Shown one piece after another: positions 1 to 64,000 of a DNA stretch of 64,000 nucleotides. The notes beneath the pieces were generated by a model. The model saw only the letters and a list, made by a program, of their open reading frames with translations. It was not told the origin of the DNA and did not search any database. The position numbers and the translations under genes are program-made. Every line of letters starts with the position of its first letter. Within the stretch, counting starts at the first letter, position 1. The stretch comes from Microbacterium sp. BK668 (GTDB taxonomy: Bacteria > Actinomycetota > Actinomycetes > Actinomycetales > Microbacteriaceae). The DNA lies in NCBI RefSeq assembly GCF_004362195.1, contig NZ_SNWG01000001.1, forward strand, positions 1,426,001 to 1,490,000, written 5' to 3'.

Positions 1-11
1 CGCCGGAGGGC

Positions 12-199
12 TCACTTGCGCCGGAAAGCTCAGTTGCGCCGATCTGCGCGGGTGGGTGGAGAACGCCGCAAGTGAGCGGGCGCCGGAAGCTCAGTTGCGC
101 CGATCTGCGCGGCTGGGAGCCGATCGCCGCAAGTGAGCGCGCGCGCCGGAAGCTCAGTTGCGCCGATCTGCGTGGCCCTCTGCAGAACGCCGCAAGTGA
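12..199. repeat. three tandem ~62-bp palindromic repeats
   Basis: Three units of about 61-63 bp follow one another. Each carries the core CTCAGTTGCGCCGATCTGCG and ends in CGCAAGTGA (67-75, 128-136, 191-199). The first begins with TCACTTGCG (12-20), the exact reverse complement of that end, so each unit can fold. Two related units with the same end sequences and the same 62-bp period lie at 20800-20909. This is a dispersed intergenic palindromic family, downstream of a gene on the minus strand, where it could also serve as terminator. Confidence 0.85.
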
Positions 200-213
200 A
201 CGGGTCGAAGGCA

Positions 214-1158
214 TCACGGCCCGGGCGTCCACCCGGCGCGGACAAGTGCCGCGCGTACGCGCTCGACGGCGAGCCTCGCATCGGGGTACAGGTGCGCCGA
301 GGTCACTCGCACGACCTCCCAGCCGGCTGCACGGCAGAGGTCGTGTTTCAGGATGTCGCGGTTCCACTGCTTCGCGTCGGTGCGGTGGTGGTCGCCCTCG
401 TACTCGACGAGGACCCCCCACCCGGGGAAGGCGAACTCGGTCCACCCAATCCGGCCACCGCGCGCATCCCGGACGTCGAAATCGAGCTCGGGTTCCGGAA
501 GCGAGGCGGAGGCCATGGCGAGCCGCAGGTGAGTCTCGGGTCGGGATGCCGCGCCCTCGCGCACGAGCCCGAGCGCGACGCGGAGGTCGGCGGCGCCGAG
601 CCGCCGGCCGGCAGCCAGAGCGCCCGCGAGCTCGTCGCGCGTGGTCAGTGGCATCAGACGACGTCCGTCCTTGGCACGTGGGCGGAGCACGAGCGCGTCA
701 CCCGCAGCGACCAGGTCGGGCACATCGAGCACCGCGCCGAGCTGCACCCAGGTTGACGACGGGGAGGCGACGGGCAGTCCGCGATGGGTGCGGACGCGCA
801 CCAGCTCGGGGGCGAGCTGGTGCCCACGGACGCCGCGCCCCGCTGGGGCGCGTGCCGGCGCGAGGACGCTGACATGCACCGCGTCCAGGGCCGCCTGCGG
901 AAGCGGGACACCACAGATCAGCGCCGCGGTCTGGTGGGAGAAGAACGATCCGACGGGCATCCGGGTCGCATAGGAGCGCAGCATCCTGATGCCGTCGTCC
1001 GATCCGTCCGCGTCCCCTCGCCGCATGCGAACCCCCCAGAACGGCGCCGAGAGGTCGACGGCCCGAAGACGCGCCGGCCGGACGCCCGACGCCAAGGCCA
1101 TGGCCACCGAGAACTCCTCGCCGAGCTCTGCCGGCAACGGCTGCGCGCGCTCATTCAT
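214..1158 (-). CDS. DUF559-type, restriction-endonuclease-like hypothetical protein
   Basis: A 314-residue protein. The C-terminal ~100 residues (VEYEGDHHR near 245, then a basic helix and VVRVTSAHL) look like the DUF559 / very-short-patch-repair-like nuclease fold. The N-terminal part carries a winged-helix-like segment (FFSHQTAALICGVPLP) seen in the same actinobacterial family, whose function is unknown. No signal peptide or membrane segment is visible. The start is chosen at ATG 1158 because CACGCT lies exactly 6 nt upstream, which is the leaderless arrangement repeated through this window. It stands alone, ending near tandem palindromes. It could be a housekeeping repair nuclease relative or an orphan toxin-like protein; the sequence does not decide. 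Confidence 0.75.
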   Translation of the reverse strand: MNERAQPLPAELGEEFSVAMALASGVRPARLRAVDLSAPFWGVRMRRGDADGSDDGIRMLRSYATRMPVGSFFSHQTAALICGVPLPQAALDAVHVSVLAPARAPAGRGVRGHQLAPELVRVRTHRGLPVASPSSTWVQLGAVLDVPDLVAAGDALVLRPRAKDGRRLMPLTTRDELAGALAAGRRLGAADLRVALGLVREGAASRPETHLRLAMASASLPEPELDFDVRDARGGRIGWTEFAFPGWGVLVEYEGDHHRTDAKQWNRDILKHDLCRAAGWEVVRVTSAHLYPDARLAVERVRAALVRAGWTPGP

Positions 1159-1363
1159 CCCGCGAGCGTGCCTCGGCTCGAATCAGGCGACCGAAGGACG
1201 GGGCTGCTCCTGTGCACTTCGCCGGTGCCCCGCCTCTTGTGGAGAAGAGCCGCGTACCCCAGGTTCGGGCGTCCGGCGGTCAGCGCCGCCGAACGCGGCA
1301 GCTCAGCGGCGTCACGACGGCTGAAACGGCGCCGGGCCGGCCTCGTTCGCCGTGGGCGAAGCG

Positions 1364-1393
1364 TTGGCACTCGGCCATGCGGAGTGCTAATCT
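1364..1393 (+). promoter_or_regulatory. hsp20 promoter containing a CIRCE operator (HrcA site)
   Basis: TTGGCACTC (1364-1372), nine bases, then GAGTGCTAA (1382-1390) matches the CIRCE consensus TTAGCACTC-N9-GAGTGCTAA with a single mismatch. The same stretch reads as a sigma-A-type promoter: TTGGCA (1364-1369), 18-bp spacer, TAATCT (1388-1393). HrcA bound here would cover both promoter elements. It sits about 75 bp upstream of the hsp20 start codon. Confidence 0.9.
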
Positions 1394-1400
1394 GGAGTTA

Positions 1401-1421
1401 GTTGAGCCGAGTCGACTCAAC
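1401..1421 (+). promoter_or_regulatory. HAIR-like inverted repeat (HspR site)
   Basis: GTTGAGC-N7-ACTCAAC matches the HAIR element CTTGAGT-N7-ACTCAAG at the core TTGAG-N9-CTCAA with exact spacing; only outer positions differ. It lies just downstream of the CIRCE/promoter block, around the predicted transcription start. HspR is the known reader of this element in actinobacteria, so hsp20 appears to be under two heat-shock repressors. Confidence 0.75.
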
Positions 1422-1464
1422 TTCCCACGACCAACCGAACACCACCGATGAGAAGGAGAGAACC

Positions 1465-1920
1465 ATGGCCCAGTACGACCCGTTCCGCGACCTCGACCGC
1501 CTCGCTTCCGGCCTCTTCGACACCCGCCGCGGACCGCGCCGCATGCCGATGGACCTCTACCGCGACGGCGACCACTACGTGCTGACCGCCGACATGCCGG
1601 GCATCGACCCCGGCTCTGTCGACATCGACGTCGACGGCCAGCTCCTGACGATCCGCGCCGAGCGCACGCTGACGACCGGCGAGGGCGTCAAGTGGATCAC
1701 CCGCGAGCGCGAGGCCGTGAGCTTCCTCCGCCAGCTCAACCTCGGCCAGGGCATCGACACCGAGCGCATCACCGCGAACTACGCCAACGGCGTGCTGAGC
1801 GTCACGATCCCCGTGAGCGAGAAGGCTAAGCCGCGCAAGATCGAGGTGACGGCCAACACCAATCCGTCGACGATCACCGCGCACGAGAACCGCGACGAGC
1901 CGCAGCCGGTCGAGCAGTGA
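1465..1920 (+). CDS. hsp20: small heat shock protein, Hsp20/alpha-crystallin family
   Basis: A 151-residue ATP-independent holdase that binds unfolding proteins in the cytoplasm and forms oligomers. The alpha-crystallin domain spans roughly residues 35-135, with DGDHYVLTADMPGI opening the domain and NGVLSVTIPVSEKAKPRKIEV at its end. The length fits the family. ATG 1465 is preceded by GAAGGAGAG at ideal spacing; an in-frame ATG at 1402 lies inside the HAIR element and is rejected. The gene is monocistronic, with a CIRCE plus HAIR promoter upstream and a GC-rich hairpin 60 bp after the stop, so strong heat induction by loss of HrcA and HspR is expected. Confidence 0.95.
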   Translation: MAQYDPFRDLDRLASGLFDTRRGPRRMPMDLYRDGDHYVLTADMPGIDPGSVDIDVDGQLLTIRAERTLTTGEGVKWITREREAVSFLRQLNLGQGIDTERITANYANGVLSVTIPVSEKAKPRKIEVTANTNPSTITAHENRDEPQPVEQ

Positions 1921-1977
1921 TCTGATCGCAGGTCGCCCGACCAGCCGTCCGCGCTCCCGCGCGCCCTCACCCGCGAC

Positions 1978-2004
1978 AGCCCCGAGTCCCCCCGGCTCGG
2001 GGCT
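1978..2004 (+). terminator. hairpin terminator after hsp20
   Basis: AGCCCCGAG (1978-1986), a 9-nt loop, then CTCGGGGCT (1996-2004): a perfect 9-bp stem. There is no U tract, as is usual in high-GC actinobacteria. Confidence 0.65.
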
Positions 2005-2157
2005 GTGGCCGTGTGACGGGCCCGGGGTTCAACCGCAGCGAGCCGAAATCGCACGGATCACCGTGTGATCGAGCATCCGCCGGTAAACCGTGCGGGCTCG
2101 GTGGCGGGCCCTTCGTACGCCCGCGGCTGCGGGGGTTGCCGCGTCTAGGCTGACGCC

Positions 2158-2763
2158 ATGCCCGAATACGTCGTACCGACGCCTCGGCGCCGGGGCCGCC
2201 CGCGAGGCGGTGAATCGGGCGCGCGCGATCGCATCCTCGCGGCGGCCGTCGACGAGTTCGGCGAGCAGGGCTACGACGGTGCCACAATCCGGAGCATCGC
2301 GGGCCGCGCCGGCGTCGACCCCGCGCTCGTCCATCACTACTTCGGCGCGAAGGCAGACCTCTTCGCCGAGGTCGTCGGCGCCCCGATGCGGCCCGACACC
2401 GAGATCCCATCGATGCTCGCCGGTCCCCGAGGCGAGCTCGGTGAGCGGATCGTCCGGTACATCCTCGAGACCTGGGAGCGCCCCGAGGTGCGCAAGCGCG
2501 GGGTGGTGCTGCTGCGCTCGGCGGTCGGGAACCGCTACGCGACGCCGCTCGTCGCCGCCTTCCTCTCCCGCGAGCTTCTTGCTCGCATCGCCGCCGAGCT
2601 GGACGTGCCGGATGCCGAGCTGCGCGCCGGGCTCGTCGCTTCGCAGGTGGCGGGTCTGCTCATCGCCCGGTACGTCCTGAAGCTGCCCGCGGTGGCTGCG
2701 GCATCCGTCGAGGAATTGGTCGAGCGCATCGCGCCCAACGTCCAGCACTACCTCGTCGACTGA
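2158..2763 (+). CDS. TetR family transcriptional regulator
   Basis: A 201-residue one-component repressor. The N-terminal HTH is at about residues 20-66 (ILAAAVDEFGEQGYDGATI, then VHHYFGAKADLFAEVV), followed by a helical ligand-binding domain without a recognisable specificity signature. ATG 2158 is preceded by TAGGCT exactly 6 nt upstream, so the mRNA is probably leaderless. It lies just ahead of an ABC-2 exporter pair on the same strand; a 17-bp palindrome between them (2803-2819) overlaps the exporter promoter. The likely role is drug- or metabolite-responsive repression of that exporter and perhaps of itself. The ligand is unknown. Confidence 0.9.
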   Translation: MPEYVVPTPRRRGRPRGGESGARDRILAAAVDEFGEQGYDGATIRSIAGRAGVDPALVHHYFGAKADLFAEVVGAPMRPDTEIPSMLAGPRGELGERIVRYILETWERPEVRKRGVVLLRSAVGNRYATPLVAAFLSRELLARIAAELDVPDAELRAGLVASQVAGLLIARYVLKLPAVAAASVEELVERIAPNVQHYLVD

Positions 2764-2775
2764 CATCCGGCCGCC

Positions 2776-2819
2776 TTGACGGCGCGCCGGCGCGGGCCCA
2801 CAATTCATCAATGATGAAT
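2776..2819 (+). promoter_or_regulatory. exporter promoter with probable TetR operator
   Basis: TTGACG (2776-2781), 17 bp, then CACAAT (2799-2804) forms a plausible promoter. ATTCATCA-a-TGATGAAT (2803-2819) is a perfect 8+1+8 palindrome that overlaps the -10 end and the predicted start point. This AT-rich site in GC-rich DNA, between a tetR gene and an ABC operon, is a typical repressor layout. That this TetR binds it is inferred. Confidence 0.75.
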
Positions 2820-2853
2820 AAATCGCCTGGCGTGCGGCGAGGAAGGCCGCGCG

Positions 2854-3654
2854 ATGCCTGACCCCGCCGCCGCCGTCGAGGTGCGCGGGCTGCACGTGCG
2901 GCGGGGCGCGACCGAGGTCTTCCGCAGCCTCGACCTCGACATCCCGCGCGGACAGATCACCGGCCTCATGGGGCCGTCGGGGTGCGGCAAGACCACGCTC
3001 ATGCGGTCGATCGTCGGCGTGCAGAAGATCGCCGGGGGCAGCATCGCGGTGCTCGGCGACGCTGCCGGCACGCGCGCGCAGCGTCGGCGGGTCGCGTACG
3101 ACACCCAGGCCGCGTCCGTCTACGGCGACCTGACCATCCGCCAGAACCTGCGGTACTTCGCGCGCATCATCGGCGCGCCGACGAGCGACGTCGAGCGGGT
3201 CATCGCCCAGGTGGGGCTCGCCGACCAGGCGAAGCAGACCGTCGACTCGCTCAGCGGCGGCCAGGAGAAGCGGGTCTCGCTCGCCGTCGCGATGCTCGGA
3301 AGCCCCGAGCTCCTCGTGCTCGACGAGCCGACGGTCGGCCTCGACCCCCTCCTGCGCGCCGAGTTGTGGGACATCTTCCGCGCCGTCGCCGGGAACGGCA
3401 CGACGATCGTCGTATCCAGCCACGTCATGGACGAGGCCCTGCGCTGCGACCGCATCGTCCTGATGCGGGCGGGACGGATCATCGCCGACACCACTCCGGG
3501 GCGTCTGCTCGCCGATACGGGGGAGACGGACCCGGATGCGGCGTTCCTGGCCCTCATCGGGATGGATGCCTCGGCCCGCGCCGCCGAGGAGAGCCACCCG
3601 AGCCGCGCTGCGCGGCGCGCGCAGGGCCCGGACGCCGGGAGGTCGAGGGAGTGA
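2854..3654 (+). CDS. ABC transporter ATP-binding protein (ABC-2 exporter)
   Basis: A 266-residue ATPase that powers the membrane protein encoded next. Walker A GPSGCGKTT is near residue 40, the signature LSGGQEKRVSLA near 135, Walker B LLVLDEPTVGLDP follows, and the switch histidine is in VVSSHVMDE. The C-terminal extension is typical of drug or lipid exporters of the DrrA/YhcH kind. It shares a 4-bp GTGA overlap with the permease gene, so the pair is translationally coupled. It is probably repressed by the upstream TetR protein. The substrate cannot be read from the sequence. Confidence 0.93.
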   Translation: MPDPAAAVEVRGLHVRRGATEVFRSLDLDIPRGQITGLMGPSGCGKTTLMRSIVGVQKIAGGSIAVLGDAAGTRAQRRRVAYDTQAASVYGDLTIRQNLRYFARIIGAPTSDVERVIAQVGLADQAKQTVDSLSGGQEKRVSLAVAMLGSPELLVLDEPTVGLDPLLRAELWDIFRAVAGNGTTIVVSSHVMDEALRCDRIVLMRAGRIIADTTPGRLLADTGETDPDAAFLALIGMDASARAAEESHPSRAARRAQGPDAGRSRE

Positions 3655-4385
3655 ACGGCATCCGCACGGTCGCCACTGCCGGACGCGTCCTGCGGCAGCT
3701 GAGCCACGACCCGCGATCGATCGCGCTGATGCTCATCGCGCCGAGTCTGCTCGTCGGGCTCTTCGCATGGCTGTTCAGTGATCAGGAGGGCGTGTTCGAC
3801 ATCTACGGGCCCCCGATCCTCGCGCTCTTCCCGTTCATCATCATGTTCCTCATCACCTCGATCACGACGCTGCGAGAACGGCGGTCGGGGACGCTCGAGC
3901 GCCTCATGACGACACCTCTCGGCAAGGCAGACTTCATCGTCGGCTACGCTCTCGCCTTCGGGCTCATGGCGCTCCTGCAGGCGATCGTGACCGTGTCGTT
4001 CGCGGTCTGGGTGTGCGGTCTCGAGACCGACGGCCCCGTGTGGCAGCTCGGCCTCGTGGCGGTGACCGACGCGGTGCTCGGCATGGCGCTGGGGCTGCTC
4101 GCGAGTGCGTTCGCGCGGACGGAGTTCCAGGCGGTGCAGTTCATGCCGCTCATCGTGTTTCCGCAGATCCTCCTCGGCGGGCTCTTCATGCCGCGGGACG
4201 AGATGCCCGAGGCGCTGTACACGATCAGCAAGGTCCTGCCGCTCAGCTACGCCATCGACGCGATCAACGCCGTGACGGCCGGCGACGAGGGGTGGGACGT
4301 GTACGGACCGCTGCTCGTGGTGCTCGCCTTCCTCGCGGGGTCGCTCATCCTCGCGGCGCTGACGCTGCGCCGCCGGACGGCGTAG
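3651..4385 (+). CDS. ABC-2 type transporter permease
   Basis: A 244-residue integral membrane protein with about six hydrophobic helices. The first is near residues 22-40 (IALMLIAPSLLVGLFAWLF), and a cluster of helices with the family segment FMPLIVFPQILLGGLFMPRDEMP lies in the second half. It forms the channel of an exporter with the preceding ATPase. The start is GTG 3651, whose last two bases overlap the ATPase stop (GTGA). A short hairpin after the stop (4428-4454) separates it from the convergent marR gene. Confidence 0.92.
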   Translation: MNGIRTVATAGRVLRQLSHDPRSIALMLIAPSLLVGLFAWLFSDQEGVFDIYGPPILALFPFIIMFLITSITTLRERRSGTLERLMTTPLGKADFIVGYALAFGLMALLQAIVTVSFAVWVCGLETDGPVWQLGLVAVTDAVLGMALGLLASAFARTEFQAVQFMPLIVFPQILLGGLFMPRDEMPEALYTISKVLPLSYAIDAINAVTAGDEGWDVYGPLLVVLAFLAGSLILAALTLRRRTA

Positions 4386-4427
4386 AGCACCGTGCACCCG
4401 TCGCCGGGAGGCGTTTGGTCTCGGTCG

Positions 4428-4454
4428 CTGCGCGAGTCGGCGATCGCCGCGCAG
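4428..4454. terminator. putative bidirectional hairpin
   Basis: CTGCGCG (4428-4434) and CGCGCAG (4448-4454) can pair across a 13-nt loop, between the convergent ABC permease and marR genes. Only a 7-bp stem and no U tract. Confidence 0.4.
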
Positions 4455-4455
4455 G

Positions 4456-4902
4456 TCAGCAGTCGTCGGCGGACTTCGGCCGGCGGAGCTTCGCGGTGAG
4501 CTCGCGCAGCTGAGCCAGTTCGGCGTCGTCGAGCACCGACATCCGCTCGGCGATCGCCCGGCCGTGCGAGGATGCGATGCGACGGAACGCCGAAGCGCCC
4601 TCGTTGGTTGCGCGCACGAGCGCCCCGCGGCCGTCCTCGGGGTCGGGGCACTTGGAGATGAGTCCGCGCGCCACCATCCGATCGACCAGGCGCGAGACGC
4701 TCGGCTGACTGATGAGCATGTTGGCGGTCACGTCGCGCAGCCGCGCGGTCATGCCTTCGCCGCGCGTGACCGTGAGGAGCACGTCGTACTCGGCCTGCGA
4801 GAGGGTCTTCGGGTCGAAGTCGTCGTTGATGTCGCCGAAGACCTCGTGCTGGGCACGGAACAGGCTCTCCCACGCGTCGATCGCGAGTCGCCGGTCGGTC
4901 AT
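4456..4902 (-). CDS. MarR family transcriptional regulator
   Basis: A 148-residue winged-helix regulator. The DNA-binding region is about residues 35-100 (LSQAEYDVLLTVTRGEGMTA, LISQPSVSRLVDRMVARGLI, then the wing with the DPEDGRGALVRATNEG acid-basic turn typical of MarR). These proteins usually act as dimeric repressors released by phenolic or oxidant ligands. The start at 4902 is supported by TAGTCT 7 nt upstream (leaderless). Divergent from the DUF2207 gene, so it may control that promoter; this is only inferred from position. Confidence 0.9.
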   Translation of the reverse strand: MTDRRLAIDAWESLFRAQHEVFGDINDDFDPKTLSQAEYDVLLTVTRGEGMTARLRDVTANMLISQPSVSRLVDRMVARGLISKCPDPEDGRGALVRATNEGASAFRRIASSHGRAIAERMSVLDDAELAQLRELTAKLRRPKSADDC

Positions 4903-4957
4903 GGGGAACAGACTACGGCGATCGGAGCCTGTCCGGCATGAGCCCTAGGCTGTGCAC

Positions 4958-6775
4958 ATGGGGAGCCTCCTCCGGCATGCCGCGGCGGCGACGGTCGCGG
5001 CGATGGTGCTCGCGCTCGCCGCCTGCACCGGCCTCTCGGTGACGTTCGGCGACGACACCGCAGACGCGCCCGTGTCGACGAACCTCGACGACTTCTCCTT
5101 CACGAGCCTCGATGTCGACTACACCCTCGGGCGTGCCGACGACGGGACGAGCCGGCTCGAGGTGGTGGAGCGGTTCGTGGCCGAGTTCCCGGCCTACGAC
5201 CAGAACCGCGGGATGCGGCGGACGATCCCCGACTCGTACCAGGGCGTGCCGCTGCATCCCGAACTCGTCTCGATCACCGATGGCGAGGGAGCCCCGAGGC
5301 CCGCCGAGGTCGACCACGAGGACGGCGCGTACTCGATGACCTCCCGCGCGGACGACTTCGTGCACGGCGCCCAGACGTACGTGTTCACGTACACACTCGA
5401 GAACGTCGTCGGCTCGTTCGCCGACACGCAAGCCGACGAGTTCTACTGGGACGTCAACGGCGTGGATTGGGCCCAGCCGTTCGGCCGCATCTCCGCGACG
5501 CTCCATCTCGACGCCGCCCTCGCTGCGCAGCTGACCGGAGGTCTCGCCTGCTACCACGGCTTCCAGGGGGCGATCGACACGTGTCCCATCGGGGCGACGG
5601 CAGGGACGGATGCCTCGACCCGCATCGTCGCCGAGACCGGGGACGTGCAGCCCTACGAGACCATGACGATCGCGGTGGGATTCACGCCGGGCACCTTCAC
5701 GCCGTTCGACACGCGGTACCTCTCCTCGCCGTGGGGCTGGCTGCAGGCGCTCGCGGCCCTCGGCGTTCTCGCCGGGGTCGTGTGGGCCGCCGTGACCCGG
5801 CGGCACCGCCTGCGCGACGAACCCGGCCGGCCCACGATCATCGCCGAGTACACGCCTCCGCCGCGCATCGACGCCCTCGAGAGCGCCGTGCTGCTCGGTC
5901 GCACGAGCAAAGCGATCCCCGCCGAGGTGCTCGAGCAGGCGGTGGTCGGCAGCATCCGCATCCTCGAGGGCAAGCGCCGCTGGTTCGGCGGCGCGCGCCT
6001 CAAGGCGCAGCTCGTCGATCCCGCGCGGGCGGACGGTGACGGACGCATGCTGCTCGACGGGCTCTTCCCCGGCCTGCCCGTGGGGGCGGAGTACGAGTTC
6101 GGGCAGTCCGACAAGAGCTTCTCGGCCGCGGCGCAGCGGATTCTGAAGGCGGCGAACAGCGAGCTCGCGCGACGCGGTCTGCGGCGCAAGGTTCCCGCGC
6201 GCATCCGCGCGTGGCCCATCATCGTCACGACGCTCGCGGGCGCGCTCGTGTTCCTGCTGGGGATGGCGGCACTGGATGCCGCGGTCGATCCTCTGGTGCC
6301 GATCCTTCTCATCGTCGGCGCCTTCGCAGCGGAGTTCGTCGTCATCGCCCTCCTCGCCCACAAGCCGCTCACCGCGCTCGGCGCGGAGGTGCGCGACCAT
6401 CTCGCGGGTCTGAAGGTCTTCATCGAGTGGGCGGAGGCCGACCGCATCCGGATGCTGCAGTCGCCGCAGGGAGCCGAGCGAGTGCGGATCGACACGACGA
6501 GCCCCCGGGAGATGCTGAAGCTGTACGAGACGCTTCTGCCCTACGCAGTCGTCTTCGGCCAGGAGAAGCAGTGGGCCGAGGAACTCGCCGTGCTCTACGG
6601 CGAGGGCAACGCGCCCGGCTGGTACTCCGGATCGAGCGGCTTCAACGTCGCAGCGTTCTCCGCCGGTATCGGCTCCCTCTCGACGAGCGCGTCGGCGTCG
6701 TCGTCGTCGGGCGGGTCGAGCGGCGGGGGCTCGGCCGGCGGCGGCGGGGGAGGCGGCGGAGGCGGCGGGGTCTGA
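4958..6775 (+). CDS. DUF2207 domain lipoprotein with Gly-rich tail
   Basis: A 605-residue membrane protein of unknown function. A lipoprotein signal peptide ends in LAAC (Cys23). The extracytoplasmic DUF2207 region runs to about residue 255, then come one helix (WLQALAALGVLAGVVWAAV), a cytoplasmic domain, and two further helices near 415-465. The final ~40 residues are Ser- and then Gly-only, a low-complexity tail common in this family. ATG 4958 is chosen because TAGGCT lies exactly 6 nt upstream; an in-frame GTG at 4952 would fall inside that spacer. Monocistronic, convergent with pgi. The family is widespread in actinobacteria and is sometimes near cell-envelope genes. Confidence 0.88.
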   Translation: MGSLLRHAAAATVAAMVLALAACTGLSVTFGDDTADAPVSTNLDDFSFTSLDVDYTLGRADDGTSRLEVVERFVAEFPAYDQNRGMRRTIPDSYQGVPLHPELVSITDGEGAPRPAEVDHEDGAYSMTSRADDFVHGAQTYVFTYTLENVVGSFADTQADEFYWDVNGVDWAQPFGRISATLHLDAALAAQLTGGLACYHGFQGAIDTCPIGATAGTDASTRIVAETGDVQPYETMTIAVGFTPGTFTPFDTRYLSSPWGWLQALAALGVLAGVVWAAVTRRHRLRDEPGRPTIIAEYTPPPRIDALESAVLLGRTSKAIPAEVLEQAVVGSIRILEGKRRWFGGARLKAQLVDPARADGDGRMLLDGLFPGLPVGAEYEFGQSDKSFSAAAQRILKAANSELARRGLRRKVPARIRAWPIIVTTLAGALVFLLGMAALDAAVDPLVPILLIVGAFAAEFVVIALLAHKPLTALGAEVRDHLAGLKVFIEWAEADRIRMLQSPQGAERVRIDTTSPREMLKLYETLLPYAVVFGQEKQWAEELAVLYGEGNAPGWYSGSSGFNVAAFSAGIGSLSTSASASSSSGGSSGGGSAGGGGGGGGGGGV

Positions 6776-6785
6776 CCCCGCCCCG

Positions 6786-6811
6786 CGGTCGAGCGGAGCG
6801 AGACGAAACGC
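6786..6811. repeat. dispersed GAGCGGAGCGAGACGAAACGC repeat
   Basis: This 26-bp stretch between the convergent DUF2207 and pgi genes shares the block GAGCGGAGCGAGACGAAACG with the repeats inside fbiC (32781-32888). It is a dispersed REP-like element. Confidence 0.7.
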
Positions 6812-6825
6812 GTGGGAGCTGCGCG

Positions 6826-8508
<1,683 letters not shown>

Positions 8509-8612
8509 GCACCCCACGCTAGCGCGGGCGGACCGGGGGGACCCGTCTGTTCTCGTCCGATGATGTGGATGCTCCGGCCCGGAGGCGAGCGCCGAGCCGA
8601 GGCATCCCCGGC

Positions 8613-9536
8613 TCAGTACCAGCCGGTCGCGTTCGAGTGACCCCACGCGGCGCACGGCGTGCCGTAGACGGAGGCGATGTAGCCGAGTCCCCAGCGGATC
8701 TGGGTCGTGGCGTTGGTCTGCCAGTCGGCACCGGCGCTTGCCATCTTGCTGCCGGGGAGCGACTGCGGGATGCCGGTGGCGCCGCTGCCGGAGTTGTAGG
8801 CCTGGTAGTTCCAGCTCGACTCGCGGGTCCAGAGCTTCTCGAGGCACGAGAACTGGTCCGAACCCCAGCCGTGCTCGTCGGCAGCCATCTGGCGGGCGGT
8901 CGCCTTGGCGCCGTCCGGGGTGTTCGCGGCGGCCTGTGCGGCCGCGGCCGCGGCGGCCTCCTCGGCCTGGCGCTGAGCCTCGGCGGCCGCAGCGGCGGCG
9001 GCGGCCGCGGCGGCCTCTTCGGCTGCCTTCTTCTCCCGCGCGGCGTCGAGGCGGGCGCGGAGGGCGGCCGTCTCCGCCGACACCCTCTCGGTCTCGGCGG
9101 CCGTGTCGTCTGCGATGCCGGGAAGGAGGAGAAGCGGCAGCACCCGCATCGACGAGAGCTGCGAGATGCGGTCGACGAGCGTGGAGGTGTCGACGCTCGT
9201 CTCCGGGCCGACGTCGAGGCCTGACGACGCGATGTCGGTCGCGACGAGTGACGCCTCCGTGACGGCGGTCCGCGCTGCGGCGAGCGTCGTCCGCGCGTCG
9301 TCCGAGATCTCGTGGATCGACGCCGCGCGGGACGTTGCGACCGCTGCGGGCGTCGTCGCCGCCGCGAGCGCCGCGATCGACGTCTCGGACTGCGCGCCCA
9401 TGTACGCCGACGCCGAGGCGGTCGTCAGACCGGTGATCGCGACGGCACCGAGGACGGTTCCGACGGCGAGTGCGGTGGTGGCGAGGTTGCGGCGGGGGCG
9501 CTGGGCGGCGCGGAGCGCACGACGAGTAGGGAGCAT
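8613..9536 (-). CDS. secreted transglycosylase/aggregation-factor-like protein
   Basis: A 307-residue exported protein. A Tat/Sec-like signal peptide ([20 protein letters not shown]) ends near residue 45 at ASASA. The middle is an Ala/Glu-rich coiled coil (about 150-205). The last 85 residues resemble the lysozyme-like domain of transglycosylases: [13 protein letters not shown] with the presumed catalytic Glu, [15 protein letters not shown], and the [17 protein letters not shown] end. It probably cleaves or binds peptidoglycan. A 380-bp leader separates it from the divergent sigma gene; I looked there for a c-di-AMP riboswitch, common before such genes, and did not find its motifs. Confidence 0.88.
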
Positions 9537-9915
9537 ACGAGCGGAGAGTTCTTTCGGGAGTCCTGGGCCGTCGAGACGCGACGGCCTGCGCCCTTCGGGT
9601 GGGCACGAAGATCCGAGTCTGCGGGGCGTTTCTGGACGATCCCCAAGGCTTCCCTGGAAGGAGCGTGGGAGCGGATGCGGCGAAAACTGCCGATCCGGCG
9701 GTTGTTTCCGCGCGAAGATGCAGAGAACGCGGGTGCTCGCGCGTCCTCGACGCCGCGGCGGATCAACCCCGCTCAGCGGGAATCGCCGCGGTACTCATCG
9801 CCGACAAGGGCCTCCGGCTCCGAACCGAACGTTTTCCACGCGGTTGTCGCGCTCTGCCGCCGACTGGGACTGCAGCATTATTGAACCTGAGAGGTCGGAG
9901 CGGACATTACTAGGT
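9537..9915. other. intergenic region with divergent promoters
   Basis: Between two divergent genes. On the plus strand TTGAAC (9881-9886), 16 bp, GACATT (9903-9908) and 7 nt to the ATG form a plausible leaderless promoter for the sigma-factor gene; the AAC in the -35 recalls ECF promoters, so autoregulation is possible. On the minus strand no clear promoter or riboswitch motif was seen. Two short palindromes (CCGTCGAGACGCGACGG near 9569; CCGCTCAGCGGGAATCGCCGCGG region near 9778) may be structural. Confidence 0.45.
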
Positions 9916-10449
9916 ATGACTGACGACGATGTAGCCGACTGGGAACTGCTTCGGCGCGGGGACCGCGCTGCGTTCGCCCGCATCTTCGATCGTCATGAGG
10001 CAAGGGTCTTCCGGCACGCGTCGCGGCTGCTGCGTGTTCGCGAGGATGCGAAGGATACGATGACAATCGCCTTCTTCGAGTTGTGGCGTCGGCGCGGCTC
10101 CTCGCGTCTTGTGAACGGGTCCCTCCTTCCGTGGCTGCTGAACACCGCCGCCAACACCGCCCGCAACTTCGAGCGATCCTCGCGGCGTTACCAGTTGATG
10201 CTCGGCCGCCTGCCGGATCCCGAGCCTTCTGCGCCGGTGCGCGCCGCGGACGAGTCCGGGATCCTGGCCGCTCTTCGCCGACTTCCTGAGCGCGAGCAGA
10301 GCGTTATCGTCCTCACGGTGCTCGAGGGATACCAGGAGCGCGAGACTGCGCGAGCGCTCGGGATACCGGTCGGCACCGTCAAATCGCGTCTCGCTCGAGC
10401 GAAGGAACGGCTTCGGGGCGAACTCGAACAGATTGGATACTCGCAATGA
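9916..10449 (+). CDS. ECF-type RNA polymerase sigma factor
   Basis: A 177-residue sigma factor with only regions 2 and 4. Region 2 is about residues 15-85 (FARIFDRHEARVFRHASRLL; MTIAFFELWRRR; WLLNTAANTARNF). Region 4 is near 115-170 (LAALRRLPEREQSVIVLTVL, then the HTH ETARALGIPVGTVKSRLARAKERL). ATG 9916 has GACATT 7 nt upstream. The stop overlaps the next start by 4 bp (ATGA), so it is coupled to a one-helix membrane protein, the usual place for an anti-sigma factor. Codon use is less GC-biased than its neighbours. Confidence 0.92.
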   Translation: MTDDDVADWELLRRGDRAAFARIFDRHEARVFRHASRLLRVREDAKDTMTIAFFELWRRRGSSRLVNGSLLPWLLNTAANTARNFERSSRRYQLMLGRLPDPEPSAPVRAADESGILAALRRLPEREQSVIVLTVLEGYQERETARALGIPVGTVKSRLARAKERLRGELEQIGYSQ

Positions 10450-11075
10450 CTGAGCCCCTGACTCCACGCGAACACGCCGACGTGCGCGATCTGCTTCTGG
10501 CGGGCTCCGAGCGGATGAAGCCGAACGGCATCCTTCGCGCGGCGGTGCCCGTGTCCGCATCCGCTCTCGTGATGGGCCTCGTGGGCATCATGGTCGCGAT
10601 CAATCTCGCGGGCGATCCAAGTCAGCCGGCAGTAGTTCCGGAACCTACGGCCACGGCCACCGGAGGGATACCCTCATTGTGCGTCGAGTACGGAGGCTCC
10701 TCCGCCGACAATGCGCCCGGTGGCGACGCGATCGCGGTCGCGGCGGCGACCGCGGATCTGGGCGAGGAAGCCATACTGAGCCCTGGAGTACAGGTGCGGG
10801 ATTCAACTGAGAGTCCGGGCACCTTGGAGGCCACTGCGCGCGTGTGTGGCGACGGCCTCGACCGGCCGGATCTGATTGCCGCCGCCACAGCCATCGCGAA
10901 GGCGATCTACAGTGACCCGGCGCACGCCCGCCTCTCCACTCTGACAGTGTCGGCTTGGCGCCCGATCAGCCCGGAGGCGATCGCGGAGGACGAGAACCTC
11001 CCCTCGGTCAGCACTGCCTACCAAACGCACGATTGGGATGCTGCCGCGGACGCCCTCGTGACGGCGTGGGAGTGA
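10446..11075 (+). CDS. single-pass membrane protein coupled to the sigma factor
   Basis: A 209-residue protein: a ~30-residue N-terminal part, one membrane helix (SALVMGLVGIMVAINLA, about 38-55), and an extracytoplasmic region of ~150 residues with two cysteines. It begins within the stop of the sigma gene (ATGA), so it is probably its regulator. The cytoplasmic part is too short for a zinc anti-sigma domain and has no HxxxCxxC motif, so it may be an atypical anti-sigma factor or a co-regulated sensor. No named family was recognised. Confidence 0.7.
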   Translation: MTEPLTPREHADVRDLLLAGSERMKPNGILRAAVPVSASALVMGLVGIMVAINLAGDPSQPAVVPEPTATATGGIPSLCVEYGGSSADNAPGGDAIAVAAATADLGEEAILSPGVQVRDSTESPGTLEATARVCGDGLDRPDLIAAATAIAKAIYSDPAHARLSTLTVSAWRPISPEAIAEDENLPSVSTAYQTHDWDAAADALVTAWE

Positions 11076-11105
11076 ACAAGAGCGCCCGCTGGCCTCATTG
11101 AGGGG

Positions 11106-11852
11106 TTACGGTGCCGACCAGAGACCGCTGCAGTAGGTGCTCGATCCGCACCTTGCGCGGAACTTCAAAGTTGCGGTCACGTTGCCCCACGGGACGCTTC
11201 CGCGACCAGCAGCTTCAGCAGTGGCGTACCCGAGTCCGTACCACTGTGCCCAGGTCCCGTAAGTGCTTCCCATATACCCGCGGTAGTAGCCCAAGCCGGA
11301 GCCGGCGTTGTTCTGCGCAGTGCCCTGCTGCACGGTCCACGCGTAGCTCACCCGAGCGCTGGCATTCCACCCGATGTTCGTGCCACCGGTAGCAACCGTC
11401 CAGGTGGTGCTGTTCGCGCTGTAGCCCCATGTGCCGAGGGTGCCGACCGTCCCAGAGGCGGTGGCGGAACCGTCCGACCCGGGCCCGGAGGTGATCGAGG
11501 AGGTACTCGCCGCTGCCCGCTCAGAGGCTATGGCGTCGAGCTTAGCGACCGTGAGGCCATTGGGGAGTGAGCCGTCAGGCTCGGTGATGACAACCATGGT
11601 GTCGGCGCTGATCGGCCCAGTTGGGTAGAACGTCGCGTCACCCCTCACTACGCCCCTCGCTCGATTGACAATCACGTACCCTTTGCTTTCGTCGGGCTTT
11701 GGAGCAATCTTCACTACTGTCGGTTCCGCTGCGCCGTGCTCGACGGCGGAGCTCGCGGGCGCGGATGCGAAAAGCAACGCAGCTCCAATGGCAGACGCCG
11801 AGACCATTGCGCCTGCGCGCGTTCGCCATGCTGTCCGAGTGTCAAATTCCAT
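11106..11852 (-). CDS. secreted Trp/Tyr-rich protein of unknown function
   Basis: A 248-residue exported protein. The signal peptide (AGAMVSASAIGAALLFASA) is cut near SSA. A middle region (45-125) resembles nothing I know; a Ser/Gly/Thr linker follows. The last 110 residues are rich in Trp, Tyr, Gly and Asn (LGTWGYSANSTTW, YRGYMGSTYGTWAQWYGLGY) and end with two cysteines in RARCGSSTYCSG, probably a disulfide loop. AAAGGAGA precedes ATG 11852. Convergent with the sigma operon. It could be a surface or bacteriocin-like protein; lactococcin-972 resemblance was considered and not supported. Confidence 0.75.
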   Translation of the reverse strand: MEFDTRTAWRTRAGAMVSASAIGAALLFASAPASSAVEHGAAEPTVVKIAPKPDESKGYVIVNRARGVVRGDATFYPTGPISADTMVVITEPDGSLPNGLTVAKLDAIASERAAASTSSITSGPGSDGSATASGTVGTLGTWGYSANSTTWTVATGGTNIGWNASARVSYAWTVQQGTAQNNAGSGLGYYRGYMGSTYGTWAQWYGLGYATAEAAGRGSVPWGNVTATLKFRARCGSSTYCSGLWSAP

Positions 11853-12029
11853 GATGTCTCCTTTGCGCCGGGGTGTCCGGCGCTCGGAGCCTAGACTCGG
11901 CGGGGCTCGAGCACAATAGGACCCGTCGAATAGACAATTGGCGATGCGTCATGTGGTTGCTCGGCGAGGCGCGACACGCACAATAGCGACGCTCTGTTGC
12001 AAGCCGTCGAATGCGCATATGGTGTGGGT

Positions 12030-12665
12030 GTGACCTCGCAGCAAATCGCAAGCTACCGGACGACGGAGGGTAAGCGAGCGTGGACCACTGCTGGAGCGCT
12101 CATGGCGGTCGCGCCGCTCGCTTCGCTGGCCACGTATGACATCGGATCCTTCGTGCCCGTGGCCGCCCTGCTGGGACCTGCGCTCTACTCAGCATCCCTC
12201 GTGATCTTCGCGGTCGGCTCCAACGGCAAGGGAAGGATCACCGGAGATCGCAAACTGGGGGCGGTTTCGCTCGTCATCCTCGCCGTCGTGATGTTCGCAA
12301 CCGCTGCGTTTTGGGTGGCGGTCAGTCGGCACCCCAGCCCTGGGCCGCTCATGGCCTTCGGGATCGCGGCGACTGTGGTGGAGTTCGCGCTCGCTCTAGC
12401 GGCGGTCGTGGAGATAAAACGAGCACGAGTAGTCCGACGGCCGTGGTGCGACGCACCCCTGTGGGCACTCATCGCTGTGTCCGCAACGTGGCTGATTCCG
12501 AACATCATTAATGCAACGGGCACTGCCCAGGCCGATATCGTCACTGCAATGGCTTTCGGCACAGTCGAGGGCTTCCTTCGGATGGCGCTGCCGATCCTTC
12601 TGGGCGGTCTAGCCATTCTGCTCGCACATATCCCAGCGACCGAGAAGACAGTAGAGGTGCTCTAG
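12030..12665 (+). CDS. multi-pass membrane protein of unknown function
   Basis: A 211-residue protein with about six hydrophobic helices, starting at AGALMAVAPLASLATYDIG and ending at LRMALPILLGGLAILLA, and short loops (DUF998-like layout, not identified). GTG 12030 is preferred over an upstream in-frame ATG at 11997... because TATGGT lies exactly 6 nt before it. Base composition is lower in GC than in the flanks, as for the whole 9.9-13.2 kb stretch. A strong hairpin lies 450 bp downstream. Confidence 0.75.
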   Translation: MTSQQIASYRTTEGKRAWTTAGALMAVAPLASLATYDIGSFVPVAALLGPALYSASLVIFAVGSNGKGRITGDRKLGAVSLVILAVVMFATAAFWVAVSRHPSPGPLMAFGIAATVVEFALALAAVVEIKRARVVRRPWCDAPLWALIAVSATWLIPNIINATGTAQADIVTAMAFGTVEGFLRMALPILLGGLAILLAHIPATEKTVEVL

Positions 12666-13289
12666 AGGCGAACCGCATGGACGTATGTCGTCGCGCCAGT
12701 CGGGAATAGTCGCCGGCCTGGTAGGGCCGAGCCCGATCAGGCGGCGTTCGCGGCACCAATCTAGACTCCTGATTAGTGAAGGACCCATGTGCGAGCCGTA
12801 ATTGTGGCGCAATCGAGCGCAGAATTGTCGTGCATCTTCACGACTCGCTACATCCGGGCGCGGACCCTTACGCAGACCTGATCGACGGGATATGCATCAG
12901 CTCCTGCTGATAGCACTCAACAGCTGCTGTCAAAATCTTGCCCGGCCGTTCTCCGCCCGAGAATCGCGACCGCGAGGAGCAGCGCGGCATGACACCGGCT
13001 GGGCGCTGACCAGGGCTTGGGGCTACGCGCGACAGATGGCGCCGCGCGATCGATCCGCAGAACCCATCGGCTTCTCTCGCCGAGCACCGGCGATCGTGTG
13101 CGTCGGACTCAGAGTAAGGGCCGGTCGGAGAGGCTTCCGACCGGCCCTTGTCCCTTGCACCAAGAGTGTCCTGCAATCACATGCCGGCAGCTGCCACAGC
13201 AAAACAACTACCGTGCCTGCACTCTATAACGAGGAGGTAACGGAAGGGAAGAGTCTGGCGTTACCTTTTCGTGATTCTCAGGCAGCTCA
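12666..13289. other. 624-bp intergenic stretch, no gene recognised
   Basis: Between convergent genes. Six-frame reading gives no ORF with a start signal and plausible composition. It contains one strong hairpin (13116-13149) and lower-GC DNA that may be decayed sequence at the edge of an acquired segment. Confidence 0.5.
13116..13149. terminator. strong bidirectional hairpin
   Basis: AAGGGCCGGTCGG (13116-13128) pairs perfectly with CCGACCGGCCCTT (13137-13149) across an 8-nt loop: 13 bp. The flanks give U-containing tails (TTGTCCCTTG on the plus strand). It lies between convergent genes but 450 bp from the nearest upstream stop, so it may have belonged to a lost gene. Confidence 0.7.
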
Positions 13290-14495
13290 TCAGCTTCGGG
13301 CGACGCGAAGCGGTGAGAACACCGCGATCCCGGCCGCGACGGCGAACACGGCGGCGACGATCCAGATCGAGGGCGCGACACCGACGACCGACGCGAGGAC
13401 GCCGCCGAGCACGGCGCCGAGGGCGCCCGCCGTGCGATTTACCGACCGCCCGGTGGCGTTGACGCGGCCGAGGAGCTCGTCGGGGACGGCGCGCTGGCGG
13501 TAGCTCATCTCGTTGGCGTTCTCGATTCCCGCGGCGAGACCGCTGATCGCGAGCGCGGCGAACAGCAGAGCGGTCCCCGCCGGCCCGCCGGCGACGGGGA
13601 CAAGGCCGACGCCGACCCATGCAAGGGGGTAGAGCACACGCGTGCCCGTGATCGTTGCTCCGGATCCGAACCGCCTGCCGGATCGCTCCGCCAGTGCGGC
13701 TCCCGCGAGCGTCGCGGCGCCGGCGACCGAGAGAAGCAGTCCGAAGAGGGCGGCGCCGAGATCGAGGGTGCGCAGGACAAGAAGAGACAGGATCGTGAGG
13801 GAGGCCGCATTCGCCACGAACCACACGTGGGTCGACAGCGAGAGCGGCAGCAGGACGGGATGCCGGTAGGTTGCTCGCAGGCCCTCTCGGATGTCGCGCA
13901 CGACCGATCGGCGCCCGCCGCCGGAAACCTCGGTCACCCGAACGCCCGCGACGAGGATCGCGTCGACGACATAGCTCACGGCGTCGATCAGCAGCGCGAT
14001 CGGCGCTCCGAGCCAGCGCACGACGAGGCCGGCGAGCGTCGGGCCGAGTGTCAGCGCGGCGGCCTCGCCCTGGTCGATCTGTGCGTTGGCACGCAGCAGC
14101 CTTTCACGGTCGACGAGGCGAGGCAGGAGCGACTGCGATGCCGCGAAGCCGAACACCGAGAAGCCGCCGAACAGGAGCAGAAGGGCGACCAGGTTCCAGA
14201 CCGAGAGGGCTCCCACCGCCCACAGCAGCGGGATCATCCCGAGACTGAGCGCGCGGCCGAGACTCGCCACGACGAGGGTTCGTCTGCGGCGCCATCGGTC
14301 GACGTAGACGCCCGCGACGAGCCCGAGCACCGCGTACGGAACGAACTGCGCGGCGTTCACGATGCCCACCTCGACAGCGTCGGCCTGGAGGCCGTCCACG
14401 ACGAGGACCGGCAGCGCGACCGCCGTGGCGGCCGACCCGAACGCGCTGATCGTATTTGCGGCCCAGAACCGCCGGAACCCCTGCGATCTCGTCAC
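13290..14495 (-). CDS. MFS transporter
   Basis: A 401-residue major-facilitator exporter with about 12 hydrophobic helices. It starts FRRFWAANTISAFGSAATAVALP, has the motif-A-like VYVDRWRRRRT after helix 2, and NEMSYRQRAVPDELLGRVNATGRS in the second half, the layout of enterobactin/macrolide-type MFS exporters (DHA3-like). GTG 14495 overlaps the stop of a 37-codon ORF upstream (GTGA), so translation is probably coupled to that ORF. The substrate is unknown; drug or siderophore efflux is the usual role of close relatives. Confidence 0.88.
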   Translation of the reverse strand: MTRSQGFRRFWAANTISAFGSAATAVALPVLVVDGLQADAVEVGIVNAAQFVPYAVLGLVAGVYVDRWRRRRTLVVASLGRALSLGMIPLLWAVGALSVWNLVALLLLFGGFSVFGFAASQSLLPRLVDRERLLRANAQIDQGEAAALTLGPTLAGLVVRWLGAPIALLIDAVSYVVDAILVAGVRVTEVSGGGRRSVVRDIREGLRATYRHPVLLPLSLSTHVWFVANAASLTILSLLVLRTLDLGAALFGLLLSVAGAATLAGAALAERSGRRFGSGATITGTRVLYPLAWVGVGLVPVAGGPAGTALLFAALAISGLAAGIENANEMSYRQRAVPDELLGRVNATGRSVNRTAGALGAVLGGVLASVVGVAPSIWIVAAVFAVAAGIAVFSPLRVARS

Positions 14496-14605
14496 CGCGC
14501 GTCGATGCGCGGCTCCGCCCGCGGGGGGCCCGTCACCAGATCGGCCGCGCGCCCATCGAACTCGACGTCGCGCCCGAGGATGGACATCGCGACCACGGTG
14601 CTCAT
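14492..14605 (-). CDS. 37-residue ORF coupled to MFS gene
   Basis: A 37-codon ORF starting MSTVVAMSILGRDVEFDGRA, preceded by an excellent ribosome binding site (GAGAGGAG, 5 nt spacing). Its TGA overlaps the GTG of the MFS gene. It has no membrane helix and resembles no family I know. It may be a real small protein or a leader whose translation opens the MFS start; the strong site in front of it, and none in front of the MFS GTG, favours coupling. Confidence 0.55.
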   Translation of the reverse strand: MSTVVAMSILGRDVEFDGRAADLVTGPPRAEPRIDAR

Positions 14606-14719
14606 GGCGCTCCTCTCGATGCGGTGCCCTCAGCCTCCCACGAGGCATCCTCCTCCGCGTGATGCCTGCGCTCTCGGGCTGAGGGCCCTGGGGTGCCGCG
14701 CCGGTGCGAGGATGGGGCC

Positions 14720-15052
14720 GTGGAGGCATGGGGCCGTGACACCGCGAGCGGGCCGTTCGTCGTGACCCTCGTCGTCGACCTGCCGATCGCGAAGCCCGAC
14801 GCGCTGGAGGTAATCGCGTTCGTCGCCGACACCGAGGTGCAGAACGCGCGCACCGCGTATCCGCGGGTCAGCCTGGAGCCGGACGTGTGGGCCGAGGTGC
14901 AGATCCCGCGATTCGCCGACCCGCCGCCGCTCGCGATCGACGTGTGCACCGACGTGTCGATCGACGCCGCGCAGCGGGCCGCCGTTCGGCTGGCGGCGGC
15001 GCTGGAGCGCGTGGGCTGGACCGTGCGACCGCCTCGACAGGACGAGGTCTGA
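14720..15052 (+). CDS. hypothetical protein
   Basis: A 110-residue acidic protein (VVTLVVDLPIAKPDALEVIAF near 15-35; a C-terminal helix AQRAAVRLAAALERVGW). It looks like an alpha/beta ferredoxin-like fold, but no family was recognised. GTG 14720 is chosen because GAGGAT lies 6 nt upstream, the leaderless pattern of this window. It is divergent from the MFS gene. Unknown function. Confidence 0.65.
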   Translation: MEAWGRDTASGPFVVTLVVDLPIAKPDALEVIAFVADTEVQNARTAYPRVSLEPDVWAEVQIPRFADPPPLAIDVCTDVSIDAAQRAAVRLAAALERVGWTVRPPRQDEV

Positions 15053-15391
15053 CGCGACCGGAGGCGGCGTCGGGGATGGATGCGGCCGGAGGCGGCGTCG
15101 GGGATGGATGCGGCGACCGCCGCTGAGCGCGGGCTCGGGCATCCTCATGATCGGCCGCGCTCTGCGGCACAGCAGAGGAGATCCGCGCCTCTGAGGACCG
15201 GGAAGCGCTTCTCGGTTCTCGGTTGCGCCGATCTCCTCGGAACGGCAGGACCGGCGCCGGCCGCGATCGACGCCTGCTCCGCGCGTCGCGCCCCGCGGCG
15301 ATCGCGGGGGTGGACCGCCTCGCCGAGGATGTAACACCCCCGTCATCCCCCGTCCTCCCCGCCCGCCTAGGCTTCGGCCAGAGGAGGGTCC
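15053..15391. repeat. intergenic region with 2 x 28-bp direct repeat
   Basis: Two exact 28-bp copies (15058-15085 and 15086-15113) begin right after the upstream stop, each starting CCGGAGGCGGCGTC. Further on, GGTTGCGCCGATCT near 15221 resembles the core of the palindromic repeats at 12-199, perhaps a degenerate copy. The last 30 bp hold the ribosome binding site AGAGGAGG of the next gene. No ORF recognised. Confidence 0.7.
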
Positions 15392-16068
15392 ATGACCGAT
15401 GTCGCCGCGCCGCTTCCTGCCGTGAGGATCGCGATCCCGTGGCGCCCGCAGCCGTCGAGGCTGGAGGCGTTCGACCGCGTCGTGGAGTGGTATCGGCGGA
15501 ACCTCCCCGGCGTCCCCCTCGTGACCGTCGACACCGACGAGGAGACCTTCGTGCTGGCCGCCTGCCGCAACGCCGCGATGAGCGAGGCCGCCTTCGACGA
15601 GGTCGTGGTCATCGGCGACGCCGACACCATCCCGGAGCGCGACCCTCTCCTCGCCGCGATCCGGACCGCCGCGGTGAGCGACCGCGTGCAGCTGCCGTAC
15701 GACGAGTACCGCTGGCTCGGCCGCACCGGAACCGCCGACTACGTGACCGGCGTTCCGCCGGAGGACTGCCGGGTCGAGCAGGTCGTGCACACCGCCTGCT
15801 CCGGTGTCTACGTCGCGACGCCCCGGGTGTGGGCGAGTCACGGCGGGCAGGACGAGGGCTTCCGCGGGTGGGGATTCGAGGATGCCGCGTGGTTCGAGGC
15901 GCACAGCACGCTGCTCGGCGGGCCGCCGCAGCGGCATCCCGGCCGCGTCTATGCGCTGCATCACGCCGCTGCGCCGCGGGAGGGCGAGAGGTTCCAGGCG
16001 AACGTCGACCGTATGGGCCGGTACCGCGCCGCGGCCGGCGACACGCGGGCGATGCGTCTTCTCGTGGC

Positions 16069-17357
<1,289 letters not shown>

Positions 17358-17361
<4 letters not shown>

Positions 17362-19502
17362 GCGATGAGCCCCGCCGCCCGGCGCAGCTCGCTCTCGGTG
17401 CGCACGACGGAGCGGTACACGGGCGTCAGCGTCGCGGCCATCGCCTGGATCGTGAAGCGCTCGGCCACGAGCTCGCGCGCTCGGCGGGCGAGGTCGGGAT
17501 CGGATGCCTCGGCACGGGCGAGCGCGTTCACGATGCCCTCACTCAGCCCCGCCGGGTCGCCCGGTGCGACGAGGAAGCCCGTGTCGCCGTCGGTGACGTA
17601 GGTCGCGGGCCCTCCGGAGTCGGGCGCGACCACGACGAGCCCCGTGGCCATCGCCTCGAGGATCGCCAGCCCGAACTCCTCCTTGACGCTCGCGCACACG
17701 TAGACGCCACCGGGGGCGGCGAGCCCGGGCAGGCCGAATCGCGCGGCGGCGAGCCACTCGGCCGCAACGCCGTTGGGTCGGTGCCCGGGGAGGAGGAGCC
17801 CTCGCTGGGCGCGGTCCGCCGGCGGGACCGCTGCGTCGATCGCGGCGAGCTGCTCGCGCTCGTCGTCGGACGGCGCCTCGAGGTCGCCCCCCACGATCAG
17901 GAGGTTGGCGCGGTCGGCGAGCGGCCCCTCCGCCCAGGCCTGGACGAGTGCGGCCATCCCCTTCACGCGGTGCAGGCGGCCGATCGAGACGAGGAGCGGG
18001 AGGCCACGGCGCTCGGCGGGCAGCGCCGCGAGGCCGTCCGCGAGCTCCCGCAGCGCCTCGGTGAGCGGCCCGCCCTCGGACGCGGCGCGGGCGCGCGCGA
18101 CCGCGTCATCGACGACGTTGAGGTCGACCCCCTCCGCGACGACGCTGTGGCGTTCGGGATGCGACGTGAGATCGATCCCGACGAGCTGGCGCATCTCGCT
18201 CACAAGGTCCGGGCGAGGGAAGAGCACGGAGTGCGAAGCCGACGCCGCGAGGCTCTGCACGAGCCGCGCGCGGAACCAGAAGTGCTCGCGCAGGTCCGTC
18301 TCGCCGAAGCCGTCACGCGTGAGACGCCCCGACCGCTCGAGCGACGCGATCACGCTGTGAGGATCAGGGGCGACGGTGAAGAGGAACGGGATGCCGAGCT
18401 CGCGCGCGACGTCGGCCGCTGCGAGGCTTCCGACATCCGCCATCCGCAGGTGCAGCACATCGACGCGGCCCGCGGCCCGCAGCAGGCGACGGAGCCCTCG
18501 CCGCACCGTGACCCGCAGCGGCCACGCCGACGCGGACGGCGGCGGGGGACCCTCGAGCGGGATGTGGCCGTAGACGTGCCCCCGATGGGTTCCGGCGAAC
18601 TGGAGGAGATCCGGGCCCGCCTGATCGAGCGAGCCGCGCGAGAGGGTCAGCACGCGCTGCACGCCGTCCTGCTGCTCGATGAGAGCGTCGCCGAGGCGCA
18701 CGAGGAGGGTCGCCACGCCTCCGTTGTCGCCGGCACCGGCCGACGAGAGCGACGAGTCCACGTCGGCGTGCAGGAACAGCTGGGCGATCGTGACGGCGTC
18801 CTCGTCGTCGGTGCGCGGGGTCAAACCCTCGGCGTCGATGAGCGAGAGCCGGGCGAGGCCGCCGGCCGCGCCACCCTCGGTCACGATCTCTTCGAGCAGG
18901 GCGATGTCCTCCTCGAGGGCGCGCTGACCGAGCGCCGAGATCGCGGCGGCGCGCACGACGGGCGCCTCGGTGGCGTCGGCGGCCGTCCGGCGCAGGAGGG
19001 GCCGGACGAGCGCGCGGGGGATGAGCCCGACGGTCTCGACCAGGCGCGCACGGGCGTCGTCGGGCAGCTCTCCGGTGCCCGCGGACTCGAGCGCGGCGGC
19101 CAGGAGATCGCCGGACTGCACCGACCACTTCTCGATCGTGTGCTGAGCGAGCATGCCCTGGAACCCGCCCCCCGCGACCATCCGGACGAGCCGGCCCACG
19201 GCTTCGGGCCGCGGCGGCCGGCGACCCAGCGCCCACGCGGAATGCTCGGCGATCCACCGCCGGTGGTCGGACAGCAGCGAGACCAGCAGTGCGGCGGCCG
19301 CCTCGTCGTGCATCTCGGCCAGCGCGTGCACGGCGGCGATCGCGGCGATGTCGTCGTCGGACGCGAGCGCCGCGCCCAGCACCCGCAGGGTGCGCACACC
19401 GGGGTCGCGGCCCGCCTCGAAGGCGACGTCGTCCGCCGCTCGGAGGGCCTCGACGATGGACGCCGCTTCAGTGATGCGATCCATCGCAGTCTGGATTCCC
19501 AT
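17358..19502 (-). CDS. HEAT-repeat / GT4 glycosyltransferase fusion
   Basis: A 714-residue two-part protein. Residues ~1-250 are alpha-helical HEAT-like repeats (VRTLRVLGAALASDDDIAAIA; EAAAALLVSLLSDHRRWIAEH; PVVRAAAISALGQRALEEDIA). The rest is a GT-B transferase: an acceptor domain, LLVSIGRLHRVKGMAALVQAW, and the donor motif CASVKEEFGLAILEAMATG with the E-x7-E pair. It is close to sucrose-phosphate-synthase-like GT4 proteins. ATG 19502 is preceded by GAGGAG. It heads a two-gene unit with the MGT gene and is divergent from a pyruvyl transferase. HEAT repeats on a GT4 are unusual; they may bind a partner or a surface. Confidence 0.85.
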
Positions 19503-19581
19503 GGCAACCCCCGCTCCTCGACGTTGTGGTGCCAAGGGGGATGGTAACCCCCTGAAACGAACGAGAAGTACGGTTGACGAA

Positions 19582-20787
19582 ATGCCGACGGGCGGTATGG
19601 GAGGGACGGCACGCGTGTCGATCCTCACCATCGGCGACATCGGCGTCTCCTCCGGCATCATCCACATCGGCGACGAGGCGATGTTCGAGGCGGCGCGCGA
19701 CGAGCTGGCGGATCGAGGCATCCCCATCACCGGCATCTCCTCGCAACCCGACGAGTCGGCCCGCCGCTACGGCATACCGGTCGTCGGACGGCTCGGCTTC
19801 GCGGGTCTTGCCCGAGCCGATGCGCAGGAGCGGGCGGCGCTGCTCCTGGACGTCGCTGCGGGCATCCGCGAGCTGCCGCCCGGCGACCCCGCCGAGGGTG
19901 CCCTCGCGGCGCTGAGGTCTGCGCGCGGCGTGCTCATCGCGGGCGGCGGCAATCTGGCCTCGCGCTGGCCCGTGCACGTCTTCGAACGCACGACCGTTGC
20001 GGCGATGGCTCGCGCGCAGGGTCTGCCGGTCGTCCTGTCGGGGCAGACCCTCGGACCCGACCTCGACCCGGAAGACCGGACGCGCGTCGCGGAGCTCGCC
20101 CGCCGGGCGGTGCGCACGGGGGTCCGGGAGCACGCCTCGGGCGACCTCGCGCGGTCGTGGGGCGCGCGCGTGCACGTCGGCGTCGACGACGCGTCGTTCC
20201 TCGGCGGGGGCCCGGACGGCGCCGAGGTGTCCGACCGGGTGCTCGTCAGCCTCTCCGGCTGGTTCGCCGTGCGGCCCGCCGACGCGGTCGAGGCCGGCAT
20301 CGCACGCCTCCTCGATCATGTGGCCGACACCGCGGGAGAGGTGCTCTTCCACGCGCACTTCGGACCCGTCGCCGCCGACGCCGTGCCATCGGGCGACGCC
20401 GCGCTCCACGAGCGGGTGCGCGCGCGCATGCGGCGTCCGAGCACCGTCGTCGCGAGCGGCGATCCGCTCGGCGCTGCTCGGCTCGCGCGCAGCGCACGGC
20501 TTCTCGTCACGAGCCGTTACCACCCGGCCGTCTTCGCGGCGCCGGCCGGCGTGCCGATCCTCGGGCTCGCCGCGGACGATTACACCCGGATCAAGCTGGC
20601 TGGAGCCCTCGGTCATTGGGGCCAGGATGCCGTCCTCGATCTGGACGACCTGCCGACCGCGCCATCCGCCCTCGATCGGCTCGACGATCGTCGATCCGAG
20701 GTGGCCGACCGCGCGGCCGCCGCGCTCCCCGGGCATCGCGCCCGTGCCGGCGCGTGGTGGGACGACGTCGCCGACGTCTTCCGCTGA
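19582..20787 (+). CDS. polysaccharide pyruvyl transferase family protein
   Basis: A 401-residue transferase that adds pyruvate ketals to surface glycans in this family. ILTIGDIGVSSGIIHIGDEAM opens the GT-B-like fold; ARGVLIAGGGNLASRW and LVTSRYHPAVFAAPAGVP (the SRxH motif) are typical. ATG 19582 has TACGGT 7 nt upstream; an in-frame ATG at 19597 or GTG at 19615 is possible. Divergent from the HEAT/GT4 gene and probably of the same pathway. It ends at palindromic repeats that also face cofE. Confidence 0.85.
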   Translation: MPTGGMGGTARVSILTIGDIGVSSGIIHIGDEAMFEAARDELADRGIPITGISSQPDESARRYGIPVVGRLGFAGLARADAQERAALLLDVAAGIRELPPGDPAEGALAALRSARGVLIAGGGNLASRWPVHVFERTTVAAMARAQGLPVVLSGQTLGPDLDPEDRTRVAELARRAVRTGVREHASGDLARSWGARVHVGVDDASFLGGGPDGAEVSDRVLVSLSGWFAVRPADAVEAGIARLLDHVADTAGEVLFHAHFGPVAADAVPSGDAALHERVRARMRRPSTVVASGDPLGAARLARSARLLVTSRYHPAVFAAPAGVPILGLAADDYTRIKLAGALGHWGQDAVLDLDDLPTAPSALDRLDDRRSEVADRAAAALPGHRARAGAWWDDVADVFR

Positions 20788-20799
20788 CGCGGGGGCGGG

Positions 20800-20909
20800 T
20801 TCACTTGCGGCGATGTGCGCATCGGCGTGCCGATCGGCGCAAGTGAAGCCCGCGTCATCCGTTCGCCTGCGGCGATGTGCGTGTCGGCGTGCCGATCGGC
20901 GCAAGTGAA
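20800..20909. repeat. two tandem 48-bp palindromic repeats
   Basis: Unit 1 (20800-20847) starts TTCACTTGCG and ends CGCAAGTGAA, a perfect 10-bp inverted pair. Unit 2 (20862-20909) shares the interior and right arm, with a decayed left arm. The period is 62 bp, as in the related repeats at 12-199. Located between convergent genes, they may serve as bidirectional terminators. Confidence 0.85.
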
Positions 20910-20919
20910 GCCGAGGGCG

Positions 20920-21687
20920 TCAGACGTCGGTGACGGATGCCGCGCCCGCGGCGTAGCCCTCCGCCCACGACTCGCGCGATCCGGTGTGGAAGAGATCGCG
21001 CTCCCGTTCGCGCACGATGCTGCGCGCCCCCGGCAGGTCGAGATCGCCGACGAGGTCGCCTCGCCCGCGCACGATCGCGACCGGGATGCCCGTCGTCTTG
21101 CGCTTGACGAGGTCTGCTGCGGCGGCGAGTTCGTCGGCGACGCACGGGAGCGTCACGACGAGCGACCGGCCGGCGGAGTCCACGCGGCCGCGGTGGTCGT
21201 CGAAGACGCGCACCCCGGCGGCCCCGATCGCCGAGTCGGTCTGGCCCTCGCGCCACGCGCGCCCCAGCGTGTCGGACACGATCACCCCGACGCGGACGCC
21301 GGTCGCCGCACGCAGCCCGGCGACGAGGGCGCGGGCCGAGGCATCCGGATCCTCAGGGAGCAGCAACACCGTCCCCTCGGGCGTGTTGCTCGCGTCGACC
21401 CCCGCCGCCGCGGCGATGATTCCGAGGCGGCTCTCGACGATGCGCACCCGATCGTCCGCCGAGACCGCGACCACGCGAACCGTCTCCGCCTCGATCGCGG
21501 CCGTGCGGTCGTCGGCGGGGACGATCCGGCCCTCGGCCTTCGACACGATCTTCGAGGTCACGACGAGGATGTCGCCGTCCTGGAGGTCGGCTGCGGCGAC
21601 GGCGATGACGGCGACCAGGTCGTCGCCGGGTCGGATCTCGGGGATGCCGAGCACGGGCAGGACGGTCAGCGCGGCGGGCTGAGGCAT
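20920..21687 (-). CDS. cofE: coenzyme F420-0:L-glutamate ligase
   Basis: A 255-residue GTP-dependent ligase that adds glutamates to F420-0. The N-terminal [19 protein letters not shown] and [20 protein letters not shown] are family hallmarks, as is [18 protein letters not shown]. Unlike mycobacterial FbiB (about 450 residues) there is no C-terminal FMN-binding nitroreductase-like domain. ATG 21687 has TAGCGT exactly 6 nt upstream. Divergent from cofD across 38 bp, so both promoters face each other. Confidence 0.95.
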
Positions 21688-21725
21688 CCCGCCACGCTAT
21701 CAATCGTGCGGGTAGGCTCCCGTGG

Positions 21726-22832
21726 GTGCGCGACGACCGGGAGCAGAGGCTCGACCCTCCGACGAGTGCAAGCGCTGGGACCGAGACGAGTGCAGGGACC
21801 GGGACGAGCCCAAGGACCGAGACGAGCCCAGGGACCGGGACGAGCCCAGAAGCCGGCGGCGCGGAGGGGCCGAACGTGGTGCTCCTCGCCGGGGGCGCGG
21901 GCGGATCGACCTTCGCGGTCGGCCTGCGCGACGTCATCGCCGAGCGAGGCGGCCACCTCACCGTCATCTGCAACACCGCCGACGACCTGTGGGTGCACGG
22001 ACTGCGCATCCAGCCCGACGTCGACTCGATGCTCTACGGGCTCGCGGGGGTCAAGGATCGCGAGCGCGGCTGGGGTCGCGCCGGCGACTCGGACCGCGTC
22101 TCGCACGAGCTCGCCGAGTGGGGGCTCGGCTGGGACTGGTTCACCCTCGGCGACCTCGATCTCGGCACTCACATCGCCCGCACCGCCTGGCTCCGCGGCG
22201 GCGTCGACGTCGCCGCGGTCGTGGAGCGCCTCTCCGCCCGTTGGCCGCTCGGTGCGACGCTGCTGCCGATGACCCAGGCCGAGGTCTCGACCTTCGTCGA
22301 TCTCGGCGACGAGACGATCCACTTCCAGGAGTGGTGGACGCGGTATCGGGCGAAGCGCGAGCCGGTCGCGTTCGCGAATCCGGGGATGGATGCCGCGACC
22401 CCGGCCCCCGGCATCCTGGAAGCCCTGGAACAGGCCGACGTGATCGTGCTCGCGCCGTCGAACCCGGTCGTCTCGATCGGCACGATCCTGGCGGTGCCGG
22501 GCGTGCGCGAGGCGATCCTGGCGTCGCCGGCGCCCGTCGTCGGGGTCTCGCCCATCATCGGCGGATCGCCCGTGCGCGGCATGGCCGACGTGTGCTTGCG
22601 CGTCGTCGGAGCCGAGTGCTCCGCGTCCGGCGTCGCCGGCCTGTACGGGGCGCGCGACGACGGCGGACTGCTCGACGCGTGGCTCATCGCGGAGGAGGAC
22701 GCCGGCGAAGCTGCGGCGATCGAGGGGCTCGGCATCCGTCCCGTCGTCCGCCCGCTGTGGATGAGGGACGTCCCGCTCACGCGCGCCCTCGCTTCCGACG
22801 CGCTCGCCGCGGCGGCGACCGCGACGAGCTGA
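21726..22832 (+). CDS. cofD: 2-phospho-L-lactate (phosphoenolpyruvate) transferase
   Basis: A 368-residue enzyme moving the phospholactyl/enolpyruvyl group from its guanosine carrier to FO in F420 synthesis (FbiA/CofD). VVLLAGGAGGSTFAVGL (glycine loop), CNTADDLWVHGLRIQPD, HFQEWWTRYRAKREP and LAPSNPVVSIGTILAVPG are clear. GTG 21726 has TAGGCT 7 nt upstream. The first 50 residues are a Thr/Gly/Ser-rich repeat absent from other FbiA proteins. An internal GTG at 21876, with GGAGGGG before it, would give the usual 318-residue form; the repeats keep frame, so both starts are possible. Confidence 0.93.
   Translation: MRDDREQRLDPPTSASAGTETSAGTGTSPRTETSPGTGTSPEAGGAEGPNVVLLAGGAGGSTFAVGLRDVIAERGGHLTVICNTADDLWVHGLRIQPDVDSMLYGLAGVKDRERGWGRAGDSDRVSHELAEWGLGWDWFTLGDLDLGTHIARTAWLRGGVDVAAVVERLSARWPLGATLLPMTQAEVSTFVDLGDETIHFQEWWTRYRAKREPVAFANPGMDAATPAPGILEALEQADVIVLAPSNPVVSIGTILAVPGVREAILASPAPVVGVSPIIGGSPVRGMADVCLRVVGAECSASGVAGLYGARDDGGLLDAWLIAEEDAGEAAAIEGLGIRPVVRPLWMRDVPLTRALASDALAAAATATS
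21777..21848 (+). repeat. 4 x 18-bp repeat in the cofD 5' region
   Basis: Four units of 18 bp (21777, 21795, 21813, 21831), consensus GGGACCGNGACGAGCCCA. The unit length is a multiple of three and encodes GTETS/GTGTSP-like repeats in the cofD frame. Confidence 0.85.
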
Positions 22833-22894
22833 CGCCCCCTGCCTCTTGCGCCGGCGGCGCCGGACCTTAACCATGGGGACACAGCCGGAAACAG

Positions 22895-22911
22895 GCATGA
22901 AACCTTCATGC
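22895..22911. promoter_or_regulatory. palindromic operator candidate before the pyrimidine/F420 operon
   Basis: GCATGAA-acc-TTCATGC is a perfect 7+3+7 inverted repeat, about 90 bp before the first gene of the 12-gene operon and 60 bp after cofD. AT-rich for this genome. The regulator is unknown; none is encoded in the cluster. Confidence 0.55.
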
Positions 22912-23000
22912 TCTGGAATGCAGGAACCGGCACGGAGATGCCCGAGCCAGACGCGACGCCGATGTCGTGTCCGACCCGACGGCGCGACATGGAGGCGGCT

Positions 23001-23849
23001 ATGGCTGTAGTTCGAGCGGCGATCACGCAGACGACCTGGACGGGCGACAAAGAGTCCATGCTCGACAAGCACGAGCAGTTCGCGCGGGATGCCGCGGCTC
23101 AGGGAGCGCAGGTCGTGTGCTTCCAGGAGCTGTTCTACGGTCCCTACTTCGGCATCACGCAGGACAAGAAGTACTACCGGTTCGCCGAACCCGCGGACGG
23201 CCCCATCGTGCAGCGATTCGCCGCGCTCGCGAAGGAGCTCGGGCTCGTCTCCGTGCTGCCGATCTACGAAGAGGCCGAGACCGGGGTGTATTACAACACC
23301 TCGGTGCTCGTCGATGCGGACGGCACGATCCTCGGCAAGTACCGCAAGCACCACCTCCCGCACCTCGACCGGTTCTGGGAGAAGTTCTACTTCCGGCCCG
23401 GCAACGTCGGGTACCCGGTCTTCGACACCGCCGTCGGGCGGATCGGGATGTACATCTGCTACGACCGGCACTTCCCCGAAGGCTGGCGAGAGCTGGGCCT
23501 CAACGACGCCCACATGGTCTTCAACCCCAACGCGACGAAGCCCGGTCTGTCGAACCGGCTGTGGGAGATCGAGGGCCCGGCGGCCGCGGTCGCGAACGGC
23601 TACTTCGTGCTGCAGCCCAACCGCGTGGGGCGGGAGGACAACGAGTACGGCGAGCTCGCCGTCGACTTCTACGGCACGAGCCAGGTGATCGACCCGCGCG
23701 GGAACTTCGTCGGCGAGCGCGGATCCGGCGACCACGAGGAACTGCTCGTGCGCGACCTCGAACTCGACATGGTCCGCGAGATGCGCGACGACTGGCAGTT
23801 CTACCGCGATCGCCGGCCGGACTCCTACACGAAGATCGCGCAGCCGTAA
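23001..23849 (+). CDS. beta-ureidopropionase-like carbon-nitrogen hydrolase
   Basis: A 282-residue nitrilase-superfamily enzyme expected to hydrolyse N-carbamoyl-beta-alanine (or an N-carbamoyl amino acid) to amino acid, CO2 and NH3. The catalytic triad is visible: Glu in CFQELFYGPYFG, Lys in YRKHHLPHLDRFWEKFYF, Cys in MYICYDRHFPEGWRELG. ATG 23001 follows GGAGG at 5 nt. First gene of a long operon; 10 bp from the dihydropyrimidinase gene, which makes its substrate. The exact side-chain specificity cannot be read; N-carbamoyl-D-amino acid hydrolase is the alternative. Confidence 0.92.
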   Translation: MAVVRAAITQTTWTGDKESMLDKHEQFARDAAAQGAQVVCFQELFYGPYFGITQDKKYYRFAEPADGPIVQRFAALAKELGLVSVLPIYEEAETGVYYNTSVLVDADGTILGKYRKHHLPHLDRFWEKFYFRPGNVGYPVFDTAVGRIGMYICYDRHFPEGWRELGLNDAHMVFNPNATKPGLSNRLWEIEGPAAAVANGYFVLQPNRVGREDNEYGELAVDFYGTSQVIDPRGNFVGERGSGDHEELLVRDLELDMVREMRDDWQFYRDRRPDSYTKIAQP

Positions 23850-23859
23850 GGAGAGCGCC

Positions 23860-25296
23860 ATGGCCACCACACTCATCAAGGGCGGCACCGTCGTCTCGGC
23901 GACGGGACGCGCCGAGGCCGACGTCCTCATCGACGGCGAGACGATCGTCGCCGTGCTGGCACCCGGCTCGCAGCTGCTCGGGACGGATGTCGCGGCATCC
24001 GTCGACACCGTCCTCGACGCCACCGGCAAGTACGTGATCCCCGGCGGCATCGACGCGCACACGCACATGCAGCTTCCCTTCGGCGGCACCTCTGCCAGCG
24101 ACACCTTCGAGACGGGGACGCGCGCCGCGGCATGGGGCGGCACGACGACGATCATCGACTTCGCCGTGCAGACCTACGGGACGAAGGTGCAGGACGGGCT
24201 CGCGAAGTGGCACGACCTCGCCGCGGGGAACTGCGCCATCGATTACGGCTTCCACCAGATCATCGGCGGGATCGACGATGACTCGCTGAGGTTCATGCCG
24301 GCCCTCATCGACGAGGGCATCACGAGCTTCAAGCTCTTCATGGCGTATCCCGGCGTCTTCTACTCGGACGACGCCCAGGTGCTTCAAGCGATGCAGGTCT
24401 CGCGCGAGACGGGCCTGCTGACGATGATGCACGCCGAGAACGGGCCCGCCATCGACGTGCTCGCCAAGCAGCTCGTCGAGCAGGGCAAGACCTCGCCGTA
24501 CTTCCACGGCGTAGCCCGCGCCTGGCAGATGGAGGAGGAGGCGACGCACCGTGCGATCATGCTCGCCGACGTCACGGGGGCACCGCTGTACGTCGTGCAC
24601 GTGAGCGCCAAGCAGGCCGTCGAGCAGCTCGCGTGGGCTCGCGACAAGGGGCAGAACGTGTTCGGTGAGACGTGCCCGCAGTATCTGTACCTGTCGCTCG
24701 AGGAGCAGCTCGGCGCGTCCAGCGACGAATGGGGCGACTTCGAGGGCGCGAAGTGGGTGTGCTCCACACCGCTGCGCTCGCGCGCGGAGGGCCACCAGGA
24801 CCACATGTGGCAGGCGCTGCGCACCAACGACCTGCAGATGGTCTCGACCGACCACTGCCCGTTCTGCATGAAGGATCAGAAGGAGCTGGGGCTCGGCGAC
24901 TTCCGCAAGATCCCGAACGGCATCGGCTCGATCGAGCACCGCATGGACCTCATGTATCAGGGCGTCGTCACCGGGAAGATCACGCTCGAGCGGTGGGTCG
25001 AGCTCACCTCGACGACGCCGGCGCGCATGTTCGGGCTGTACGGCCGCAAGGGCGTGATCCAGCCGGGTGCCGACGGCGACGTCGTGATCTACGACCCGAA
25101 CGGGCACACGTCGATCGGCCTGGGAAAGACCCACCACATGAACATGGACTACTCCGCATGGGAGGGCTACGAGATCGACGGGCACGTCGACACGGTGCTC
25201 TCGCGCGGCAAGGTGATCGTCGACCACGGCGAGTACCTCGGATCCAAGGGCGACGGCCGCTACCTCAAGCGCGGTCTCTCGCAGTACCTCCAGTGA
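23860..25296 (+). CDS. hydA: dihydropyrimidinase / D-hydantoinase
   Basis: A 478-residue dinuclear zinc amidohydrolase opening dihydropyrimidine or hydantoin rings. Metal ligands are visible: GGIDAHTHMQ (HxH), the Lys of TSFKLFMAYPG (carbamylated in the family), LTMMHAEN, VVHVSAK, and the Asp of MVSTDHCPF. AAGGAG precedes ATG 23860. It lies between the carbamoyl hydrolase and the LLM oxidoreductase, matching steps 1-3 of reductive pyrimidine breakdown. A hydantoin-specific role is possible; sequence alone does not separate the two. Confidence 0.95.
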   Translation: MATTLIKGGTVVSATGRAEADVLIDGETIVAVLAPGSQLLGTDVAASVDTVLDATGKYVIPGGIDAHTHMQLPFGGTSASDTFETGTRAAAWGGTTTIIDFAVQTYGTKVQDGLAKWHDLAAGNCAIDYGFHQIIGGIDDDSLRFMPALIDEGITSFKLFMAYPGVFYSDDAQVLQAMQVSRETGLLTMMHAENGPAIDVLAKQLVEQGKTSPYFHGVARAWQMEEEATHRAIMLADVTGAPLYVVHVSAKQAVEQLAWARDKGQNVFGETCPQYLYLSLEEQLGASSDEWGDFEGAKWVCSTPLRSRAEGHQDHMWQALRTNDLQMVSTDHCPFCMKDQKELGLGDFRKIPNGIGSIEHRMDLMYQGVVTGKITLERWVELTSTTPARMFGLYGRKGVIQPGADGDVVIYDPNGHTSIGLGKTHHMNMDYSAWEGYEIDGHVDTVLSRGKVIVDHGEYLGSKGDGRYLKRGLSQYLQ

Positions 25297-25312
25297 ACGA
25301 AGGCGAGTGACC

Positions 25313-26329
25313 ATGGATTTCGGCGTCGTCCTGCAGACCAACCCGCCCGCCGCGCGGACGGTGCAGCTCGCGAAGCTCGCGGAGGCGCACGGCTTCAGCC
25401 ACGTGTGGACGTTCGACTCGCACCTCCTGTGGGAGGAGCCGTACGTCATCTACTCGGCGATCCTCGCCCAGACGCAGCGGGTCACCGTGGGTCCGTTCGT
25501 GACGAACCCGTCCACCCGGGACTGGACGGTCACGGCATCCGTCTTCGCGACTTTGAACGAGATGTACGGCAATCGCACGATCTGCGGCATCGGCCGGGGC
25601 GATTCGGCCGTGCGCGTCACGAACGGGCAGCCGGCCTCGCTCGCCGAGCTCCGCGAGTCGATCCACGTCATCCGCGAGCTGGGCAACTCGCGTCCCGTCG
25701 AGTACAAGGGCGCGACGCTGCAGTTCCCGTGGAGCCGCGGCTCGTCGCTCGACGTGTGGGTCGCCGCGTACGGTCCGCTCGCCCTCAAGCTCGCGGGGGA
25801 GGTCGGCGACGGCTTCATCCTGCAGCTCGCGGACGTCGACATCGCCGCGTGGATGATCAAGACGGTGAGGGATGCCGCGGCGAACGTCGGCCGCGACCCC
25901 GACGCGCTCGCGTTCTGCGTGGCAGCGCCGATGTACATCGGCACCGACCGGGCGCACATGCGGGACCAGTGCCGCTGGTTCGGCGGGATGGTCGGCAATC
26001 ACGTCGCCGACATCGTGAAGAAGTACGGCCACCACGGCGCGGTGCCCGACGCGCTCACCGACTACATCGCCGGGCGCACCGGATACGACTACAACACCCA
26101 TGGGCGCGCCGACAACGACCACGTCGACTTCGTTCCGGACGAGATCGTCGACCGCTTCTGCATCCTCGGGACCGCCGACGAGCACATCGACAAGCTGCGG
26201 CAGCTGTCGTCTCTCGGTGTGACGCAGTTCGCGGGGTACCTGCAGCATGACAACAAGGAAGAGACGCTGCGGGTCTACGGCGAGCGCGTCATCCCGGCCA
26301 TCGCCGAGCACGTCGCGGCCAAGTCGTGA
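25313..26329 (+). CDS. LLM-class oxidoreductase (F420- or FMN-dependent), TIGR03842-like
   Basis: A 338-residue bacterial-luciferase-like TIM-barrel flavin enzyme. FGVVLQTNPPAARTVQLAKLAE is at the N-terminus, HVWTFDSHLLWEEPYVIYSAI carries the cofactor-edge residues, and TICGIGRGDSAVRVTNGQP is the phosphate loop seen in F420-using relatives. It overlaps the following permease start (GTGA). Its position between dihydropyrimidinase and importer, with F420 synthesis genes downstream, suggests it reduces the pyrimidine ring in place of dihydropyrimidine dehydrogenase. That role is inference; an FMN-dependent role is the alternative. Confidence 0.9.
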   Translation: MDFGVVLQTNPPAARTVQLAKLAEAHGFSHVWTFDSHLLWEEPYVIYSAILAQTQRVTVGPFVTNPSTRDWTVTASVFATLNEMYGNRTICGIGRGDSAVRVTNGQPASLAELRESIHVIRELGNSRPVEYKGATLQFPWSRGSSLDVWVAAYGPLALKLAGEVGDGFILQLADVDIAAWMIKTVRDAAANVGRDPDALAFCVAAPMYIGTDRAHMRDQCRWFGGMVGNHVADIVKKYGHHGAVPDALTDYIAGRTGYDYNTHGRADNDHVDFVPDEIVDRFCILGTADEHIDKLRQLSSLGVTQFAGYLQHDNKEETLRVYGERVIPAIAEHVAAKS

Positions 26330-27294
26330 CCGTGCCGCCCGACACGATCGCCGCGCAGGCGCCGCTGCCGGACGCGATGCTGCCCACGCGCCGCCGCCGC
26401 GCCGGCCGGCGCTCGCGCATGGCGATCGTGTGGGGCGTGCTCGGCGTCGTCGCCGTCGTCGCGCTGTGGGAGCTGTACAAGCTCTTCGGCCCCGCGGAAG
26501 GCGTGGTGGTCGGGGGAACGGGCGAGGCAGGGTCGGGTTTCCTCATCCTGCCGCGCACGCACGACCGGGCCATGCCGCACGTGTGGGACATGGGCGCGCG
26601 CCTGTTCGCGCCGACGAGCGGCGGCGACACCCCTCCGCTGTGGATCACCGTCGTGGCCGCGGGGCTCGTCACGCTCGGGATCGCCGCGGTCGGGTGGGCG
26701 CTCGGCGTGGTGGTCGGAGCAGTCCTCGGGGCGCTCATGCAGCGCTGGCGCCTGGCCGAGTGGGGACTCCTGCCGTGGATCGTCGTCAGCCAGACCGTGC
26801 CGCTCATCGCCTTCGCGCCCGTCGTGAACGCGATCGGCAACCAGATAGACCGCGATGTCGCGCCGTGGCCGCAATGGCTCTCGGTGGCGATCATCGCGTC
26901 GTATCTCGCGTTCTTCCCGGTCGCCATCGGGATGCTGCGCGGGCTCTCCGCGCCGGACCGCATCCATCTCGACCTCATGCGCACATACGCGGCCGGCTAC
27001 TGGTCGACGCTGTTCCGCCTGCGCCTGCCCGCCGCCGTGCCGCATCTCCTCCCCGCGCTGCGTCTGGCCGCGGCGAGCGCCGTCGTCGGTGCCGTGGTCG
27101 CAGAGGTGTCGATCGGCATGCGCGGTGGGATCGGGCGGATGCTCATCCAGCTTGCGGGGCAGGCCTCCAGCGATCCCGCCGCTCCCTGGGGACCCACATT
27201 CGGAACCATCGGCCTGGGACTGATCGCGGCGTCCGCGATCGCGGTGCTCGGCTGGACACTGTCGAACTACCGCCGAGGCGAGGAGAACGGATGA
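26326..27294 (+). CDS. ABC importer permease (SsuC/ThiX type)
   Basis: A 322-residue membrane protein with about six helices (first at MAIVWGVLGVVAVVALWELY) and the EAA-like loop DLMRTYAAGYWSTLFRLRLP. A hydrophilic stretch after helix 1 is longer than usual. GTG 26326 overlaps the LLM stop. With 28115-28894 it forms a hetero-dimeric channel for the binding protein at 28957. Confidence 0.92.
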   Translation: MTVPPDTIAAQAPLPDAMLPTRRRRAGRRSRMAIVWGVLGVVAVVALWELYKLFGPAEGVVVGGTGEAGSGFLILPRTHDRAMPHVWDMGARLFAPTSGGDTPPLWITVVAAGLVTLGIAAVGWALGVVVGAVLGALMQRWRLAEWGLLPWIVVSQTVPLIAFAPVVNAIGNQIDRDVAPWPQWLSVAIIASYLAFFPVAIGMLRGLSAPDRIHLDLMRTYAAGYWSTLFRLRLPAAVPHLLPALRLAAASAVVGAVVAEVSIGMRGGIGRMLIQLAGQASSDPAAPWGPTFGTIGLGLIAASAIAVLGWTLSNYRRGEENG

Positions 27295-28118
27295 CCCTTC
27301 CACCGTCCGGCACAGGGCCGGGGCCCTCGGCGGTCAGGGCCGTGACGGCGTCCGGCGTGGGCAAGGTGTTCGCGACGAAGGCCGCCGACGTCGTGGCGCT
27401 GACCGACGTCGAACTCGAGGTCGCGGCGGGGGAGTTCGTCTCTCTCATCGGCCCCTCCGGGTGCGGAAAGTCCACGCTGCTGCGCCTCATCGCCGACCTC
27501 GACGAACCCACGACGGGCCGGCTCGAGATCTTCGGCAAGCCGGCTCAGCGCGCCCGCCTCGACCAGGACTACGGCATCGCGTTCCAGCAGGCCGGGCTCC
27601 TGCCGTGGCGCACGGTGTCGGCGAACATCGTCCTGCCTCTGGAGCTGCAGGGGACGGGGAAGGACGAGCGCGCCGCGCGCGTGCGCGAACTCGTCGATCT
27701 CGTGGGCCTGCGCGAGTTCGCCGACCGCTATCCCGATCAGCTCTCCGGAGGCATGCAGCAGCGCGTCGCCATCGCGCGAGCCCTCGCCGCGCGGCCGCGA
27801 CTGCTGCTCATGGACGAGCCGTTCGGGGCACTCGACGAGATGACGCGCGAATATCTGCAGGTCGAGCTCGCGCGCATCGCCGCCGAGACCGGGGCGGCGG
27901 TGGTCTTCGTCACCCACTCCATCCCCGAGGCGGTCTTCCTGTCCGACCGCGTCGTGGTCATGAGCCCGCGGCCGGGCCGCATCACGGATGTGCTGCCGAC
28001 GGGTCTCGGACCGGTGCGCGACGACGCCCTCCGCGAGTCGCCCGGGTTCTTCGAACGGGTCACGGCAGTGCGCGAGGCCCTGCACGGCGCGCCGGTCGAG
28101 AGGGCGAACGAGCGATGA
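27291..28118 (+). CDS. ABC importer ATP-binding protein (SsuB/ThiZ type)
   Basis: A 275-residue ATPase. Walker A GPSGCGKSTLL, the Q-loop IAFQQAGLLPWRTV, signature LSGGMQQRVAIARALA, Walker B LLMDEPFGALDEMT and the switch His in FVTHSIPEA. It overlaps both neighbours (ATGA on each side), so the three transporter genes are translated as a unit. Confidence 0.95.
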   Translation: MTLPPSGTGPGPSAVRAVTASGVGKVFATKAADVVALTDVELEVAAGEFVSLIGPSGCGKSTLLRLIADLDEPTTGRLEIFGKPAQRARLDQDYGIAFQQAGLLPWRTVSANIVLPLELQGTGKDERAARVRELVDLVGLREFADRYPDQLSGGMQQRVAIARALAARPRLLLMDEPFGALDEMTREYLQVELARIAAETGAAVVFVTHSIPEAVFLSDRVVVMSPRPGRITDVLPTGLGPVRDDALRESPGFFERVTAVREALHGAPVERANER

Positions 28119-28894
28119 CCTCCGTCGCGGCGGCGCGCCCCCTGCCTTCGTGGCTGCGCTGGGTCGCGCCCCTCGCGGTCGGCCTGATCGGCCTCGCGCT
28201 GTGGGCGCTGTGGGTCGCCTCCGGCACCGCGCCGCGCATGCTCCCCAGTCCGCTGGCGATCCTCGAGGAGTTCGTGCTGCGCTGGAACATCATCGCGGCA
28301 GACATGGCGATCACGGCGACGAACGCCCTCGTCGGCCTGATCGCCGGAACAGTGATCGGCATCGTCCTGGCCGGGCTCGCAGCATCCGTCAGAGCAGTCG
28401 ACGGGATGCTGGCGCCGCTCGTGGCCGCGATCGCGGTCGTGCCGATCGTGGCCATCACGCCGATCCTCAACACGATGTTCGGCGCGTCGAGTCAGTTCGG
28501 CCGGCAGGCGGTCGCCGCCATCGCCGCGTTCATCCCGGTCTTCGTGAATGTCCTGCGGGGACTCCGCCAGTCCCGGCCGGTGCATCGCGACCTCTTCCGC
28601 GCGTCCGCCGCGACGAACGCGCAGACCTTCCGATCGCTCACCCTTCCCACGGCTCTGCCGTATCTCATGACCGGGCTGCGGATCGCCGCATCCGTCGCCG
28701 TCATCTCAGCGCTCGTCGCCGAGTACTTCGGGGGCCCGGCCGATGGTGTGGGCACGGCGATCGCGACCTACGCGAAGTCCGGACGCGCCGCCCTCGCGTG
28801 GGCGTACGTGTTCGGCGGCATCCTCATCGGTCTCGCATTCTTCCTCGTGACCTCCGTATTGGAGCGGATCGTCATCAGGAGACCGCCGGCTTAG
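28115..28894 (+). CDS. ABC importer permease (SsuC/ThiX type)
   Basis: A 259-residue second permease with about six helices and the EAA-like loop DLFRASAATNAQTFRSLTLP. Starts in the stop of the ATPase gene. Smaller than the partner permease and without its extra loop, consistent with a heterodimer. Confidence 0.93.
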   Translation: MTSVAAARPLPSWLRWVAPLAVGLIGLALWALWVASGTAPRMLPSPLAILEEFVLRWNIIAADMAITATNALVGLIAGTVIGIVLAGLAASVRAVDGMLAPLVAAIAVVPIVAITPILNTMFGASSQFGRQAVAAIAAFIPVFVNVLRGLRQSRPVHRDLFRASAATNAQTFRSLTLPTALPYLMTGLRIAASVAVISALVAEYFGGPADGVGTAIATYAKSGRAALAWAYVFGGILIGLAFFLVTSVLERIVIRRPPA

Positions 28895-28956
28895 CCGGCA
28901 TCGGCGGCGGGCGGCACCGACCGCGGCCAGGGGCACCATCACAGGAAGGGATCAGC

Positions 28957-30132
28957 ATGAGACACAGCATCCGACGGGGCCTCGCGCTCGCGTCCACCGT
29001 CGCCGTGGCGGCCCTCGCGCTCGCCGCGTGCTCCGCTTCGGGTTCGCCCGACTCGACCGGGGGCGCGGAAGGCGACTTCGAGCCGCTCACCGACATCTCG
29101 CTGCAGCTGCAATGGCTCCCGCAGGCGCAGTTCGCCGGCTACTACGTCGCGCAGGAGAAGGGATACTTCGAGGAAGAGGGGTTCGACAACGTCGACATCG
29201 TCCCCTCCGGCGGCGATATCGTGCCGCAGGACGCCCTCGTCGCCGGCGATGTCGACTTCGCCGTCGCCTGGGTGCCGAAGGTGCTCGGGACGCTCGAGGC
29301 GTCCGGCGTGGAGCTCACCGACATCGCCCAGGTGTTCCAGAAGTCCGGCACGCTCCAGGTCGCGTGGAAGGACTCCGGCATCAGCGACGTGGCCGACTTC
29401 GAGGGGAAGAGGATCGGCTCGTGGGGATTCGGCAACGAGTGGGAGATCTTCGCCGCGATGGCCGCCGAGGGCCTGGACTCGACCAGCGTGTCGATCACGA
29501 CGCAGGACTTCTCGATGAACGCGCTGCTCGACCGCGACGTCGACGCCGCGCAGGCGATGACCTACAACGAGTGGGCGCAGATCCTCGAGGTCGTGAACCC
29601 CGAGACGGGTGAGCTTTACACCTCCGAGGACTTCGACGTCATCTCCTACGAGGACACCGAGGGAGCGATGCTGCAGGACGCCCTGTGGGCAGACACGCAG
29701 CGCCTCGCGGACGACCCCGCCTACGCCGACGCCGCGGTGCGATTCCTCAAGGCGGTCACGAAGGGCTGGCTGTTCGCGCGGGACAATCCGGAGGAGGCGG
29801 CGGAGATCGTCTACGACATCGCTTCCAACGCCGAGGCGGCCTTCCCGGTCGGCCCCGTCCACCAGCTCTGGCAGATGAACGAGGTCAACAAGCTCATCTG
29901 GACGGGCGCAGACTTCGGCGTCATCGACCAGGCCGCGTGGGACAAGACCGTGGAGGGAGCGCTCGCGGCGGTCAATCAGGACGGCCTCAATCTCATCACC
30001 GCCGAGCCCTCCGACACCGCCTTCTCGAACGAGTACATCGAGAAGGCGCTCGCCGAGCTGGCCGATGAGGGGGTCGACGTGTCGGGCGAGTACACGCCGA
30101 TCGAGGTCGCGCTCACCGAGGGCGGCCAGTAG
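28957..30132 (+). CDS. NMT1/THI5-like ABC substrate-binding lipoprotein
   Basis: A 391-residue lipoprotein; lipobox LAAC near residue 25. ISLQLQWLPQAQFAGYYVAQEKG is the hallmark opening of NMT1/THI5-like proteins (ThiY, RibY), many of which bind pyrimidine-like ligands; PSGGDIVPQDALVAGDVDF follows. GGAAGGG precedes ATG 28957. With the upstream permeases and ATPase it forms an importer whose likely ligand is the pyrimidine or hydantoin degraded by this operon (inference from context and family). Confidence 0.93.
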   Translation: MRHSIRRGLALASTVAVAALALAACSASGSPDSTGGAEGDFEPLTDISLQLQWLPQAQFAGYYVAQEKGYFEEEGFDNVDIVPSGGDIVPQDALVAGDVDFAVAWVPKVLGTLEASGVELTDIAQVFQKSGTLQVAWKDSGISDVADFEGKRIGSWGFGNEWEIFAAMAAEGLDSTSVSITTQDFSMNALLDRDVDAAQAMTYNEWAQILEVVNPETGELYTSEDFDVISYEDTEGAMLQDALWADTQRLADDPAYADAAVRFLKAVTKGWLFARDNPEEAAEIVYDIASNAEAAFPVGPVHQLWQMNEVNKLIWTGADFGVIDQAAWDKTVEGALAAVNQDGLNLITAEPSDTAFSNEYIEKALAELADEGVDVSGEYTPIEVALTEGGQ

Positions 30133-30147
30133 AAGGGATGCCGCGTC

Positions 30148-30187
30148 TCCGGTCGCTGAGTGAGCTGCGCCTCGCCCAGCGACCGGA
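30148..30187 (+). repeat. intra-operon hairpin, REP-like
   Basis: TCCGGTCGCTG (30148-30158) and CAGCGACCGGA (30177-30187) form an 11-bp stem between the binding-protein gene and the aminotransferase gene. The GGTCGCTGAGTGAGC part resembles the GGTCGTTGAGCGAGC block of the repeats in fbiC. It may protect the upstream mRNA 3' end or reduce read-through. Confidence 0.65.
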
Positions 30188-30222
30188 GGTTTCGATCCCA
30201 CAGTGCACCCGGGAGGGGGAGA

Positions 30223-31569
30223 ATGGCCGACATGACTCTGAGCGAACAGTCCACGGACCTCGACGGTCTCGCCGCCGAGCTCGACCGCGAGTACGTCTTC
30301 CACTCGTGGTCCGCGCAGGCGTCGCTCTCACCCATTGTCATCGCCGGCGGTTCGGGCAGCGTCGTATGGGATCACGGGGGAAAGCGATACCTCGACTTCT
30401 CCAGCCAGCTCGTCAACGTCAACATCGGGCACCAGCATCCGGCCGTCATCGACGCCATCCACCGGCAGGCCGACCTGCTCGCCACCGTCGGCCCCGCCGC
30501 CGCGAACCTCACGCGCGGGGAGGCGGCCAAGCGCATCGTCGCCCGCGCCCCCGAGGGATTCTCGAAGGTCTTCTTCACCAACGGAGGCGCCGACGCCATC
30601 GAGAACGCCATCCGCATGGCGCGGCTGCACTGTGCGGCACGTGGCGACGTGGGCCGCGACAAAGTCCTCTCGACGTACCGGTCGTACCACGGCAACACCG
30701 GGGCCGCGATCGTCGCCACGGGTGACTGGCGACGGATGCCGAACGAGTTCGCCCGCGGACACGTGCACTTCTTCGGGCCCTACCTGTACCGCTCCGAGTT
30801 CTGGGCGACGACGCCGGAACAGGAGAGCGAGCGTGCGCTGCAGCACCTTCGCCGCGTCATCCAGTCCGAGGGCCCCGCAACGATCGCGGCGATCCTGCTC
30901 GAGTCCGTTCCCGGCACCGCCGGGATCCTCCTGCCGCCGCCCGGATACCTCGCGGGCGTCCGAGCGCTCGCCGACGAGTTCGGGATCCTCCTGATCCTCG
31001 ACGAGGTCATGGCCGGATTCGGCCGCACGGGGCGCTGGTTCGCCTTCGAGGGGTACGACGTCGTGCCCGACCTCATCACCTTCGCCAAGGGCGTCAACTC
31101 CGGCTACGTGCCGGTCGGAGGCGTGGTGATCTCCGAGCCGATCGCGGCGACGTTCGACGACCGCGTGTTCCCCGGCGGTCTCACCTACAGCGGGCACCCG
31201 CTCGCGGCGGCGTCGATCGTCGGCGCGCTGGACGCGATGGAATCGGAGGGGATCGTCGAGAACGCCCGTCGTGTGGGCGCGGAGAAGATCGGCCCCGGGC
31301 TGCTCGAGCTCGCCGAGAAGCATGCCGCCATCGGCGAGGTCCGCGGCGAGGGCGTCTTCTGGGCGCTCGAGCTCGTCGCCGACCGCACCACACGCGACCC
31401 GCTCCCGGCCGCCGCGGTCGCGAAGGTGAAAGGCGAGCTCGTCGCACGGGGCCTTCTTCCGTTCCAGGCCGACAACCGCATCCACGTCGTGCCGCCGTGC
31501 GTCGTCACGGACGACGAGGTCGACCAGGCCCTCGCGATCTACGACGAAGCGTTCGCGGCGGCGCTCTGA
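30223..31569 (+). CDS. class III aminotransferase (beta-alanine/omega-amino acid type)
   Basis: A 448-residue PLP enzyme. ANLTRGEAAKRIVARAPEGF and FFTNGGADAIENAIRMAR form the PLP phosphate site; LILDEVMAGFGRTGRW is the PLP-pyridine Asp motif; the Schiff-base Lys is in LITFAKGVNSGYVPVGG. GGGAGGGGGA precedes ATG 30223. In this operon it would convert beta-alanine (or 3-aminoisobutyrate) to the semialdehyde, the step after carbamoyl removal. Substrate assignment is from context. Confidence 0.93.
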   Translation: MADMTLSEQSTDLDGLAAELDREYVFHSWSAQASLSPIVIAGGSGSVVWDHGGKRYLDFSSQLVNVNIGHQHPAVIDAIHRQADLLATVGPAAANLTRGEAAKRIVARAPEGFSKVFFTNGGADAIENAIRMARLHCAARGDVGRDKVLSTYRSYHGNTGAAIVATGDWRRMPNEFARGHVHFFGPYLYRSEFWATTPEQESERALQHLRRVIQSEGPATIAAILLESVPGTAGILLPPPGYLAGVRALADEFGILLILDEVMAGFGRTGRWFAFEGYDVVPDLITFAKGVNSGYVPVGGVVISEPIAATFDDRVFPGGLTYSGHPLAAASIVGALDAMESEGIVENARRVGAEKIGPGLLELAEKHAAIGEVRGEGVFWALELVADRTTRDPLPAAAVAKVKGELVARGLLPFQADNRIHVVPPCVVTDDEVDQALAIYDEAFAAAL

Positions 31570-31573
31570 GCGC

Positions 31574-33949
31574 GTGCTGCCGATGCGTCCACCGACGTCG
31601 GTGTCGTCCCTTTCGGTCGATGAAGCCGAGCGGCTGCTCGGAGCCGCCGACCTCGACGAGCTGCTTGCGCGTGCGTCAGCCGTGCGCGACGAGGGCCTCC
31701 GGGCGGCGGGCCGGCCGGGGGTCATCACATACTCGCGCAAGGTCTTCGTGCCGCTGACGACCCTGTGCCGCGACCGCTGCCACTACTGCGTGTTCGTCGA
31801 CACGCCGGGTCAGCTGCGACTCAAGCGCGCACCGCTGTACATGTCGGACGAGCAGATCCTCCGCGTGGTCCGAGCCGGTCACCACTCCGGCTGCAAGGAA
31901 GCGCTGCTGACCCTGGGCGACCGCCCCGAGGACCGGTGGCCCGAGGCGCGCGCCTGGCTCACCGAGCACGGCTTCGCCTCGACGCTCGACTACGTCGGGC
32001 ACGCCGCCCGGCTCATCACCGCCGAGACCGGATTGCTCGCGCATCTCAACCCGGGCGTCATGACCGCGGCCGAGCTGCGCGAGCTCCGGCCGACCGCCCC
32101 CTCGATGGGCATGATGCTCGAGACGACGTCCCGCGCGATCTACGACCAGCCGGGCGGTGCGCACTACGGCTCGCCCGACAAGGACCCGGACGTGCGACTG
32201 CGGGTGCTCGACGACGCCGGGGCGGCCGGCATCCCGTTCACGACCGGCATCCTCGTCGGCATCGGCGAGACGGTTCGCGACCGGGCGGAGTCGCTCGTCG
32301 CCCTGCGGGACGTGGCCGAGCGCCACGGGCACGTGCAGGAGGTCATCGTCCAGAACTTCCGCGCAAAGCCCGGGACGGCGATGCGGGGGGTGCCGGATGC
32401 CGCGCTCCGCGAGTACATCGCGACGGTCGCCGTCGCCCGGCTGGTCCTCGGAGCGCACATGCGCATCCAGGCGCCGCCGAATCTGAGCGACCCGGCCGAG
32501 CTCGAGCTGCTCGTGCGCGCGGGCGTGGACGACTGGGGCGGGGTGTCGCCCCTGACCGCCGACCACGTGAACCCCGAGCGCCCGTGGCCGCACCTCGACG
32601 ACCTCGCCGCGCTGACGGCGGCCTCGGGCTTCGAGCTCCGGGAGCGCCTGACGGCGCACCCGGAGTACGTCCGCGATGCCGATCGCTGGATCGACCCGGC
32701 GCTGCACACCGCGGTCGAGCGGCTGGCCGATCGCGGAACGGGCCTCGCGGCGAGGGATGCCTCGTCCGAGCGGGGCGGGGCGGTCGAGGGGAGTGGTTCC
32801 TCCCGGTCGTTGAGCGAGCGGAGCGAGACGGTCGAGGGCGGGGATTCTTCCCGGTCGTTGAGCGAGCGGAGCGAGACGAAACGCGCTGAGCCCGCCAGAA
32901 AGCGCCTTGTCGAGCAGGCAGCGCAGGACCCGCGGAGTCTCGACCCGGCGGAGTGGGCGGCGCTGCTCACCGCGACCGGCGCCGACCTCGATGCGCTCGT
33001 CCGCACCGCCGACGACGTCCGGCGCTACACCGTCGGCGAGGCGGTCAGCATGGTCGTCAACCGCAATCTGACGTCCTCGCATCTGCGCCGGACACCCGGC
33101 GAGCCGCCCGAGTTCGGGCTCACGGACGCCGAGGCGATCGCCCGTGATGCCGTCGACCTCGGCGCGACCGAGATCTGCGTGCAGGGTCTCCTCCCGGCAT
33201 CCGAAGATCCCGAGGGCTATCTCGACCTCGCCCGCGCCATCGCCGCCGCCGCGCCGAGCGTGCACCTGCACGCCTACCGTCCGCAGGACATCGCGGACCT
33301 GTCCGACCGGGCCGGCCTCGGCCTGAACGAGGCGCTCGCCGCGCTGCGGTCGGCCGGCGTGAAGACGGTTCCCGGCACGGGGGTCAAGATCCTCAGCGAG
33401 CGCGTGCGTCTCGAGGTCGCGCCGGGCGACCTCGAGATCGACCGCTGGATCGAGACGATCACGCACGCGCACCGCGCCGGCTTCCGCTCGACGTCGGTGA
33501 TCTTCTACGGCTCCGTCGAGACGGCGGAGGAGCGGATCGCCCACCTCGGACTCCTCCGCCGCATCCAGGACGAGACAGGCGGCTTCACGGAGTTCGTGCC
33601 GATCCCGCTGCCCGGCCACGGCGTGCCGCTCGTCGACGCCCGCTCGGCGACCGACGAGCACCGGGCGATGGTCGCCGTGTCGCGGCTCTTCTTCGCCGAC
33701 AGCATCCGGCACATCCAGATCCCGTGGACCCGGCACGGGCGCGATCTCGCGGTCGATCTCCTCGGCGCGGGGGGCGATGATCTCGGCGGGACGCTCCTCG
33801 ACGGGCGCGTGCTGCCCGAGGCCGGCATCGAGCACGGTCTCGAGTTCCCGTTCGCCGAGGCGTCCGCCCGCGTCGGAAGACTCTTCCGGCCGCTCCGGGA
33901 GCGGTCCACCGACTACCGGGAGATCCCGCGCAAGGCGGCCGCGTCATGA
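31574..33949 (+). CDS. fbiC: FO synthase FbiC (CofG-CofH fusion) with degenerate CofH half
   Basis: A 791-residue fusion expected to make the deazaflavin FO from tyrosine and a ribityl-aminopyrimidine using two radical-SAM centres. The CofG half has CRDRCHYC (C65, C69, C72: CX3CX2C). The CofH half is recognisable (VVNRNL near 494, GATEICVQG, TGGFTEFVPIPLPG, GAGGDDLGGTL) but the CX3CX2C that should follow NRN is absent; the segment reads LTSSHLRRTPGEPPEFG, with no Cys. Residues ~403-434 between the halves are a 2 x 16 repeat. The start is GTG 31574, 4 bp after the previous stop; ATG 31583 is possible. Confidence 0.9.
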   Translation: MLPMRPPTSVSSLSVDEAERLLGAADLDELLARASAVRDEGLRAAGRPGVITYSRKVFVPLTTLCRDRCHYCVFVDTPGQLRLKRAPLYMSDEQILRVVRAGHHSGCKEALLTLGDRPEDRWPEARAWLTEHGFASTLDYVGHAARLITAETGLLAHLNPGVMTAAELRELRPTAPSMGMMLETTSRAIYDQPGGAHYGSPDKDPDVRLRVLDDAGAAGIPFTTGILVGIGETVRDRAESLVALRDVAERHGHVQEVIVQNFRAKPGTAMRGVPDAALREYIATVAVARLVLGAHMRIQAPPNLSDPAELELLVRAGVDDWGGVSPLTADHVNPERPWPHLDDLAALTAASGFELRERLTAHPEYVRDADRWIDPALHTAVERLADRGTGLAARDASSERGGAVEGSGSSRSLSERSETVEGGDSSRSLSERSETKRAEPARKRLVEQAAQDPRSLDPAEWAALLTATGADLDALVRTADDVRRYTVGEAVSMVVNRNLTSSHLRRTPGEPPEFGLTDAEAIARDAVDLGATEICVQGLLPASEDPEGYLDLARAIAAAAPSVHLHAYRPQDIADLSDRAGLGLNEALAALRSAGVKTVPGTGVKILSERVRLEVAPGDLEIDRWIETITHAHRAGFRSTSVIFYGSVETAEERIAHLGLLRRIQDETGGFTEFVPIPLPGHGVPLVDARSATDEHRAMVAVSRLFFADSIRHIQIPWTRHGRDLAVDLLGAGGDDLGGTLLDGRVLPEAGIEHGLEFPFAEASARVGRLFRPLRERSTDYREIPRKAAAS
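32781..32876 (+). repeat. 2 x 48-bp repeat inside fbiC linker
   Basis: Two 48-bp copies (32781-32828, 32829-32876), both beginning CGGTCGAGGG and sharing GGTCGTTGAGCGAGCGGAGC. They encode two 16-residue repeats ending SSRSLSERSE. The following bases (GAGACGAAACGC) complete the dispersed element also seen at 6786-6811, so an intergenic repeat seems to have inserted in frame. Confidence 0.88.
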
Positions 33950-35442
33950 CACGCCGGCTCGGCGTAGCCATCGTCGGGGCCGGCTTCGCGGGCCTCGCCG
34001 CCGCGATGACCCTGCGCGACGCCGGCCACGACATCGCGGTGTTCGAGCGCGCCGACCGCGTCGGCGGCACATGGCGCGACAACACCTACCCCGGCGTCGC
34101 CTGCGACGTTCCGTCCCACCTCTACGGCTTCGCCCGGCATCCCGAGCCCTCCTGGTCGGCGGAATTCGCGCCGGGTGCCGAGATCCAGGCCTATCTCGAG
34201 CGGGTCGTCGACCGGGAGCGGCTCGACGACCGCATCACGTTCGGCGCCCCCCTCATCGACGCCGGCTGGCACGAGGATGCCGGGATCTGGCGCCTCTCGT
34301 TCGGCGGCGCTTCGCCGTTCGACGTGGACGCCGAGGCGCTCGTCCTCGCGTGCGGCCGGCTGAGCGAGCCGCGCATCCCCGACGTGGCGAACCTCGAGGC
34401 GTTCCGCGGGCCGCTGTTCCACTCCGCCCGCTGGGACCACGGGGTCGATCTCGTCGGCGCCCACGTGGCCGTCGTCGGTTCCGGTGCGAGCGCCGTGCAG
34501 CTGGTGCCGCAGCTCGCGCGCACCGCCTCGAAGGTCACGCTGTTCCAGCGGAGCGCCGCGTGGATCATGCCGCGCGGCGGCCGGCCGTTCTCGCCGGCGG
34601 AGCGGGCGCGGTTCGCCGCGAATCCGGACGAGCTCGCGCGACTGCGCGCTCAGCTGGACGCCGAGGGAGAAGCGCGGTTCCCCTCGCGCTCGGGCGGACC
34701 CGGGGCCGTCGAGGCCGAGACGGTCGCGCGCGCCCATCTCGCCGCACAGGTCGCCGACCCGCGGCTGCGCGCGACCCTCACCCCGGACTATGCGTTCGGG
34801 TGCAAGCGCGTGCTGCTGTCGGACGAGTTCTACCCGGCGGTGGCGTCGGATCGGGTCGTCCTCGAGCCGAGCGCGCTCGCCGCCGTCGACGATGGCGAGC
34901 TGATCGCGGCATCGGGGAGCCGTCACCGGGGGGTCGACGCGCTCGTGCTGGCGACCGGGTTCCAGACGACGCGCCAGCCGTACGCGCGGCTCGTCCGAGG
35001 CGAGAACGGCGTCACGCTGGGGGAGCACTGGGCCGGCGGCATGACGTCGTTCGGATCGACCGTCGTAGCCGGCTTCCCGCAGCTGTTCGTGCTGAACGGG
35101 CCGAACGCATCGCTCGGTCACACGTCGTCGATCCTCATGCTCGAGGCGCAGGCCGAGTACGTGGCGAAGGCGCTCGCCCGTCGCGCGGGCGGGGGAGTGC
35201 TGCGGGTCCGGCCCGAGGCCGAGCGGGCGTATACGAGGATGGTGGACGAGCGCGCCGCGGGAACGCCGTGGCTGACGGGCGGATGTCGCAACTGGTACGT
35301 CGACGACCGCTCGCGCCGGCTCACCCTGGTGTGGCCGGGCACGGTCGCCGACTACCGGGCGGCCCTCGCCGCGAGCGGCGGTCGGGAGTTCGAGACCGCG
35401 CCGGCGGTCGCCGTGGATGCACAGGAGAGGTCGGGATCATGA
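33946..35442 (+). CDS. Baeyer-Villiger-type flavin monooxygenase
   Basis: A 498-residue class B flavoprotein. GAGFAGLAAAMTLRDAG is the FAD-binding Rossmann loop, GGTWRDNTYPGVACDVPSHLY follows as in BVMOs, FRGPLFHSARWD matches the fingerprint FxGxxxHxxxW[PD], and VVGSGASAVQLVPQL is the NADPH-binding loop. It overlaps fbiC (ATGA) and fgd (ATGA). Its substrate is unknown; oxidation of a ring-derived carbonyl or of an alternative nitrogen heterocycle is conceivable. Confidence 0.9.
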   Translation: MTRRLGVAIVGAGFAGLAAAMTLRDAGHDIAVFERADRVGGTWRDNTYPGVACDVPSHLYGFARHPEPSWSAEFAPGAEIQAYLERVVDRERLDDRITFGAPLIDAGWHEDAGIWRLSFGGASPFDVDAEALVLACGRLSEPRIPDVANLEAFRGPLFHSARWDHGVDLVGAHVAVVGSGASAVQLVPQLARTASKVTLFQRSAAWIMPRGGRPFSPAERARFAANPDELARLRAQLDAEGEARFPSRSGGPGAVEAETVARAHLAAQVADPRLRATLTPDYAFGCKRVLLSDEFYPAVASDRVVLEPSALAAVDDGELIAASGSRHRGVDALVLATGFQTTRQPYARLVRGENGVTLGEHWAGGMTSFGSTVVAGFPQLFVLNGPNASLGHTSSILMLEAQAEYVAKALARRAGGGVLRVRPEAERAYTRMVDERAAGTPWLTGGCRNWYVDDRSRRLTLVWPGTVADYRAALAASGGREFETAPAVAVDAQERSGS

Positions 35443-36449
35443 CGGTACCCATCCGGTTCGGCTACAAGGCATCGGCGGAGCAGTTCGGTCCGGCCGAGCT
35501 GCTCGATTACGCGATCATGGCCGAAGAGGCCGGGTTCGACTCGGTCTTCGTGTCCGACCACCTGCAGCCCTGGCTGCACGAGGGCGGCCACGCCCCGGCA
35601 TCCGTCCCCTGGCTCGGGGCGCTCGGCGGCAAGACGTCGCGCGTCCTCATCGGCACGTCCGTGCTGACCCCGACCTTCCGCTACAACCCGACGGTCGTCG
35701 CGCAGGACTTCGCGACCCTCGGCGTCATGTACCCCGGGCGCGTGATCCTCGGCGTGGGCACCGGCGAGGCGCTCAACGAGGCGAACCTCGGCATCGCGTG
35801 GCCCGATCCTCCGGAGCGGTTCCGGCGGCTCAAAGAGGCGATCGGCCTCATCCGGCGGCTGTGGTCGGAGGACCGCGTCAACTTCGAGGGCGAGTTCTAC
35901 ACGACCCGCAACATCACGATCTACGACAAGATGGACGACCCGGTGCCTATCTACATTGGCGCCGCCGGGCCTGCCGCCACGCGTCTGGCCGGCCGCATCG
36001 CCGACGGCTTCATCACCACGAGCGGCAAGAAGCGCGAGCTCTACACCGACACCCTGCTGCCCGCGCTCCGTGAGGGGCTGGAGAAGGCCGGGCGATCCGA
36101 AGACGACCTCGACACGCTGATCGAGATCAAGGTGTCGTACCACCCGCGGCGCGACGTGGCGCTGGAGAAGACGCGGTTCTGGGCCCCGCTCGCCCTGAGC
36201 CCCGAGGAGAAGATGGGCGTCGACGACCCCCTCGAGATGCAGAGGCTCGGCGAGGAGCTGCCGATCGAGCGCGCCGCCTCGCGCTTCATCGTCTCGGACG
36301 ACCCCGAGGAGCACATCGAGCGCATCGCGTGGTACGTGTCGCTCGGGTTCCGGCACCTGGTCTTCCACGACCCGGGGCACGATCAGGCGGAGTTCCTGCG
36401 GCTGTACGGCGAGCACGTGCTGCCGCGGCTGCGCGAGCGGTTCTCGTGA
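35439..36449 (+). CDS. fgd: F420-dependent glucose-6-phosphate dehydrogenase
   Basis: A 336-residue LLM enzyme that reduces F420 with glucose 6-phosphate. It aligns along its length with mycobacterial Fgd1 (336 residues): FGYKASAEQFGPAELL, SDHLQPWLHEGGHAP with His41 and Trp45, SVLTPTFRYNPTVVAQ, LGVGTGEALNE with Glu110 (the catalytic His40/Glu109 pair shifted by one), and TRFWAPLALSPEEK. It is coupled by ATGA and GTGA overlaps to the monooxygenase and cofC, and supplies F420H2 to the LLM enzyme upstream. Confidence 0.96.
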   Translation: MTVPIRFGYKASAEQFGPAELLDYAIMAEEAGFDSVFVSDHLQPWLHEGGHAPASVPWLGALGGKTSRVLIGTSVLTPTFRYNPTVVAQDFATLGVMYPGRVILGVGTGEALNEANLGIAWPDPPERFRRLKEAIGLIRRLWSEDRVNFEGEFYTTRNITIYDKMDDPVPIYIGAAGPAATRLAGRIADGFITTSGKKRELYTDTLLPALREGLEKAGRSEDDLDTLIEIKVSYHPRRDVALEKTRFWAPLALSPEEKMGVDDPLEMQRLGEELPIERAASRFIVSDDPEEHIERIAWYVSLGFRHLVFHDPGHDQAEFLRLYGEHVLPRLRERFS

Positions 36450-37060
36450 CGGGCTGGACCGTCGTCCTGCCGGTCAAGGCGGCGGTGCGGGCGAAGTCGC
36501 GGCTCGCCCGCGGGCCCGAGCTCGCCCGCGCGATCGCCCTGGACACGATCGAGGCGGTGGGCGCGTGCGGGACCGTCGGGCAGGTGGTGGTGGTGACGGA
36601 TGACGCAGAGCTCGAGGCATCCCTCCCCCCCGGCGCGCGCATGGTCGCCGACCGGGCCCGAGTGGGCCCGAACGCGGCGATCCTCAAGGTGATGGCCGGG
36701 CTGGCGGCGTCGGCTCCCCGCGCCGCCCTCCTCGCCGACCTGCCCGCCCTGCGCTCGCCAGACCTCGCGGCCGCGCTGGAGGCGGCCACGATGGTCGAGC
36801 GGGCAGTGGTCCCGGATGCCGAGGGCACCGGTTCGACGCTCGTCACCGCCGCGGCCGGGGCGGCGTGGGCCTCGGCCTTCGGCGCGAACTCGTTCGCACG
36901 CCATCTGGAGCTCGGCTGCGTGGCGCTGGAGGTTCCGGCCTATTCGTCGCTCCGACGCGACGTCGACACGGCGGAGCACCTCGCCGCCGCCGAGGTGCTC
37001 GGCCTCGGGCGGTGGACGTCGGCCTCCCTGCGTCCTGCCGGCGCTCCCGCCGGTCGTTGA
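36446..37060 (+). CDS. cofC: 2-phospho-L-lactate/PEP guanylyltransferase
   Basis: A 204-residue nucleotidyltransferase (CofC/FbiD) that activates phospholactate or phosphoenolpyruvate with GTP for CofD. WTVVLPVKAAVRAKSRLA is the GTP-binding N-terminus, VVVVTDDAEL and AALLADLPALRSPDL follow (the LPAL motif), and TGSTLVTAAAG and RRDVDTAEHL are conserved. GTG 36446 overlaps the fgd stop. Last gene of the operon. Confidence 0.94.
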   Translation: MTGWTVVLPVKAAVRAKSRLARGPELARAIALDTIEAVGACGTVGQVVVVTDDAELEASLPPGARMVADRARVGPNAAILKVMAGLAASAPRAALLADLPALRSPDLAAALEAATMVERAVVPDAEGTGSTLVTAAAGAAWASAFGANSFARHLELGCVALEVPAYSSLRRDVDTAEHLAAAEVLGLGRWTSASLRPAGAPAGR

Positions 37061-37117
37061 CCCCGACAGCGGCGAGGAGGCCACCCGGGCCCCGGAAAGC
37101 TGTCATAGCGTGGAGGG

Positions 37118-39253
37118 ATGCCGGAGACCCCGTTCCACTCCCTCGACGACTACATCGCCCTGCCGCGCATCGAAGCGCTCGCGCTGTCACCGGACGGAAC
37201 TCGCGCCGTCCTCACCGTCGCGACGCTGAAGAAGGACGCGACCGCCTACGAGCGCTCGCTGTGGGCCGTGCCGGCCGACGGCGGCGGAACGCCCGCGCGC
37301 CTGACGCGGTCGGCGAAGGGCGAATCCGGAGCCGCGTTCCTCGGAAACGGCGACCTGCTCTTCGTCTCGGCGCGACCCGATACCGAGGGCGAGGACGACG
37401 ACGAGTCCGGACAGCTCTGGGTGCTGCCCGCGCACGGAGGTGAGGCACGCCCGGTCACGCGTCTCGCCGGCGGGGCCTCGTCGATCGCGGCCACGGCCTC
37501 GGCATCCGAGCGCGTCGTCATCTCCGCCGATCTGCTTCCCGCCGCCGACACGCTCGAGGAGGATGCGCGGCTTCGCGCTCTGCGCAAGAAGAAGAAGATC
37601 TCGGCGATCCTGCACGACACGTACCCCGTCCGGTACTGGGATCACGACCTCGGGCCCGCGCTCCCTCACCTGCTCGCCGTCGATGTCGACGATCTGACGG
37701 ACACGATCGCGGCGATCCGGGAGGAGTCGGCGGCGGCGTCGGAGGCGGCGGTCGAGGCGGTCGCAGAAGAAGCCGTCTCAGCGACGAAGGACGACGAGGA
37801 TGCCGCGAAGCCGTACCCCGCGACGCTCCCGCGTCCGCGCGACCTGACGCCTCGGCCCGTCCGCACCGCGTCGCCTGCCGGTGCCGCTCTCACGCCCGAC
37901 GGAGCGACGCTCATCGTGTCGCTGCCCGTGCCCGCCGGGCGCGACGATCGCTACCGCATCCTGGCGATCGACACCGCGACCGGCGAGCAGACGGTGCTCT
38001 TCGACGAGGCGGGGGTCGACTTCGAGCTTCCCGCGGTGAGCCACGACGGCGCCTCGATCGCCTTCGTGCGCACGGCGAAGAGCACTCCCGCGGCTCCTAC
38101 GCAGCAGGAGCTGTGGACGGCGGCCCTGGACGGCGCCGGCGCTCGCCGCGTCGCCGAGGGCTGGGATCGCTGGCCGACCGCCATCGTGTTCGATCGCGGC
38201 GACGACGCGCTCGTCGTGACCGCCGACCAGGACGGCCGAGGGCCGGTCTTCCGCATCGCGTTGCAGGGGGGCGCTGTCGAGCAGGTCACGGACGACGATT
38301 TCACCTACACGCACGTCGCCGTCGACGAGCAGACGGGCGACGTCGTCGCGCTGCGGTCATCGTGGGTCGTGCCGTCGCATCCCGTCCGGATCTCCCGCGA
38401 CGGCGCCGTGACGACGCTCGCGAGTCCGGTACCTCCGCCGGTGACTCCGGGGACGATCACCGAGGTGGAGACGACCGCCGCAGACGGCGTGCGCGTGCGC
38501 GGGTGGCTGATGCTGCCCGCCGGGGCCTCCGACGAGAATCCCGCCCCGCTGCTGCTGTGGATCCACGGCGGACCGCTCAACAGCTGGAACGCCTGGAGCT
38601 GGCGATGGAACCCCAACCTCGCCGTCGCGCGGGGCTACGCGGTGCTGCTTCCCGACCCTGCCCTCTCGACCGGGTACGGCCTCGACTTCATCGCGCGCGG
38701 CTGGAACGCGTGGGGCGCCGCGCCCTATACCGACCTCCTCGCCATCACCGACGCCGTCGTCGCGCGGAGCGACATCGACGAGACCCGGACGGCGGCGATG
38801 GGCGGCTCATTCGGCGGCTACATGGCCAACTGGGTCGCTGGGCACACCGACCGATTCCAGGCGATCGTGACGCACGCGAGCCTGTGGGCGCTCGATCAGT
38901 TCGCCGGCACGACCGACGCGTCGGCCTACTGGCAGAGCATCTTCACCGAGGAGGCGATGATCGAGAACTCGCCGCACCGCTTCGTGCGCGAGATCCGCAC
39001 GCCGATGCTCGTCATCCACGGCGACAAGGACTACCGCGTCCCGATCGGCGAGGGCTTGCGTCTGTGGTCGGAGCTCAACGAGCACTTCGGCGCCGAGGAC
39101 GGCACGGTGCCTCATCGGTATCTGTACTTCCCCGACGAGAACCACTGGGTCCTGAAGCCGCAGCACGCCGTCGTCTGGTACCAGACCGTGTTCGCCTTCC
39201 TCGAGGAGCACGTGCGCGGAAAGGCCTGGGCGCGACCCGAGGCGCTCGGGTGA
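37118..39253 (+). CDS. S9 family (prolyl oligopeptidase-like) peptidase
   Basis: A 711-residue serine peptidase: an N-terminal beta-propeller (to about 430) with an acidic/Ala insert near 200-230, and a C-terminal alpha/beta-hydrolase domain with the nucleophile in GGSFGGYMAN, the Asp in VIHGDKDYRVP and the His in DENHWV. Acylaminoacyl-/dipeptidyl-peptidase group; no signal peptide. ATG 37118 has TAGCGT exactly 6 nt upstream; GGAGGG sits in that spacer but is too close to be an SD. Coupled to the HAD gene by a GTGA overlap. Confidence 0.93.
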   Translation: MPETPFHSLDDYIALPRIEALALSPDGTRAVLTVATLKKDATAYERSLWAVPADGGGTPARLTRSAKGESGAAFLGNGDLLFVSARPDTEGEDDDESGQLWVLPAHGGEARPVTRLAGGASSIAATASASERVVISADLLPAADTLEEDARLRALRKKKKISAILHDTYPVRYWDHDLGPALPHLLAVDVDDLTDTIAAIREESAAASEAAVEAVAEEAVSATKDDEDAAKPYPATLPRPRDLTPRPVRTASPAGAALTPDGATLIVSLPVPAGRDDRYRILAIDTATGEQTVLFDEAGVDFELPAVSHDGASIAFVRTAKSTPAAPTQQELWTAALDGAGARRVAEGWDRWPTAIVFDRGDDALVVTADQDGRGPVFRIALQGGAVEQVTDDDFTYTHVAVDEQTGDVVALRSSWVVPSHPVRISRDGAVTTLASPVPPPVTPGTITEVETTAADGVRVRGWLMLPAGASDENPAPLLLWIHGGPLNSWNAWSWRWNPNLAVARGYAVLLPDPALSTGYGLDFIARGWNAWGAAPYTDLLAITDAVVARSDIDETRTAAMGGSFGGYMANWVAGHTDRFQAIVTHASLWALDQFAGTTDASAYWQSIFTEEAMIENSPHRFVREIRTPMLVIHGDKDYRVPIGEGLRLWSELNEHFGAEDGTVPHRYLYFPDENHWVLKPQHAVVWYQTVFAFLEEHVRGKAWARPEALG

Positions 39254-40101
39254 CGGCGGCCCACGGCATCCGTCTCATCGCCGTCGACATGGACGGGACG
39301 CTGCTCGACGGCGACGGGCGAATCCCCGACGGGCTGTGGCCGCTGCTCGACGAGCTCGACCAGCGCGGCATCCTGTTCGCCCCGGCGAGCGGACGGCAGC
39401 TCGCGACACTCCAGCGCTCGTTCGACCACTGGGGCGACGACATCGTCTACATCGCCGAGAACGGCGCGTACGTCGTCCGCGGTGACGACGAGATCGGCAC
39501 CGACGCGCTCGACGAGGGGTTCGCCGCCTCCGTCGTCCGCCGGGTGCGACACCTCGGCGAGCGCGGCTTCGATGCGGGTGTCGTCGTGTGCGGCAAGCGG
39601 TCGGCGTACATCGAGAGGACGGATGCCTCGTTCCTCGCCGAGGCCGAGAAGTACTACGCAAGGCTCGAAGTGGTCGACGATCTCCTGCAGGTAGGCGATC
39701 AGATCCTGAAGCTCGCGATCTACGATTTCGGCGAGGCGGAGGACTCGATGGCGCCGGAGCTCGACGACCTGCGCGAGACGCACCAGGTCGTCGTGTCGGG
39801 GAAGCACTGGATCGACGTCATGAACGCGGGTGTCAACAAGGGCGTCGCGCTCGAGCGGCTCCAGGCCGCGCTCGGGATCGACCGCGCCCAGACGGCGGCC
39901 TTCGGCGACTATCTGAACGACCTCGAACTCCTCGACGCCGCAGGCATGTCGTTCGCGATGTCCAACGCCCATCCGGACGTGATGGCGCGGGCGCGCTATC
40001 GCGCCCCGTCGAACGTCGAGCTGGGCGTCCTGACCACGATCCGCCGGCTGCTCGACGGCGATCCTCTCGAGGGGCCCGCCCCCTCCGGCTCGGTCGCCTG
40101 A
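39250..40101 (+). CDS. Cof-type HAD hydrolase
   Basis: A 283-residue HAD phosphatase: motif I VDMDGTLLD, FAPASGRQL (motif II), and FGDYLNDLELL (motif IV), with a cap between I and IV, type C2B. Sugar phosphates or FMN are usual substrates. It starts in the stop of the peptidase gene. 280 bp to the next gene, in which no ORF or clear hairpin was seen. Confidence 0.92.
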   Translation: MTAAHGIRLIAVDMDGTLLDGDGRIPDGLWPLLDELDQRGILFAPASGRQLATLQRSFDHWGDDIVYIAENGAYVVRGDDEIGTDALDEGFAASVVRRVRHLGERGFDAGVVVCGKRSAYIERTDASFLAEAEKYYARLEVVDDLLQVGDQILKLAIYDFGEAEDSMAPELDDLRETHQVVVSGKHWIDVMNAGVNKGVALERLQAALGIDRAQTAAFGDYLNDLELLDAAGMSFAMSNAHPDVMARARYRAPSNVELGVLTTIRRLLDGDPLEGPAPSGSVA

Positions 40102-40382
40102 CGCGGGTCGGCGTCGGCGTCCACCCGATCCCGGGGGAGCGGTCGGCGGTTCAGGGAGGCTCCTGGTGCGCACCACGGTAGGAGATCGGGCGAGCGCAGG
40201 ACGACCGGAGCCAGGATCGTCCTACCCCGGTCCCGTTTCCTACGCTCGCAACGCATGGGGGCGCCGGCGCCCGTGCCGTGAGAGGTGAGCGCGGGAGCGC
40301 GGCGTCCACGAGGGGCCGAGCCCAGACGTGCGAGGACGCTGGTCCGCTGACAGCGGATGCGGGCGGGGGGCAGGATGGAACC

Positions 40383-41228
40383 ATGCCCACGATCCCCACA
40401 GTGACCCTCAATGACGGAACCGCCTTCCCCGAGCTCGGGCTCGGCACCTACAACCTGCGCGAGGCCTCGGGGGTCGACGCGATGGTCGCCGGCATCTCGG
40501 CCGGGTACCGCCTGCTCGACTCCGCCGTGAACTACAAGAACGAGCGCGAGGTCGGAGAGGCCGTGCGGCGCGCCGGGGGCGAGCTCGGCGTCGCGCGCGA
40601 CGAGATCCTGGTCACGACGAAGGTCCCCGGCCGCGACCACGGCTACGACCCGACGATGGCCAGTGCCGAGGCATCCGTCGCCGCCCTGGGTCTCGATCGC
40701 ATCGACCTGTACCTCATCCACTGGCCGAACCCCAGCGTCGGCAAGTACCTCGAGACGTGGCAGGCGATGATCGCCCTCCGCGAAGCGGGCCTCGTCGGGT
40801 CGATCGGCGTCTCGAACTTCACCGAGGCGATGCTCACCGAGCTCATCGACGAGACCGGCGTGACACCGGCGGTCAACCAGGTCGAGCTCCACCCGTACTT
40901 CCCCCAGGCCGCGCTGCGCGCGTTCCATCGCGAGCGCGGCATCCGCACCGAGAGCTGGAGCCCGCTTGCGCGCCGCTCGGAGCTGCTGACCGAGTCCGTC
41001 ATCGCCGACATCGCCGCCGCCCACGGGGTCACGCCGACCCAGGCGGTGCTGCGGTGGCACGTCCAGCTCGGTTCGACGGCGATCCCCAAGTCCGCGAACC
41101 CGGAGCGACAGGTGGAGAACGCCGACATCTTCGGCTTCGAGCTCACCGACGACGAGGTCGCCGCGATCTCCGGCCTCGAGCGCGGACGCCTGTGGGACGG
41201 TGATCCGAACCACCACGAGGAGATGTAG
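40383..41228 (+). CDS. aldo/keto reductase
   Basis: A 281-residue NADPH-dependent reductase. The catalytic tetrad is visible: Asp and Tyr in LLDSAVNYKNE, Lys in VTTKVPGRDHG, His in LIHWPNP. The C-terminal NADPH site is AIPKSANPERQVEN. ATG 40383 has CAGGAT 6 nt upstream. It resembles 2,5-diketo-gluconate reductase types. The physiological substrate is unknown. Confidence 0.94.
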   Translation: MPTIPTVTLNDGTAFPELGLGTYNLREASGVDAMVAGISAGYRLLDSAVNYKNEREVGEAVRRAGGELGVARDEILVTTKVPGRDHGYDPTMASAEASVAALGLDRIDLYLIHWPNPSVGKYLETWQAMIALREAGLVGSIGVSNFTEAMLTELIDETGVTPAVNQVELHPYFPQAALRAFHRERGIRTESWSPLARRSELLTESVIADIAAAHGVTPTQAVLRWHVQLGSTAIPKSANPERQVENADIFGFELTDDEVAAISGLERGRLWDGDPNHHEEM

Positions 41229-41258
41229 CGGGCACGCGCGACGAGCGCCCCCTCGAGG

Positions 41259-41999
41259 TCAGGATGCCGCGCGCTGCAGCTCCAACCACTCCGCGAAGGT
41301 CTGCGTCCCGAGCACCGCGTCGGGTCCCGGGAGGAGCGACCCGTCGCGCTGGGCCTTGCCGAATTCTCCAGGGAGGCTCACGGGTACAACGCGACTCGAT
41401 CGCCCCACGGTGGCTGCGTACGCCCGGACCATCTCGAGAAGCGACTCCTCACGCGGTCCGCCCAGGTCCGCAGCGCGCCCGCCGATCGGCCCTCTCTCGG
41501 CGAGGTCCACCAGCCGCGCCCCGACCTCGGCTACCGCGACCGGCTGAGTTCGCATGCGCGGCGCGAAGTGCAGCGGGCCCTTGTGCCCGAAATCCCACAC
41601 CATCCGCACGAACTCGTGGAACTGCGTCGCGCGCGCGATCGTGAAAGGGACGCCGGATGCCTCGGTCGCGGCCTCCTGCGCGAGCTTGCCGGCGTAGAGG
41701 GGATTCGACGTGGCGCGGTCGCATCCGACGATCGACAGCACGACGAGGTGGCGCGCCCCGGCTGTCACGAGGGTGTCGGTCACCGCCTGATGGAACGCCG
41801 TGGGGTCGTCCTTGCCCTGGACTCCCGAGGCGTCGATGACGACGTCGGCACCCTCCACAGCCGCTGCCACGCCGGTGCCCGCGACCAGATCGACGCCGCG
41901 CGATCGGGCCAGGACGATCACCTCATGACCCCGGGCTCGCGCCGTCGCCACGGCTTCCGCTCCCGCTCGGCCGGTTCCTCCGGCGACGGCGATCCTCAT
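41259..41999 (-). CDS. NAD(P)H-binding SDR-like (NmrA-type) protein
   Basis: A 246-residue Rossmann protein. The N-terminal MRIAVAGGTGRAGAEAVATA is the dinucleotide loop (GxxGxxG); the catalytic Tyr/Lys of classical SDRs is not visible, so it belongs to the atypical NmrA/NAD-dependent epimerase-like group. Coupled to the EamA gene (ATGA overlap). Function unknown; redox sensing or quinone reduction are known roles of relatives. Confidence 0.88.
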   Translation of the reverse strand: MRIAVAGGTGRAGAEAVATARARGHEVIVLARSRGVDLVAGTGVAAAVEGADVVIDASGVQGKDDPTAFHQAVTDTLVTAGARHLVVLSIVGCDRATSNPLYAGKLAQEAATEASGVPFTIARATQFHEFVRMVWDFGHKGPLHFAPRMRTQPVAVAEVGARLVDLAERGPIGGRAADLGGPREESLLEMVRAYAATVGRSSRVVPVSLPGEFGKAQRDGSLLPGPDAVLGTQTFAEWLELQRAAS

Positions 42000-43030
42000 G
42001 CGCGCTCCTCTGGTCGTCGCGCGAAGTCCTCCTCCGCGGCGCTGGGCCCGACGCTACTCGCGCCTCGCGGGCCGCCGCCCGCCGCTCTCTCGCGGTCGAG
42101 AGATCCGAGGCGGGCGAGATCGGCCGGCTCGGGCAGGGCGAGGCCAGGTGGGCTCGGTTCGACATCAGGCTGCTCCAGGGTTGCGAGCAGGACTCCGGCG
42201 AGCGCGATCGCGCCGCCGATCGCCTTCACGAGGTCCAGCGGTTCGCCGAGCAGCAGCGCGAAACCGTACCCGAGGGCGGGGATCGCGGCGGTGGCGACGC
42301 CCGATATGGCGGCGGGCACGCGCTCGGCGCCGTAGTTGAAGAGAACGAGGGTCGGTGCGGTCACGACGATAGCGAGGGCCAGGATGCTCAGGATGCCGCG
42401 GAGATCCGACGGCGCGGCAGCCGATCCCACCGCCACCTCCCATGCGAGCCACGGCAGCATGAGGGCCGTGCCCCATACGCCTGTCGCAGTGGCGAGCACG
42501 ATCGCATCGGGGCCGTCCTCGCGCTCGCCGTCACGGCGGAGCAGCACGGTGTAGATCGCATACGACGCGAGCGCGACGACGTTGAGCACGACGCCGAGGT
42601 CGAACCGGAAGCCGCTCGCGGCGACCAGGCCCACCCCCACCGTCGCGAGCGCGAGCCCGATGATCGTGCGCCGTGTGAGCCGCTCCCTGAGCATGATCAC
42701 CGCGGCGACCGCCGTGAGCACCGGCAGAAGCGACACGACGAGGGCCGCCGTGCCGGGCGTGGTGAAGAGCAGTCCGATGTTCGCGAAGGAGTAGTAGAGC
42801 GTGACGCCCGTCAGGCCGAGCAGGATCGTCCGCGGCTCCCGCAGGGTCCGGACGAAGCGGGGCCGCCGGGCGGCGAGCGGCACCAGCACGAGGAGCGCGA
42901 TCGCGAACCGTGACACCGACAGGACGGCGGGGGAAGCGGTCTCGAGCGCCCATCCCGACAGCACGTACGCCGCCGACCACAGCACGACCGAGAGACCGAT
43001 CGCGCCGAGGGGCAGCCACCGCGTCGACAC
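41996..43030 (-). CDS. EamA family transporter
   Basis: A 344-residue drug/metabolite transporter with about ten helices in two EamA repeats (first opening WLPLGAIGLSVVLWSAAYVLSGWAL-type; second DLGVVLNVVALASYAIYTVL). The last ~45 residues are hydrophilic. GTG 43030 with TAGACT 8 nt upstream. Metabolite export; ligand unknown. Confidence 0.9.
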   Translation of the reverse strand: MSTRWLPLGAIGLSVVLWSAAYVLSGWALETASPAVLSVSRFAIALLVLVPLAARRPRFVRTLREPRTILLGLTGVTLYYSFANIGLLFTTPGTAALVVSLLPVLTAVAAVIMLRERLTRRTIIGLALATVGVGLVAASGFRFDLGVVLNVVALASYAIYTVLLRRDGEREDGPDAIVLATATGVWGTALMLPWLAWEVAVGSAAAPSDLRGILSILALAIVVTAPTLVLFNYGAERVPAAISGVATAAIPALGYGFALLLGEPLDLVKAIGGAIALAGVLLATLEQPDVEPSPPGLALPEPADLARLGSLDRERAAGGGPRGASSVGPSAAEEDFARRPEERA

Positions 43031-43067
43031 GAGCGATCAGTCTAGGCGGGTGACAACACCCGCCCTG

Positions 43068-43253
43068 CTACGTCCGATGCAGGATCTCGCAGTCCGTGCC
43101 CGGTGACAGGATCGTCTCGTGGCCGTCGTCGTACCGGACGACGAGCAGCGGGTCATCCTCATGGCCGCGGATGTCGATGACTTCACCGGTCCGCTCCACC
43201 ATTCCGACCGCTCGTCCGTGGATGAGCACGCGGTCTCCGACGCTCGCTCTCAT
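43068..43253 (-). CDS. DUF1918 domain protein
   Basis: A 61-residue SH3-like beta protein of the actinobacterial DUF1918 family (GDRVLIHGRAVGMVERTGEV; PLLVVRYDDGHETILSPG). ATG 43253 is chosen because AGGAGG lies 7 nt upstream; an in-frame ATG at 43274 overlaps that site. Function unknown. Confidence 0.88.
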   Translation of the reverse strand: MRASVGDRVLIHGRAVGMVERTGEVIDIRGHEDDPLLVVRYDDGHETILSPGTDCEILHRT

Positions 43254-43424
43254 GGCGTACCTCCTCTGCGCCACGCTACGCCGCCTGCGCGCTGCGGGAA
43301 ACAGGAGATCCGGACTTCACCGTCGCGGGTCACCGCCCACACGGGGTGGTCGGCGCCGTCCGCCGACGCGGGCTGCTGCCGACCGTGCGCGATGCACACG
43401 CGGATGGCGGCCGACGTGACGTCG

Positions 43425-43664
43425 TCAAAGGCGTGCGCCGTCGTCGTCCTGGTCGTAGAGGTCGGGGGTCCGGCCGCGCTGCGACTCGTACGCGATCATC
43501 CACCCCAGGGCGACCACGGCCGCGATCACGAGACCGAGCCAGATGCTGCCGAGCACGAGGCCGACGATGGCGCCGACGATCAGCATGATGATCGAGCCGG
43601 CGATCCAGCCCAGCCGTCCCTTGGGCCAGCCCCTTCCGTTTCCCGCATCACCCGATTGCGTCAT
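43425..43664 (-). CDS. small two-helix membrane protein
   Basis: A 79-residue protein with two helices (GWIAGSIIMLIVGAIVGLVLG and WLGLVIAAVVALGWMIAY) and an acidic tail (DLYDQDDDG). ATG 43664 has TAGGCT exactly 6 nt upstream. Unknown function. Confidence 0.8.
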   Translation of the reverse strand: MTQSGDAGNGRGWPKGRLGWIAGSIIMLIVGAIVGLVLGSIWLGLVIAAVVALGWMIAYESQRGRTPDLYDQDDDGARL

Positions 43665-43741
43665 GCGTTCAGCCTAGGATGCCGCGGCCCGGAGCACAGT
43701 CCGAGCCGCCGCATCCGTCCGTCCTCGGCGTTGCGACGCCG

Positions 43742-44155
43742 CTACTGCTGCGGCGCGTTCAGCGACACCATCCAGTCGATCCCGAACCGGTCGGTGAGCA
43801 TGCCGAACTTCCCGCCCCACGGCGGGGTGTCGTAGGGCATCGTGACGGTGCCGCCCGCGGCGAGGGCATCCCAGTAGCCCTGCAGCTTCGACTCGTCCTC
43901 GCCGCTCACCGAGACGGCGATCCCCGCCGGAGGCTCGTACGGCATGCGATCGGGCGTGTCGGCGGCCATCAGCACGAAGCCTTCGGGGCTCGTCAGCTGA
44001 GCGTGCATGACGAGGGCGTCCTCGGACGCGTCGGCCATCCCGGGGAAGTCGGCGAACGTCGAGATCTGAAGCTCGCCGCCGAAGACGCTCCGGTAGTACT
44101 CGACCGCCTCGCGGGCGTTGTCCTTGAACGACAGATAGGGGTTCAGGCTGGGCAT
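43742..44155 (-). CDS. VOC (PhnB-like) protein
   Basis: A 137-residue vicinal-oxygen-chelate fold protein (MPSLNPYLSFKDNAREAVEYY; VFGGELQI; MPYDTPPWGGKFGMLTDRFG). Related to PhnB/YjdN proteins, whose function is mostly unknown. AGGAGA lies before ATG 44155. Co-oriented with neighbours but separated by more than 100 bp on each side. Confidence 0.88.
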   Translation of the reverse strand: MPSLNPYLSFKDNAREAVEYYRSVFGGELQISTFADFPGMADASEDALVMHAQLTSPEGFVLMAADTPDRMPYEPPAGIAVSVSGEDESKLQGYWDALAAGGTVTMPYDTPPWGGKFGMLTDRFGIDWMVSLNAPQQ

Positions 44156-44279
44156 CGGGGTATCTCCTGAGGTGTGATGTCGGGTGGATGGATGCCGCCA
44201 CCGGCCCGCGGCGCGACCCAGTGTGCTCGCGGGTTCCGACATCCGCAAGGGTCGTCGGCGGAGAGCCGCGGCGGACGCC

Positions 44280-44666
44280 TCAGGATGCCGCGGCCGCGGC
44301 ATCCTTCCCCGCCGCCCACTCGAGGGCGACCGGAAGCTCTGCCAGCCTGAAGCGGCGGAAGTCGGCGGGCGAGAGCGACCCGAGTCCATGCACCAACTGA
44401 CCCAGGATGCCGTGATCGGTCACGAGCGCCACACGGCCCCAGCTGCCCTCGGGCTTGCCTTCGAGGAGCATGTCCTGCCAGAGCGCGCTCAGGGAGTAGC
44501 GCGTGAACTCCTCGCCGAGGACGTATACCAGGTTCACCTTCCTGCCCTTCGCGATCCATGCGTCGATCGCGGGGTCGAGGACCTTGCGGTAGTCGGCGGC
44601 GTCGACGGTGCCGACGGCGCGGAATCCCAGCACGCCCTCGGGCACGTCGGCAAGAGGCTCGATCAT
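44280..44666 (-). CDS. STAS/SpoIIAA-like protein
   Basis: A 128-residue protein of the SpoIIAA-like (DUF3478) group: GVLGFRAVGTVDAADYRKVL, KVNLVYVLGEEFTRYSLSALW. No kinase-target Ser context recognised. ATG 44666 has CAGGAT 6 nt upstream. Function unknown. Confidence 0.82.
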   Translation of the reverse strand: MIEPLADVPEGVLGFRAVGTVDAADYRKVLDPAIDAWIAKGRKVNLVYVLGEEFTRYSLSALWQDMLLEGKPEGSWGRVALVTDHGILGQLVHGLGSLSPADFRRFRLAELPVALEWAAGKDAAAAAS

Positions 44667-44711
44667 GCCATCATCCTGGCGCGCTCGGGCGCGGGCGGAA
44701 AGACGGTTGAC

Positions 44712-45710
44712 TCAGCGCCCCCGATGATCTTCGGGGTGCAGGCGGGGACCGCGCCGCTCTTCGCGCACGCCGCTCGCGCCGATGAGTCGGATGACGCGCT
44801 GGCGGTGACCCGTCCACGGGGCGAGGAGCTCCAGCATCCCGGCATCGTCCGTACGGGCACCGGTGAGCGCGTAGCCCACCTGATGGGCCAGGTGGTAGTC
44901 GCCGACGCTCACGGCGTCGGGGTCGCCGAACGCGCGGATGCGGGTCTCGGCGCTGGTCCACGCGCCGATGCCGGGGAGACTCGTGAGGATGCGCTCCCGG
45001 GCGTCGCCGTCCGGCGCCTCCGCGACGGCTCGCACGAGCGACTCGCCGCGACGAGCAGCTTCCACGACCGTGCGCGACTGCGGGGGCTCGAGGCCCGCGC
45101 GATGCCAGGCCCAGGAGGGAATGCGCCGCCAGCCGTCGGTGGCCGGGGGAGCGAACATCGGCTTCGGCGTGGGGCCGGGCGCGCGCTCGCCGAACCACGT
45201 CACGATGCGACGCCACGCGCCGAACGCCTGTGTGCCGGTGACCTTCTGCTCGAAGATCGCGCTCGCGAGGGCCTCGAAAACGAGGTCGGTGCGGCCGAGC
45301 CGCAGCCCGGGGTTGCGACGGTGGGCATCGGCGATGAGCGGATGCCGCGACGGCTCGAAGCCCGAGGGATGGTCGTCGGCGCCGCACAGCGCGGGGAGCT
45401 GTGCCAGTGCCCAGTCGGCGCCCGGCCCCCATGCGGCGCCTCTGATGACGCCGCGGCTCGTCTCGCGCAGGGCGAGCGTCGCCACACCCTCGGGCGTCCG
45501 GCACGCGCGCCAGATCACGGCGCCGTCGGCCGTCATCGTGGGATCGCCCGGTCCGTGCTGCTGGGACAGCACCGTGGCGCGGACGTCGAGCGGATGCCTC
45601 GGCCGGTACTCCGACTCGACCGGGCGGCCGTGTTCGGGCCTCGGATCGTGGGGTCGCTGTCGCGTCGGGACGCTGGAAGCAGCCCGGATGCGCGACAGCG
45701 AGGTTGTCAT
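44712..45710 (-). CDS. AlkA-like DNA-3-methyladenine glycosylase
   Basis: A 332-residue HhH-GPD base-excision glycosylase. The N-terminal AlkA_N-like part includes an ~55-residue basic, Arg/Pro-rich lead, then VFEALASAIFEQKVTGTQAFGAW, the hairpin LTSLPGIGAWTSAETRIRAFG and the catalytic Asp in DPDAVSVGDYHLAHQVGYALTG. ATG 45710 has TAGGGT 6 nt upstream. Alkylated purines are the usual substrates. Confidence 0.92.
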   Translation of the reverse strand: MTTSLSRIRAASSVPTRQRPHDPRPEHGRPVESEYRPRHPLDVRATVLSQQHGPGDPTMTADGAVIWRACRTPEGVATLALRETSRGVIRGAAWGPGADWALAQLPALCGADDHPSGFEPSRHPLIADAHRRNPGLRLGRTDLVFEALASAIFEQKVTGTQAFGAWRRIVTWFGERAPGPTPKPMFAPPATDGWRRIPSWAWHRAGLEPPQSRTVVEAARRGESLVRAVAEAPDGDARERILTSLPGIGAWTSAETRIRAFGDPDAVSVGDYHLAHQVGYALTGARTDDAGMLELLAPWTGHRQRVIRLIGASGVREERRGPRLHPEDHRGR

Positions 45711-45810
45711 GGGCTCACCCTACGCGCCGACCTCCGACATGCCGCCCGCGAAGACGCCTCGGATTCCGTCTGCACGACGGAACGGCGACACGCCGGGCGC
45801 CGGCGGCGAG

Positions 45811-45906
45811 GTGTCGGCGTGTCCTCGGTGGATCGTGCGGACGGCAGCGGCCCACGGCGCCGAAGTGTCGGCGTGTCCTCGGTGGATCGTGCGGACGGCA
45901 GCGGCC
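45811..45906. repeat. 2 x 42-bp repeat, 54-bp period
   Basis: Two exact 42-bp copies (45811-45852, 45865-45906), each opening GTGTCGGCGTGTCC, separated by 12 bp. A CGACACGCC just before them (45786) is complementary to their start. It lies between the winged-helix gene stop and the AlkA promoter. Confidence 0.85.
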
Positions 45907-45931
45907 TGCCGGCGGCTGCGGCAGCGGATGG

Positions 45932-46690
45932 TCAGAAGCGGTCCGGCGACGGCGTGCCGTGTCCGTAGCGGATGACGACGTCGGCGTGGCGGTCGAAACG
46001 GTAGCCGACGCCGCGAACCGTGCGGACGATGTCCTCGTAGCGGCCGAGCTTGGCGCGCAGGCGACGGACGTGAACGTCGATCGTCCGCTCGCCGGGCGCC
46101 TCCTCGTCGCTGGCGTGCCAGAGCGACGAGACGAGCTCCGTGCGCTCGATCGTGCGGCCCTCGCGGAGCACGAGGTATTGGAGCAGCTCGAACTCCTTGA
46201 AGGTGAACGCGGCCGACTCGCCCTCGATGAGCACGCGCTTCCGCGAGATGTCGACGACCACGCCGCCCGCGACCCGGTCCTCCTCTTCGGGCTCCTCCTG
46301 CTTGGTGCGGGCGACGGCCGAGGGCTCGTGCAGCGCGAGGCGCACGACGTCGACGTCACGGCCGCCGGCTCCCGTCGGGGCGAGGGCGACCGTCGCGTAC
46401 GTCTCGGCGTTCGGTGCGAGGTCGGCGATCGTGCGGCGGAGGGCCTCGACGAGCGTGCCGAGCGAGACGCCGGCCGCGGCGGCCTTCGCCTCATCCAGAC
46501 CCACGTAGAGGGCGAAGCCGCGGGGCGCGGTCCCCGGCGGAAGGTTGCGCTGGGCCGGGGTCTCCGTGGCGGGAGCCGGAGCGACCGGGGCGGGGGCGGT
46601 GGGCTGCGCGGCGGCAGTGGAAACCGGGCCGGTCACGGCGCGGAGGTGGCGGACGGGGGCGGTGCGCTCGAGAAGGGCGGTGTTCGACAT
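45932..46690 (-). CDS. winged-helix (OmpR-type) regulator without receiver domain
   Basis: A 252-residue protein. The C-terminal 95 residues are an OmpR/PhoB DNA-binding domain (KRVLIEGESAAFTFKEFELLQ; RTIERTELVSSLWH; RTIDVHVRRLRAKLGRYED; VRGVGYRFD). The N-terminal half lacks the phospho-acceptor receiver fold; it has an Ala/Pro linker and a small alpha/beta part (RGFALYVGLDEAKAAAAGVSL). AAGGA lies 12 nt before ATG 46690. About 195 bp upstream lies a Cys-rich leader peptide with a near-consensus promoter, so control by attenuation is likely. Targets unknown. Confidence 0.88.
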   Translation of the reverse strand: MSNTALLERTAPVRHLRAVTGPVSTAAAQPTAPAPVAPAPATETPAQRNLPPGTAPRGFALYVGLDEAKAAAAGVSLGTLVEALRRTIADLAPNAETYATVALAPTGAGGRDVDVVRLALHEPSAVARTKQEEPEEEDRVAGGVVVDISRKRVLIEGESAAFTFKEFELLQYLVLREGRTIERTELVSSLWHASDEEAPGERTIDVHVRRLRAKLGRYEDIVRTVRGVGYRFDRHADVVIRYGHGTPSPDRF

Positions 46691-46884
46691 GATGATGATG
46701 GTCCTTGCGGGAGTCCGGCGGAGCCGGAAGGTGCGTTGCGATTCGGCCGAGACGGCCTGGCCCGGTCAGAAGGGGCCGTGTGCGAGGCATCCGGAGAGAC
46801 GCTCGAGGCGCACTCGCGGTGCTCGGGGGAGTCCCGGCGCGCGATCTCGATCAAGCGGCGCGGGAATCCGGCGGTGTCACCGAT

Positions 46885-46986
46885 TCAGTGGCACATTCGA
46901 CAACACAGGGCAACGCGGCCGGCCATCATCATGCCGGCAGTCCCGTTCGCCTCCCAGGCGGACAGAGAGCGTGCGTTGTCAGTCAT
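46885..46986 (-). CDS. 33-residue Cys-rich leader peptide
   Basis: A 33-codon ORF whose last part reads GRVALCCRMCH, three Cys in the final seven residues. ATG 46986 lies 7 nt after CATAAT, i.e. at the predicted transcription start (leaderless). The ORF stands 195 bp before a regulator gene on the same strand. Cys-rich leader peptides acting as cysteine-responsive attenuators are known in actinobacteria; this one fits that form by position and composition, but no family match can be made here. Confidence 0.6.
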   Translation of the reverse strand: MTDNARSLSAWEANGTAGMMMAGRVALCCRMCH

Positions 46987-46993
46987 GCGCCCG

Positions 46994-47023
46994 ATTATGT
47001 CGGAGTGCGTCGGAATGTGTCAA
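46994..47023 (-). promoter_or_regulatory. near-consensus sigma-A promoter of the leader peptide
   Basis: On the minus strand TTGACA (47023-47018), 18 bp, CATAAT (46999-46994). The -35 is perfect and the -10 has one mismatch. Within the spacer are two direct CCGAC copies about 10 bp apart, a possible activator site. This is the strongest promoter seen in the window. Confidence 0.75.
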
Positions 47024-47166
47024 ATCGCACGGATGCTGCGCCTCCGCGTCGACGATACGTGGCACTTTGCTCAATCCCGCCGGAGAGAGGGGAAGCAGCC
47101 TCTGTATCGCCTGGACACTCCCGCACAGGCGGCGCCTCCCGGCGCAGGCGGGCGTACCCTTTCGGG

Positions 47167-47466
47167 GTGACCCAGCTGACCTTCGCCCACGAGCCGGACG
47201 CCTCGCGCTACACGCTGTTCAAGGGGTCGGACCTCGTGAGCGTCCTCGACTATCGCGATGACGGGCGCAGCGTCGCCATGACCCGCGCGTACACCGTGCC
47301 GACCTTCAGAGGCCACGGGTATGCCGGCGACCTCGTCGAACGCGTCGTCTCCGAGCTCGAGGCGGCCGGGGACCGATCGGTCGTCCCCGTCTGCTGGTAC
47401 GTCGCCGACTGGTTCGACGCGCACCCGGAGCGCGCCGGCATTCTGCAGCACCGCCGCACCGCCTGA
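47167..47466 (+). CDS. small GNAT-family N-acetyltransferase
   Basis: A 99-residue single-domain GNAT of the YjdJ/YidJ type (DLVSVLDYRDDGRSVAM; TVPTFRGHGYAGDLVERVV, the acetyl-CoA loop RGHGYAG; PVCWYVADWFDAHPE). GTG 47167 has TACCCT 6 nt upstream. Target unknown. Confidence 0.88.
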   Translation: MTQLTFAHEPDASRYTLFKGSDLVSVLDYRDDGRSVAMTRAYTVPTFRGHGYAGDLVERVVSELEAAGDRSVVPVCWYVADWFDAHPERAGILQHRRTA

Positions 47467-47502
47467 TCCCGTCCGAGCGGGAGCGGCCGTACGCTGACGC
47501 TC

Positions 47503-47937
47503 GTGGACTTCGAGTCGGTCTTCACCGCTGTCGCCGTCGGCTTCGAGATCGTCGGCGCCGTCGTCATGGTCGTCGGCTTCCTCATCGCGGTCGTGTTCGG
47601 CATCCGCTCCCTCGCCCGAGGAGAAGGCGGCCACGCCGGGTACACCGCGTTGCGCACGACGCTCGGCGCCGCGATCCTGCTCGGCCTCGAGGTGCTCGTC
47701 GCGGCCGACCTCGTGCGCACCATCACATCCAAGCCGTCGCTCGAAGACGCGGTGATCCTCGGGATCATCGTCATCATCCGCACGATCCTCTCGATCTCGA
47801 TCCAGATCGAGATCGACGGCGTCGCGCCCTGGCGGCGGGCGCTCCTGACCAGCGGCGGGCAGCTGCTCGGGCAGGCAGTGGCTCGCGATCGGGATGCCGC
47901 AGCCCGCGCGGCAGCAGAGCGCGACGCCTCGACCTGA
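47503..47937 (+). CDS. DUF1622 membrane protein
   Basis: A 144-residue protein with three hydrophobic segments (FEIVGAVVMVVGFLIAVVFG; LGAAILLGLEVLVAADLV; VILGIIVIIRTILSISIQIEI) typical of DUF1622, and a charged Ala-rich tail. GTG 47503 with TACGCT 7 nt upstream. Function unknown. Confidence 0.88.
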   Translation: MDFESVFTAVAVGFEIVGAVVMVVGFLIAVVFGIRSLARGEGGHAGYTALRTTLGAAILLGLEVLVAADLVRTITSKPSLEDAVILGIIVIIRTILSISIQIEIDGVAPWRRALLTSGGQLLGQAVARDRDAAARAAAERDAST

Positions 47938-47968
47938 GCCGATCTAGCCCCCCTCCCGTCGATCGTCA

Positions 47969-47988
47969 ACCCCGTGCGGAGTCGGGGT
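47969..47988 (+). terminator. small hairpin after DUF1622 gene
   Basis: ACCCCG (47969-47974) and CGGGGT (47983-47988) with an 8-nt loop. Short stem, low confidence. Confidence 0.4.
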
Positions 47989-48026
47989 CGCGGCGGAAGG
48001 CTGGAAAGGTCGAGAGGAGCGGGCGT

Positions 48027-48305
48027 ATGCACGAGGACGACCGGAACATTCCGGAGGGCGTGATCAACGCCGACCCGGCGGGCGGCTGGGAGAGCGGTCA
48101 GGTCGCGGACGGGGAGACGGCGGAGCGATCGGACATGCAGCACGACGCCGCCGTCACCGACGGCTGGGTGTCGGGCATCCCGCAGGCCGAGAACGCGGCG
48201 GGGACGGGCGGCGGCACCGACGTGGGTGAGGTCGAGAGCGACGAGCCGAGTCAGGGAGCGGACCCCGATCTGGCGGCCGACACCGACCCGGCAGAGGAGG
48301 AGTGA
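48027..48305 (+). CDS. acidic disordered protein
   Basis: A 92-residue, strongly acidic protein (VGEVESDEPSQGADPDLAAD; ends DPAEEE) with no hydrophobic core; predicted disordered. AGAGGAG precedes ATG 48027. It is followed after 1 bp by a second disordered protein; the pair is an operon. Function unknown; stress hydrophilins look like this. Confidence 0.72.
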   Translation: MHEDDRNIPEGVINADPAGGWESGQVADGETAERSDMQHDAAVTDGWVSGIPQAENAAGTGGGTDVGEVESDEPSQGADPDLAADTDPAEEE

Positions 48306-48306
48306 C

Positions 48307-49116
48307 ATGTCGACGACAGGCAACGAGAACGAGCAGCCGGGCGTGAACTATCCCGACCGGGGCGACGGCGACGGCGCGATGGGAACGCCGGGCGGCGGCG
48401 ACGCCGTCCGCGGGGACCAGCGCCGGATGGAGGGCGAGGCCGCGGGCGAGGTCCCGCAGCAGCGCGAGGTCGAGAATCCCGAGCAGGCCGCCGCGGTCCC
48501 CGGTGCGGGCGCAGCCGAGGAGGGCTGGAGCGGATCCTTCCCGCCGCCCGGTGAAGCGTCCGACGGCGTCGCGAGTGGCGGCGGGTCGGATGCTTCGAGC
48601 AGTGGCGGCGGTTCGGATGCTTCGAGCAGTGGCGGCGGGGCGCACAGCGCCGCGACCGACGACGCCAAGGGCAACCCGCCCAGCGGCGAGCCGAGCCATG
48701 AGGCGGTCGGCATCGGCGTCATCGACGACGGCACGTCGGATCCGGCCGCGCGCGCCGCCGGAACGCCAGGCGGCCAGTCGCAGGCCGGCCAGGACGGGCC
48801 CACGTACGGCGGCCAGGCGGACGCCGGCCATCACGGCCAGGACGGTGGCCGCGACACGATGACAGCCAGCCAGGCGCAGAAGGAGAATGCGCTCGGAACC
48901 GCGCAGGAGCAGAGCCTCCCGGCGATGTCGCAGAACAACGCCAGCGACGTCGAGAAGATCTCGGGCATCGTCGTCCAGACCCGCGACGACATGGCGGCGA
49001 CCCAGCCTGAGCGCGTCTACGACGTTCTCAAGCAGCGGCTCGAGCAGGCCGGCATCGACCTGCCCGACAGCGAGATCCAGGAGCTGGCGCGCCAGATCAC
49101 GACCGGCGACGCTTAG
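48307..49116 (+). CDS. Gly/Ser-rich disordered protein with folded C-terminus
   Basis: A 269-residue protein. Residues 1-190 are low-complexity (Gly, Ser, Asp, Gln), with a 9-residue repeat GGGSDASSS near 90-110. The last ~70 residues look folded: GIVVQTRDDMAATQPERVYD, VLKQRLEQAGIDLPDSEIQEL. GGAGGAG before ATG 48307. Paired with the acidic gene upstream and ending at a strong hairpin. Function unknown. Confidence 0.78.
   Translation: MSTTGNENEQPGVNYPDRGDGDGAMGTPGGGDAVRGDQRRMEGEAAGEVPQQREVENPEQAAAVPGAGAAEEGWSGSFPPPGEASDGVASGGGSDASSSGGGSDASSSGGGAHSAATDDAKGNPPSGEPSHEAVGIGVIDDGTSDPAARAAGTPGGQSQAGQDGPTYGGQADAGHHGQDGGRDTMTASQAQKENALGTAQEQSLPAMSQNNASDVEKISGIVVQTRDDMAATQPERVYDVLKQRLEQAGIDLPDSEIQELARQITTGDA
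48574..48627 (+). repeat. 2 x 27-bp in-frame repeat
   Basis: Two 27-bp copies (48574-48600, 48601-48627) differing at one base, encoding nine-residue SGGGSDASS units in the disordered protein. Confidence 0.85.
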
Positions 49117-49126
49117 CGACAGCATC

Positions 49127-49168
49127 CTTCGGTCCCCGCAGTCAGCGATCTGACGGCGGGGACCGAAG
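49127..49168. terminator. strong bidirectional hairpin
   Basis: CTTCGGTCCCCGC (49127-49139) pairs perfectly with GCGGGGACCGAAG (49156-49168), and inside the loop GTCAG/CTGAC pairs again around a CGAT tetraloop. Between convergent genes. Confidence 0.85.
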
Positions 49169-49174
49169 TGCTGA

Positions 49175-49387
49175 TCAGGCGGTGACGCAGACGGCCCCGA
49201 CGGGTGTCGCGAGGCCGATCGGGCGTGGCCACGACGTCTCGCGTCGCGCTGCCGGAGCCCACGCCGATCGGCGGGAAGCGAGGTGGGCCTCGCGTTCGCG
49301 GATGGCGGCGAGGACGGCCCACTCGCGCTCGCGGAGAGCGGACTCGTGACGGAACTGCGTCTGTGCGCCGTGGACGATCGAGAGCAT
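49175..49387 (-). CDS. small basic hypothetical protein
   Basis: A 70-residue protein (HESALREREWAVLAAIRERE helix; basic C-terminal part). GGAGG lies 4 nt before ATG 49387, and the strong bidirectional hairpin follows its stop, both supporting a real gene. No family recognised. Confidence 0.6.
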   Translation of the reverse strand: MLSIVHGAQTQFRHESALREREWAVLAAIREREAHLASRRSAWAPAARRETSWPRPIGLATPVGAVCVTA

Positions 49388-49505
49388 GATTCCTCCGTTG
49401 GTTCCGATGGTGTGAACCTACGCGGGGGCACCGACATTCTCGGGTCGGCGGAAGGTGGCAGGAATCGGACGATCGGCGGCTCTCCCAGCGCGTTACAGTG
49501 ACGCC

Positions 49506-49933
49506 GTGAGCGACTACCAGCTGGTGCAGATCGGAAGCCTCGACGAGTGGCGGGACCACTACGGCGGCTTCCGGCCGACGACCTCGCGGGACGGTCGCCG
49601 GGTCGTCGACCACGAGATCGCGATGCAGTACATCGGCATGACCGCCAACGCCTTCGCGCCCGGCGAGGAGCGGGCTACTGGCACGCGCACGCGCAGATCG
49701 AGGAGCTCTACGTCTTCCTGCAGGGTCGCGGCCAGATGGGCCTCGACGGCGACATCGTCGACGTCGGCCCGGGCTCCGTCGTCCGCGTAGGCCAGGGCGT
49801 CTGGCGCACGTGGCGGTGCCTTCCGGACAGCCCGGAGCAGCTGCGCTGGCTCTGCATCCGCGCCGGCGGCTACCCGCTGCCGGAATTCCCCGACGACAGC
49901 GAGCGCGACGAGGCCCGGCCCTCACCCTGGTGA
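49506..49933 (+). pseudogene. cupin-domain protein, frameshifted
   Basis: The N-terminal part (LVQIGSLDEWRDHYGGFRPT ... FAPGEE) is in one frame and the remainder (AGYWHAHAQIEELYVFLQGR, GSVVRVGQGVWRTWR, LCIRAGGYPLPEF) in another. Adding one G in GAGGAGCGGG near 49670 would join them as GEE-AGYWHAHAQ, restoring the cupin metal motif. GTG 49506 has TACAGT 6 nt upstream. Either a recent single-base deletion or a sequencing error; the reading frames are otherwise intact. Confidence 0.85.
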
Positions 49934-49994
49934 GGTCGTACCCGACCGCCCTCGGTCTGCACGACTCCTTCGATCCGCCGCGCCAGCAACGGGA

Positions 49995-50738
49995 TCAGCC
50001 CTGCCGGGCGAAGCCCACGATGAGGTCCGCCACCAGGCTGGAGTCGCGGATCATCGTCTCGTGCCCGTGGTCGGCGATCTCGGCGAGCACGCCATCGGGG
50101 AGGAGCGCGACGACCGCTTCGCACCAGTCGCGCGGCGCGACGAGGTCGTCAGCGCCTCGCAGCACGAGCACCGGCACGGCTACGCGCGGGAGCGTGTGCT
50201 CGATCCGGTGCGCGAGCATCGCACGCATCTTCGCGCGCAGGTGCGGGCCGGCCCGCAGGTACTCGCGCGCCCCCCGGGCCCACACGACGGGACGCTCGAC
50301 GGCGATGTCCCGCAGCAGCCGCGCAAGCTGCGCCCTCGCGGTGCGCGCGCGCGGGTCGACCGTGGGGCCCGCCAGGACGAGTCGACGGACGAGTGCAGGA
50401 TGCCGTGCCTCCACCTCGACGGCGATCTGAGCGCCCATCGAGTGACCGATGAGTGTCACGTCGGAGTGCCTCGCGTCCCGCAGGTAGGCCGCGACGACAT
50501 CGGCGCTGCGTTCCACCGTCAGGGTTCGCGGGGGCTCCGGCGCCTCGCCGTAGCCGGGGAGGTCGATCGTGACGACCCGTCCGCGCGGGCGTAGGTGCTG
50601 AGCCAGGTCGGAGAAGACGCTCCGGCCCATGCCGATCCCGTGGACCAGCACGAAAGTCCGCTCGCCGGCGCCCGTGCTCTCGAGGACGATCGTCGCGCCG
50701 CGCCAGGTGAACCGGCCGACGCGGGCGGAGGAGGGCAT
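49995..50738 (-). CDS. alpha/beta hydrolase
   Basis: A 247-residue cytoplasmic hydrolase: oxyanion loop VLVHGIGMGRSVF, nucleophile GHSMGAQIAVEV, acid in LRGADDLV, His in IADHGHETMI. ATG 50738 has TAGCGT 6 nt upstream. Substrate unknown. Confidence 0.92.
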   Translation of the reverse strand: MPSSARVGRFTWRGATIVLESTGAGERTFVLVHGIGMGRSVFSDLAQHLRPRGRVVTIDLPGYGEAPEPPRTLTVERSADVVAAYLRDARHSDVTLIGHSMGAQIAVEVEARHPALVRRLVLAGPTVDPRARTARAQLARLLRDIAVERPVVWARGAREYLRAGPHLRAKMRAMLAHRIEHTLPRVAVPVLVLRGADDLVAPRDWCEAVVALLPDGVLAEIADHGHETMIRDSSLVADLIVGFARQG

Positions 50739-50793
50739 GCTCCGACGCTACCCGAGGGCTGGCAAGGATTTGTTGGGACTGACCACGAACCCC

Positions 50794-50854
50794 TTGCGCT
50801 CCGCGCACGGTTGCGCATACTCTGTTTGTCGAAGCGCTTCGCGAAGCGCTTCGA
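50794..50854 (+). promoter_or_regulatory. lacI-gene promoter with paired GAAGCGCTTC operators
   Basis: TTGCGC (50794-50799), 18 bp, TACTCT (50818-50823). Two perfect GAAGCGCTTC palindromes (50831-50840, 50843-50852) follow, centres 12 bp apart, flanked by TC and GA so the whole block 50829-50854 is itself a palindrome. Position over the transcription start fits autorepression by the LacI protein encoded next. Confidence 0.85.
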
Positions 50855-50921
50855 GTCCCGCAGAAATGGGGCGAACCAGCCAAGGGCGGCGTTGGCAGCC
50901 GCTCGGAACGACGGAGTGGAC

Positions 50922-51944
50922 ATGGCGAAGATCAACGAGGTGGCAGAGGCCGCCGGCGTGTCGATCAGCACCGTGTCGTACGCGTTGAGCGGCAAGCGAC
51001 CCGTATCGACGGCGACGCGGCTGCGCATCGAGAAGGCGGTGCACGACCTCGGGTACAGCCCCAACGCGGGGGCGCGCATGCTCGCGGGAAACCGCACGCA
51101 GATCTTCGCCCTCACCGAGCCGCTCCGCCGCGACACGCACGCGCCGACGCACATGTCGTTCGTGCTCGCGACCGCCGTCGCGGCGCGCCGGAACGATTAC
51201 GACATCCTGCTCCTCACCGAGGAGGAGGCCTCGGCCGGCATGGCGAGGGTCGCATCGAGCGGACTCGTCGACGCGATCCTGGTGCTCGACGTCGCACCGG
51301 ACGACGAGCGGGTGGCCCTGGCGCGTGCCATCGACACCCCGACGGTCTTCATCGGCGTTCCGGACGACCACGAAGGCCTTCTGTGCGTCGACCTCGACTT
51401 CGACGCGGCCGCGGCGCTCGCCGTCGACCGGGTCGCGGACGCCGGGCACCGGTCGGTCGGCCTCATCGGCCAGACGCAGGTCGCTTACGAGAAGTCGAAC
51501 TTCCCGCCGCGCGTACGGCGTGCGTTCGAGCGGCGCGCCGAGGAACGCGGCATCCATCATGCCTTCCGGGTGTCGGGCGACCGCCAGATGAGCGCGCCGA
51601 CCACGCGTGCGGCCGTCGGCGAGCTGCTGGACGCCGGAGCGACCGCGCTGCTCGTCCACGGTGCTGACGACGTCCACGCTGTCGTGCTGGCCGAGGTCGC
51701 TGACCGCGGGCTCTCCGTGCCCGAGGACGTCTCTATCGTGTCGGTCGCGGCTTCCTTCGACACCTCCCTCCTGCCGCTTCCGATCGACGTCATCCCTCTC
51801 GTTCCCGAATCGTCGTGCGACCTCGCCGTCGACCTCGCCGTCCGCAGCCTCAGCGCCCAGGACCGGCCCGCCCCGGGCCTCCACCTCATCCCGCCCGTCT
51901 ACCACGACCGCCATTCGGTCGCCGCGCCGCGGCCTCGCCCCTGA
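50922..51944 (+). CDS. LacI family transcriptional regulator
   Basis: A 340-residue repressor. HTH and hinge: INEVAEAAGVSISTVSYALS, then GYSPNAGARMLAGNRT; effector domain from about residue 60, of the periplasmic-binding-protein fold. GGAG lies before ATG 50922. Two operator pairs carrying GAAGCGCTTC lie upstream of it and of the sugar operon, so it probably represses both until an oligosaccharide binds. Confidence 0.95.
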   Translation: MAKINEVAEAAGVSISTVSYALSGKRPVSTATRLRIEKAVHDLGYSPNAGARMLAGNRTQIFALTEPLRRDTHAPTHMSFVLATAVAARRNDYDILLLTEEEASAGMARVASSGLVDAILVLDVAPDDERVALARAIDTPTVFIGVPDDHEGLLCVDLDFDAAAALAVDRVADAGHRSVGLIGQTQVAYEKSNFPPRVRRAFERRAEERGIHHAFRVSGDRQMSAPTTRAAVGELLDAGATALLVHGADDVHAVVLAEVADRGLSVPEDVSIVSVAASFDTSLLPLPIDVIPLVPESSCDLAVDLAVRSLSAQDRPAPGLHLIPPVYHDRHSVAAPRPRP

Positions 51945-51999
51945 GACCGAACGCAGACCTCCATCCTCATAACTCGATAACGCATCCTCATCTCCATTG

Positions 52000-52024
52000 T
52001 CGAAGCGCTTCGATCAGCGCTTCG
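52000..52024 (+). promoter_or_regulatory. operator pair before the sugar ABC operon
   Basis: A perfect GAAGCGCTTC (52002-52011) and an imperfect second copy TCAGCGCTTC (52014-52023), centres again 12 bp apart as before the lacI gene. About 50 bp upstream of the binding-protein start. Confidence 0.85.
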
Positions 52025-52070
52025 CGCACGACCCCCACCCCGACAGGGGACCAAGAAAGGAGTGCCGAAG

Positions 52071-53375
52071 ATGGCACGCATCACCAAGAGAAGGACCCTT
52101 GCGGTCGCCGGGGCCCTCACCGTCGCCGCCCTGGGCCTCGCCGGCTGCTCCGGCTCGAGCGCAGACTCGGGTTCGGACGCCGACACGCTCAAGCTGTGGC
52201 ACTACGAGGGCGCCGACAGTGCGATGGGCAAAGCCTGGGCCGAGGCGATCACGGTGTTCGAAGAGGAGACCGGTGCCACGGTCGAGTTCGAGGAGAAGTC
52301 CTTCGAGCAGATTCAGAAGACGGCGAGCCAGGTGCTCGACACGGATGCCGCGCCCGACCTCATGGAGTTCAACAAAGGCAATGCGACGGCCGGCTTCCTG
52401 GCGAGCACGGGCCTCATCTCCGACATCTCCGACGCCGTCGACGAGTACGGCTGGGCGGACAAGCTGGCCCCGTCGCTGCAGACGACCGCGAAGTACTCCG
52501 AAGACGGGGTGATGGGCGGCGACACCTGGTACGGCGTGCCCAACTACGGCGAGTTCGTCGGCGTGTACTACAACGAGGACGCGTTCGCCGAGGCGGGTCT
52601 GGAGATCCCGACGACCTACGACGAGTTCGTGAGCGTGCTGGACGCATTCGTCGCCAAGGGCATCACGCCACTGGCCGAGGCGGGTGCCGAGTATCCGCTC
52701 GGCCAACTCTGGTACCAGCTCGCCCTCACCCAGGCCGACCGCAAGTTCGTCGACGACTACCAGCTCTACAAGAGCCCGGTCGACTGGGAAGGCCCCGAGA
52801 TCACCTACGCCACGGACACCCTCCAGGAGTACGTCGACAAGGGCTACATCGCGAAGGACGTCTCGTCGGTCAAGGCCGAAGACGCCGGCGTCTCGTTCAT
52901 CAACGGCACCGCGCCCATCTTCGTGTCGGGGTCGTGGTGGTACGGCCGCTTCGTCGAGGAGGCCACCGGCTTCGACTGGACCATGACCGCGTTCCCCGAG
53001 TCGGACCTCTCGCTCGGCTCTTCGGGGAACCTGTGGGTCGTTCCCGAGAACGCCGCGAACAAGGAGCTCGCGTACGAGTTCATCGACATCACGATGCGTC
53101 CCGAGATCCAGGCCATCATCGGGAACAACGGCGGTCTGCCCGTCGCGGCGAACCCGGAGGACATCACCGACGCGAAGAGCCAGGAGCTCATCTCGACGTT
53201 CAACGGGATCCTCGACGATGACGGCCTGTCGTTCTACCCCGACTGGCCCGCCCCCGGCTTCTACGACGTCATCGTGCAGGAGCTCCAGGGCCTCGTGACC
53301 GGCGCTCAGGACGCCGCGACGACGAACGCCGACCTCGGCGCGCAGTACGACGAAGGAACAGCGGACTTCCGCTGA
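52071..53375 (+). CDS. ABC sugar-binding lipoprotein
   Basis: A 434-residue cluster-B binding protein; lipobox LAGC near residue 27. DTLKLWHYEGADSAMGKAW and the C-terminal lobe are typical of oligosaccharide-binding proteins. AAAGGAG precedes ATG 52071. First gene of a five-gene operon with permeases and two glycosidases; its ligand is probably an oligosaccharide with alpha-xylosyl and beta-glucosyl bonds. Confidence 0.95.
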   Translation: MARITKRRTLAVAGALTVAALGLAGCSGSSADSGSDADTLKLWHYEGADSAMGKAWAEAITVFEEETGATVEFEEKSFEQIQKTASQVLDTDAAPDLMEFNKGNATAGFLASTGLISDISDAVDEYGWADKLAPSLQTTAKYSEDGVMGGDTWYGVPNYGEFVGVYYNEDAFAEAGLEIPTTYDEFVSVLDAFVAKGITPLAEAGAEYPLGQLWYQLALTQADRKFVDDYQLYKSPVDWEGPEITYATDTLQEYVDKGYIAKDVSSVKAEDAGVSFINGTAPIFVSGSWWYGRFVEEATGFDWTMTAFPESDLSLGSSGNLWVVPENAANKELAYEFIDITMRPEIQAIIGNNGGLPVAANPEDITDAKSQELISTFNGILDDDGLSFYPDWPAPGFYDVIVQELQGLVTGAQDAATTNADLGAQYDEGTADFR

Positions 53376-53382
53376 CCGACCC

Positions 53383-53414
53383 GCGGGGGCGGCGCCTCGC
53401 CGCGCCGCCCCCGC
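53383..53414 (+). terminator. hairpin between binding-protein and permease genes
   Basis: GCGGGGGCGGCG (53383-53394) pairs with CGCCGCCCCCGC (53403-53414): 12 bp. Such elements lower permease expression relative to the binding protein in ABC operons. Confidence 0.7.
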
Positions 53415-53443
53415 CCGACGCACGGAGCCTGACGGAGTCCACC

Positions 53444-54466
53444 ATGTCTGTCCTCACCCGCGCCGAGCACGGCGCATCCCGCGCCGCGAGCGGCACCGCC
53501 CACGACGGCGGCAACACACGCAGATCGCGCACGAAGCTGCCACCCGAAGAACCCGCGATCCCGCAGCGCAAGGGGGGCACCGCCGGCTACTGGCTGTATC
53601 TGCTCCCCGGGTTCGTGCTGCTGCTCGTGATCATCGTCATCCCGCTCGTCTTCAACGTGTATCTGACGTTCACGAGGTGGCGCGGCGTGCGCACGCCCGA
53701 GTTCATCGGCCTCGACAACTGGGTGAAGATCTTCGGCGACGAGGACTTCTGGACCTCCTTCGCCAATTCGGTCTGGATGGTCATCGCGATGGTCGTCATC
53801 CCGACGATCGTCGGCCTGATCGTCGCCGCACTGCTCTTCGACGTCGTCGGTCGCAAGTTCGGCGGTAAGGTCGGAAGCTTCCTCCGGGCGACCTACTACC
53901 TTCCGCAGATCCTCCCCATCGCCGTCGCGGGGATCGTGATCGGCTGGATCTTCCGTCCGGGTGCCACCGGTGCGATGAACCAGCTCCTCGGGACCGTCGG
54001 CATCGGACCCGTCGATTGGCTCGGCCAGATGCCGTCCGCGCTGCTCGTGCTCATGGCCGTCCTCGTGTGGGTGCAGATCGGCTACCCGATCGTCGTCTTC
54101 ATGGCCGCACTCCAGCGCGTGGACCCCGAGCTCTACGAGGCCGCCGAGCTCGACGGCGCCAACTGGTTCCAGCGGTTCTCGGCGATCACCCTCAGCATCA
54201 TCCGGCCCGAGGTCTTCGTCGTGACGCTCACCTGCACGATCGCGGCACTCAAGGTCTTCGGTCCCGTCTACGTCATCACCCAGGGCGGCCCCGCGGGGGC
54301 GACCCTCGTCCCCGCCTACTACGCCTACACGGAGTTCTTCACGAAGCGGAACATCGGCTACGGCGCCACGATCGCGACGGTCCTCACGATCCTCGTCGTC
54401 ATCGTCTCGATCATCTTCATCCGCGTGCAGAGCTCGCTGGAGCGCAAGGAAAGGGCGGGACTCTGA
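53444..54466 (+). CDS. ABC sugar permease (MalF type)
   Basis: A 340-residue membrane protein: a ~45-residue hydrophilic N-terminus, then about six helices and the EAA loop YEAAELDGANWFQRFSAITL. GGAG before ATG 53444. Its stop and the next ATG share a base (TGATG). Confidence 0.94.
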   Translation: MSVLTRAEHGASRAASGTAHDGGNTRRSRTKLPPEEPAIPQRKGGTAGYWLYLLPGFVLLLVIIVIPLVFNVYLTFTRWRGVRTPEFIGLDNWVKIFGDEDFWTSFANSVWMVIAMVVIPTIVGLIVAALLFDVVGRKFGGKVGSFLRATYYLPQILPIAVAGIVIGWIFRPGATGAMNQLLGTVGIGPVDWLGQMPSALLVLMAVLVWVQIGYPIVVFMAALQRVDPELYEAAELDGANWFQRFSAITLSIIRPEVFVVTLTCTIAALKVFGPVYVITQGGPAGATLVPAYYAYTEFFTKRNIGYGATIATVLTILVVIVSIIFIRVQSSLERKERAGL

Positions 54467-55347
54467 TGGCCGCCACTACGGCAATCGTCACGGGCAAGCC
54501 GCGCCGCGCGCGCGGCGGGATGACCAAGAAGCGCCCGCTCGACTGGGTGCTGCTCGCCCTCGTCGTCATCGGCGCGCTCATCGTGATCGTGCCCTTCTAC
54601 CTGATCGTCGTCAACGCCTTCAAGTCGCCGGTCGACTACGCCACGTCGGGTCCGTTCTCACTCCCGCAGGCCATCGACCTCACCGGCATCCAGAACTTCT
54701 GGGAGCGCGTCAACTTCCCCGAGAAGGTGTGGAACTCGATCTTCATCTCGGGCATCGTGTCGCTGCTCGCGGTGCTCATCTCCGTGCTCAACGCCTTCGC
54801 GATCGGCATCGGGCGGGTGCGCGGCCGCACGTGGATCGTTCTGCTGTTCCTCCTGGCGAACCTGCTGCCTCAGGAGGCCCTGCTCTACCCGCTGTACTAC
54901 ATGTTCAAGTCGGTCGATCTGTACGACAACGTGTGGTCGGTCATCATCGTCTTCACCGTCGTCCAGGCCGCGTTCGGCACGTACCTGCTCTCGTCGGTGT
55001 ACGGCACGTTCCCCAAGGAGCTCCTCGAGGCGGCCTCGCTCGACGGCGCGACCCGCTGGCAGATCCTCTGGCGCGTGGTCTTCCCGATCAGCCGCCCGAC
55101 GCTCGCGGTGCTGCTCATCTTCTTCTTCATCTGGACGTGGAACGAGTTCCTCATCCCGCTGACCTTCCTCGCGTCCAACGCCAACCAGACGGTCCCCGTC
55201 GCGATCAGCGTGCTGCAGGGGGACCGGCTCATGGACGTCACCACGACGGCCGGATCGGCGCTCCTCGGCATCATCCCGACCCTCATCTTCTTCCTCATCT
55301 TCCAGCGGACCCTCACCCGCGGCATCACGGCAGGAGCAGTCAAGTAA
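54466..55347 (+). CDS. ABC sugar permease (MalG type)
   Basis: A 293-residue partner with about six helices and EAA loop LEAASLDGATRWQILWRVVF. One-base overlap with both the previous gene (TGATG) and the next (TAATG), so the unit is tightly coupled. No ATPase is encoded here; a shared MsiK-type ATPase elsewhere is expected, as in other actinobacterial sugar importers. Confidence 0.94.
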   Translation: MAATTAIVTGKPRRARGGMTKKRPLDWVLLALVVIGALIVIVPFYLIVVNAFKSPVDYATSGPFSLPQAIDLTGIQNFWERVNFPEKVWNSIFISGIVSLLAVLISVLNAFAIGIGRVRGRTWIVLLFLLANLLPQEALLYPLYYMFKSVDLYDNVWSVIIVFTVVQAAFGTYLLSSVYGTFPKELLEAASLDGATRWQILWRVVFPISRPTLAVLLIFFFIWTWNEFLIPLTFLASNANQTVPVAISVLQGDRLMDVTTTAGSALLGIIPTLIFFLIFQRTLTRGITAGAVK

Positions 55348-57590
55348 TGAAGTTCACCGACGGGTTCTGGCAGCTGCGCCCCGGCGTCACCGCTCTGTAC
55401 GCCCAGGAGGCGTACGACATCTGGAAGACGGATGCTGTCAGCGCCGGCGACGGCGAGGGCCTCGTCATCACCGCCCCCACCACGGTCATCGCCAAGCGCG
55501 GCGACACCCTCAACCGCCCGGTCCTGACCGTGACGCTCTCCTCGCCCCTCGAGGGCGTCGTCCGGGTCCGCGTCTCGCACCACACCGGCCGGAAGTGGCA
55601 CGGCGGCTTCGACCTGCCGGGCGCCGTCGAGGGCGGAGCGGGTGTCGGGACGGTCGACGACGACGGCGGCGTGCTGACGACCGGACCCCTCACCGCGCGC
55701 ATTGCCCCGGGCTCTCCGTGGTCGCTCTCGTTCGAGGTCGACGGCAGTCGCGTCACGGGTTCGGGCCGCAAGGCGCAGGGCTACATCCAGCTCGCGGGCG
55801 ACGCCGACGTCTCGCACGGCGTCGCGGGGAACGCCCGCACCGGCCTCGGGGCCCCCGCGTCGCACACGTACGTGCACGAGCAGCTCGATCTCGGGGTGGG
55901 CGAGCTCATCTACGGGCTCGGCGAGCGCTTCGGGCCCGTCGTCAAGAACGGGCAGTCCGTCGATATCTGGAACGCCGACGGCGGCACGTCGAGCGAGCAG
56001 TCCTACAAGAACGTGCCCTTCTACCTCTCGAACAGGGGGTACGGCGTGCTCGTCAACGATCCGGGGCATGTCTCGTACGAGATCGGCTCGGAGGCCGTCG
56101 AGCGCGTGCAGTTCTCGGTCGCGGGGGAGGAGCTCGAGTACTTCCTCATCGCAGGGCCCACCCCGAAGGACGTTCTGAGCCGCTACACGACCCTGACGGG
56201 CCGGCCGCCGGTCGTGCCCGCCTGGTCGTACGGTCTCTGGCTCTCGACCTCGTTCACGACGGACTACGACGAGGCGACGGTCAGCTCGTTCCTCGACGAG
56301 ATGGCCGCGCGCGAGCTGCCCGTCTCGGTCTTCCACTTCGACTGCTTCTGGATGCGAGAGTTCAACTGGTGCGACTTCGAGTGGGATCCCCGCACCTTCC
56401 CCGACCCCGACGGCATGCTCGCGCGCCTGCACGACAAGGACCTGAGGGTCTGCGTCTGGATCAACCCGTACATCGGCCAGCGCTCGCCGCTGTTCGCCGA
56501 GGCGGCGGCATCCGGCTATCTGGTGAAGCGCCCCGACGGCTCGGTGTGGCAGTGGGATCTCTGGCAGGCCGGAATGGGGCTCGTCGACTTCACCAATCCC
56601 GACGCGACGGCGTGGTTCCAGGGGCACCTGCGGCGCCTCCTCGACCAGGGCGTCGACTGCTTCAAGACCGACTTCGGCGAGCGCATCCCGCTGGAGGTCG
56701 AGTACTTCGACGGATCCGACCCGTCGCGCATGCACAACCTCTACACGCAGCTCTACAACAAGGCCGTGCACGACGTGCTCGTCGAATCGCGCGGGGAGGG
56801 CGACGCGGTCGTCTTCGCCCGCTCCGCGACCGCCGGCGGCCAGTCGATGGCGGTGCACTGGGGCGGGGACTCGACATCCACCTTCGCGTCGATGGCCGAG
56901 ACCCTGCGCGGCGGCCTCTCGCTCGCGCTGAGCGGGTTCGCCCACTGGAGTCACGACATCGGCGGCTTCGAGGGGACCCCGGATGCCGCGGTGTACAAGC
57001 GCTGGACGGCCTTCGGGCTGCTCGGCTCGCACTCGCGCTTCCACGGTTCGAACTCCTACCGCGTGCCGTGGGCGTTCGACGAAGAAGCCGTCGAGGTCAC
57101 GCGCGTCTTCACGCACCTCAAGATGCAGCTGATGCCGTACCTGTTCCAGGCGGGGGTGGATGCCGCGTCCTCCGGCGTGCCGGTCCTGCGCCCCATGCAG
57201 CTCGAGTTCTGCGATGACCCCGCCGTCGGGTATCTCGACCGGCAGTACATGCTCGGTCGCGACATCCTCGTCGCTCCGGTCTTCTCCGAGTCGGGCGATG
57301 TCGAGTTCTATCTGCCGCGCGGCACGTGGACCGACCTCCTGACGGGCGAGGTCGTACGCGGCGGATGCTGGCGGAAGGAGAACCACGGCTTCACCTCGCT
57401 CCCGCTGTACGTGCGCGGCGGCGCCGTCATCCCGTGGGGTGCCCGCACCGACAGGCCGGACTACGACTACCTCGACGGCGTGCGCCTGCGGGTCTTCCCT
57501 GGCGGCGAGGGCGAGGCATCCGTCACCGTCACCAACCCCGACGGACGTGCCGAGACGTTCGTCGTCAACCTCGCGGAGGTGACAAAGTGA
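55347..57590 (+). CDS. xylS: GH31 alpha-xylosidase
   Basis: A 747-residue GH31 enzyme of the YicI group. The nucleophile Asp is in [11 protein letters not shown] and the acid/base Asp in [15 protein letters not shown]-terminal beta-sandwich, (beta/alpha)8 barrel from about 270, C-terminal sheet domains. No signal peptide, so it acts on imported sugar. Releases alpha-xylose from the non-reducing end; specificity is inferred from YicI-like motifs ([18 protein letters not shown]). Confidence 0.95.
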
Positions 57591-59044
57591 CTTCCGTGAC
57601 CGAACCCACGACACGGGGAAACCCCGACTACCGCGATTCCGGCCTCGTCTTCCCGCCGGGCTTCACGTTCGGCTCGGCCACCGCCTCCTATCAGGTCGAG
57701 GGGGCATTCGACGAGGACGGCCGCGGTCCGTCCATCTGGGACACGTTCTCCAAGACGCCCGGCAAGGTCTGGAACGGCGACACGGGCGATGTCGCGTGCG
57801 ACCATTACCACCGATGGGAGAGCGACCTCGACCTGATGAAGCGCCTCGGGCTGGACGCGTATCGCTTCTCGATCGCCTGGCCGCGCATCCAGCCGACCGG
57901 GACGGGACGGGCGAACCGCAAGGGCATCGACTTCTACTCCCGCCTTGTCGACGGCCTGCTCGAGCGCGGCATCAAGCCCGTCGCGACGCTGTACCACTGG
58001 GATCTTCCGCAGCCGCTGGAGGATGCCGGTGGCTGGCCGGCCCGCGCCACCGCCGACGCGTTCGAGGAGTACGCCTCGATCGTGGGCGCCGCCCTCGGGG
58101 ACCGCATCCACACCTGGACGACCCTCAACGAGCCGTGGTGCTCCGCCTACCTCGGCTACGGCCAGGGCGGACACGCCCCCGGCCGCCACGAGCCGGCGGC
58201 CGCTCTCGCCGCGGTCCACCACCTCAACCTCGCGCACGGCCGGGCGGTGCAGGCACTGCGCGCGACGTCGGCGGGGTCGCCCGAGTACTCCGTCACGCTC
58301 AACTTCCACGTCCTGCGTGGGGTCGGGGACGGCGCGGCCGACGCGGTGCGCCGGATCGACGCCCTCGCGAACCGCGCCTTCACGGGTCCGATGCTGCGGG
58401 GCGAGTACCCGGCGGATCTGGTCGAGGACACGGCATCCGTCACCGACTGGTCGTTCGTCCAGGACGGTGACCTCGCGACGATCTCCCAGCCCATCGACGT
58501 GCTGGGCGTGAACTACTACTCGACCGCGACCGTGCGGCTGTGGGACGGCGTGTCGCCCAAGCAGACGAACGACGGCCACAAGGGGGCCGCCGGCGGAACG
58601 GCCTGGCCGGGGAGCGACCAGGTCGTCGAGTTCGTCGAGCAGCCGGGGCCCTACACGGCGATGGGCTGGAACATCGCACCCGAGGGACTCGAGGAGCTGC
58701 TCGTGACGCTGTCGGAGCAGTTCCCCGGGCAGCCGCTCATGATCACCGAGAACGGTGCCGCCTTCGACGACGTCGTCTCGCCCGACGGCTCGGTGCAGGA
58801 TGCCGAGCGCCTGGACTACCTGCGACGCCACTTCACCGCCGCGCACCGGGCGCTGTCACGCGGCGTCGATCTGCGGGGCTACTTCGTGTGGTCGCTCCTC
58901 GACAACTTCGAGTGGGGGTACGGCTACGCCAAGCGGTTCGGCATCGTCCGGGTCGACTTCGACACCCTGGAGCGGACGGTCAAGGACTCGGGGAGGTGGT
59001 ACGCCGACCTCGTACGTGAGCACACCATCCCGCCCGGCCGCTGA
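57587..59044 (+). CDS. GH1 beta-glucosidase
   Basis: A 485-residue family-1 glycosidase. [19 protein letters not shown] opens the barrel; acid/base Glu in [11 protein letters not shown]; nucleophile Glu in [13 protein letters not shown] 57587 overlaps the GH31 stop (GTGA). Cytoplasmic. With the alpha-xylosidase it would fully degrade isoprimeverose-type or other xyloglucan oligosaccharides. Last gene of the operon. Confidence 0.95.
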
Positions 59045-59138
59045 CGCTCGGGCGGCGTGTGCGGAGGCCGCGGGCCGGGCGACGATGTCCCCGGTGCGTG
59101 CGACGATCCGCGGGAGGGATCGTCGGCGGGAGGCGGGG

Positions 59139-60335
59139 ATGCGGGGCGAGGCCACCGTTCTGCACGCGGATCTCGACGCGTTCTACGCCTCCGTCGAGCA
59201 GCGCGACGCGCCGCACCTCAGGGGGCGCCCCGTCATCGTCGGCGGGGGAGTGGTGCTGGCCGCGAGCTACGAGGCGAAGGCCCGCGGGGTGCGCACCGCG
59301 ATGGGCGGGCGGCAGGCGCGAGACCTGTGTCCCGACGCCGTCGTGGTGCCGCCTCGGATGGAGGCCTACTCGGCGGCGAGTCGCGACGTGTTCGCGATCT
59401 TCCGCGACACCACACCCCTCGTCGAGGGCATCTCGATCGACGAGGCGTTCCTCGAGGTGGGCGGTCTGCGCCGCATCGCCGGCACGCCGGAGCAGGTCGC
59501 GGTGCGGCTTCGCGAACGGGTGCGCACCGAGGTCGGCCTGGCGATCTCGGTCGGCGTCGCGCGGACGAAGTTCCTGGCGAAGGTGGCCAGCGCCGTCAGC
59601 AAGCCCGACGGGCTGCTCGTGGTCGATCCCGACCGAGAGCACGAGTTCCTCCTGCCGCTGCCCGTCGAGCGACTGTGGGGGGTCGGGGCGGTGACGGCCC
59701 AGAAGCTGCACGGTCTCGGCATCCACACCGTCGGCGAATTGGCCGAGCTGGAAGCGGCGACCGCCGAGCGGCTGCTTGGCAAGGCGACGGGTGCCCACCT
59801 GCATGCGCTCGCCCGGCTGCGCGACCCACGCCCGGTGGACAGCACGCGCCGCCGCGGATCGATCGGCTCGCAGCGCGCGCTCGGCAGCCGCCCGCGCTCG
59901 CCCGAGGAGCTCGACCTCATCCTCACGCAGATCGTCGACCGGCTGACCCGCCGCCTTCGCGACCGCGATCGCGTGTGCCGCACGATCGTGCTGCGCCTGC
60001 GCTTCGGCGACTTCACGAAGGCCACGCGCTCGCGCACCCTCCGTGCCCCGACGGAACGCACCGCCGTGGTGCTCGCCGTCGCGCAGGGGCTGCTCGCAGC
60101 AGCGATGCCCGAGATCGAGGCGCGCGGCATCACGCTTCTCGGCGTCTCGCTCTCGCAACTCGGCAGCGCCGACGGCGTACCGCCCGAGCTGCCCATCGAT
60201 TGGGACGACGGCGCGCGCCTGGACTCGGTGCTCGACGCTGTGCGGGACCGCTTCGGCGCGACGTCCGTGGCGCGCGCGGCCCAGCTCGGCCGGGACCCCG
60301 GCTGGTCGACGCCCCTCCTGCCCGAGCACGAGTGA
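59139..60335 (+). CDS. dinB: DNA polymerase IV (DinB)
   Basis: A 398-residue Y-family polymerase: ADLDAFYASVEQ (metal-binding), GISIDEAFLEVGGL, SVGVARTKFLAKVAS, and the little-finger domain. ATG 59139 follows GGGAGGCGGGG; an earlier in-frame ATG at 59085 is possible. The C-terminus ends soon after the little finger, and no clamp-binding peptide was recognised. No LexA box was seen upstream. Confidence 0.94.
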   Translation: MRGEATVLHADLDAFYASVEQRDAPHLRGRPVIVGGGVVLAASYEAKARGVRTAMGGRQARDLCPDAVVVPPRMEAYSAASRDVFAIFRDTTPLVEGISIDEAFLEVGGLRRIAGTPEQVAVRLRERVRTEVGLAISVGVARTKFLAKVASAVSKPDGLLVVDPDREHEFLLPLPVERLWGVGAVTAQKLHGLGIHTVGELAELEAATAERLLGKATGAHLHALARLRDPRPVDSTRRRGSIGSQRALGSRPRSPEELDLILTQIVDRLTRRLRDRDRVCRTIVLRLRFGDFTKATRSRTLRAPTERTAVVLAVAQGLLAAAMPEIEARGITLLGVSLSQLGSADGVPPELPIDWDDGARLDSVLDAVRDRFGATSVARAAQLGRDPGWSTPLLPEHE

Positions 60336-60344
60336 AGGTGCGGA

Positions 60345-60995
60345 TCAGGGGATGTGGTCGCGCACGGCCGCCATGAACCCGTCGACGTCGTCCACCCAGA
60401 GGCGGATCGCGGTGACCACCTGGACGCCGCCCTTGGGCGGATGCCCCGGGAGCCGCACCGGGGTCGGCCGCTCGAGGGCGATCTCCACGTTCGTCTCGTC
60501 CTGGATGCGCAGAAGCAGCATCCTTCCGCCGTCGCTGTCGACGAAGCGCGGCGACTTCGGCTGGTCGACGCGGGATCCGCGGGACACCGCCGCGATGTCG
60601 TCCCAGCCGAGGGGGATGTCGATCTCCAGCCCCTCGCGCACCCTGATCCCCTCCGGCCCTACGGTGTGCGGGCGCATGAGGTACGCGCAGAGCAGCCCGA
60701 TCATCCACGTGACGCCCCAGATGCCGAGCACCAGCAGGACGACGCGGGGGACGGGCCAGCGGTGGACGATGAGGTCGATGATCGGGATCTCGATCGCCGA
60801 CAGGGCGATGAAGACGATGAGGATCGTCAGCACCGGGCGGTGGTAGCGGAATCCCCGGGCGCCGACGGGGATCGCCGGCCGGCGGAAGAGGGCGCGCGCG
60901 ATGTTGGCGTAGATGCGCAGCTCGAGGAGGACCACGCGGACGAGGGTCCTCCCCAGCCGTGCTGCTCGGCGCGGCGGTGCATCCACGCGCGTCAC
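60345..60995 (-). CDS. membrane protein with PH-like domain
   Basis: A 216-residue protein: two helices (HRPVLTILIVFIALSAIEIPII and PRVVLLVLGIWGVTWMIGLL) and a cytoplasmic ~100-residue domain (GPEGIRVREGLEIDIPLGWDD) resembling bacterial PH domains. GTG 60995 overlaps the MarR stop (GTGA). Probably regulated with that MarR gene. Function unknown. Confidence 0.8.
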   Translation of the reverse strand: MTRVDAPPRRAARLGRTLVRVVLLELRIYANIARALFRRPAIPVGARGFRYHRPVLTILIVFIALSAIEIPIIDLIVHRWPVPRVVLLVLGIWGVTWMIGLLCAYLMRPHTVGPEGIRVREGLEIDIPLGWDDIAAVSRGSRVDQPKSPRFVDSDGGRMLLLRIQDETNVEIALERPTPVRLPGHPPKGGVQVVTAIRLWVDDVDGFMAAVRDHIP

Positions 60996-61456
60996 GATCC
61001 AGCCCGATCCGTGGATGCTGCGACCTCCGCTTCCGCGACGAGCTGCGACAGGCGATCCGCCATCGCCTCGACGCCGCGCTCGACGGCGGCGCGGTCGTCC
61101 GGCGCGACCGCGTCGAGGAGGGTCGCGCTCAGCTCGGCGTGCTCCGCCACCGTCCGCTCCATGAGCCGCGCACCCTCGCGCGTGAGAGAGACGAGGAGCG
61201 CGCGCCGGTCGGTCGGGTGAGGCGCCCTCTCGAGATACCCCGCGGCCTCCAGCGCATCCACGAGAGCCGTGACGCTCCGCGGCGTGATGTCGAGCCCGCG
61301 GGCGAGCTCCTGCTGCGTCATCGCACCCGAGTGGTGCACCACCCACAGCGCGCGCATGCGAGCGGGCGTCAGGTCGGTCCCCTCGAACGCTCGGTTCATG
61401 TCGCGATCGAACAGCGATCCGATGAAGAGGAGACGGTCGAGGATCGTGAGTTCCAT
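60992..61456 (-). CDS. MarR family transcriptional regulator
   Basis: A 154-residue winged-helix regulator (MTQQELARGLDITPRSVTAL, GYLERAPHPTDRRALLVSLT). ATG 61456 has TAATGT exactly 6 nt upstream. In the AT-rich promoter the block GTAAT recurs as direct copies, a possible site for itself. Coupled to the PH-like membrane protein. Confidence 0.9.
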   Translation of the reverse strand: MELTILDRLLFIGSLFDRDMNRAFEGTDLTPARMRALWVVHHSGAMTQQELARGLDITPRSVTALVDALEAAGYLERAPHPTDRRALLVSLTREGARLMERTVAEHAELSATLLDAVAPDDRAAVERGVEAMADRLSQLVAEAEVAASTDRAGS

Positions 61457-61593
61457 ATCGTTACATTACCTCACTATTACACACCTACATAACTTCGGTT
61501 CGGTCGTGGAAGCGCAGCATCCCGCCCGCGCTCGACAGGCGCGCGCCCGGGGACGTGGGATCGTCCGAGACCCGGACGGCAGAACCGCTGGAG

Positions 61594-63282
61594 CTAGCCG
61601 CAGTTCGGGCGGCACCCGCGCTGGGTGACCGCGTCGATCAACACGGTGCTGATGTCGGTCGGCTGGAACGCCTGGTAGGCAGCTCCGTCGGTCGCCGCAG
61701 CGATCTGCTCCAGGGCGGCCTGGTCGGTGTCCGGCCCGTACCCGATCGCGATCACCGCGACCGGCTTGGCCGGGTCGCGCAGTCGCTCGAGCTCGCTGAT
61801 CAACCCCGGGAGGTCGAGCCCTTCGTCATCCTCGTTCACGCCGTCGGTGTTGAGAAGAACGAGGTTGATCTGGCCGGGCACGTACGTCTCGCGCATGTAC
61901 TGGACCGCTGCCAGCACACTGTCGTAGAGGCCGGTGCCGCCGCCGACGAAGGCGTCGAGGCCGTTGGCCGTGTCGATCGTCCGCTGCTTGTGCGCGGCGT
62001 CGCCGAGCGGTCCGAACGGCACGATCTCCTGCCAGTCCTGCCCGCCGATGCGACGGCTCGAGAACACCCAGGTTGCCAGCGACGACTCGGCCGAGAGCGA
62101 GTCGATCGCCCGGACCGCAGCCTGCTCGAAGAGGTCGATCCGCCGCATGTCGGTCGTCACCGGCTGCAGCATCGAGCCCGACACGTCGTTGAGCGACAGC
62201 ATCCGCGACGGCGCGGTGAGCACCTGCCAGGTGCGCAGCACCTCCGCCTGGTTGGCGCTGTCGCTGACTTCCGGTGCGGCGGTCCCGCGTGCGGCCGAGT
62301 CGCTGACGTTCCCCGCCGCGTCGCGGAGCCCGTGCTCCTCGAGATGGTCGGTCGCCTCGCCGACGGCCCTCGCGAGGACCTCCGCGGCCGACGTCGTCTC
62401 GTCCGAGGCTTCGGCGAGCGTGACGACCGGGATGTCGATCGCAGGGGTGAAATCCGCCGGGTAGACGGGCACGAGCGGGGTCCGTGCATCGGCTGCGTAC
62501 TCCAGCAGCGCCTGTTCCGTCGTGACGGCGACGGTCGGCGTCGCCGCGGCGGCAGCCGCGGTGAGAGCGTCGGAGGCGGTGGCGACGACGCCGGTGTCGA
62601 GACCGAGCACGAGGCCCGTGAAGGCGCGCGCATCCCCGGCGACGGCGTTCTGCAGGGCGAGCAGCGCCGCCGAACTGGCTGCGACGGTCGCGGGATCAGG
62701 CAGCACGGCCGCGACGCCGCGTCCGGCGAGGGTCGCGAAGCCGGCCCCCTCGGCCACCAGCGCCTGGGCCGTGGCCCCCGTCGCCGCGAACACCACCGGG
62801 GTGGTCGCCACGACGTCGCCGACCACCAGGTCGGCCGCGGTCGTGCCCGTCAGCTCCGCCTGCCCCTTCGCGCGTGCCGGCCACATGCCCGAGTCCGGCA
62901 CCCAGACGTCGAAGTCCGCCGCCGCGCCCGATGCGAGCGTCGTCGCCGTCACCGAGCTCTCTTCGGCCCGGATCGTCACCTTGGGGCAGTCGGTGCGAGA
63001 CCCCGTGAGATCGGCGACGACCGCTCCGATCGCCGCCGAGACGTCCGGGTCGGCGGTGATGCGCAGGCTCGAGGGCAGGCATCCACCCGTCGAGGCAGAC
63101 GCTTGTTCGGCCTCGCCGGCTCCGCGCACGATGACCGTGCCGAGCACCGCGGTCAGCGCCACCACGAGAACCGCGATGACCGCGATGAGGATCACGGAAC
63201 GTCGCCGCTGCTGCGCGGCACGTGCCTCGGCCCGCGTCGGGGCGCTGCGGCGAGCGGGCGCGTGCGGCTGCGTTCGGACCAC
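61594..63282 (-). CDS. substrate-binding / von Willebrand A chimeric membrane protein
   Basis: A 562-residue protein with one N-terminal helix (VILIAVIAVLVVALTAVLG, about 32-50), a bacterial binding-protein-like domain to about 330, and a vWA domain with the MIDAS motif in LNDVSGSM (DxSxS), GGGTGLYDSV and VLLNTDGVNED. GTG 63282 is chosen for GGAG 5 nt upstream; no in-frame ATG exists upstream. Extracytoplasmic protein of unknown role; combination recurs in actinobacteria. A palindrome overlies its -10. Confidence 0.85.
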   Translation of the reverse strand: MVRTQPHAPARRSAPTRAEARAAQQRRRSVILIAVIAVLVVALTAVLGTVIVRGAGEAEQASASTGGCLPSSLRITADPDVSAAIGAVVADLTGSRTDCPKVTIRAEESSVTATTLASGAAADFDVWVPDSGMWPARAKGQAELTGTTAADLVVGDVVATTPVVFAATGATAQALVAEGAGFATLAGRGVAAVLPDPATVAASSAALLALQNAVAGDARAFTGLVLGLDTGVVATASDALTAAAAAATPTVAVTTEQALLEYAADARTPLVPVYPADFTPAIDIPVVTLAEASDETTSAAEVLARAVGEATDHLEEHGLRDAAGNVSDSAARGTAAPEVSDSANQAEVLRTWQVLTAPSRMLSLNDVSGSMLQPVTTDMRRIDLFEQAAVRAIDSLSAESSLATWVFSSRRIGGQDWQEIVPFGPLGDAAHKQRTIDTANGLDAFVGGGTGLYDSVLAAVQYMRETYVPGQINLVLLNTDGVNEDDEGLDLPGLISELERLRDPAKPVAVIAIGYGPDTDQAALEQIAAATDGAAYQAFQPTDISTVLIDAVTQRGCRPNCG

Positions 63283-63366
63283 GTGCACTCCGATGGACGG
63301 CGGGTTCGGGGCCCGCGTGGGGGGAGACGACGTCGCACCTTCGAGTACGGCATCGTACGGTGGGGG

Positions 63367-63384
63367 ATACTCCAGTGGAGTATA
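63367..63384 (-). promoter_or_regulatory. -10 element in palindromic operator of the vWA gene
   Basis: ATACTCCA-g-TGGAGTAT (63367-63383) is a perfect 8+1+8 palindrome. Its right arm with the next base is TATACT on the minus strand (63384-63379), a good -10. So the promoter of the vWA gene is covered by a repressor-type site. The regulator is unknown; the LuxR-type gene upstream is a candidate. Confidence 0.7.
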
Positions 63385-63437
63385 GGCGACCGGGTGGGCG
63401 GGGCGATCGCGGCGAGGAAAGCCATCCGCCTCGCGGG

Positions 63438-64000
63438 TCAACCGTCGCCGAACCGGTCGCTCAGCTGCCGTCGCGAGCTGATCTCCAGTTTCCGGAAGAC
63501 CTTGCGCAAGTGGTAGTCGACCGTGTTCGGGCTGATGAACATGGTGGCCGCGATCTCCGCGTTGGTGGCACCTCGCGCCGCGAGCAGCGCCACCTGCCTC
63601 TCCTGGCTCGTCAGAGGATCCATGGGCGTCGAATGGCTGCTGACCGAACCTCCCGCGGCGAGGATCTCCCGCCGCGCGCGCTCGGCGAACGTGGATGCCC
63701 CGACGGTAGAGAAGGCACGGAACGCGAGGGAGAGCTGCGCGTGAGCGTCGGCTCGCCGCCGCACGCGGCGGAGCCACTCGCCATAGAGGAGCCGCGCGCG
63801 TGCTCGGTCGCCGAGATGGCTGTCCGGAAACCGCTCGATCGCCGCCAGGAAGTGCTCCTCGGCATCCGCGTCGTCGGAGAGGAGGGCGAGTGACCTCAGG
63901 AACAGTCCTCGCGCCACGGCCGATCCGCTGGCATCGGCGTACGACTCGATCTGCGCGAGCGCCCACTGCGCAGCGGCGCGGTTGCCGCTGCGTACCGCGG
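63438..64000 (-). CDS. LuxR-type regulator, C-terminal part (cut by window edge)
   Basis: The reading frame is open from the right edge, so the start lies outside the window; an internal GTG at 63917 is not the true start. Helical TPR-like segments (EEHFLAAIERFPDSHLGDRARARLLYGEW-type) precede a C-terminal LuxR HTH (LTSQERQVALLAARGATNAE, FISPNTVDYHLRKVFRKLEI). This is typical of large ATP-binding LuxR (LAL) regulators. It reads toward the vWA gene, which it may control. Confidence 0.85.
   Translation of the reverse strand, partial: AVRSGNRAAAQWALAQIESYADASGSAVARGLFLRSLALLSDDADAEEHFLAAIERFPDSHLGDRARARLLYGEWLRRVRRRADAHAQLSLAFRAFSTVGASTFAERARREILAAGGSVSSHSTPMDPLTSQERQVALLAARGATNAEIAATMFISPNTVDYHLRKVFRKLEISSRRQLSDRFGDG

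Follow-up and report, generated by a model that had tools for sequence, protein, structure and literature searches.

Reductive pyrimidine breakdown by the Pyd pathway usually begins with PydA/PreAT, a flavin/iron-sulfur enzyme that uses NAD(P)H, and, to our knowledge, few F420 functions are established in aerobic soil bacteria. As set out in the accessible part of its description, PydAc of Clostridium chromiireducens is ferredoxin-dependent and belongs to the DHO_dh family, with FMN and ferredoxin domains (PMC7332683). In the uric acid clusters of Chloroflexota, a PF00296 protein is proposed as an F420 yanthine reductase, as a prediction only in the available sections (PMC12507026). For SSGG-03002/NpsU, of mureidomycin/napsamycin biosynthesis, the available extract reports that activity in vitro was not obtained (PMC10714638).

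Here we describe a cluster within a 64,000-nucleotide stretch of DNA from Microbacterium sp. BK668 (the window) whose gene content is Pyd-like, except that the canonical first Pyd enzyme was not found. Based on sequence comparisons, the LLM family TIGR03842 is probably (at a rough probability of three in four) an F420H2-dependent dihydropyrimidine dehydrogenase that replaces PydA in reductive pyrimidine breakdown.

Organisation of the gene cluster

Gene calls and family scans place 12 genes on the + strand between positions 23001 and 37060 (Table 1), with the order and identities named in the initial annotation. The single-strand run with gaps of -4 to ~90 bp and mostly overlapping junctions that it described is borne out by gaps at the 11 junctions of, in order, 10, 10, -4, -4, -4, 62, 90, 4, -4, -4 and -4 bp, with 6 of the 11 overlapping, values that follow the chosen coordinates, several gene starts being a pick among alternatives. 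Upstream, cofD and cofE adjoin, as also noted there, and are divergent, with 168 bp between the end of cofD and the start of the CN-hydrolase gene; downstream, a dipeptidyl-peptidase gene begins at 37118, 57 bp past the cluster end. No promoter-like site was found at the cluster and no terminator-like site at any of its junctions; the + strand terminator-like matches lie inside fbiC, and the total of 4 is at the level of shuffled sequence (mean 3.2).

Table 1. Predicted genes of the cluster and the adjoining cofE and cofD, in window positions
Product	Coordinates	Strand	Basis
CofE, coenzyme F420-0:L-glutamate ligase	20920..21687	-	TIGR01916 236 bits, cut-off 181
CofD (FbiA), 2-phospho-L-lactate transferase	21726..22832	+	TIGR01819 290 bits, cut-off 257; start uncertain
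CN-hydrolase, predicted N-carbamoyl-beta-amino acid hydrolase (PydC function)	23001..23849	+	PF00795
Dihydropyrimidinase / D-hydantoinase (PydB function)	23860..25296	+	TIGR02033 547 bits, cut-off 393
LLM oxidoreductase, predicted F420H2-dependent dihydropyrimidine dehydrogenase	25307..26329	+	TIGR03842 582 bits, cut-off 295
ABC importer permease 1	26326..27294	+	PF00528
ABC importer ATPase	27291..28118	+	PF00005
ABC importer permease 2	28115..28894	+	PF00528
NMT1/THI5-type substrate-binding protein	28957..30132	+	PF09084 123 bits; predicted ligand a pyrimidine or related heterocycle
Class III aminotransferase, predicted beta-alanine / beta-aminoisobutyrate	30223..31569 (alternative start 30160)	+	PF00202; NF004718 731 bits, cut-off 472
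FbiC (CofGH) FO synthase	31574..33949	+	TIGR03550, TIGR03551, NF006687
Baeyer-Villiger-type FAD monooxygenase (BVMO-like)	33946..35442	+	likeness to solved BVMOs and motif
FGD, F420-dependent glucose-6-phosphate dehydrogenase, predicted F420H2 regeneration	35439..36449	+	TIGR03554 448 bits, cut-off 420
CofC guanylyltransferase	36446..37060	+	TIGR03552 113 bits, cut-off 105 (scanned from 36329)

Within the F420 synthesis and recharging set, CofG, CofC, CofD, CofE and FGD score over their cut-offs and the CofH half scores under. In FbiC, the CofG half reaches 468 bits (TIGR03550, cut-off 213), the CofH half 296 bits (TIGR03551, cut-off 374) and the whole length 898 bits (NF006687, cut-off 1018). 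The BVMO-like protein aligns best with solved BVMOs over residues ~5-237 and has the motif FRGPLFHSARW at residue 153. The dihydropyrimidinase of the Pyd pathway is present, over the cut-off of an equivalog model for that enzyme, and matches D-hydantoinase structures (best E 1.1e-135). The solved structures nearest to the CN-hydrolase are an N-carbamoylputrescine amidohydrolase and beta-ureidopropionases, and its top-scoring model, N-carbamoylputrescine amidase, is under cut-off; the aminotransferase is nearest to the taurine:2-oxoglutarate aminotransferase 6jix (E 1.8e-102). A methylmalonate-semialdehyde dehydrogenase (MMSDH) gene lies outside the cluster in this genome and within the operon in relatives.

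The LLM protein and the reductase slot

The LLM protein spans the full TIGR03842 model (positions 1-329 of 329), and the family alignment places its start at the ATG at 25313. TIGR03842 is a 'hypoth_equivalog' model, a family without an assigned reaction. It is named after Colwellia CPS_4043. The structure model has a pLDDT of 88 and its closest structures are F420 enzymes; the predicted cofactor is F420 rather than FMN. The pairs W224-F225 and N231-H232 and the triplet Y260-D261-Y262 are invariant. The nearest solved relative, by sequence and by fold, is the F420-dependent Mer, but identity in the fold alignments is 21-28%, the position of Mer Glu6 is not Glu, and membership of the Mer family was rejected at 135 bits (TIGR03555, cut-off 349) and 133 bits (NF002619, cut-off 276), far under both cut-offs.

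Searches of this genome for PreA/PydA and RutA found neither, in keeping with the earlier claim that the canonical NAD(P)H dehydrogenase is absent and the LLM protein stands in its slot. PreA was over cut-off in none of the 149 genomes of the genus set, this one included, by a model that detects PreA in 7 of 14 control genomes, one of them E. coli, and the sole DHO_dh protein of this genome is PyrD; a PydA/PreA encoded elsewhere in the genome was thus rejected. The RutA pathway was rejected because the best of 7 genome matches to TIGR03612 reaches 71 bits (cut-off 498) and none is at the LLM gene.

Distribution and gene neighbourhoods in relatives

LLM is present in 59 of the 149 genus genomes (58 besides this one) and absent from 90. 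Dihydropyrimidinase occurs in 58/59 LLM-positive and 3/90 LLM-negative genomes, and cofD in 56/59 and 26/90, respectively, in comparisons that ignore phylogeny. In the phylum sample, LLM is over cut-off in 62 of 296 genomes and PreA in 2, too few for the exclusion of PreA by LLM to be significant alone; under-cut-off PreA matches occur in 58 more genomes, one of which (G237) has LLM. LLM also co-occurs with F420 synthesis across the phylum, a cofD match being missing from 4 of the 62 LLM genomes, which are fragmented (220-580 contigs). The catabolic operon is kept, LLM and hydantoinase included, in two near-complete genomes, G308 (100%) and G415 (99%), in which cofD has no match at E<=1e-30 and cofG none over cut-off (one 21-bit match in G308, none in G415). 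Their LLM proteins keep all 84 family-invariant positions tested, and F420 may be dispensable there, otherwise supplied, or recently lost.

Chance adjacency was rejected, given that the core recurs beside LLM in many genera and given the co-occurrence within the genus. The initial annotation proposed looking for the gene order in other actinobacteria; the core is found beside LLM in many genera, and a second species (L188) has the same layout, with proteins 50-86% identical. The F420 genes are seldom part of it: fbiC is in the 20 kb stretch of 1 of 17 congeners (L188) fetched from the 58 other LLM-positive genomes, and a single F420-plus-catabolism operon was rejected as a general design. Operons that include F420 genes are uncommon, being seen in the window and in L188, so the pathway is more widespread than the single operon. 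In L092, fgd-bvmo-fbiC lies divergently next to the operon. In 40 phylum loci, no F420-synthesis genes were found in the 20 kb fetched around LLM; in G268 and G225, cofD is ~11-12 kb from LLM by coordinates. Hydantoinase is within 300 bp of LLM at 15 of these 40 loci, which also have NCS1-like (nucleobase) symporters (19/40) and M20-like carbamoylases (13/40), and MMSDH-like genes are found at 29 of 80 named loci and 11 of 17 fetched genus loci.

In a scan of genome contigs, the best 80 of 590 confirmed relatives all have actinobacterial titles. Plasmids of Leisingera and Paracoccus carry an F420 operon whose last genes are npdG and TIGR03842; the Leisingera operon lies beside pyrimidine genes, with a transhydrogenase present. 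A Variovorax plasmid has an LLM gene, under the TIGR03842 cut-off, with amidohydrolase, CN-hydrolase, npdG and cofGHDCE.

Proposed pathway, alternatives and known systems

We infer cofactor use, substrate and the direction of each reaction as follows. The NMT1-type ABC importer would take up the pyrimidine. With F420H2 as hydride donor, the LLM protein would reduce the C5-C6 double bond of this uracil or thymine to yield dihydrouracil or dihydrothymine, whose ring dihydropyrimidinase would then open. The CN-hydrolase would cut the resulting N-carbamoyl-beta-alanine or N-carbamoyl-beta-aminoisobutyrate, after which the remaining amino group would be taken off by the class III aminotransferase and MMSDH would handle the carbon skeleton. 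FbiC, CofC, CofD and CofE would synthesise F420, and FGD would re-reduce it with glucose-6-phosphate. The earlier proposal of an F420H2-using LLM pyrimidine reductase gains support, as an inferred activity, because neither PreA/PydA nor RutA was found in this genome, because LLM co-occurs with dihydropyrimidinase in the genus and with F420 synthesis in genus and phylum, and because alphaproteobacterial plasmids show a comparable layout. Uracil or thymine is the favoured substrate because of the MMSDH-like genes and NCS1-like symporters near LLM. We count against this reading the lack of a cofD match in G308, G415 and 4 of 62 phylum genomes; the distance of F420 genes and the limited hydantoinase adjacency at the 40 phylum loci; other uses of F420, with cofD in LLM-negative congeners and in G208, the PreA genome of L204; and the best matches of the CN-hydrolase and aminotransferase, together with the residue at the Mer Glu6 position.

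The same logic could apply, with F420H2, to another unsaturated ring, such as a pyrimidine substituted at position 5, an unsaturated hydantoin or a pyrimidine derived from purines. Hydantoinases and dihydropyrimidinases are promiscuous, the predicted ligand of the importer extends to related heterocycles, and the Variovorax gene set and the putative F420 LLM proposed, in the sections available, for yanthine reduction (PMC12507026) point the same way. Against this, MMSDH-like genes and NCS1-like symporters suit thymine and uracil and TIGR02033 is a dihydropyrimidinase equivalog, and we regard a different ring as unlikely. That LLM is an FMN-dependent enzyme, such as a RutA-like oxygenase or reductase, with the F420 link an accident of shared ecology, seems very improbable. 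A shade less probable again is that the cluster acts on rings that are already saturated, hydantoins or dihydropyrimidines, or on N-carbamoyl compounds, with LLM catalysing a separate, F420-reducing oxidation. The classical hydantoinase process pairs a D-hydantoinase with an N-carbamoyl hydrolase, and the two TIGR02033 proteins fetched from the three LLM-negative genomes that have one are 40-43% identical to that in the window; but LLM and dihydropyrimidinase occur together in the genus, and F420-reducing partners (FGD here, npdG and transhydrogenase in Leisingera) suggest consumption of F420H2.

If the F420H2-dependent dehydrogenase reading is true, it identifies the enzyme that many actinobacteria lack for the first step of pyrimidine breakdown, adds a new electron donor and a new protein fold to the textbook pathway and brings F420 into the everyday nitrogen metabolism of soil bacteria that live aerobically. 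We lean somewhat towards a broader joint proposal in which TIGR03842 would be a new, iron-sulfur-free class of F420H2 dihydropyrimidine dehydrogenase and a main reductive pyrimidine route in Actinomycetota, given LLM in 62 and PreA in 2 of the 296 sampled genomes, F420 synthesis would also have spread to Rhodobacterales plasmids with TIGR03842 as an adjoining client, and N-heterocycles would more generally be opened by a repeatedly used pairing of an F420-LLM ring reductase with a cyclic amidohydrolase.

The initial annotation knew of no described pathway of this design, and the open-access literature, with subscription journals mostly outside it and absence therefore unproved, yielded, in the titles and abstract openings listed, no description of an F420 pyrimidine pathway, and no mention of CPS_4043 or TIGR03842. 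NpsU acts on an antibiotic in biosynthesis and is set apart by its description alone, as far as the available extract goes (PMC10714638). The Pyd pathway has in common with this locus a clustered dihydropyrimidinase, together with a putative carbamoylase-type hydrolase and a candidate aminotransferase here, with the semialdehyde dehydrogenase added in relatives, and differs in its reductase, the slot here being filled by an F420-type LLM protein in a genome in which no PreA/PydA was found. PydAc, in the accessible part of its description, likewise combines a Pyd cluster with a changed electron source for uracil reduction, but belongs to the DHO_dh family whereas TIGR03842 has the LLM fold (PMC7332683). 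The closest published idea, judged from the sections available, is the F420 reductase proposed in purine breakdown in Chloroflexota, in which a PF00296 protein likewise takes the place of a DHO_dh-type or YgfK reductase, and which is set apart, by description alone, by its purine-derived substrate (PMC12507026).

Composition of the gene cluster

The cluster consists of twelve genes, all called on one strand and separated, in order, by 10, 10, -4, -4, -4, 62, 90, 4, -4, -4 and -4 bp. The tightly spaced one-strand array of the initial annotation, with gaps of -4 to 90 bp, was therefore recovered, and the gene names given there agree with the family scans. The CofD gene, divergent from the CofE gene, shares the strand of the cluster, its end lying 168 bp before the first cluster gene. 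A terminator scan found none in the cluster junctions, and its overall count was not above that in shuffled sequences. The host genome (3.73 Mb, 7 contigs) is rated 100% complete.

Features of the window and of related loci
Sequence	Feature	Position	Strand
Window	Twelve-gene cluster	23001-37060	+
Window	CN-hydrolase (predicted carbamoylase)	23001-23849	+
Window	Hydantoinase (dihydropyrimidinase)	23860-25296	+
Window	LLM protein	25307-26329	+
Window	FAD protein (BVMO-like), between fbiC and fgd	33946-35442	+
Window	tRNA-Ala (cgc), ARAGORN	16179-16272	
Window	Glycosyltransferase-like gene	16069-17361	-
Window	Sugar-binding ABC protein and alpha-xylosidase	52062-57590	
L188	BVMO-like gene, between fbiC and fgd	16833-18248	
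L092	BVMO-like gene, between fbiC and fgd	3521-4972	
L204	PreA gene	9299-10513	
L207	LLM, hydrolase and F420 gene group	4315-14874	

The LLM protein matches TIGR03842 at 582 bits (cut-off 295), a family whose model is labelled a 'hypothetical equivalog' and to which no reaction has been assigned. Its closest named relatives, among the best 80 of 590 confirmed, are from Microbacterium, with identities of at most 90%. Assignment as Mer, the F420-dependent methylenetetrahydromethanopterin reductase, was rejected, the score being far under the Mer cut-offs. At 547 bits, the hydantoinase scores over the cut-off of the dihydropyrimidinase equivalog (393), the closest known structures to the CN-hydrolase are N-carbamoylputrescine amidohydrolase and beta-ureidopropionases, and the class III aminotransferase best matches taurine:2-oxoglutarate aminotransferase. 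FGD, CofC, CofD and CofE are over their cut-offs. Within FbiC, the CofG half is also over its cut-off, but the CofH half (296 bits, cut-off 374) is under its own, as is the match to the FbiC model for the whole length (898 bits, cut-off 1018). The FAD protein contains the Baeyer-Villiger motif FxGxxxHxxxW, and its best-matching stretch to solved BVMOs is residues ~5-237 of 498. Elsewhere in the window, a 94-base tRNA-Ala called within the glycosyltransferase-like gene is unusually long and possibly a false call, and the presence of an alpha-xylosidase (1159 bits) with a sugar-binding ABC protein suggests a xyloside-use cluster unrelated to the pyrimidine genes.

Pyrimidine dehydrogenases and co-occurrence

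The only DHO_dh match in the Microbacterium sp. BK668 genome is the quinone-dependent PyrD. PreA is absent at E<=1e-40 from this and 148 other genomes of the genus, using a model that detected PreA in 7 of 14 control genomes, including E. coli, and the best RutA match, at 71 bits, is under the cut-off of 498. Neither of these two known pyrimidine ring-attacking enzymes was thus found, in agreement with the earlier statement that the usual NAD(P)H dehydrogenase is missing. In the phylum sample, PreA is over cut-off in 2 of 296 genomes, neither with an LLM over cut-off, and under cut-off in 58 further genomes, one of which (G237) has the LLM; with so few PreA genomes, this exclusion is only illustrative. 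Locus L204, from G208, one of the two genomes with PreA over cut-off, has PreA (691 bits) next to a hydantoinase and an M20 carbamoylase, and is a classical Pyd layout with the reductase slot filled by PreA. As G208 also has cofD, an F420 maker can use PreA. Actinobacterial PreA proteins of this kind are rare.

The LLM is present in 59 of 149 genus genomes. Dihydropyrimidinase (E<=1e-100) accompanies it in 58 of these versus 3 of the 90 LLM- genomes, and cofD (E<=1e-30) in 56 versus 26, with Fisher p values, which ignore phylogeny, of 1.7e-36 and 6.6e-17, respectively. The one LLM+ genome without a dihydropyrimidinase match, G338, is 88% complete, and cofD in the 26 LLM- congeners serves other purposes. 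Across the phylum, 62 of 296 genomes carry an LLM over cut-off, against none of 14 control genomes; cofD is present in 58 of the 62 versus 106 of 234 LLM- genomes (p 4.0e-13), the four exceptions being assemblies of 220-580 contigs.

Against F420 use by the LLM stand two near-complete LLM+ genomes, G308 and G415 (loci L186 and L187), which have no cofD, and no cofG over cut-off. Both retain the hydantoinase, the other catabolic genes of the operon and an LLM in which all 84 positions invariant in an actinobacterial alignment of 16 sequences are intact. Either their F420 genes were lately lost, or F420 is obtained from outside, or another cofactor can be used, and these genomes offer a natural test of whether the operon needs F420. 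A further genome, G426 (72% complete), lacks cofD yet has cofG.

Conserved neighbourhoods and plasmid arrays

Loci from 17 congeners with the LLM were compared: in all of them the hydantoinase is next to the LLM, MMSDH is present in 11 and fbiC in one, L188. In the best 80 of 590 confirmed relatives, counts that are biased to close relatives and include stretches cut by contig ends, all 80 loci have the hydantoinase no more than 300 bp from the LLM, 79 have the CN-hydrolase, 29 have MMSDH and 40 have one or more of cofC, cofD, cofE and fbiC. A MocR-type (GntR-aminotransferase) regulator-like gene is present in 51 of these 80, in many upstream of the CN-hydrolase gene; in the window, the interval between cofD and that gene is too short for one.

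Stretches of up to 20 kb round the LLM were also inspected from 40 of the 62 LLM+ phylum genomes (tblastn, E<=1e-10; one representative identified per added family). Hydantoinase plus carbamoylase (CN-hydrolase or M20) occur in 32, some as distant matches (41-45% identity), and at least one of the two in 37, the exceptions being L062 and the contig-shortened L067 and L068. In 15 of the 40, no more than 300 bp separates the hydantoinase from the LLM, and NCS1- or MMSDH-like proteins are encoded in 27. No F420-synthesis gene falls within these stretches; in G268 and G225, cofD is 11-12 kb from the LLM, just beyond them.

Locus L188 has the gene arrangement of the window, cofE-cofD lying upstream of the catabolic genes and fbiC-bvmo-fgd-cofC following them, with a MocR-type gene and MMSDH (668 bits) in between. 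The window operon has no MMSDH, but the BK668 genome encodes one copy over cut-off elsewhere. In L092 (Diaminobutyricibacter), a divergent fgd-bvmo-fbiC group adjoins the pyrimidine operon. The BVMO-like proteins of L188 and L092 are 57% and 51% identical to that of the window, and their shared placement in three genomes may link them with F420 or the catabolic substrate.

A Leisingera caerulea plasmid is an independent case, with a single array, cofG-cofH-cofD-cofC-cofE-npdG-TIGR03842, and a divergent group beside it. This group encodes dihydropyrimidinase (615 bits), an NCS1 symporter, a Zn hydrolase of the carbamoylase family (TIGR01879, 401 bits, cut-off 204), both subunits of transhydrogenase and an aminotransferase that scores over the cut-off for AptA omega-aminotransferase. 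Reductant could there pass from NADH via transhydrogenase to NADPH, and via NpdG to F420H2 and the LLM, a route that would feed a reduction. Paracoccus alcaliphilus has the same array, ending in TIGR03842, with no hydantoinase within the 29 kb examined. The Leisingera and Paracoccus LLMs retain 69 and 72 of the 84 invariant positions. Judged from coordinates, npdG is the neighbour of the LLM in all 11 LLM-bearing Rhodobacterales records among 13 plasmid records, the other two being from Streptomyces and Rhodococcus (34% match).

Other plasmids have related arrangements. Variovorax sp. PBL-E5 plasmid 3 (L207) groups an amidohydrolase (dihydropyrimidinase/allantoinase-like, under cut-offs), a CN-hydrolase and an LLM (203 bits, under the TIGR03842 cut-off) with npdG and cofGHDCE, likely a sister pathway in which F420 serves to reduce a different heterocyclic ring. 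F420 arrays with other, TIGR03619-like LLMs are found alongside aminotransferases on an Agrobacterium rubi plasmid (L206) and, on Sinorhizobium meliloti pSymA (L208), in the vicinity of an ArgE/DapE deacylase and a 'dihydroorotase', hinting at more F420-linked ring-opening pathways.

Relation to known pathways

A full-text search of open-access literature, judged by titles and abstract openings, found no description of such an F420-linked pyrimidine pathway, and a similar search found no mention of TIGR03842 or the Colwellia locus CPS_4043 that names it. The closest known systems are an F420 yanthine reductase predicted for Chloroflexota (PMC12507026), the reduction of uracil in mureidomycins by a putative F420/FMN oxidoreductase, for which there is genetic and NMR evidence (PMC10714638), and the ferredoxin-dependent PydAc (PMC7332683). 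We interpret the cluster as a probable Pyd pathway with a predicted non-homologous, F420-type first enzyme.
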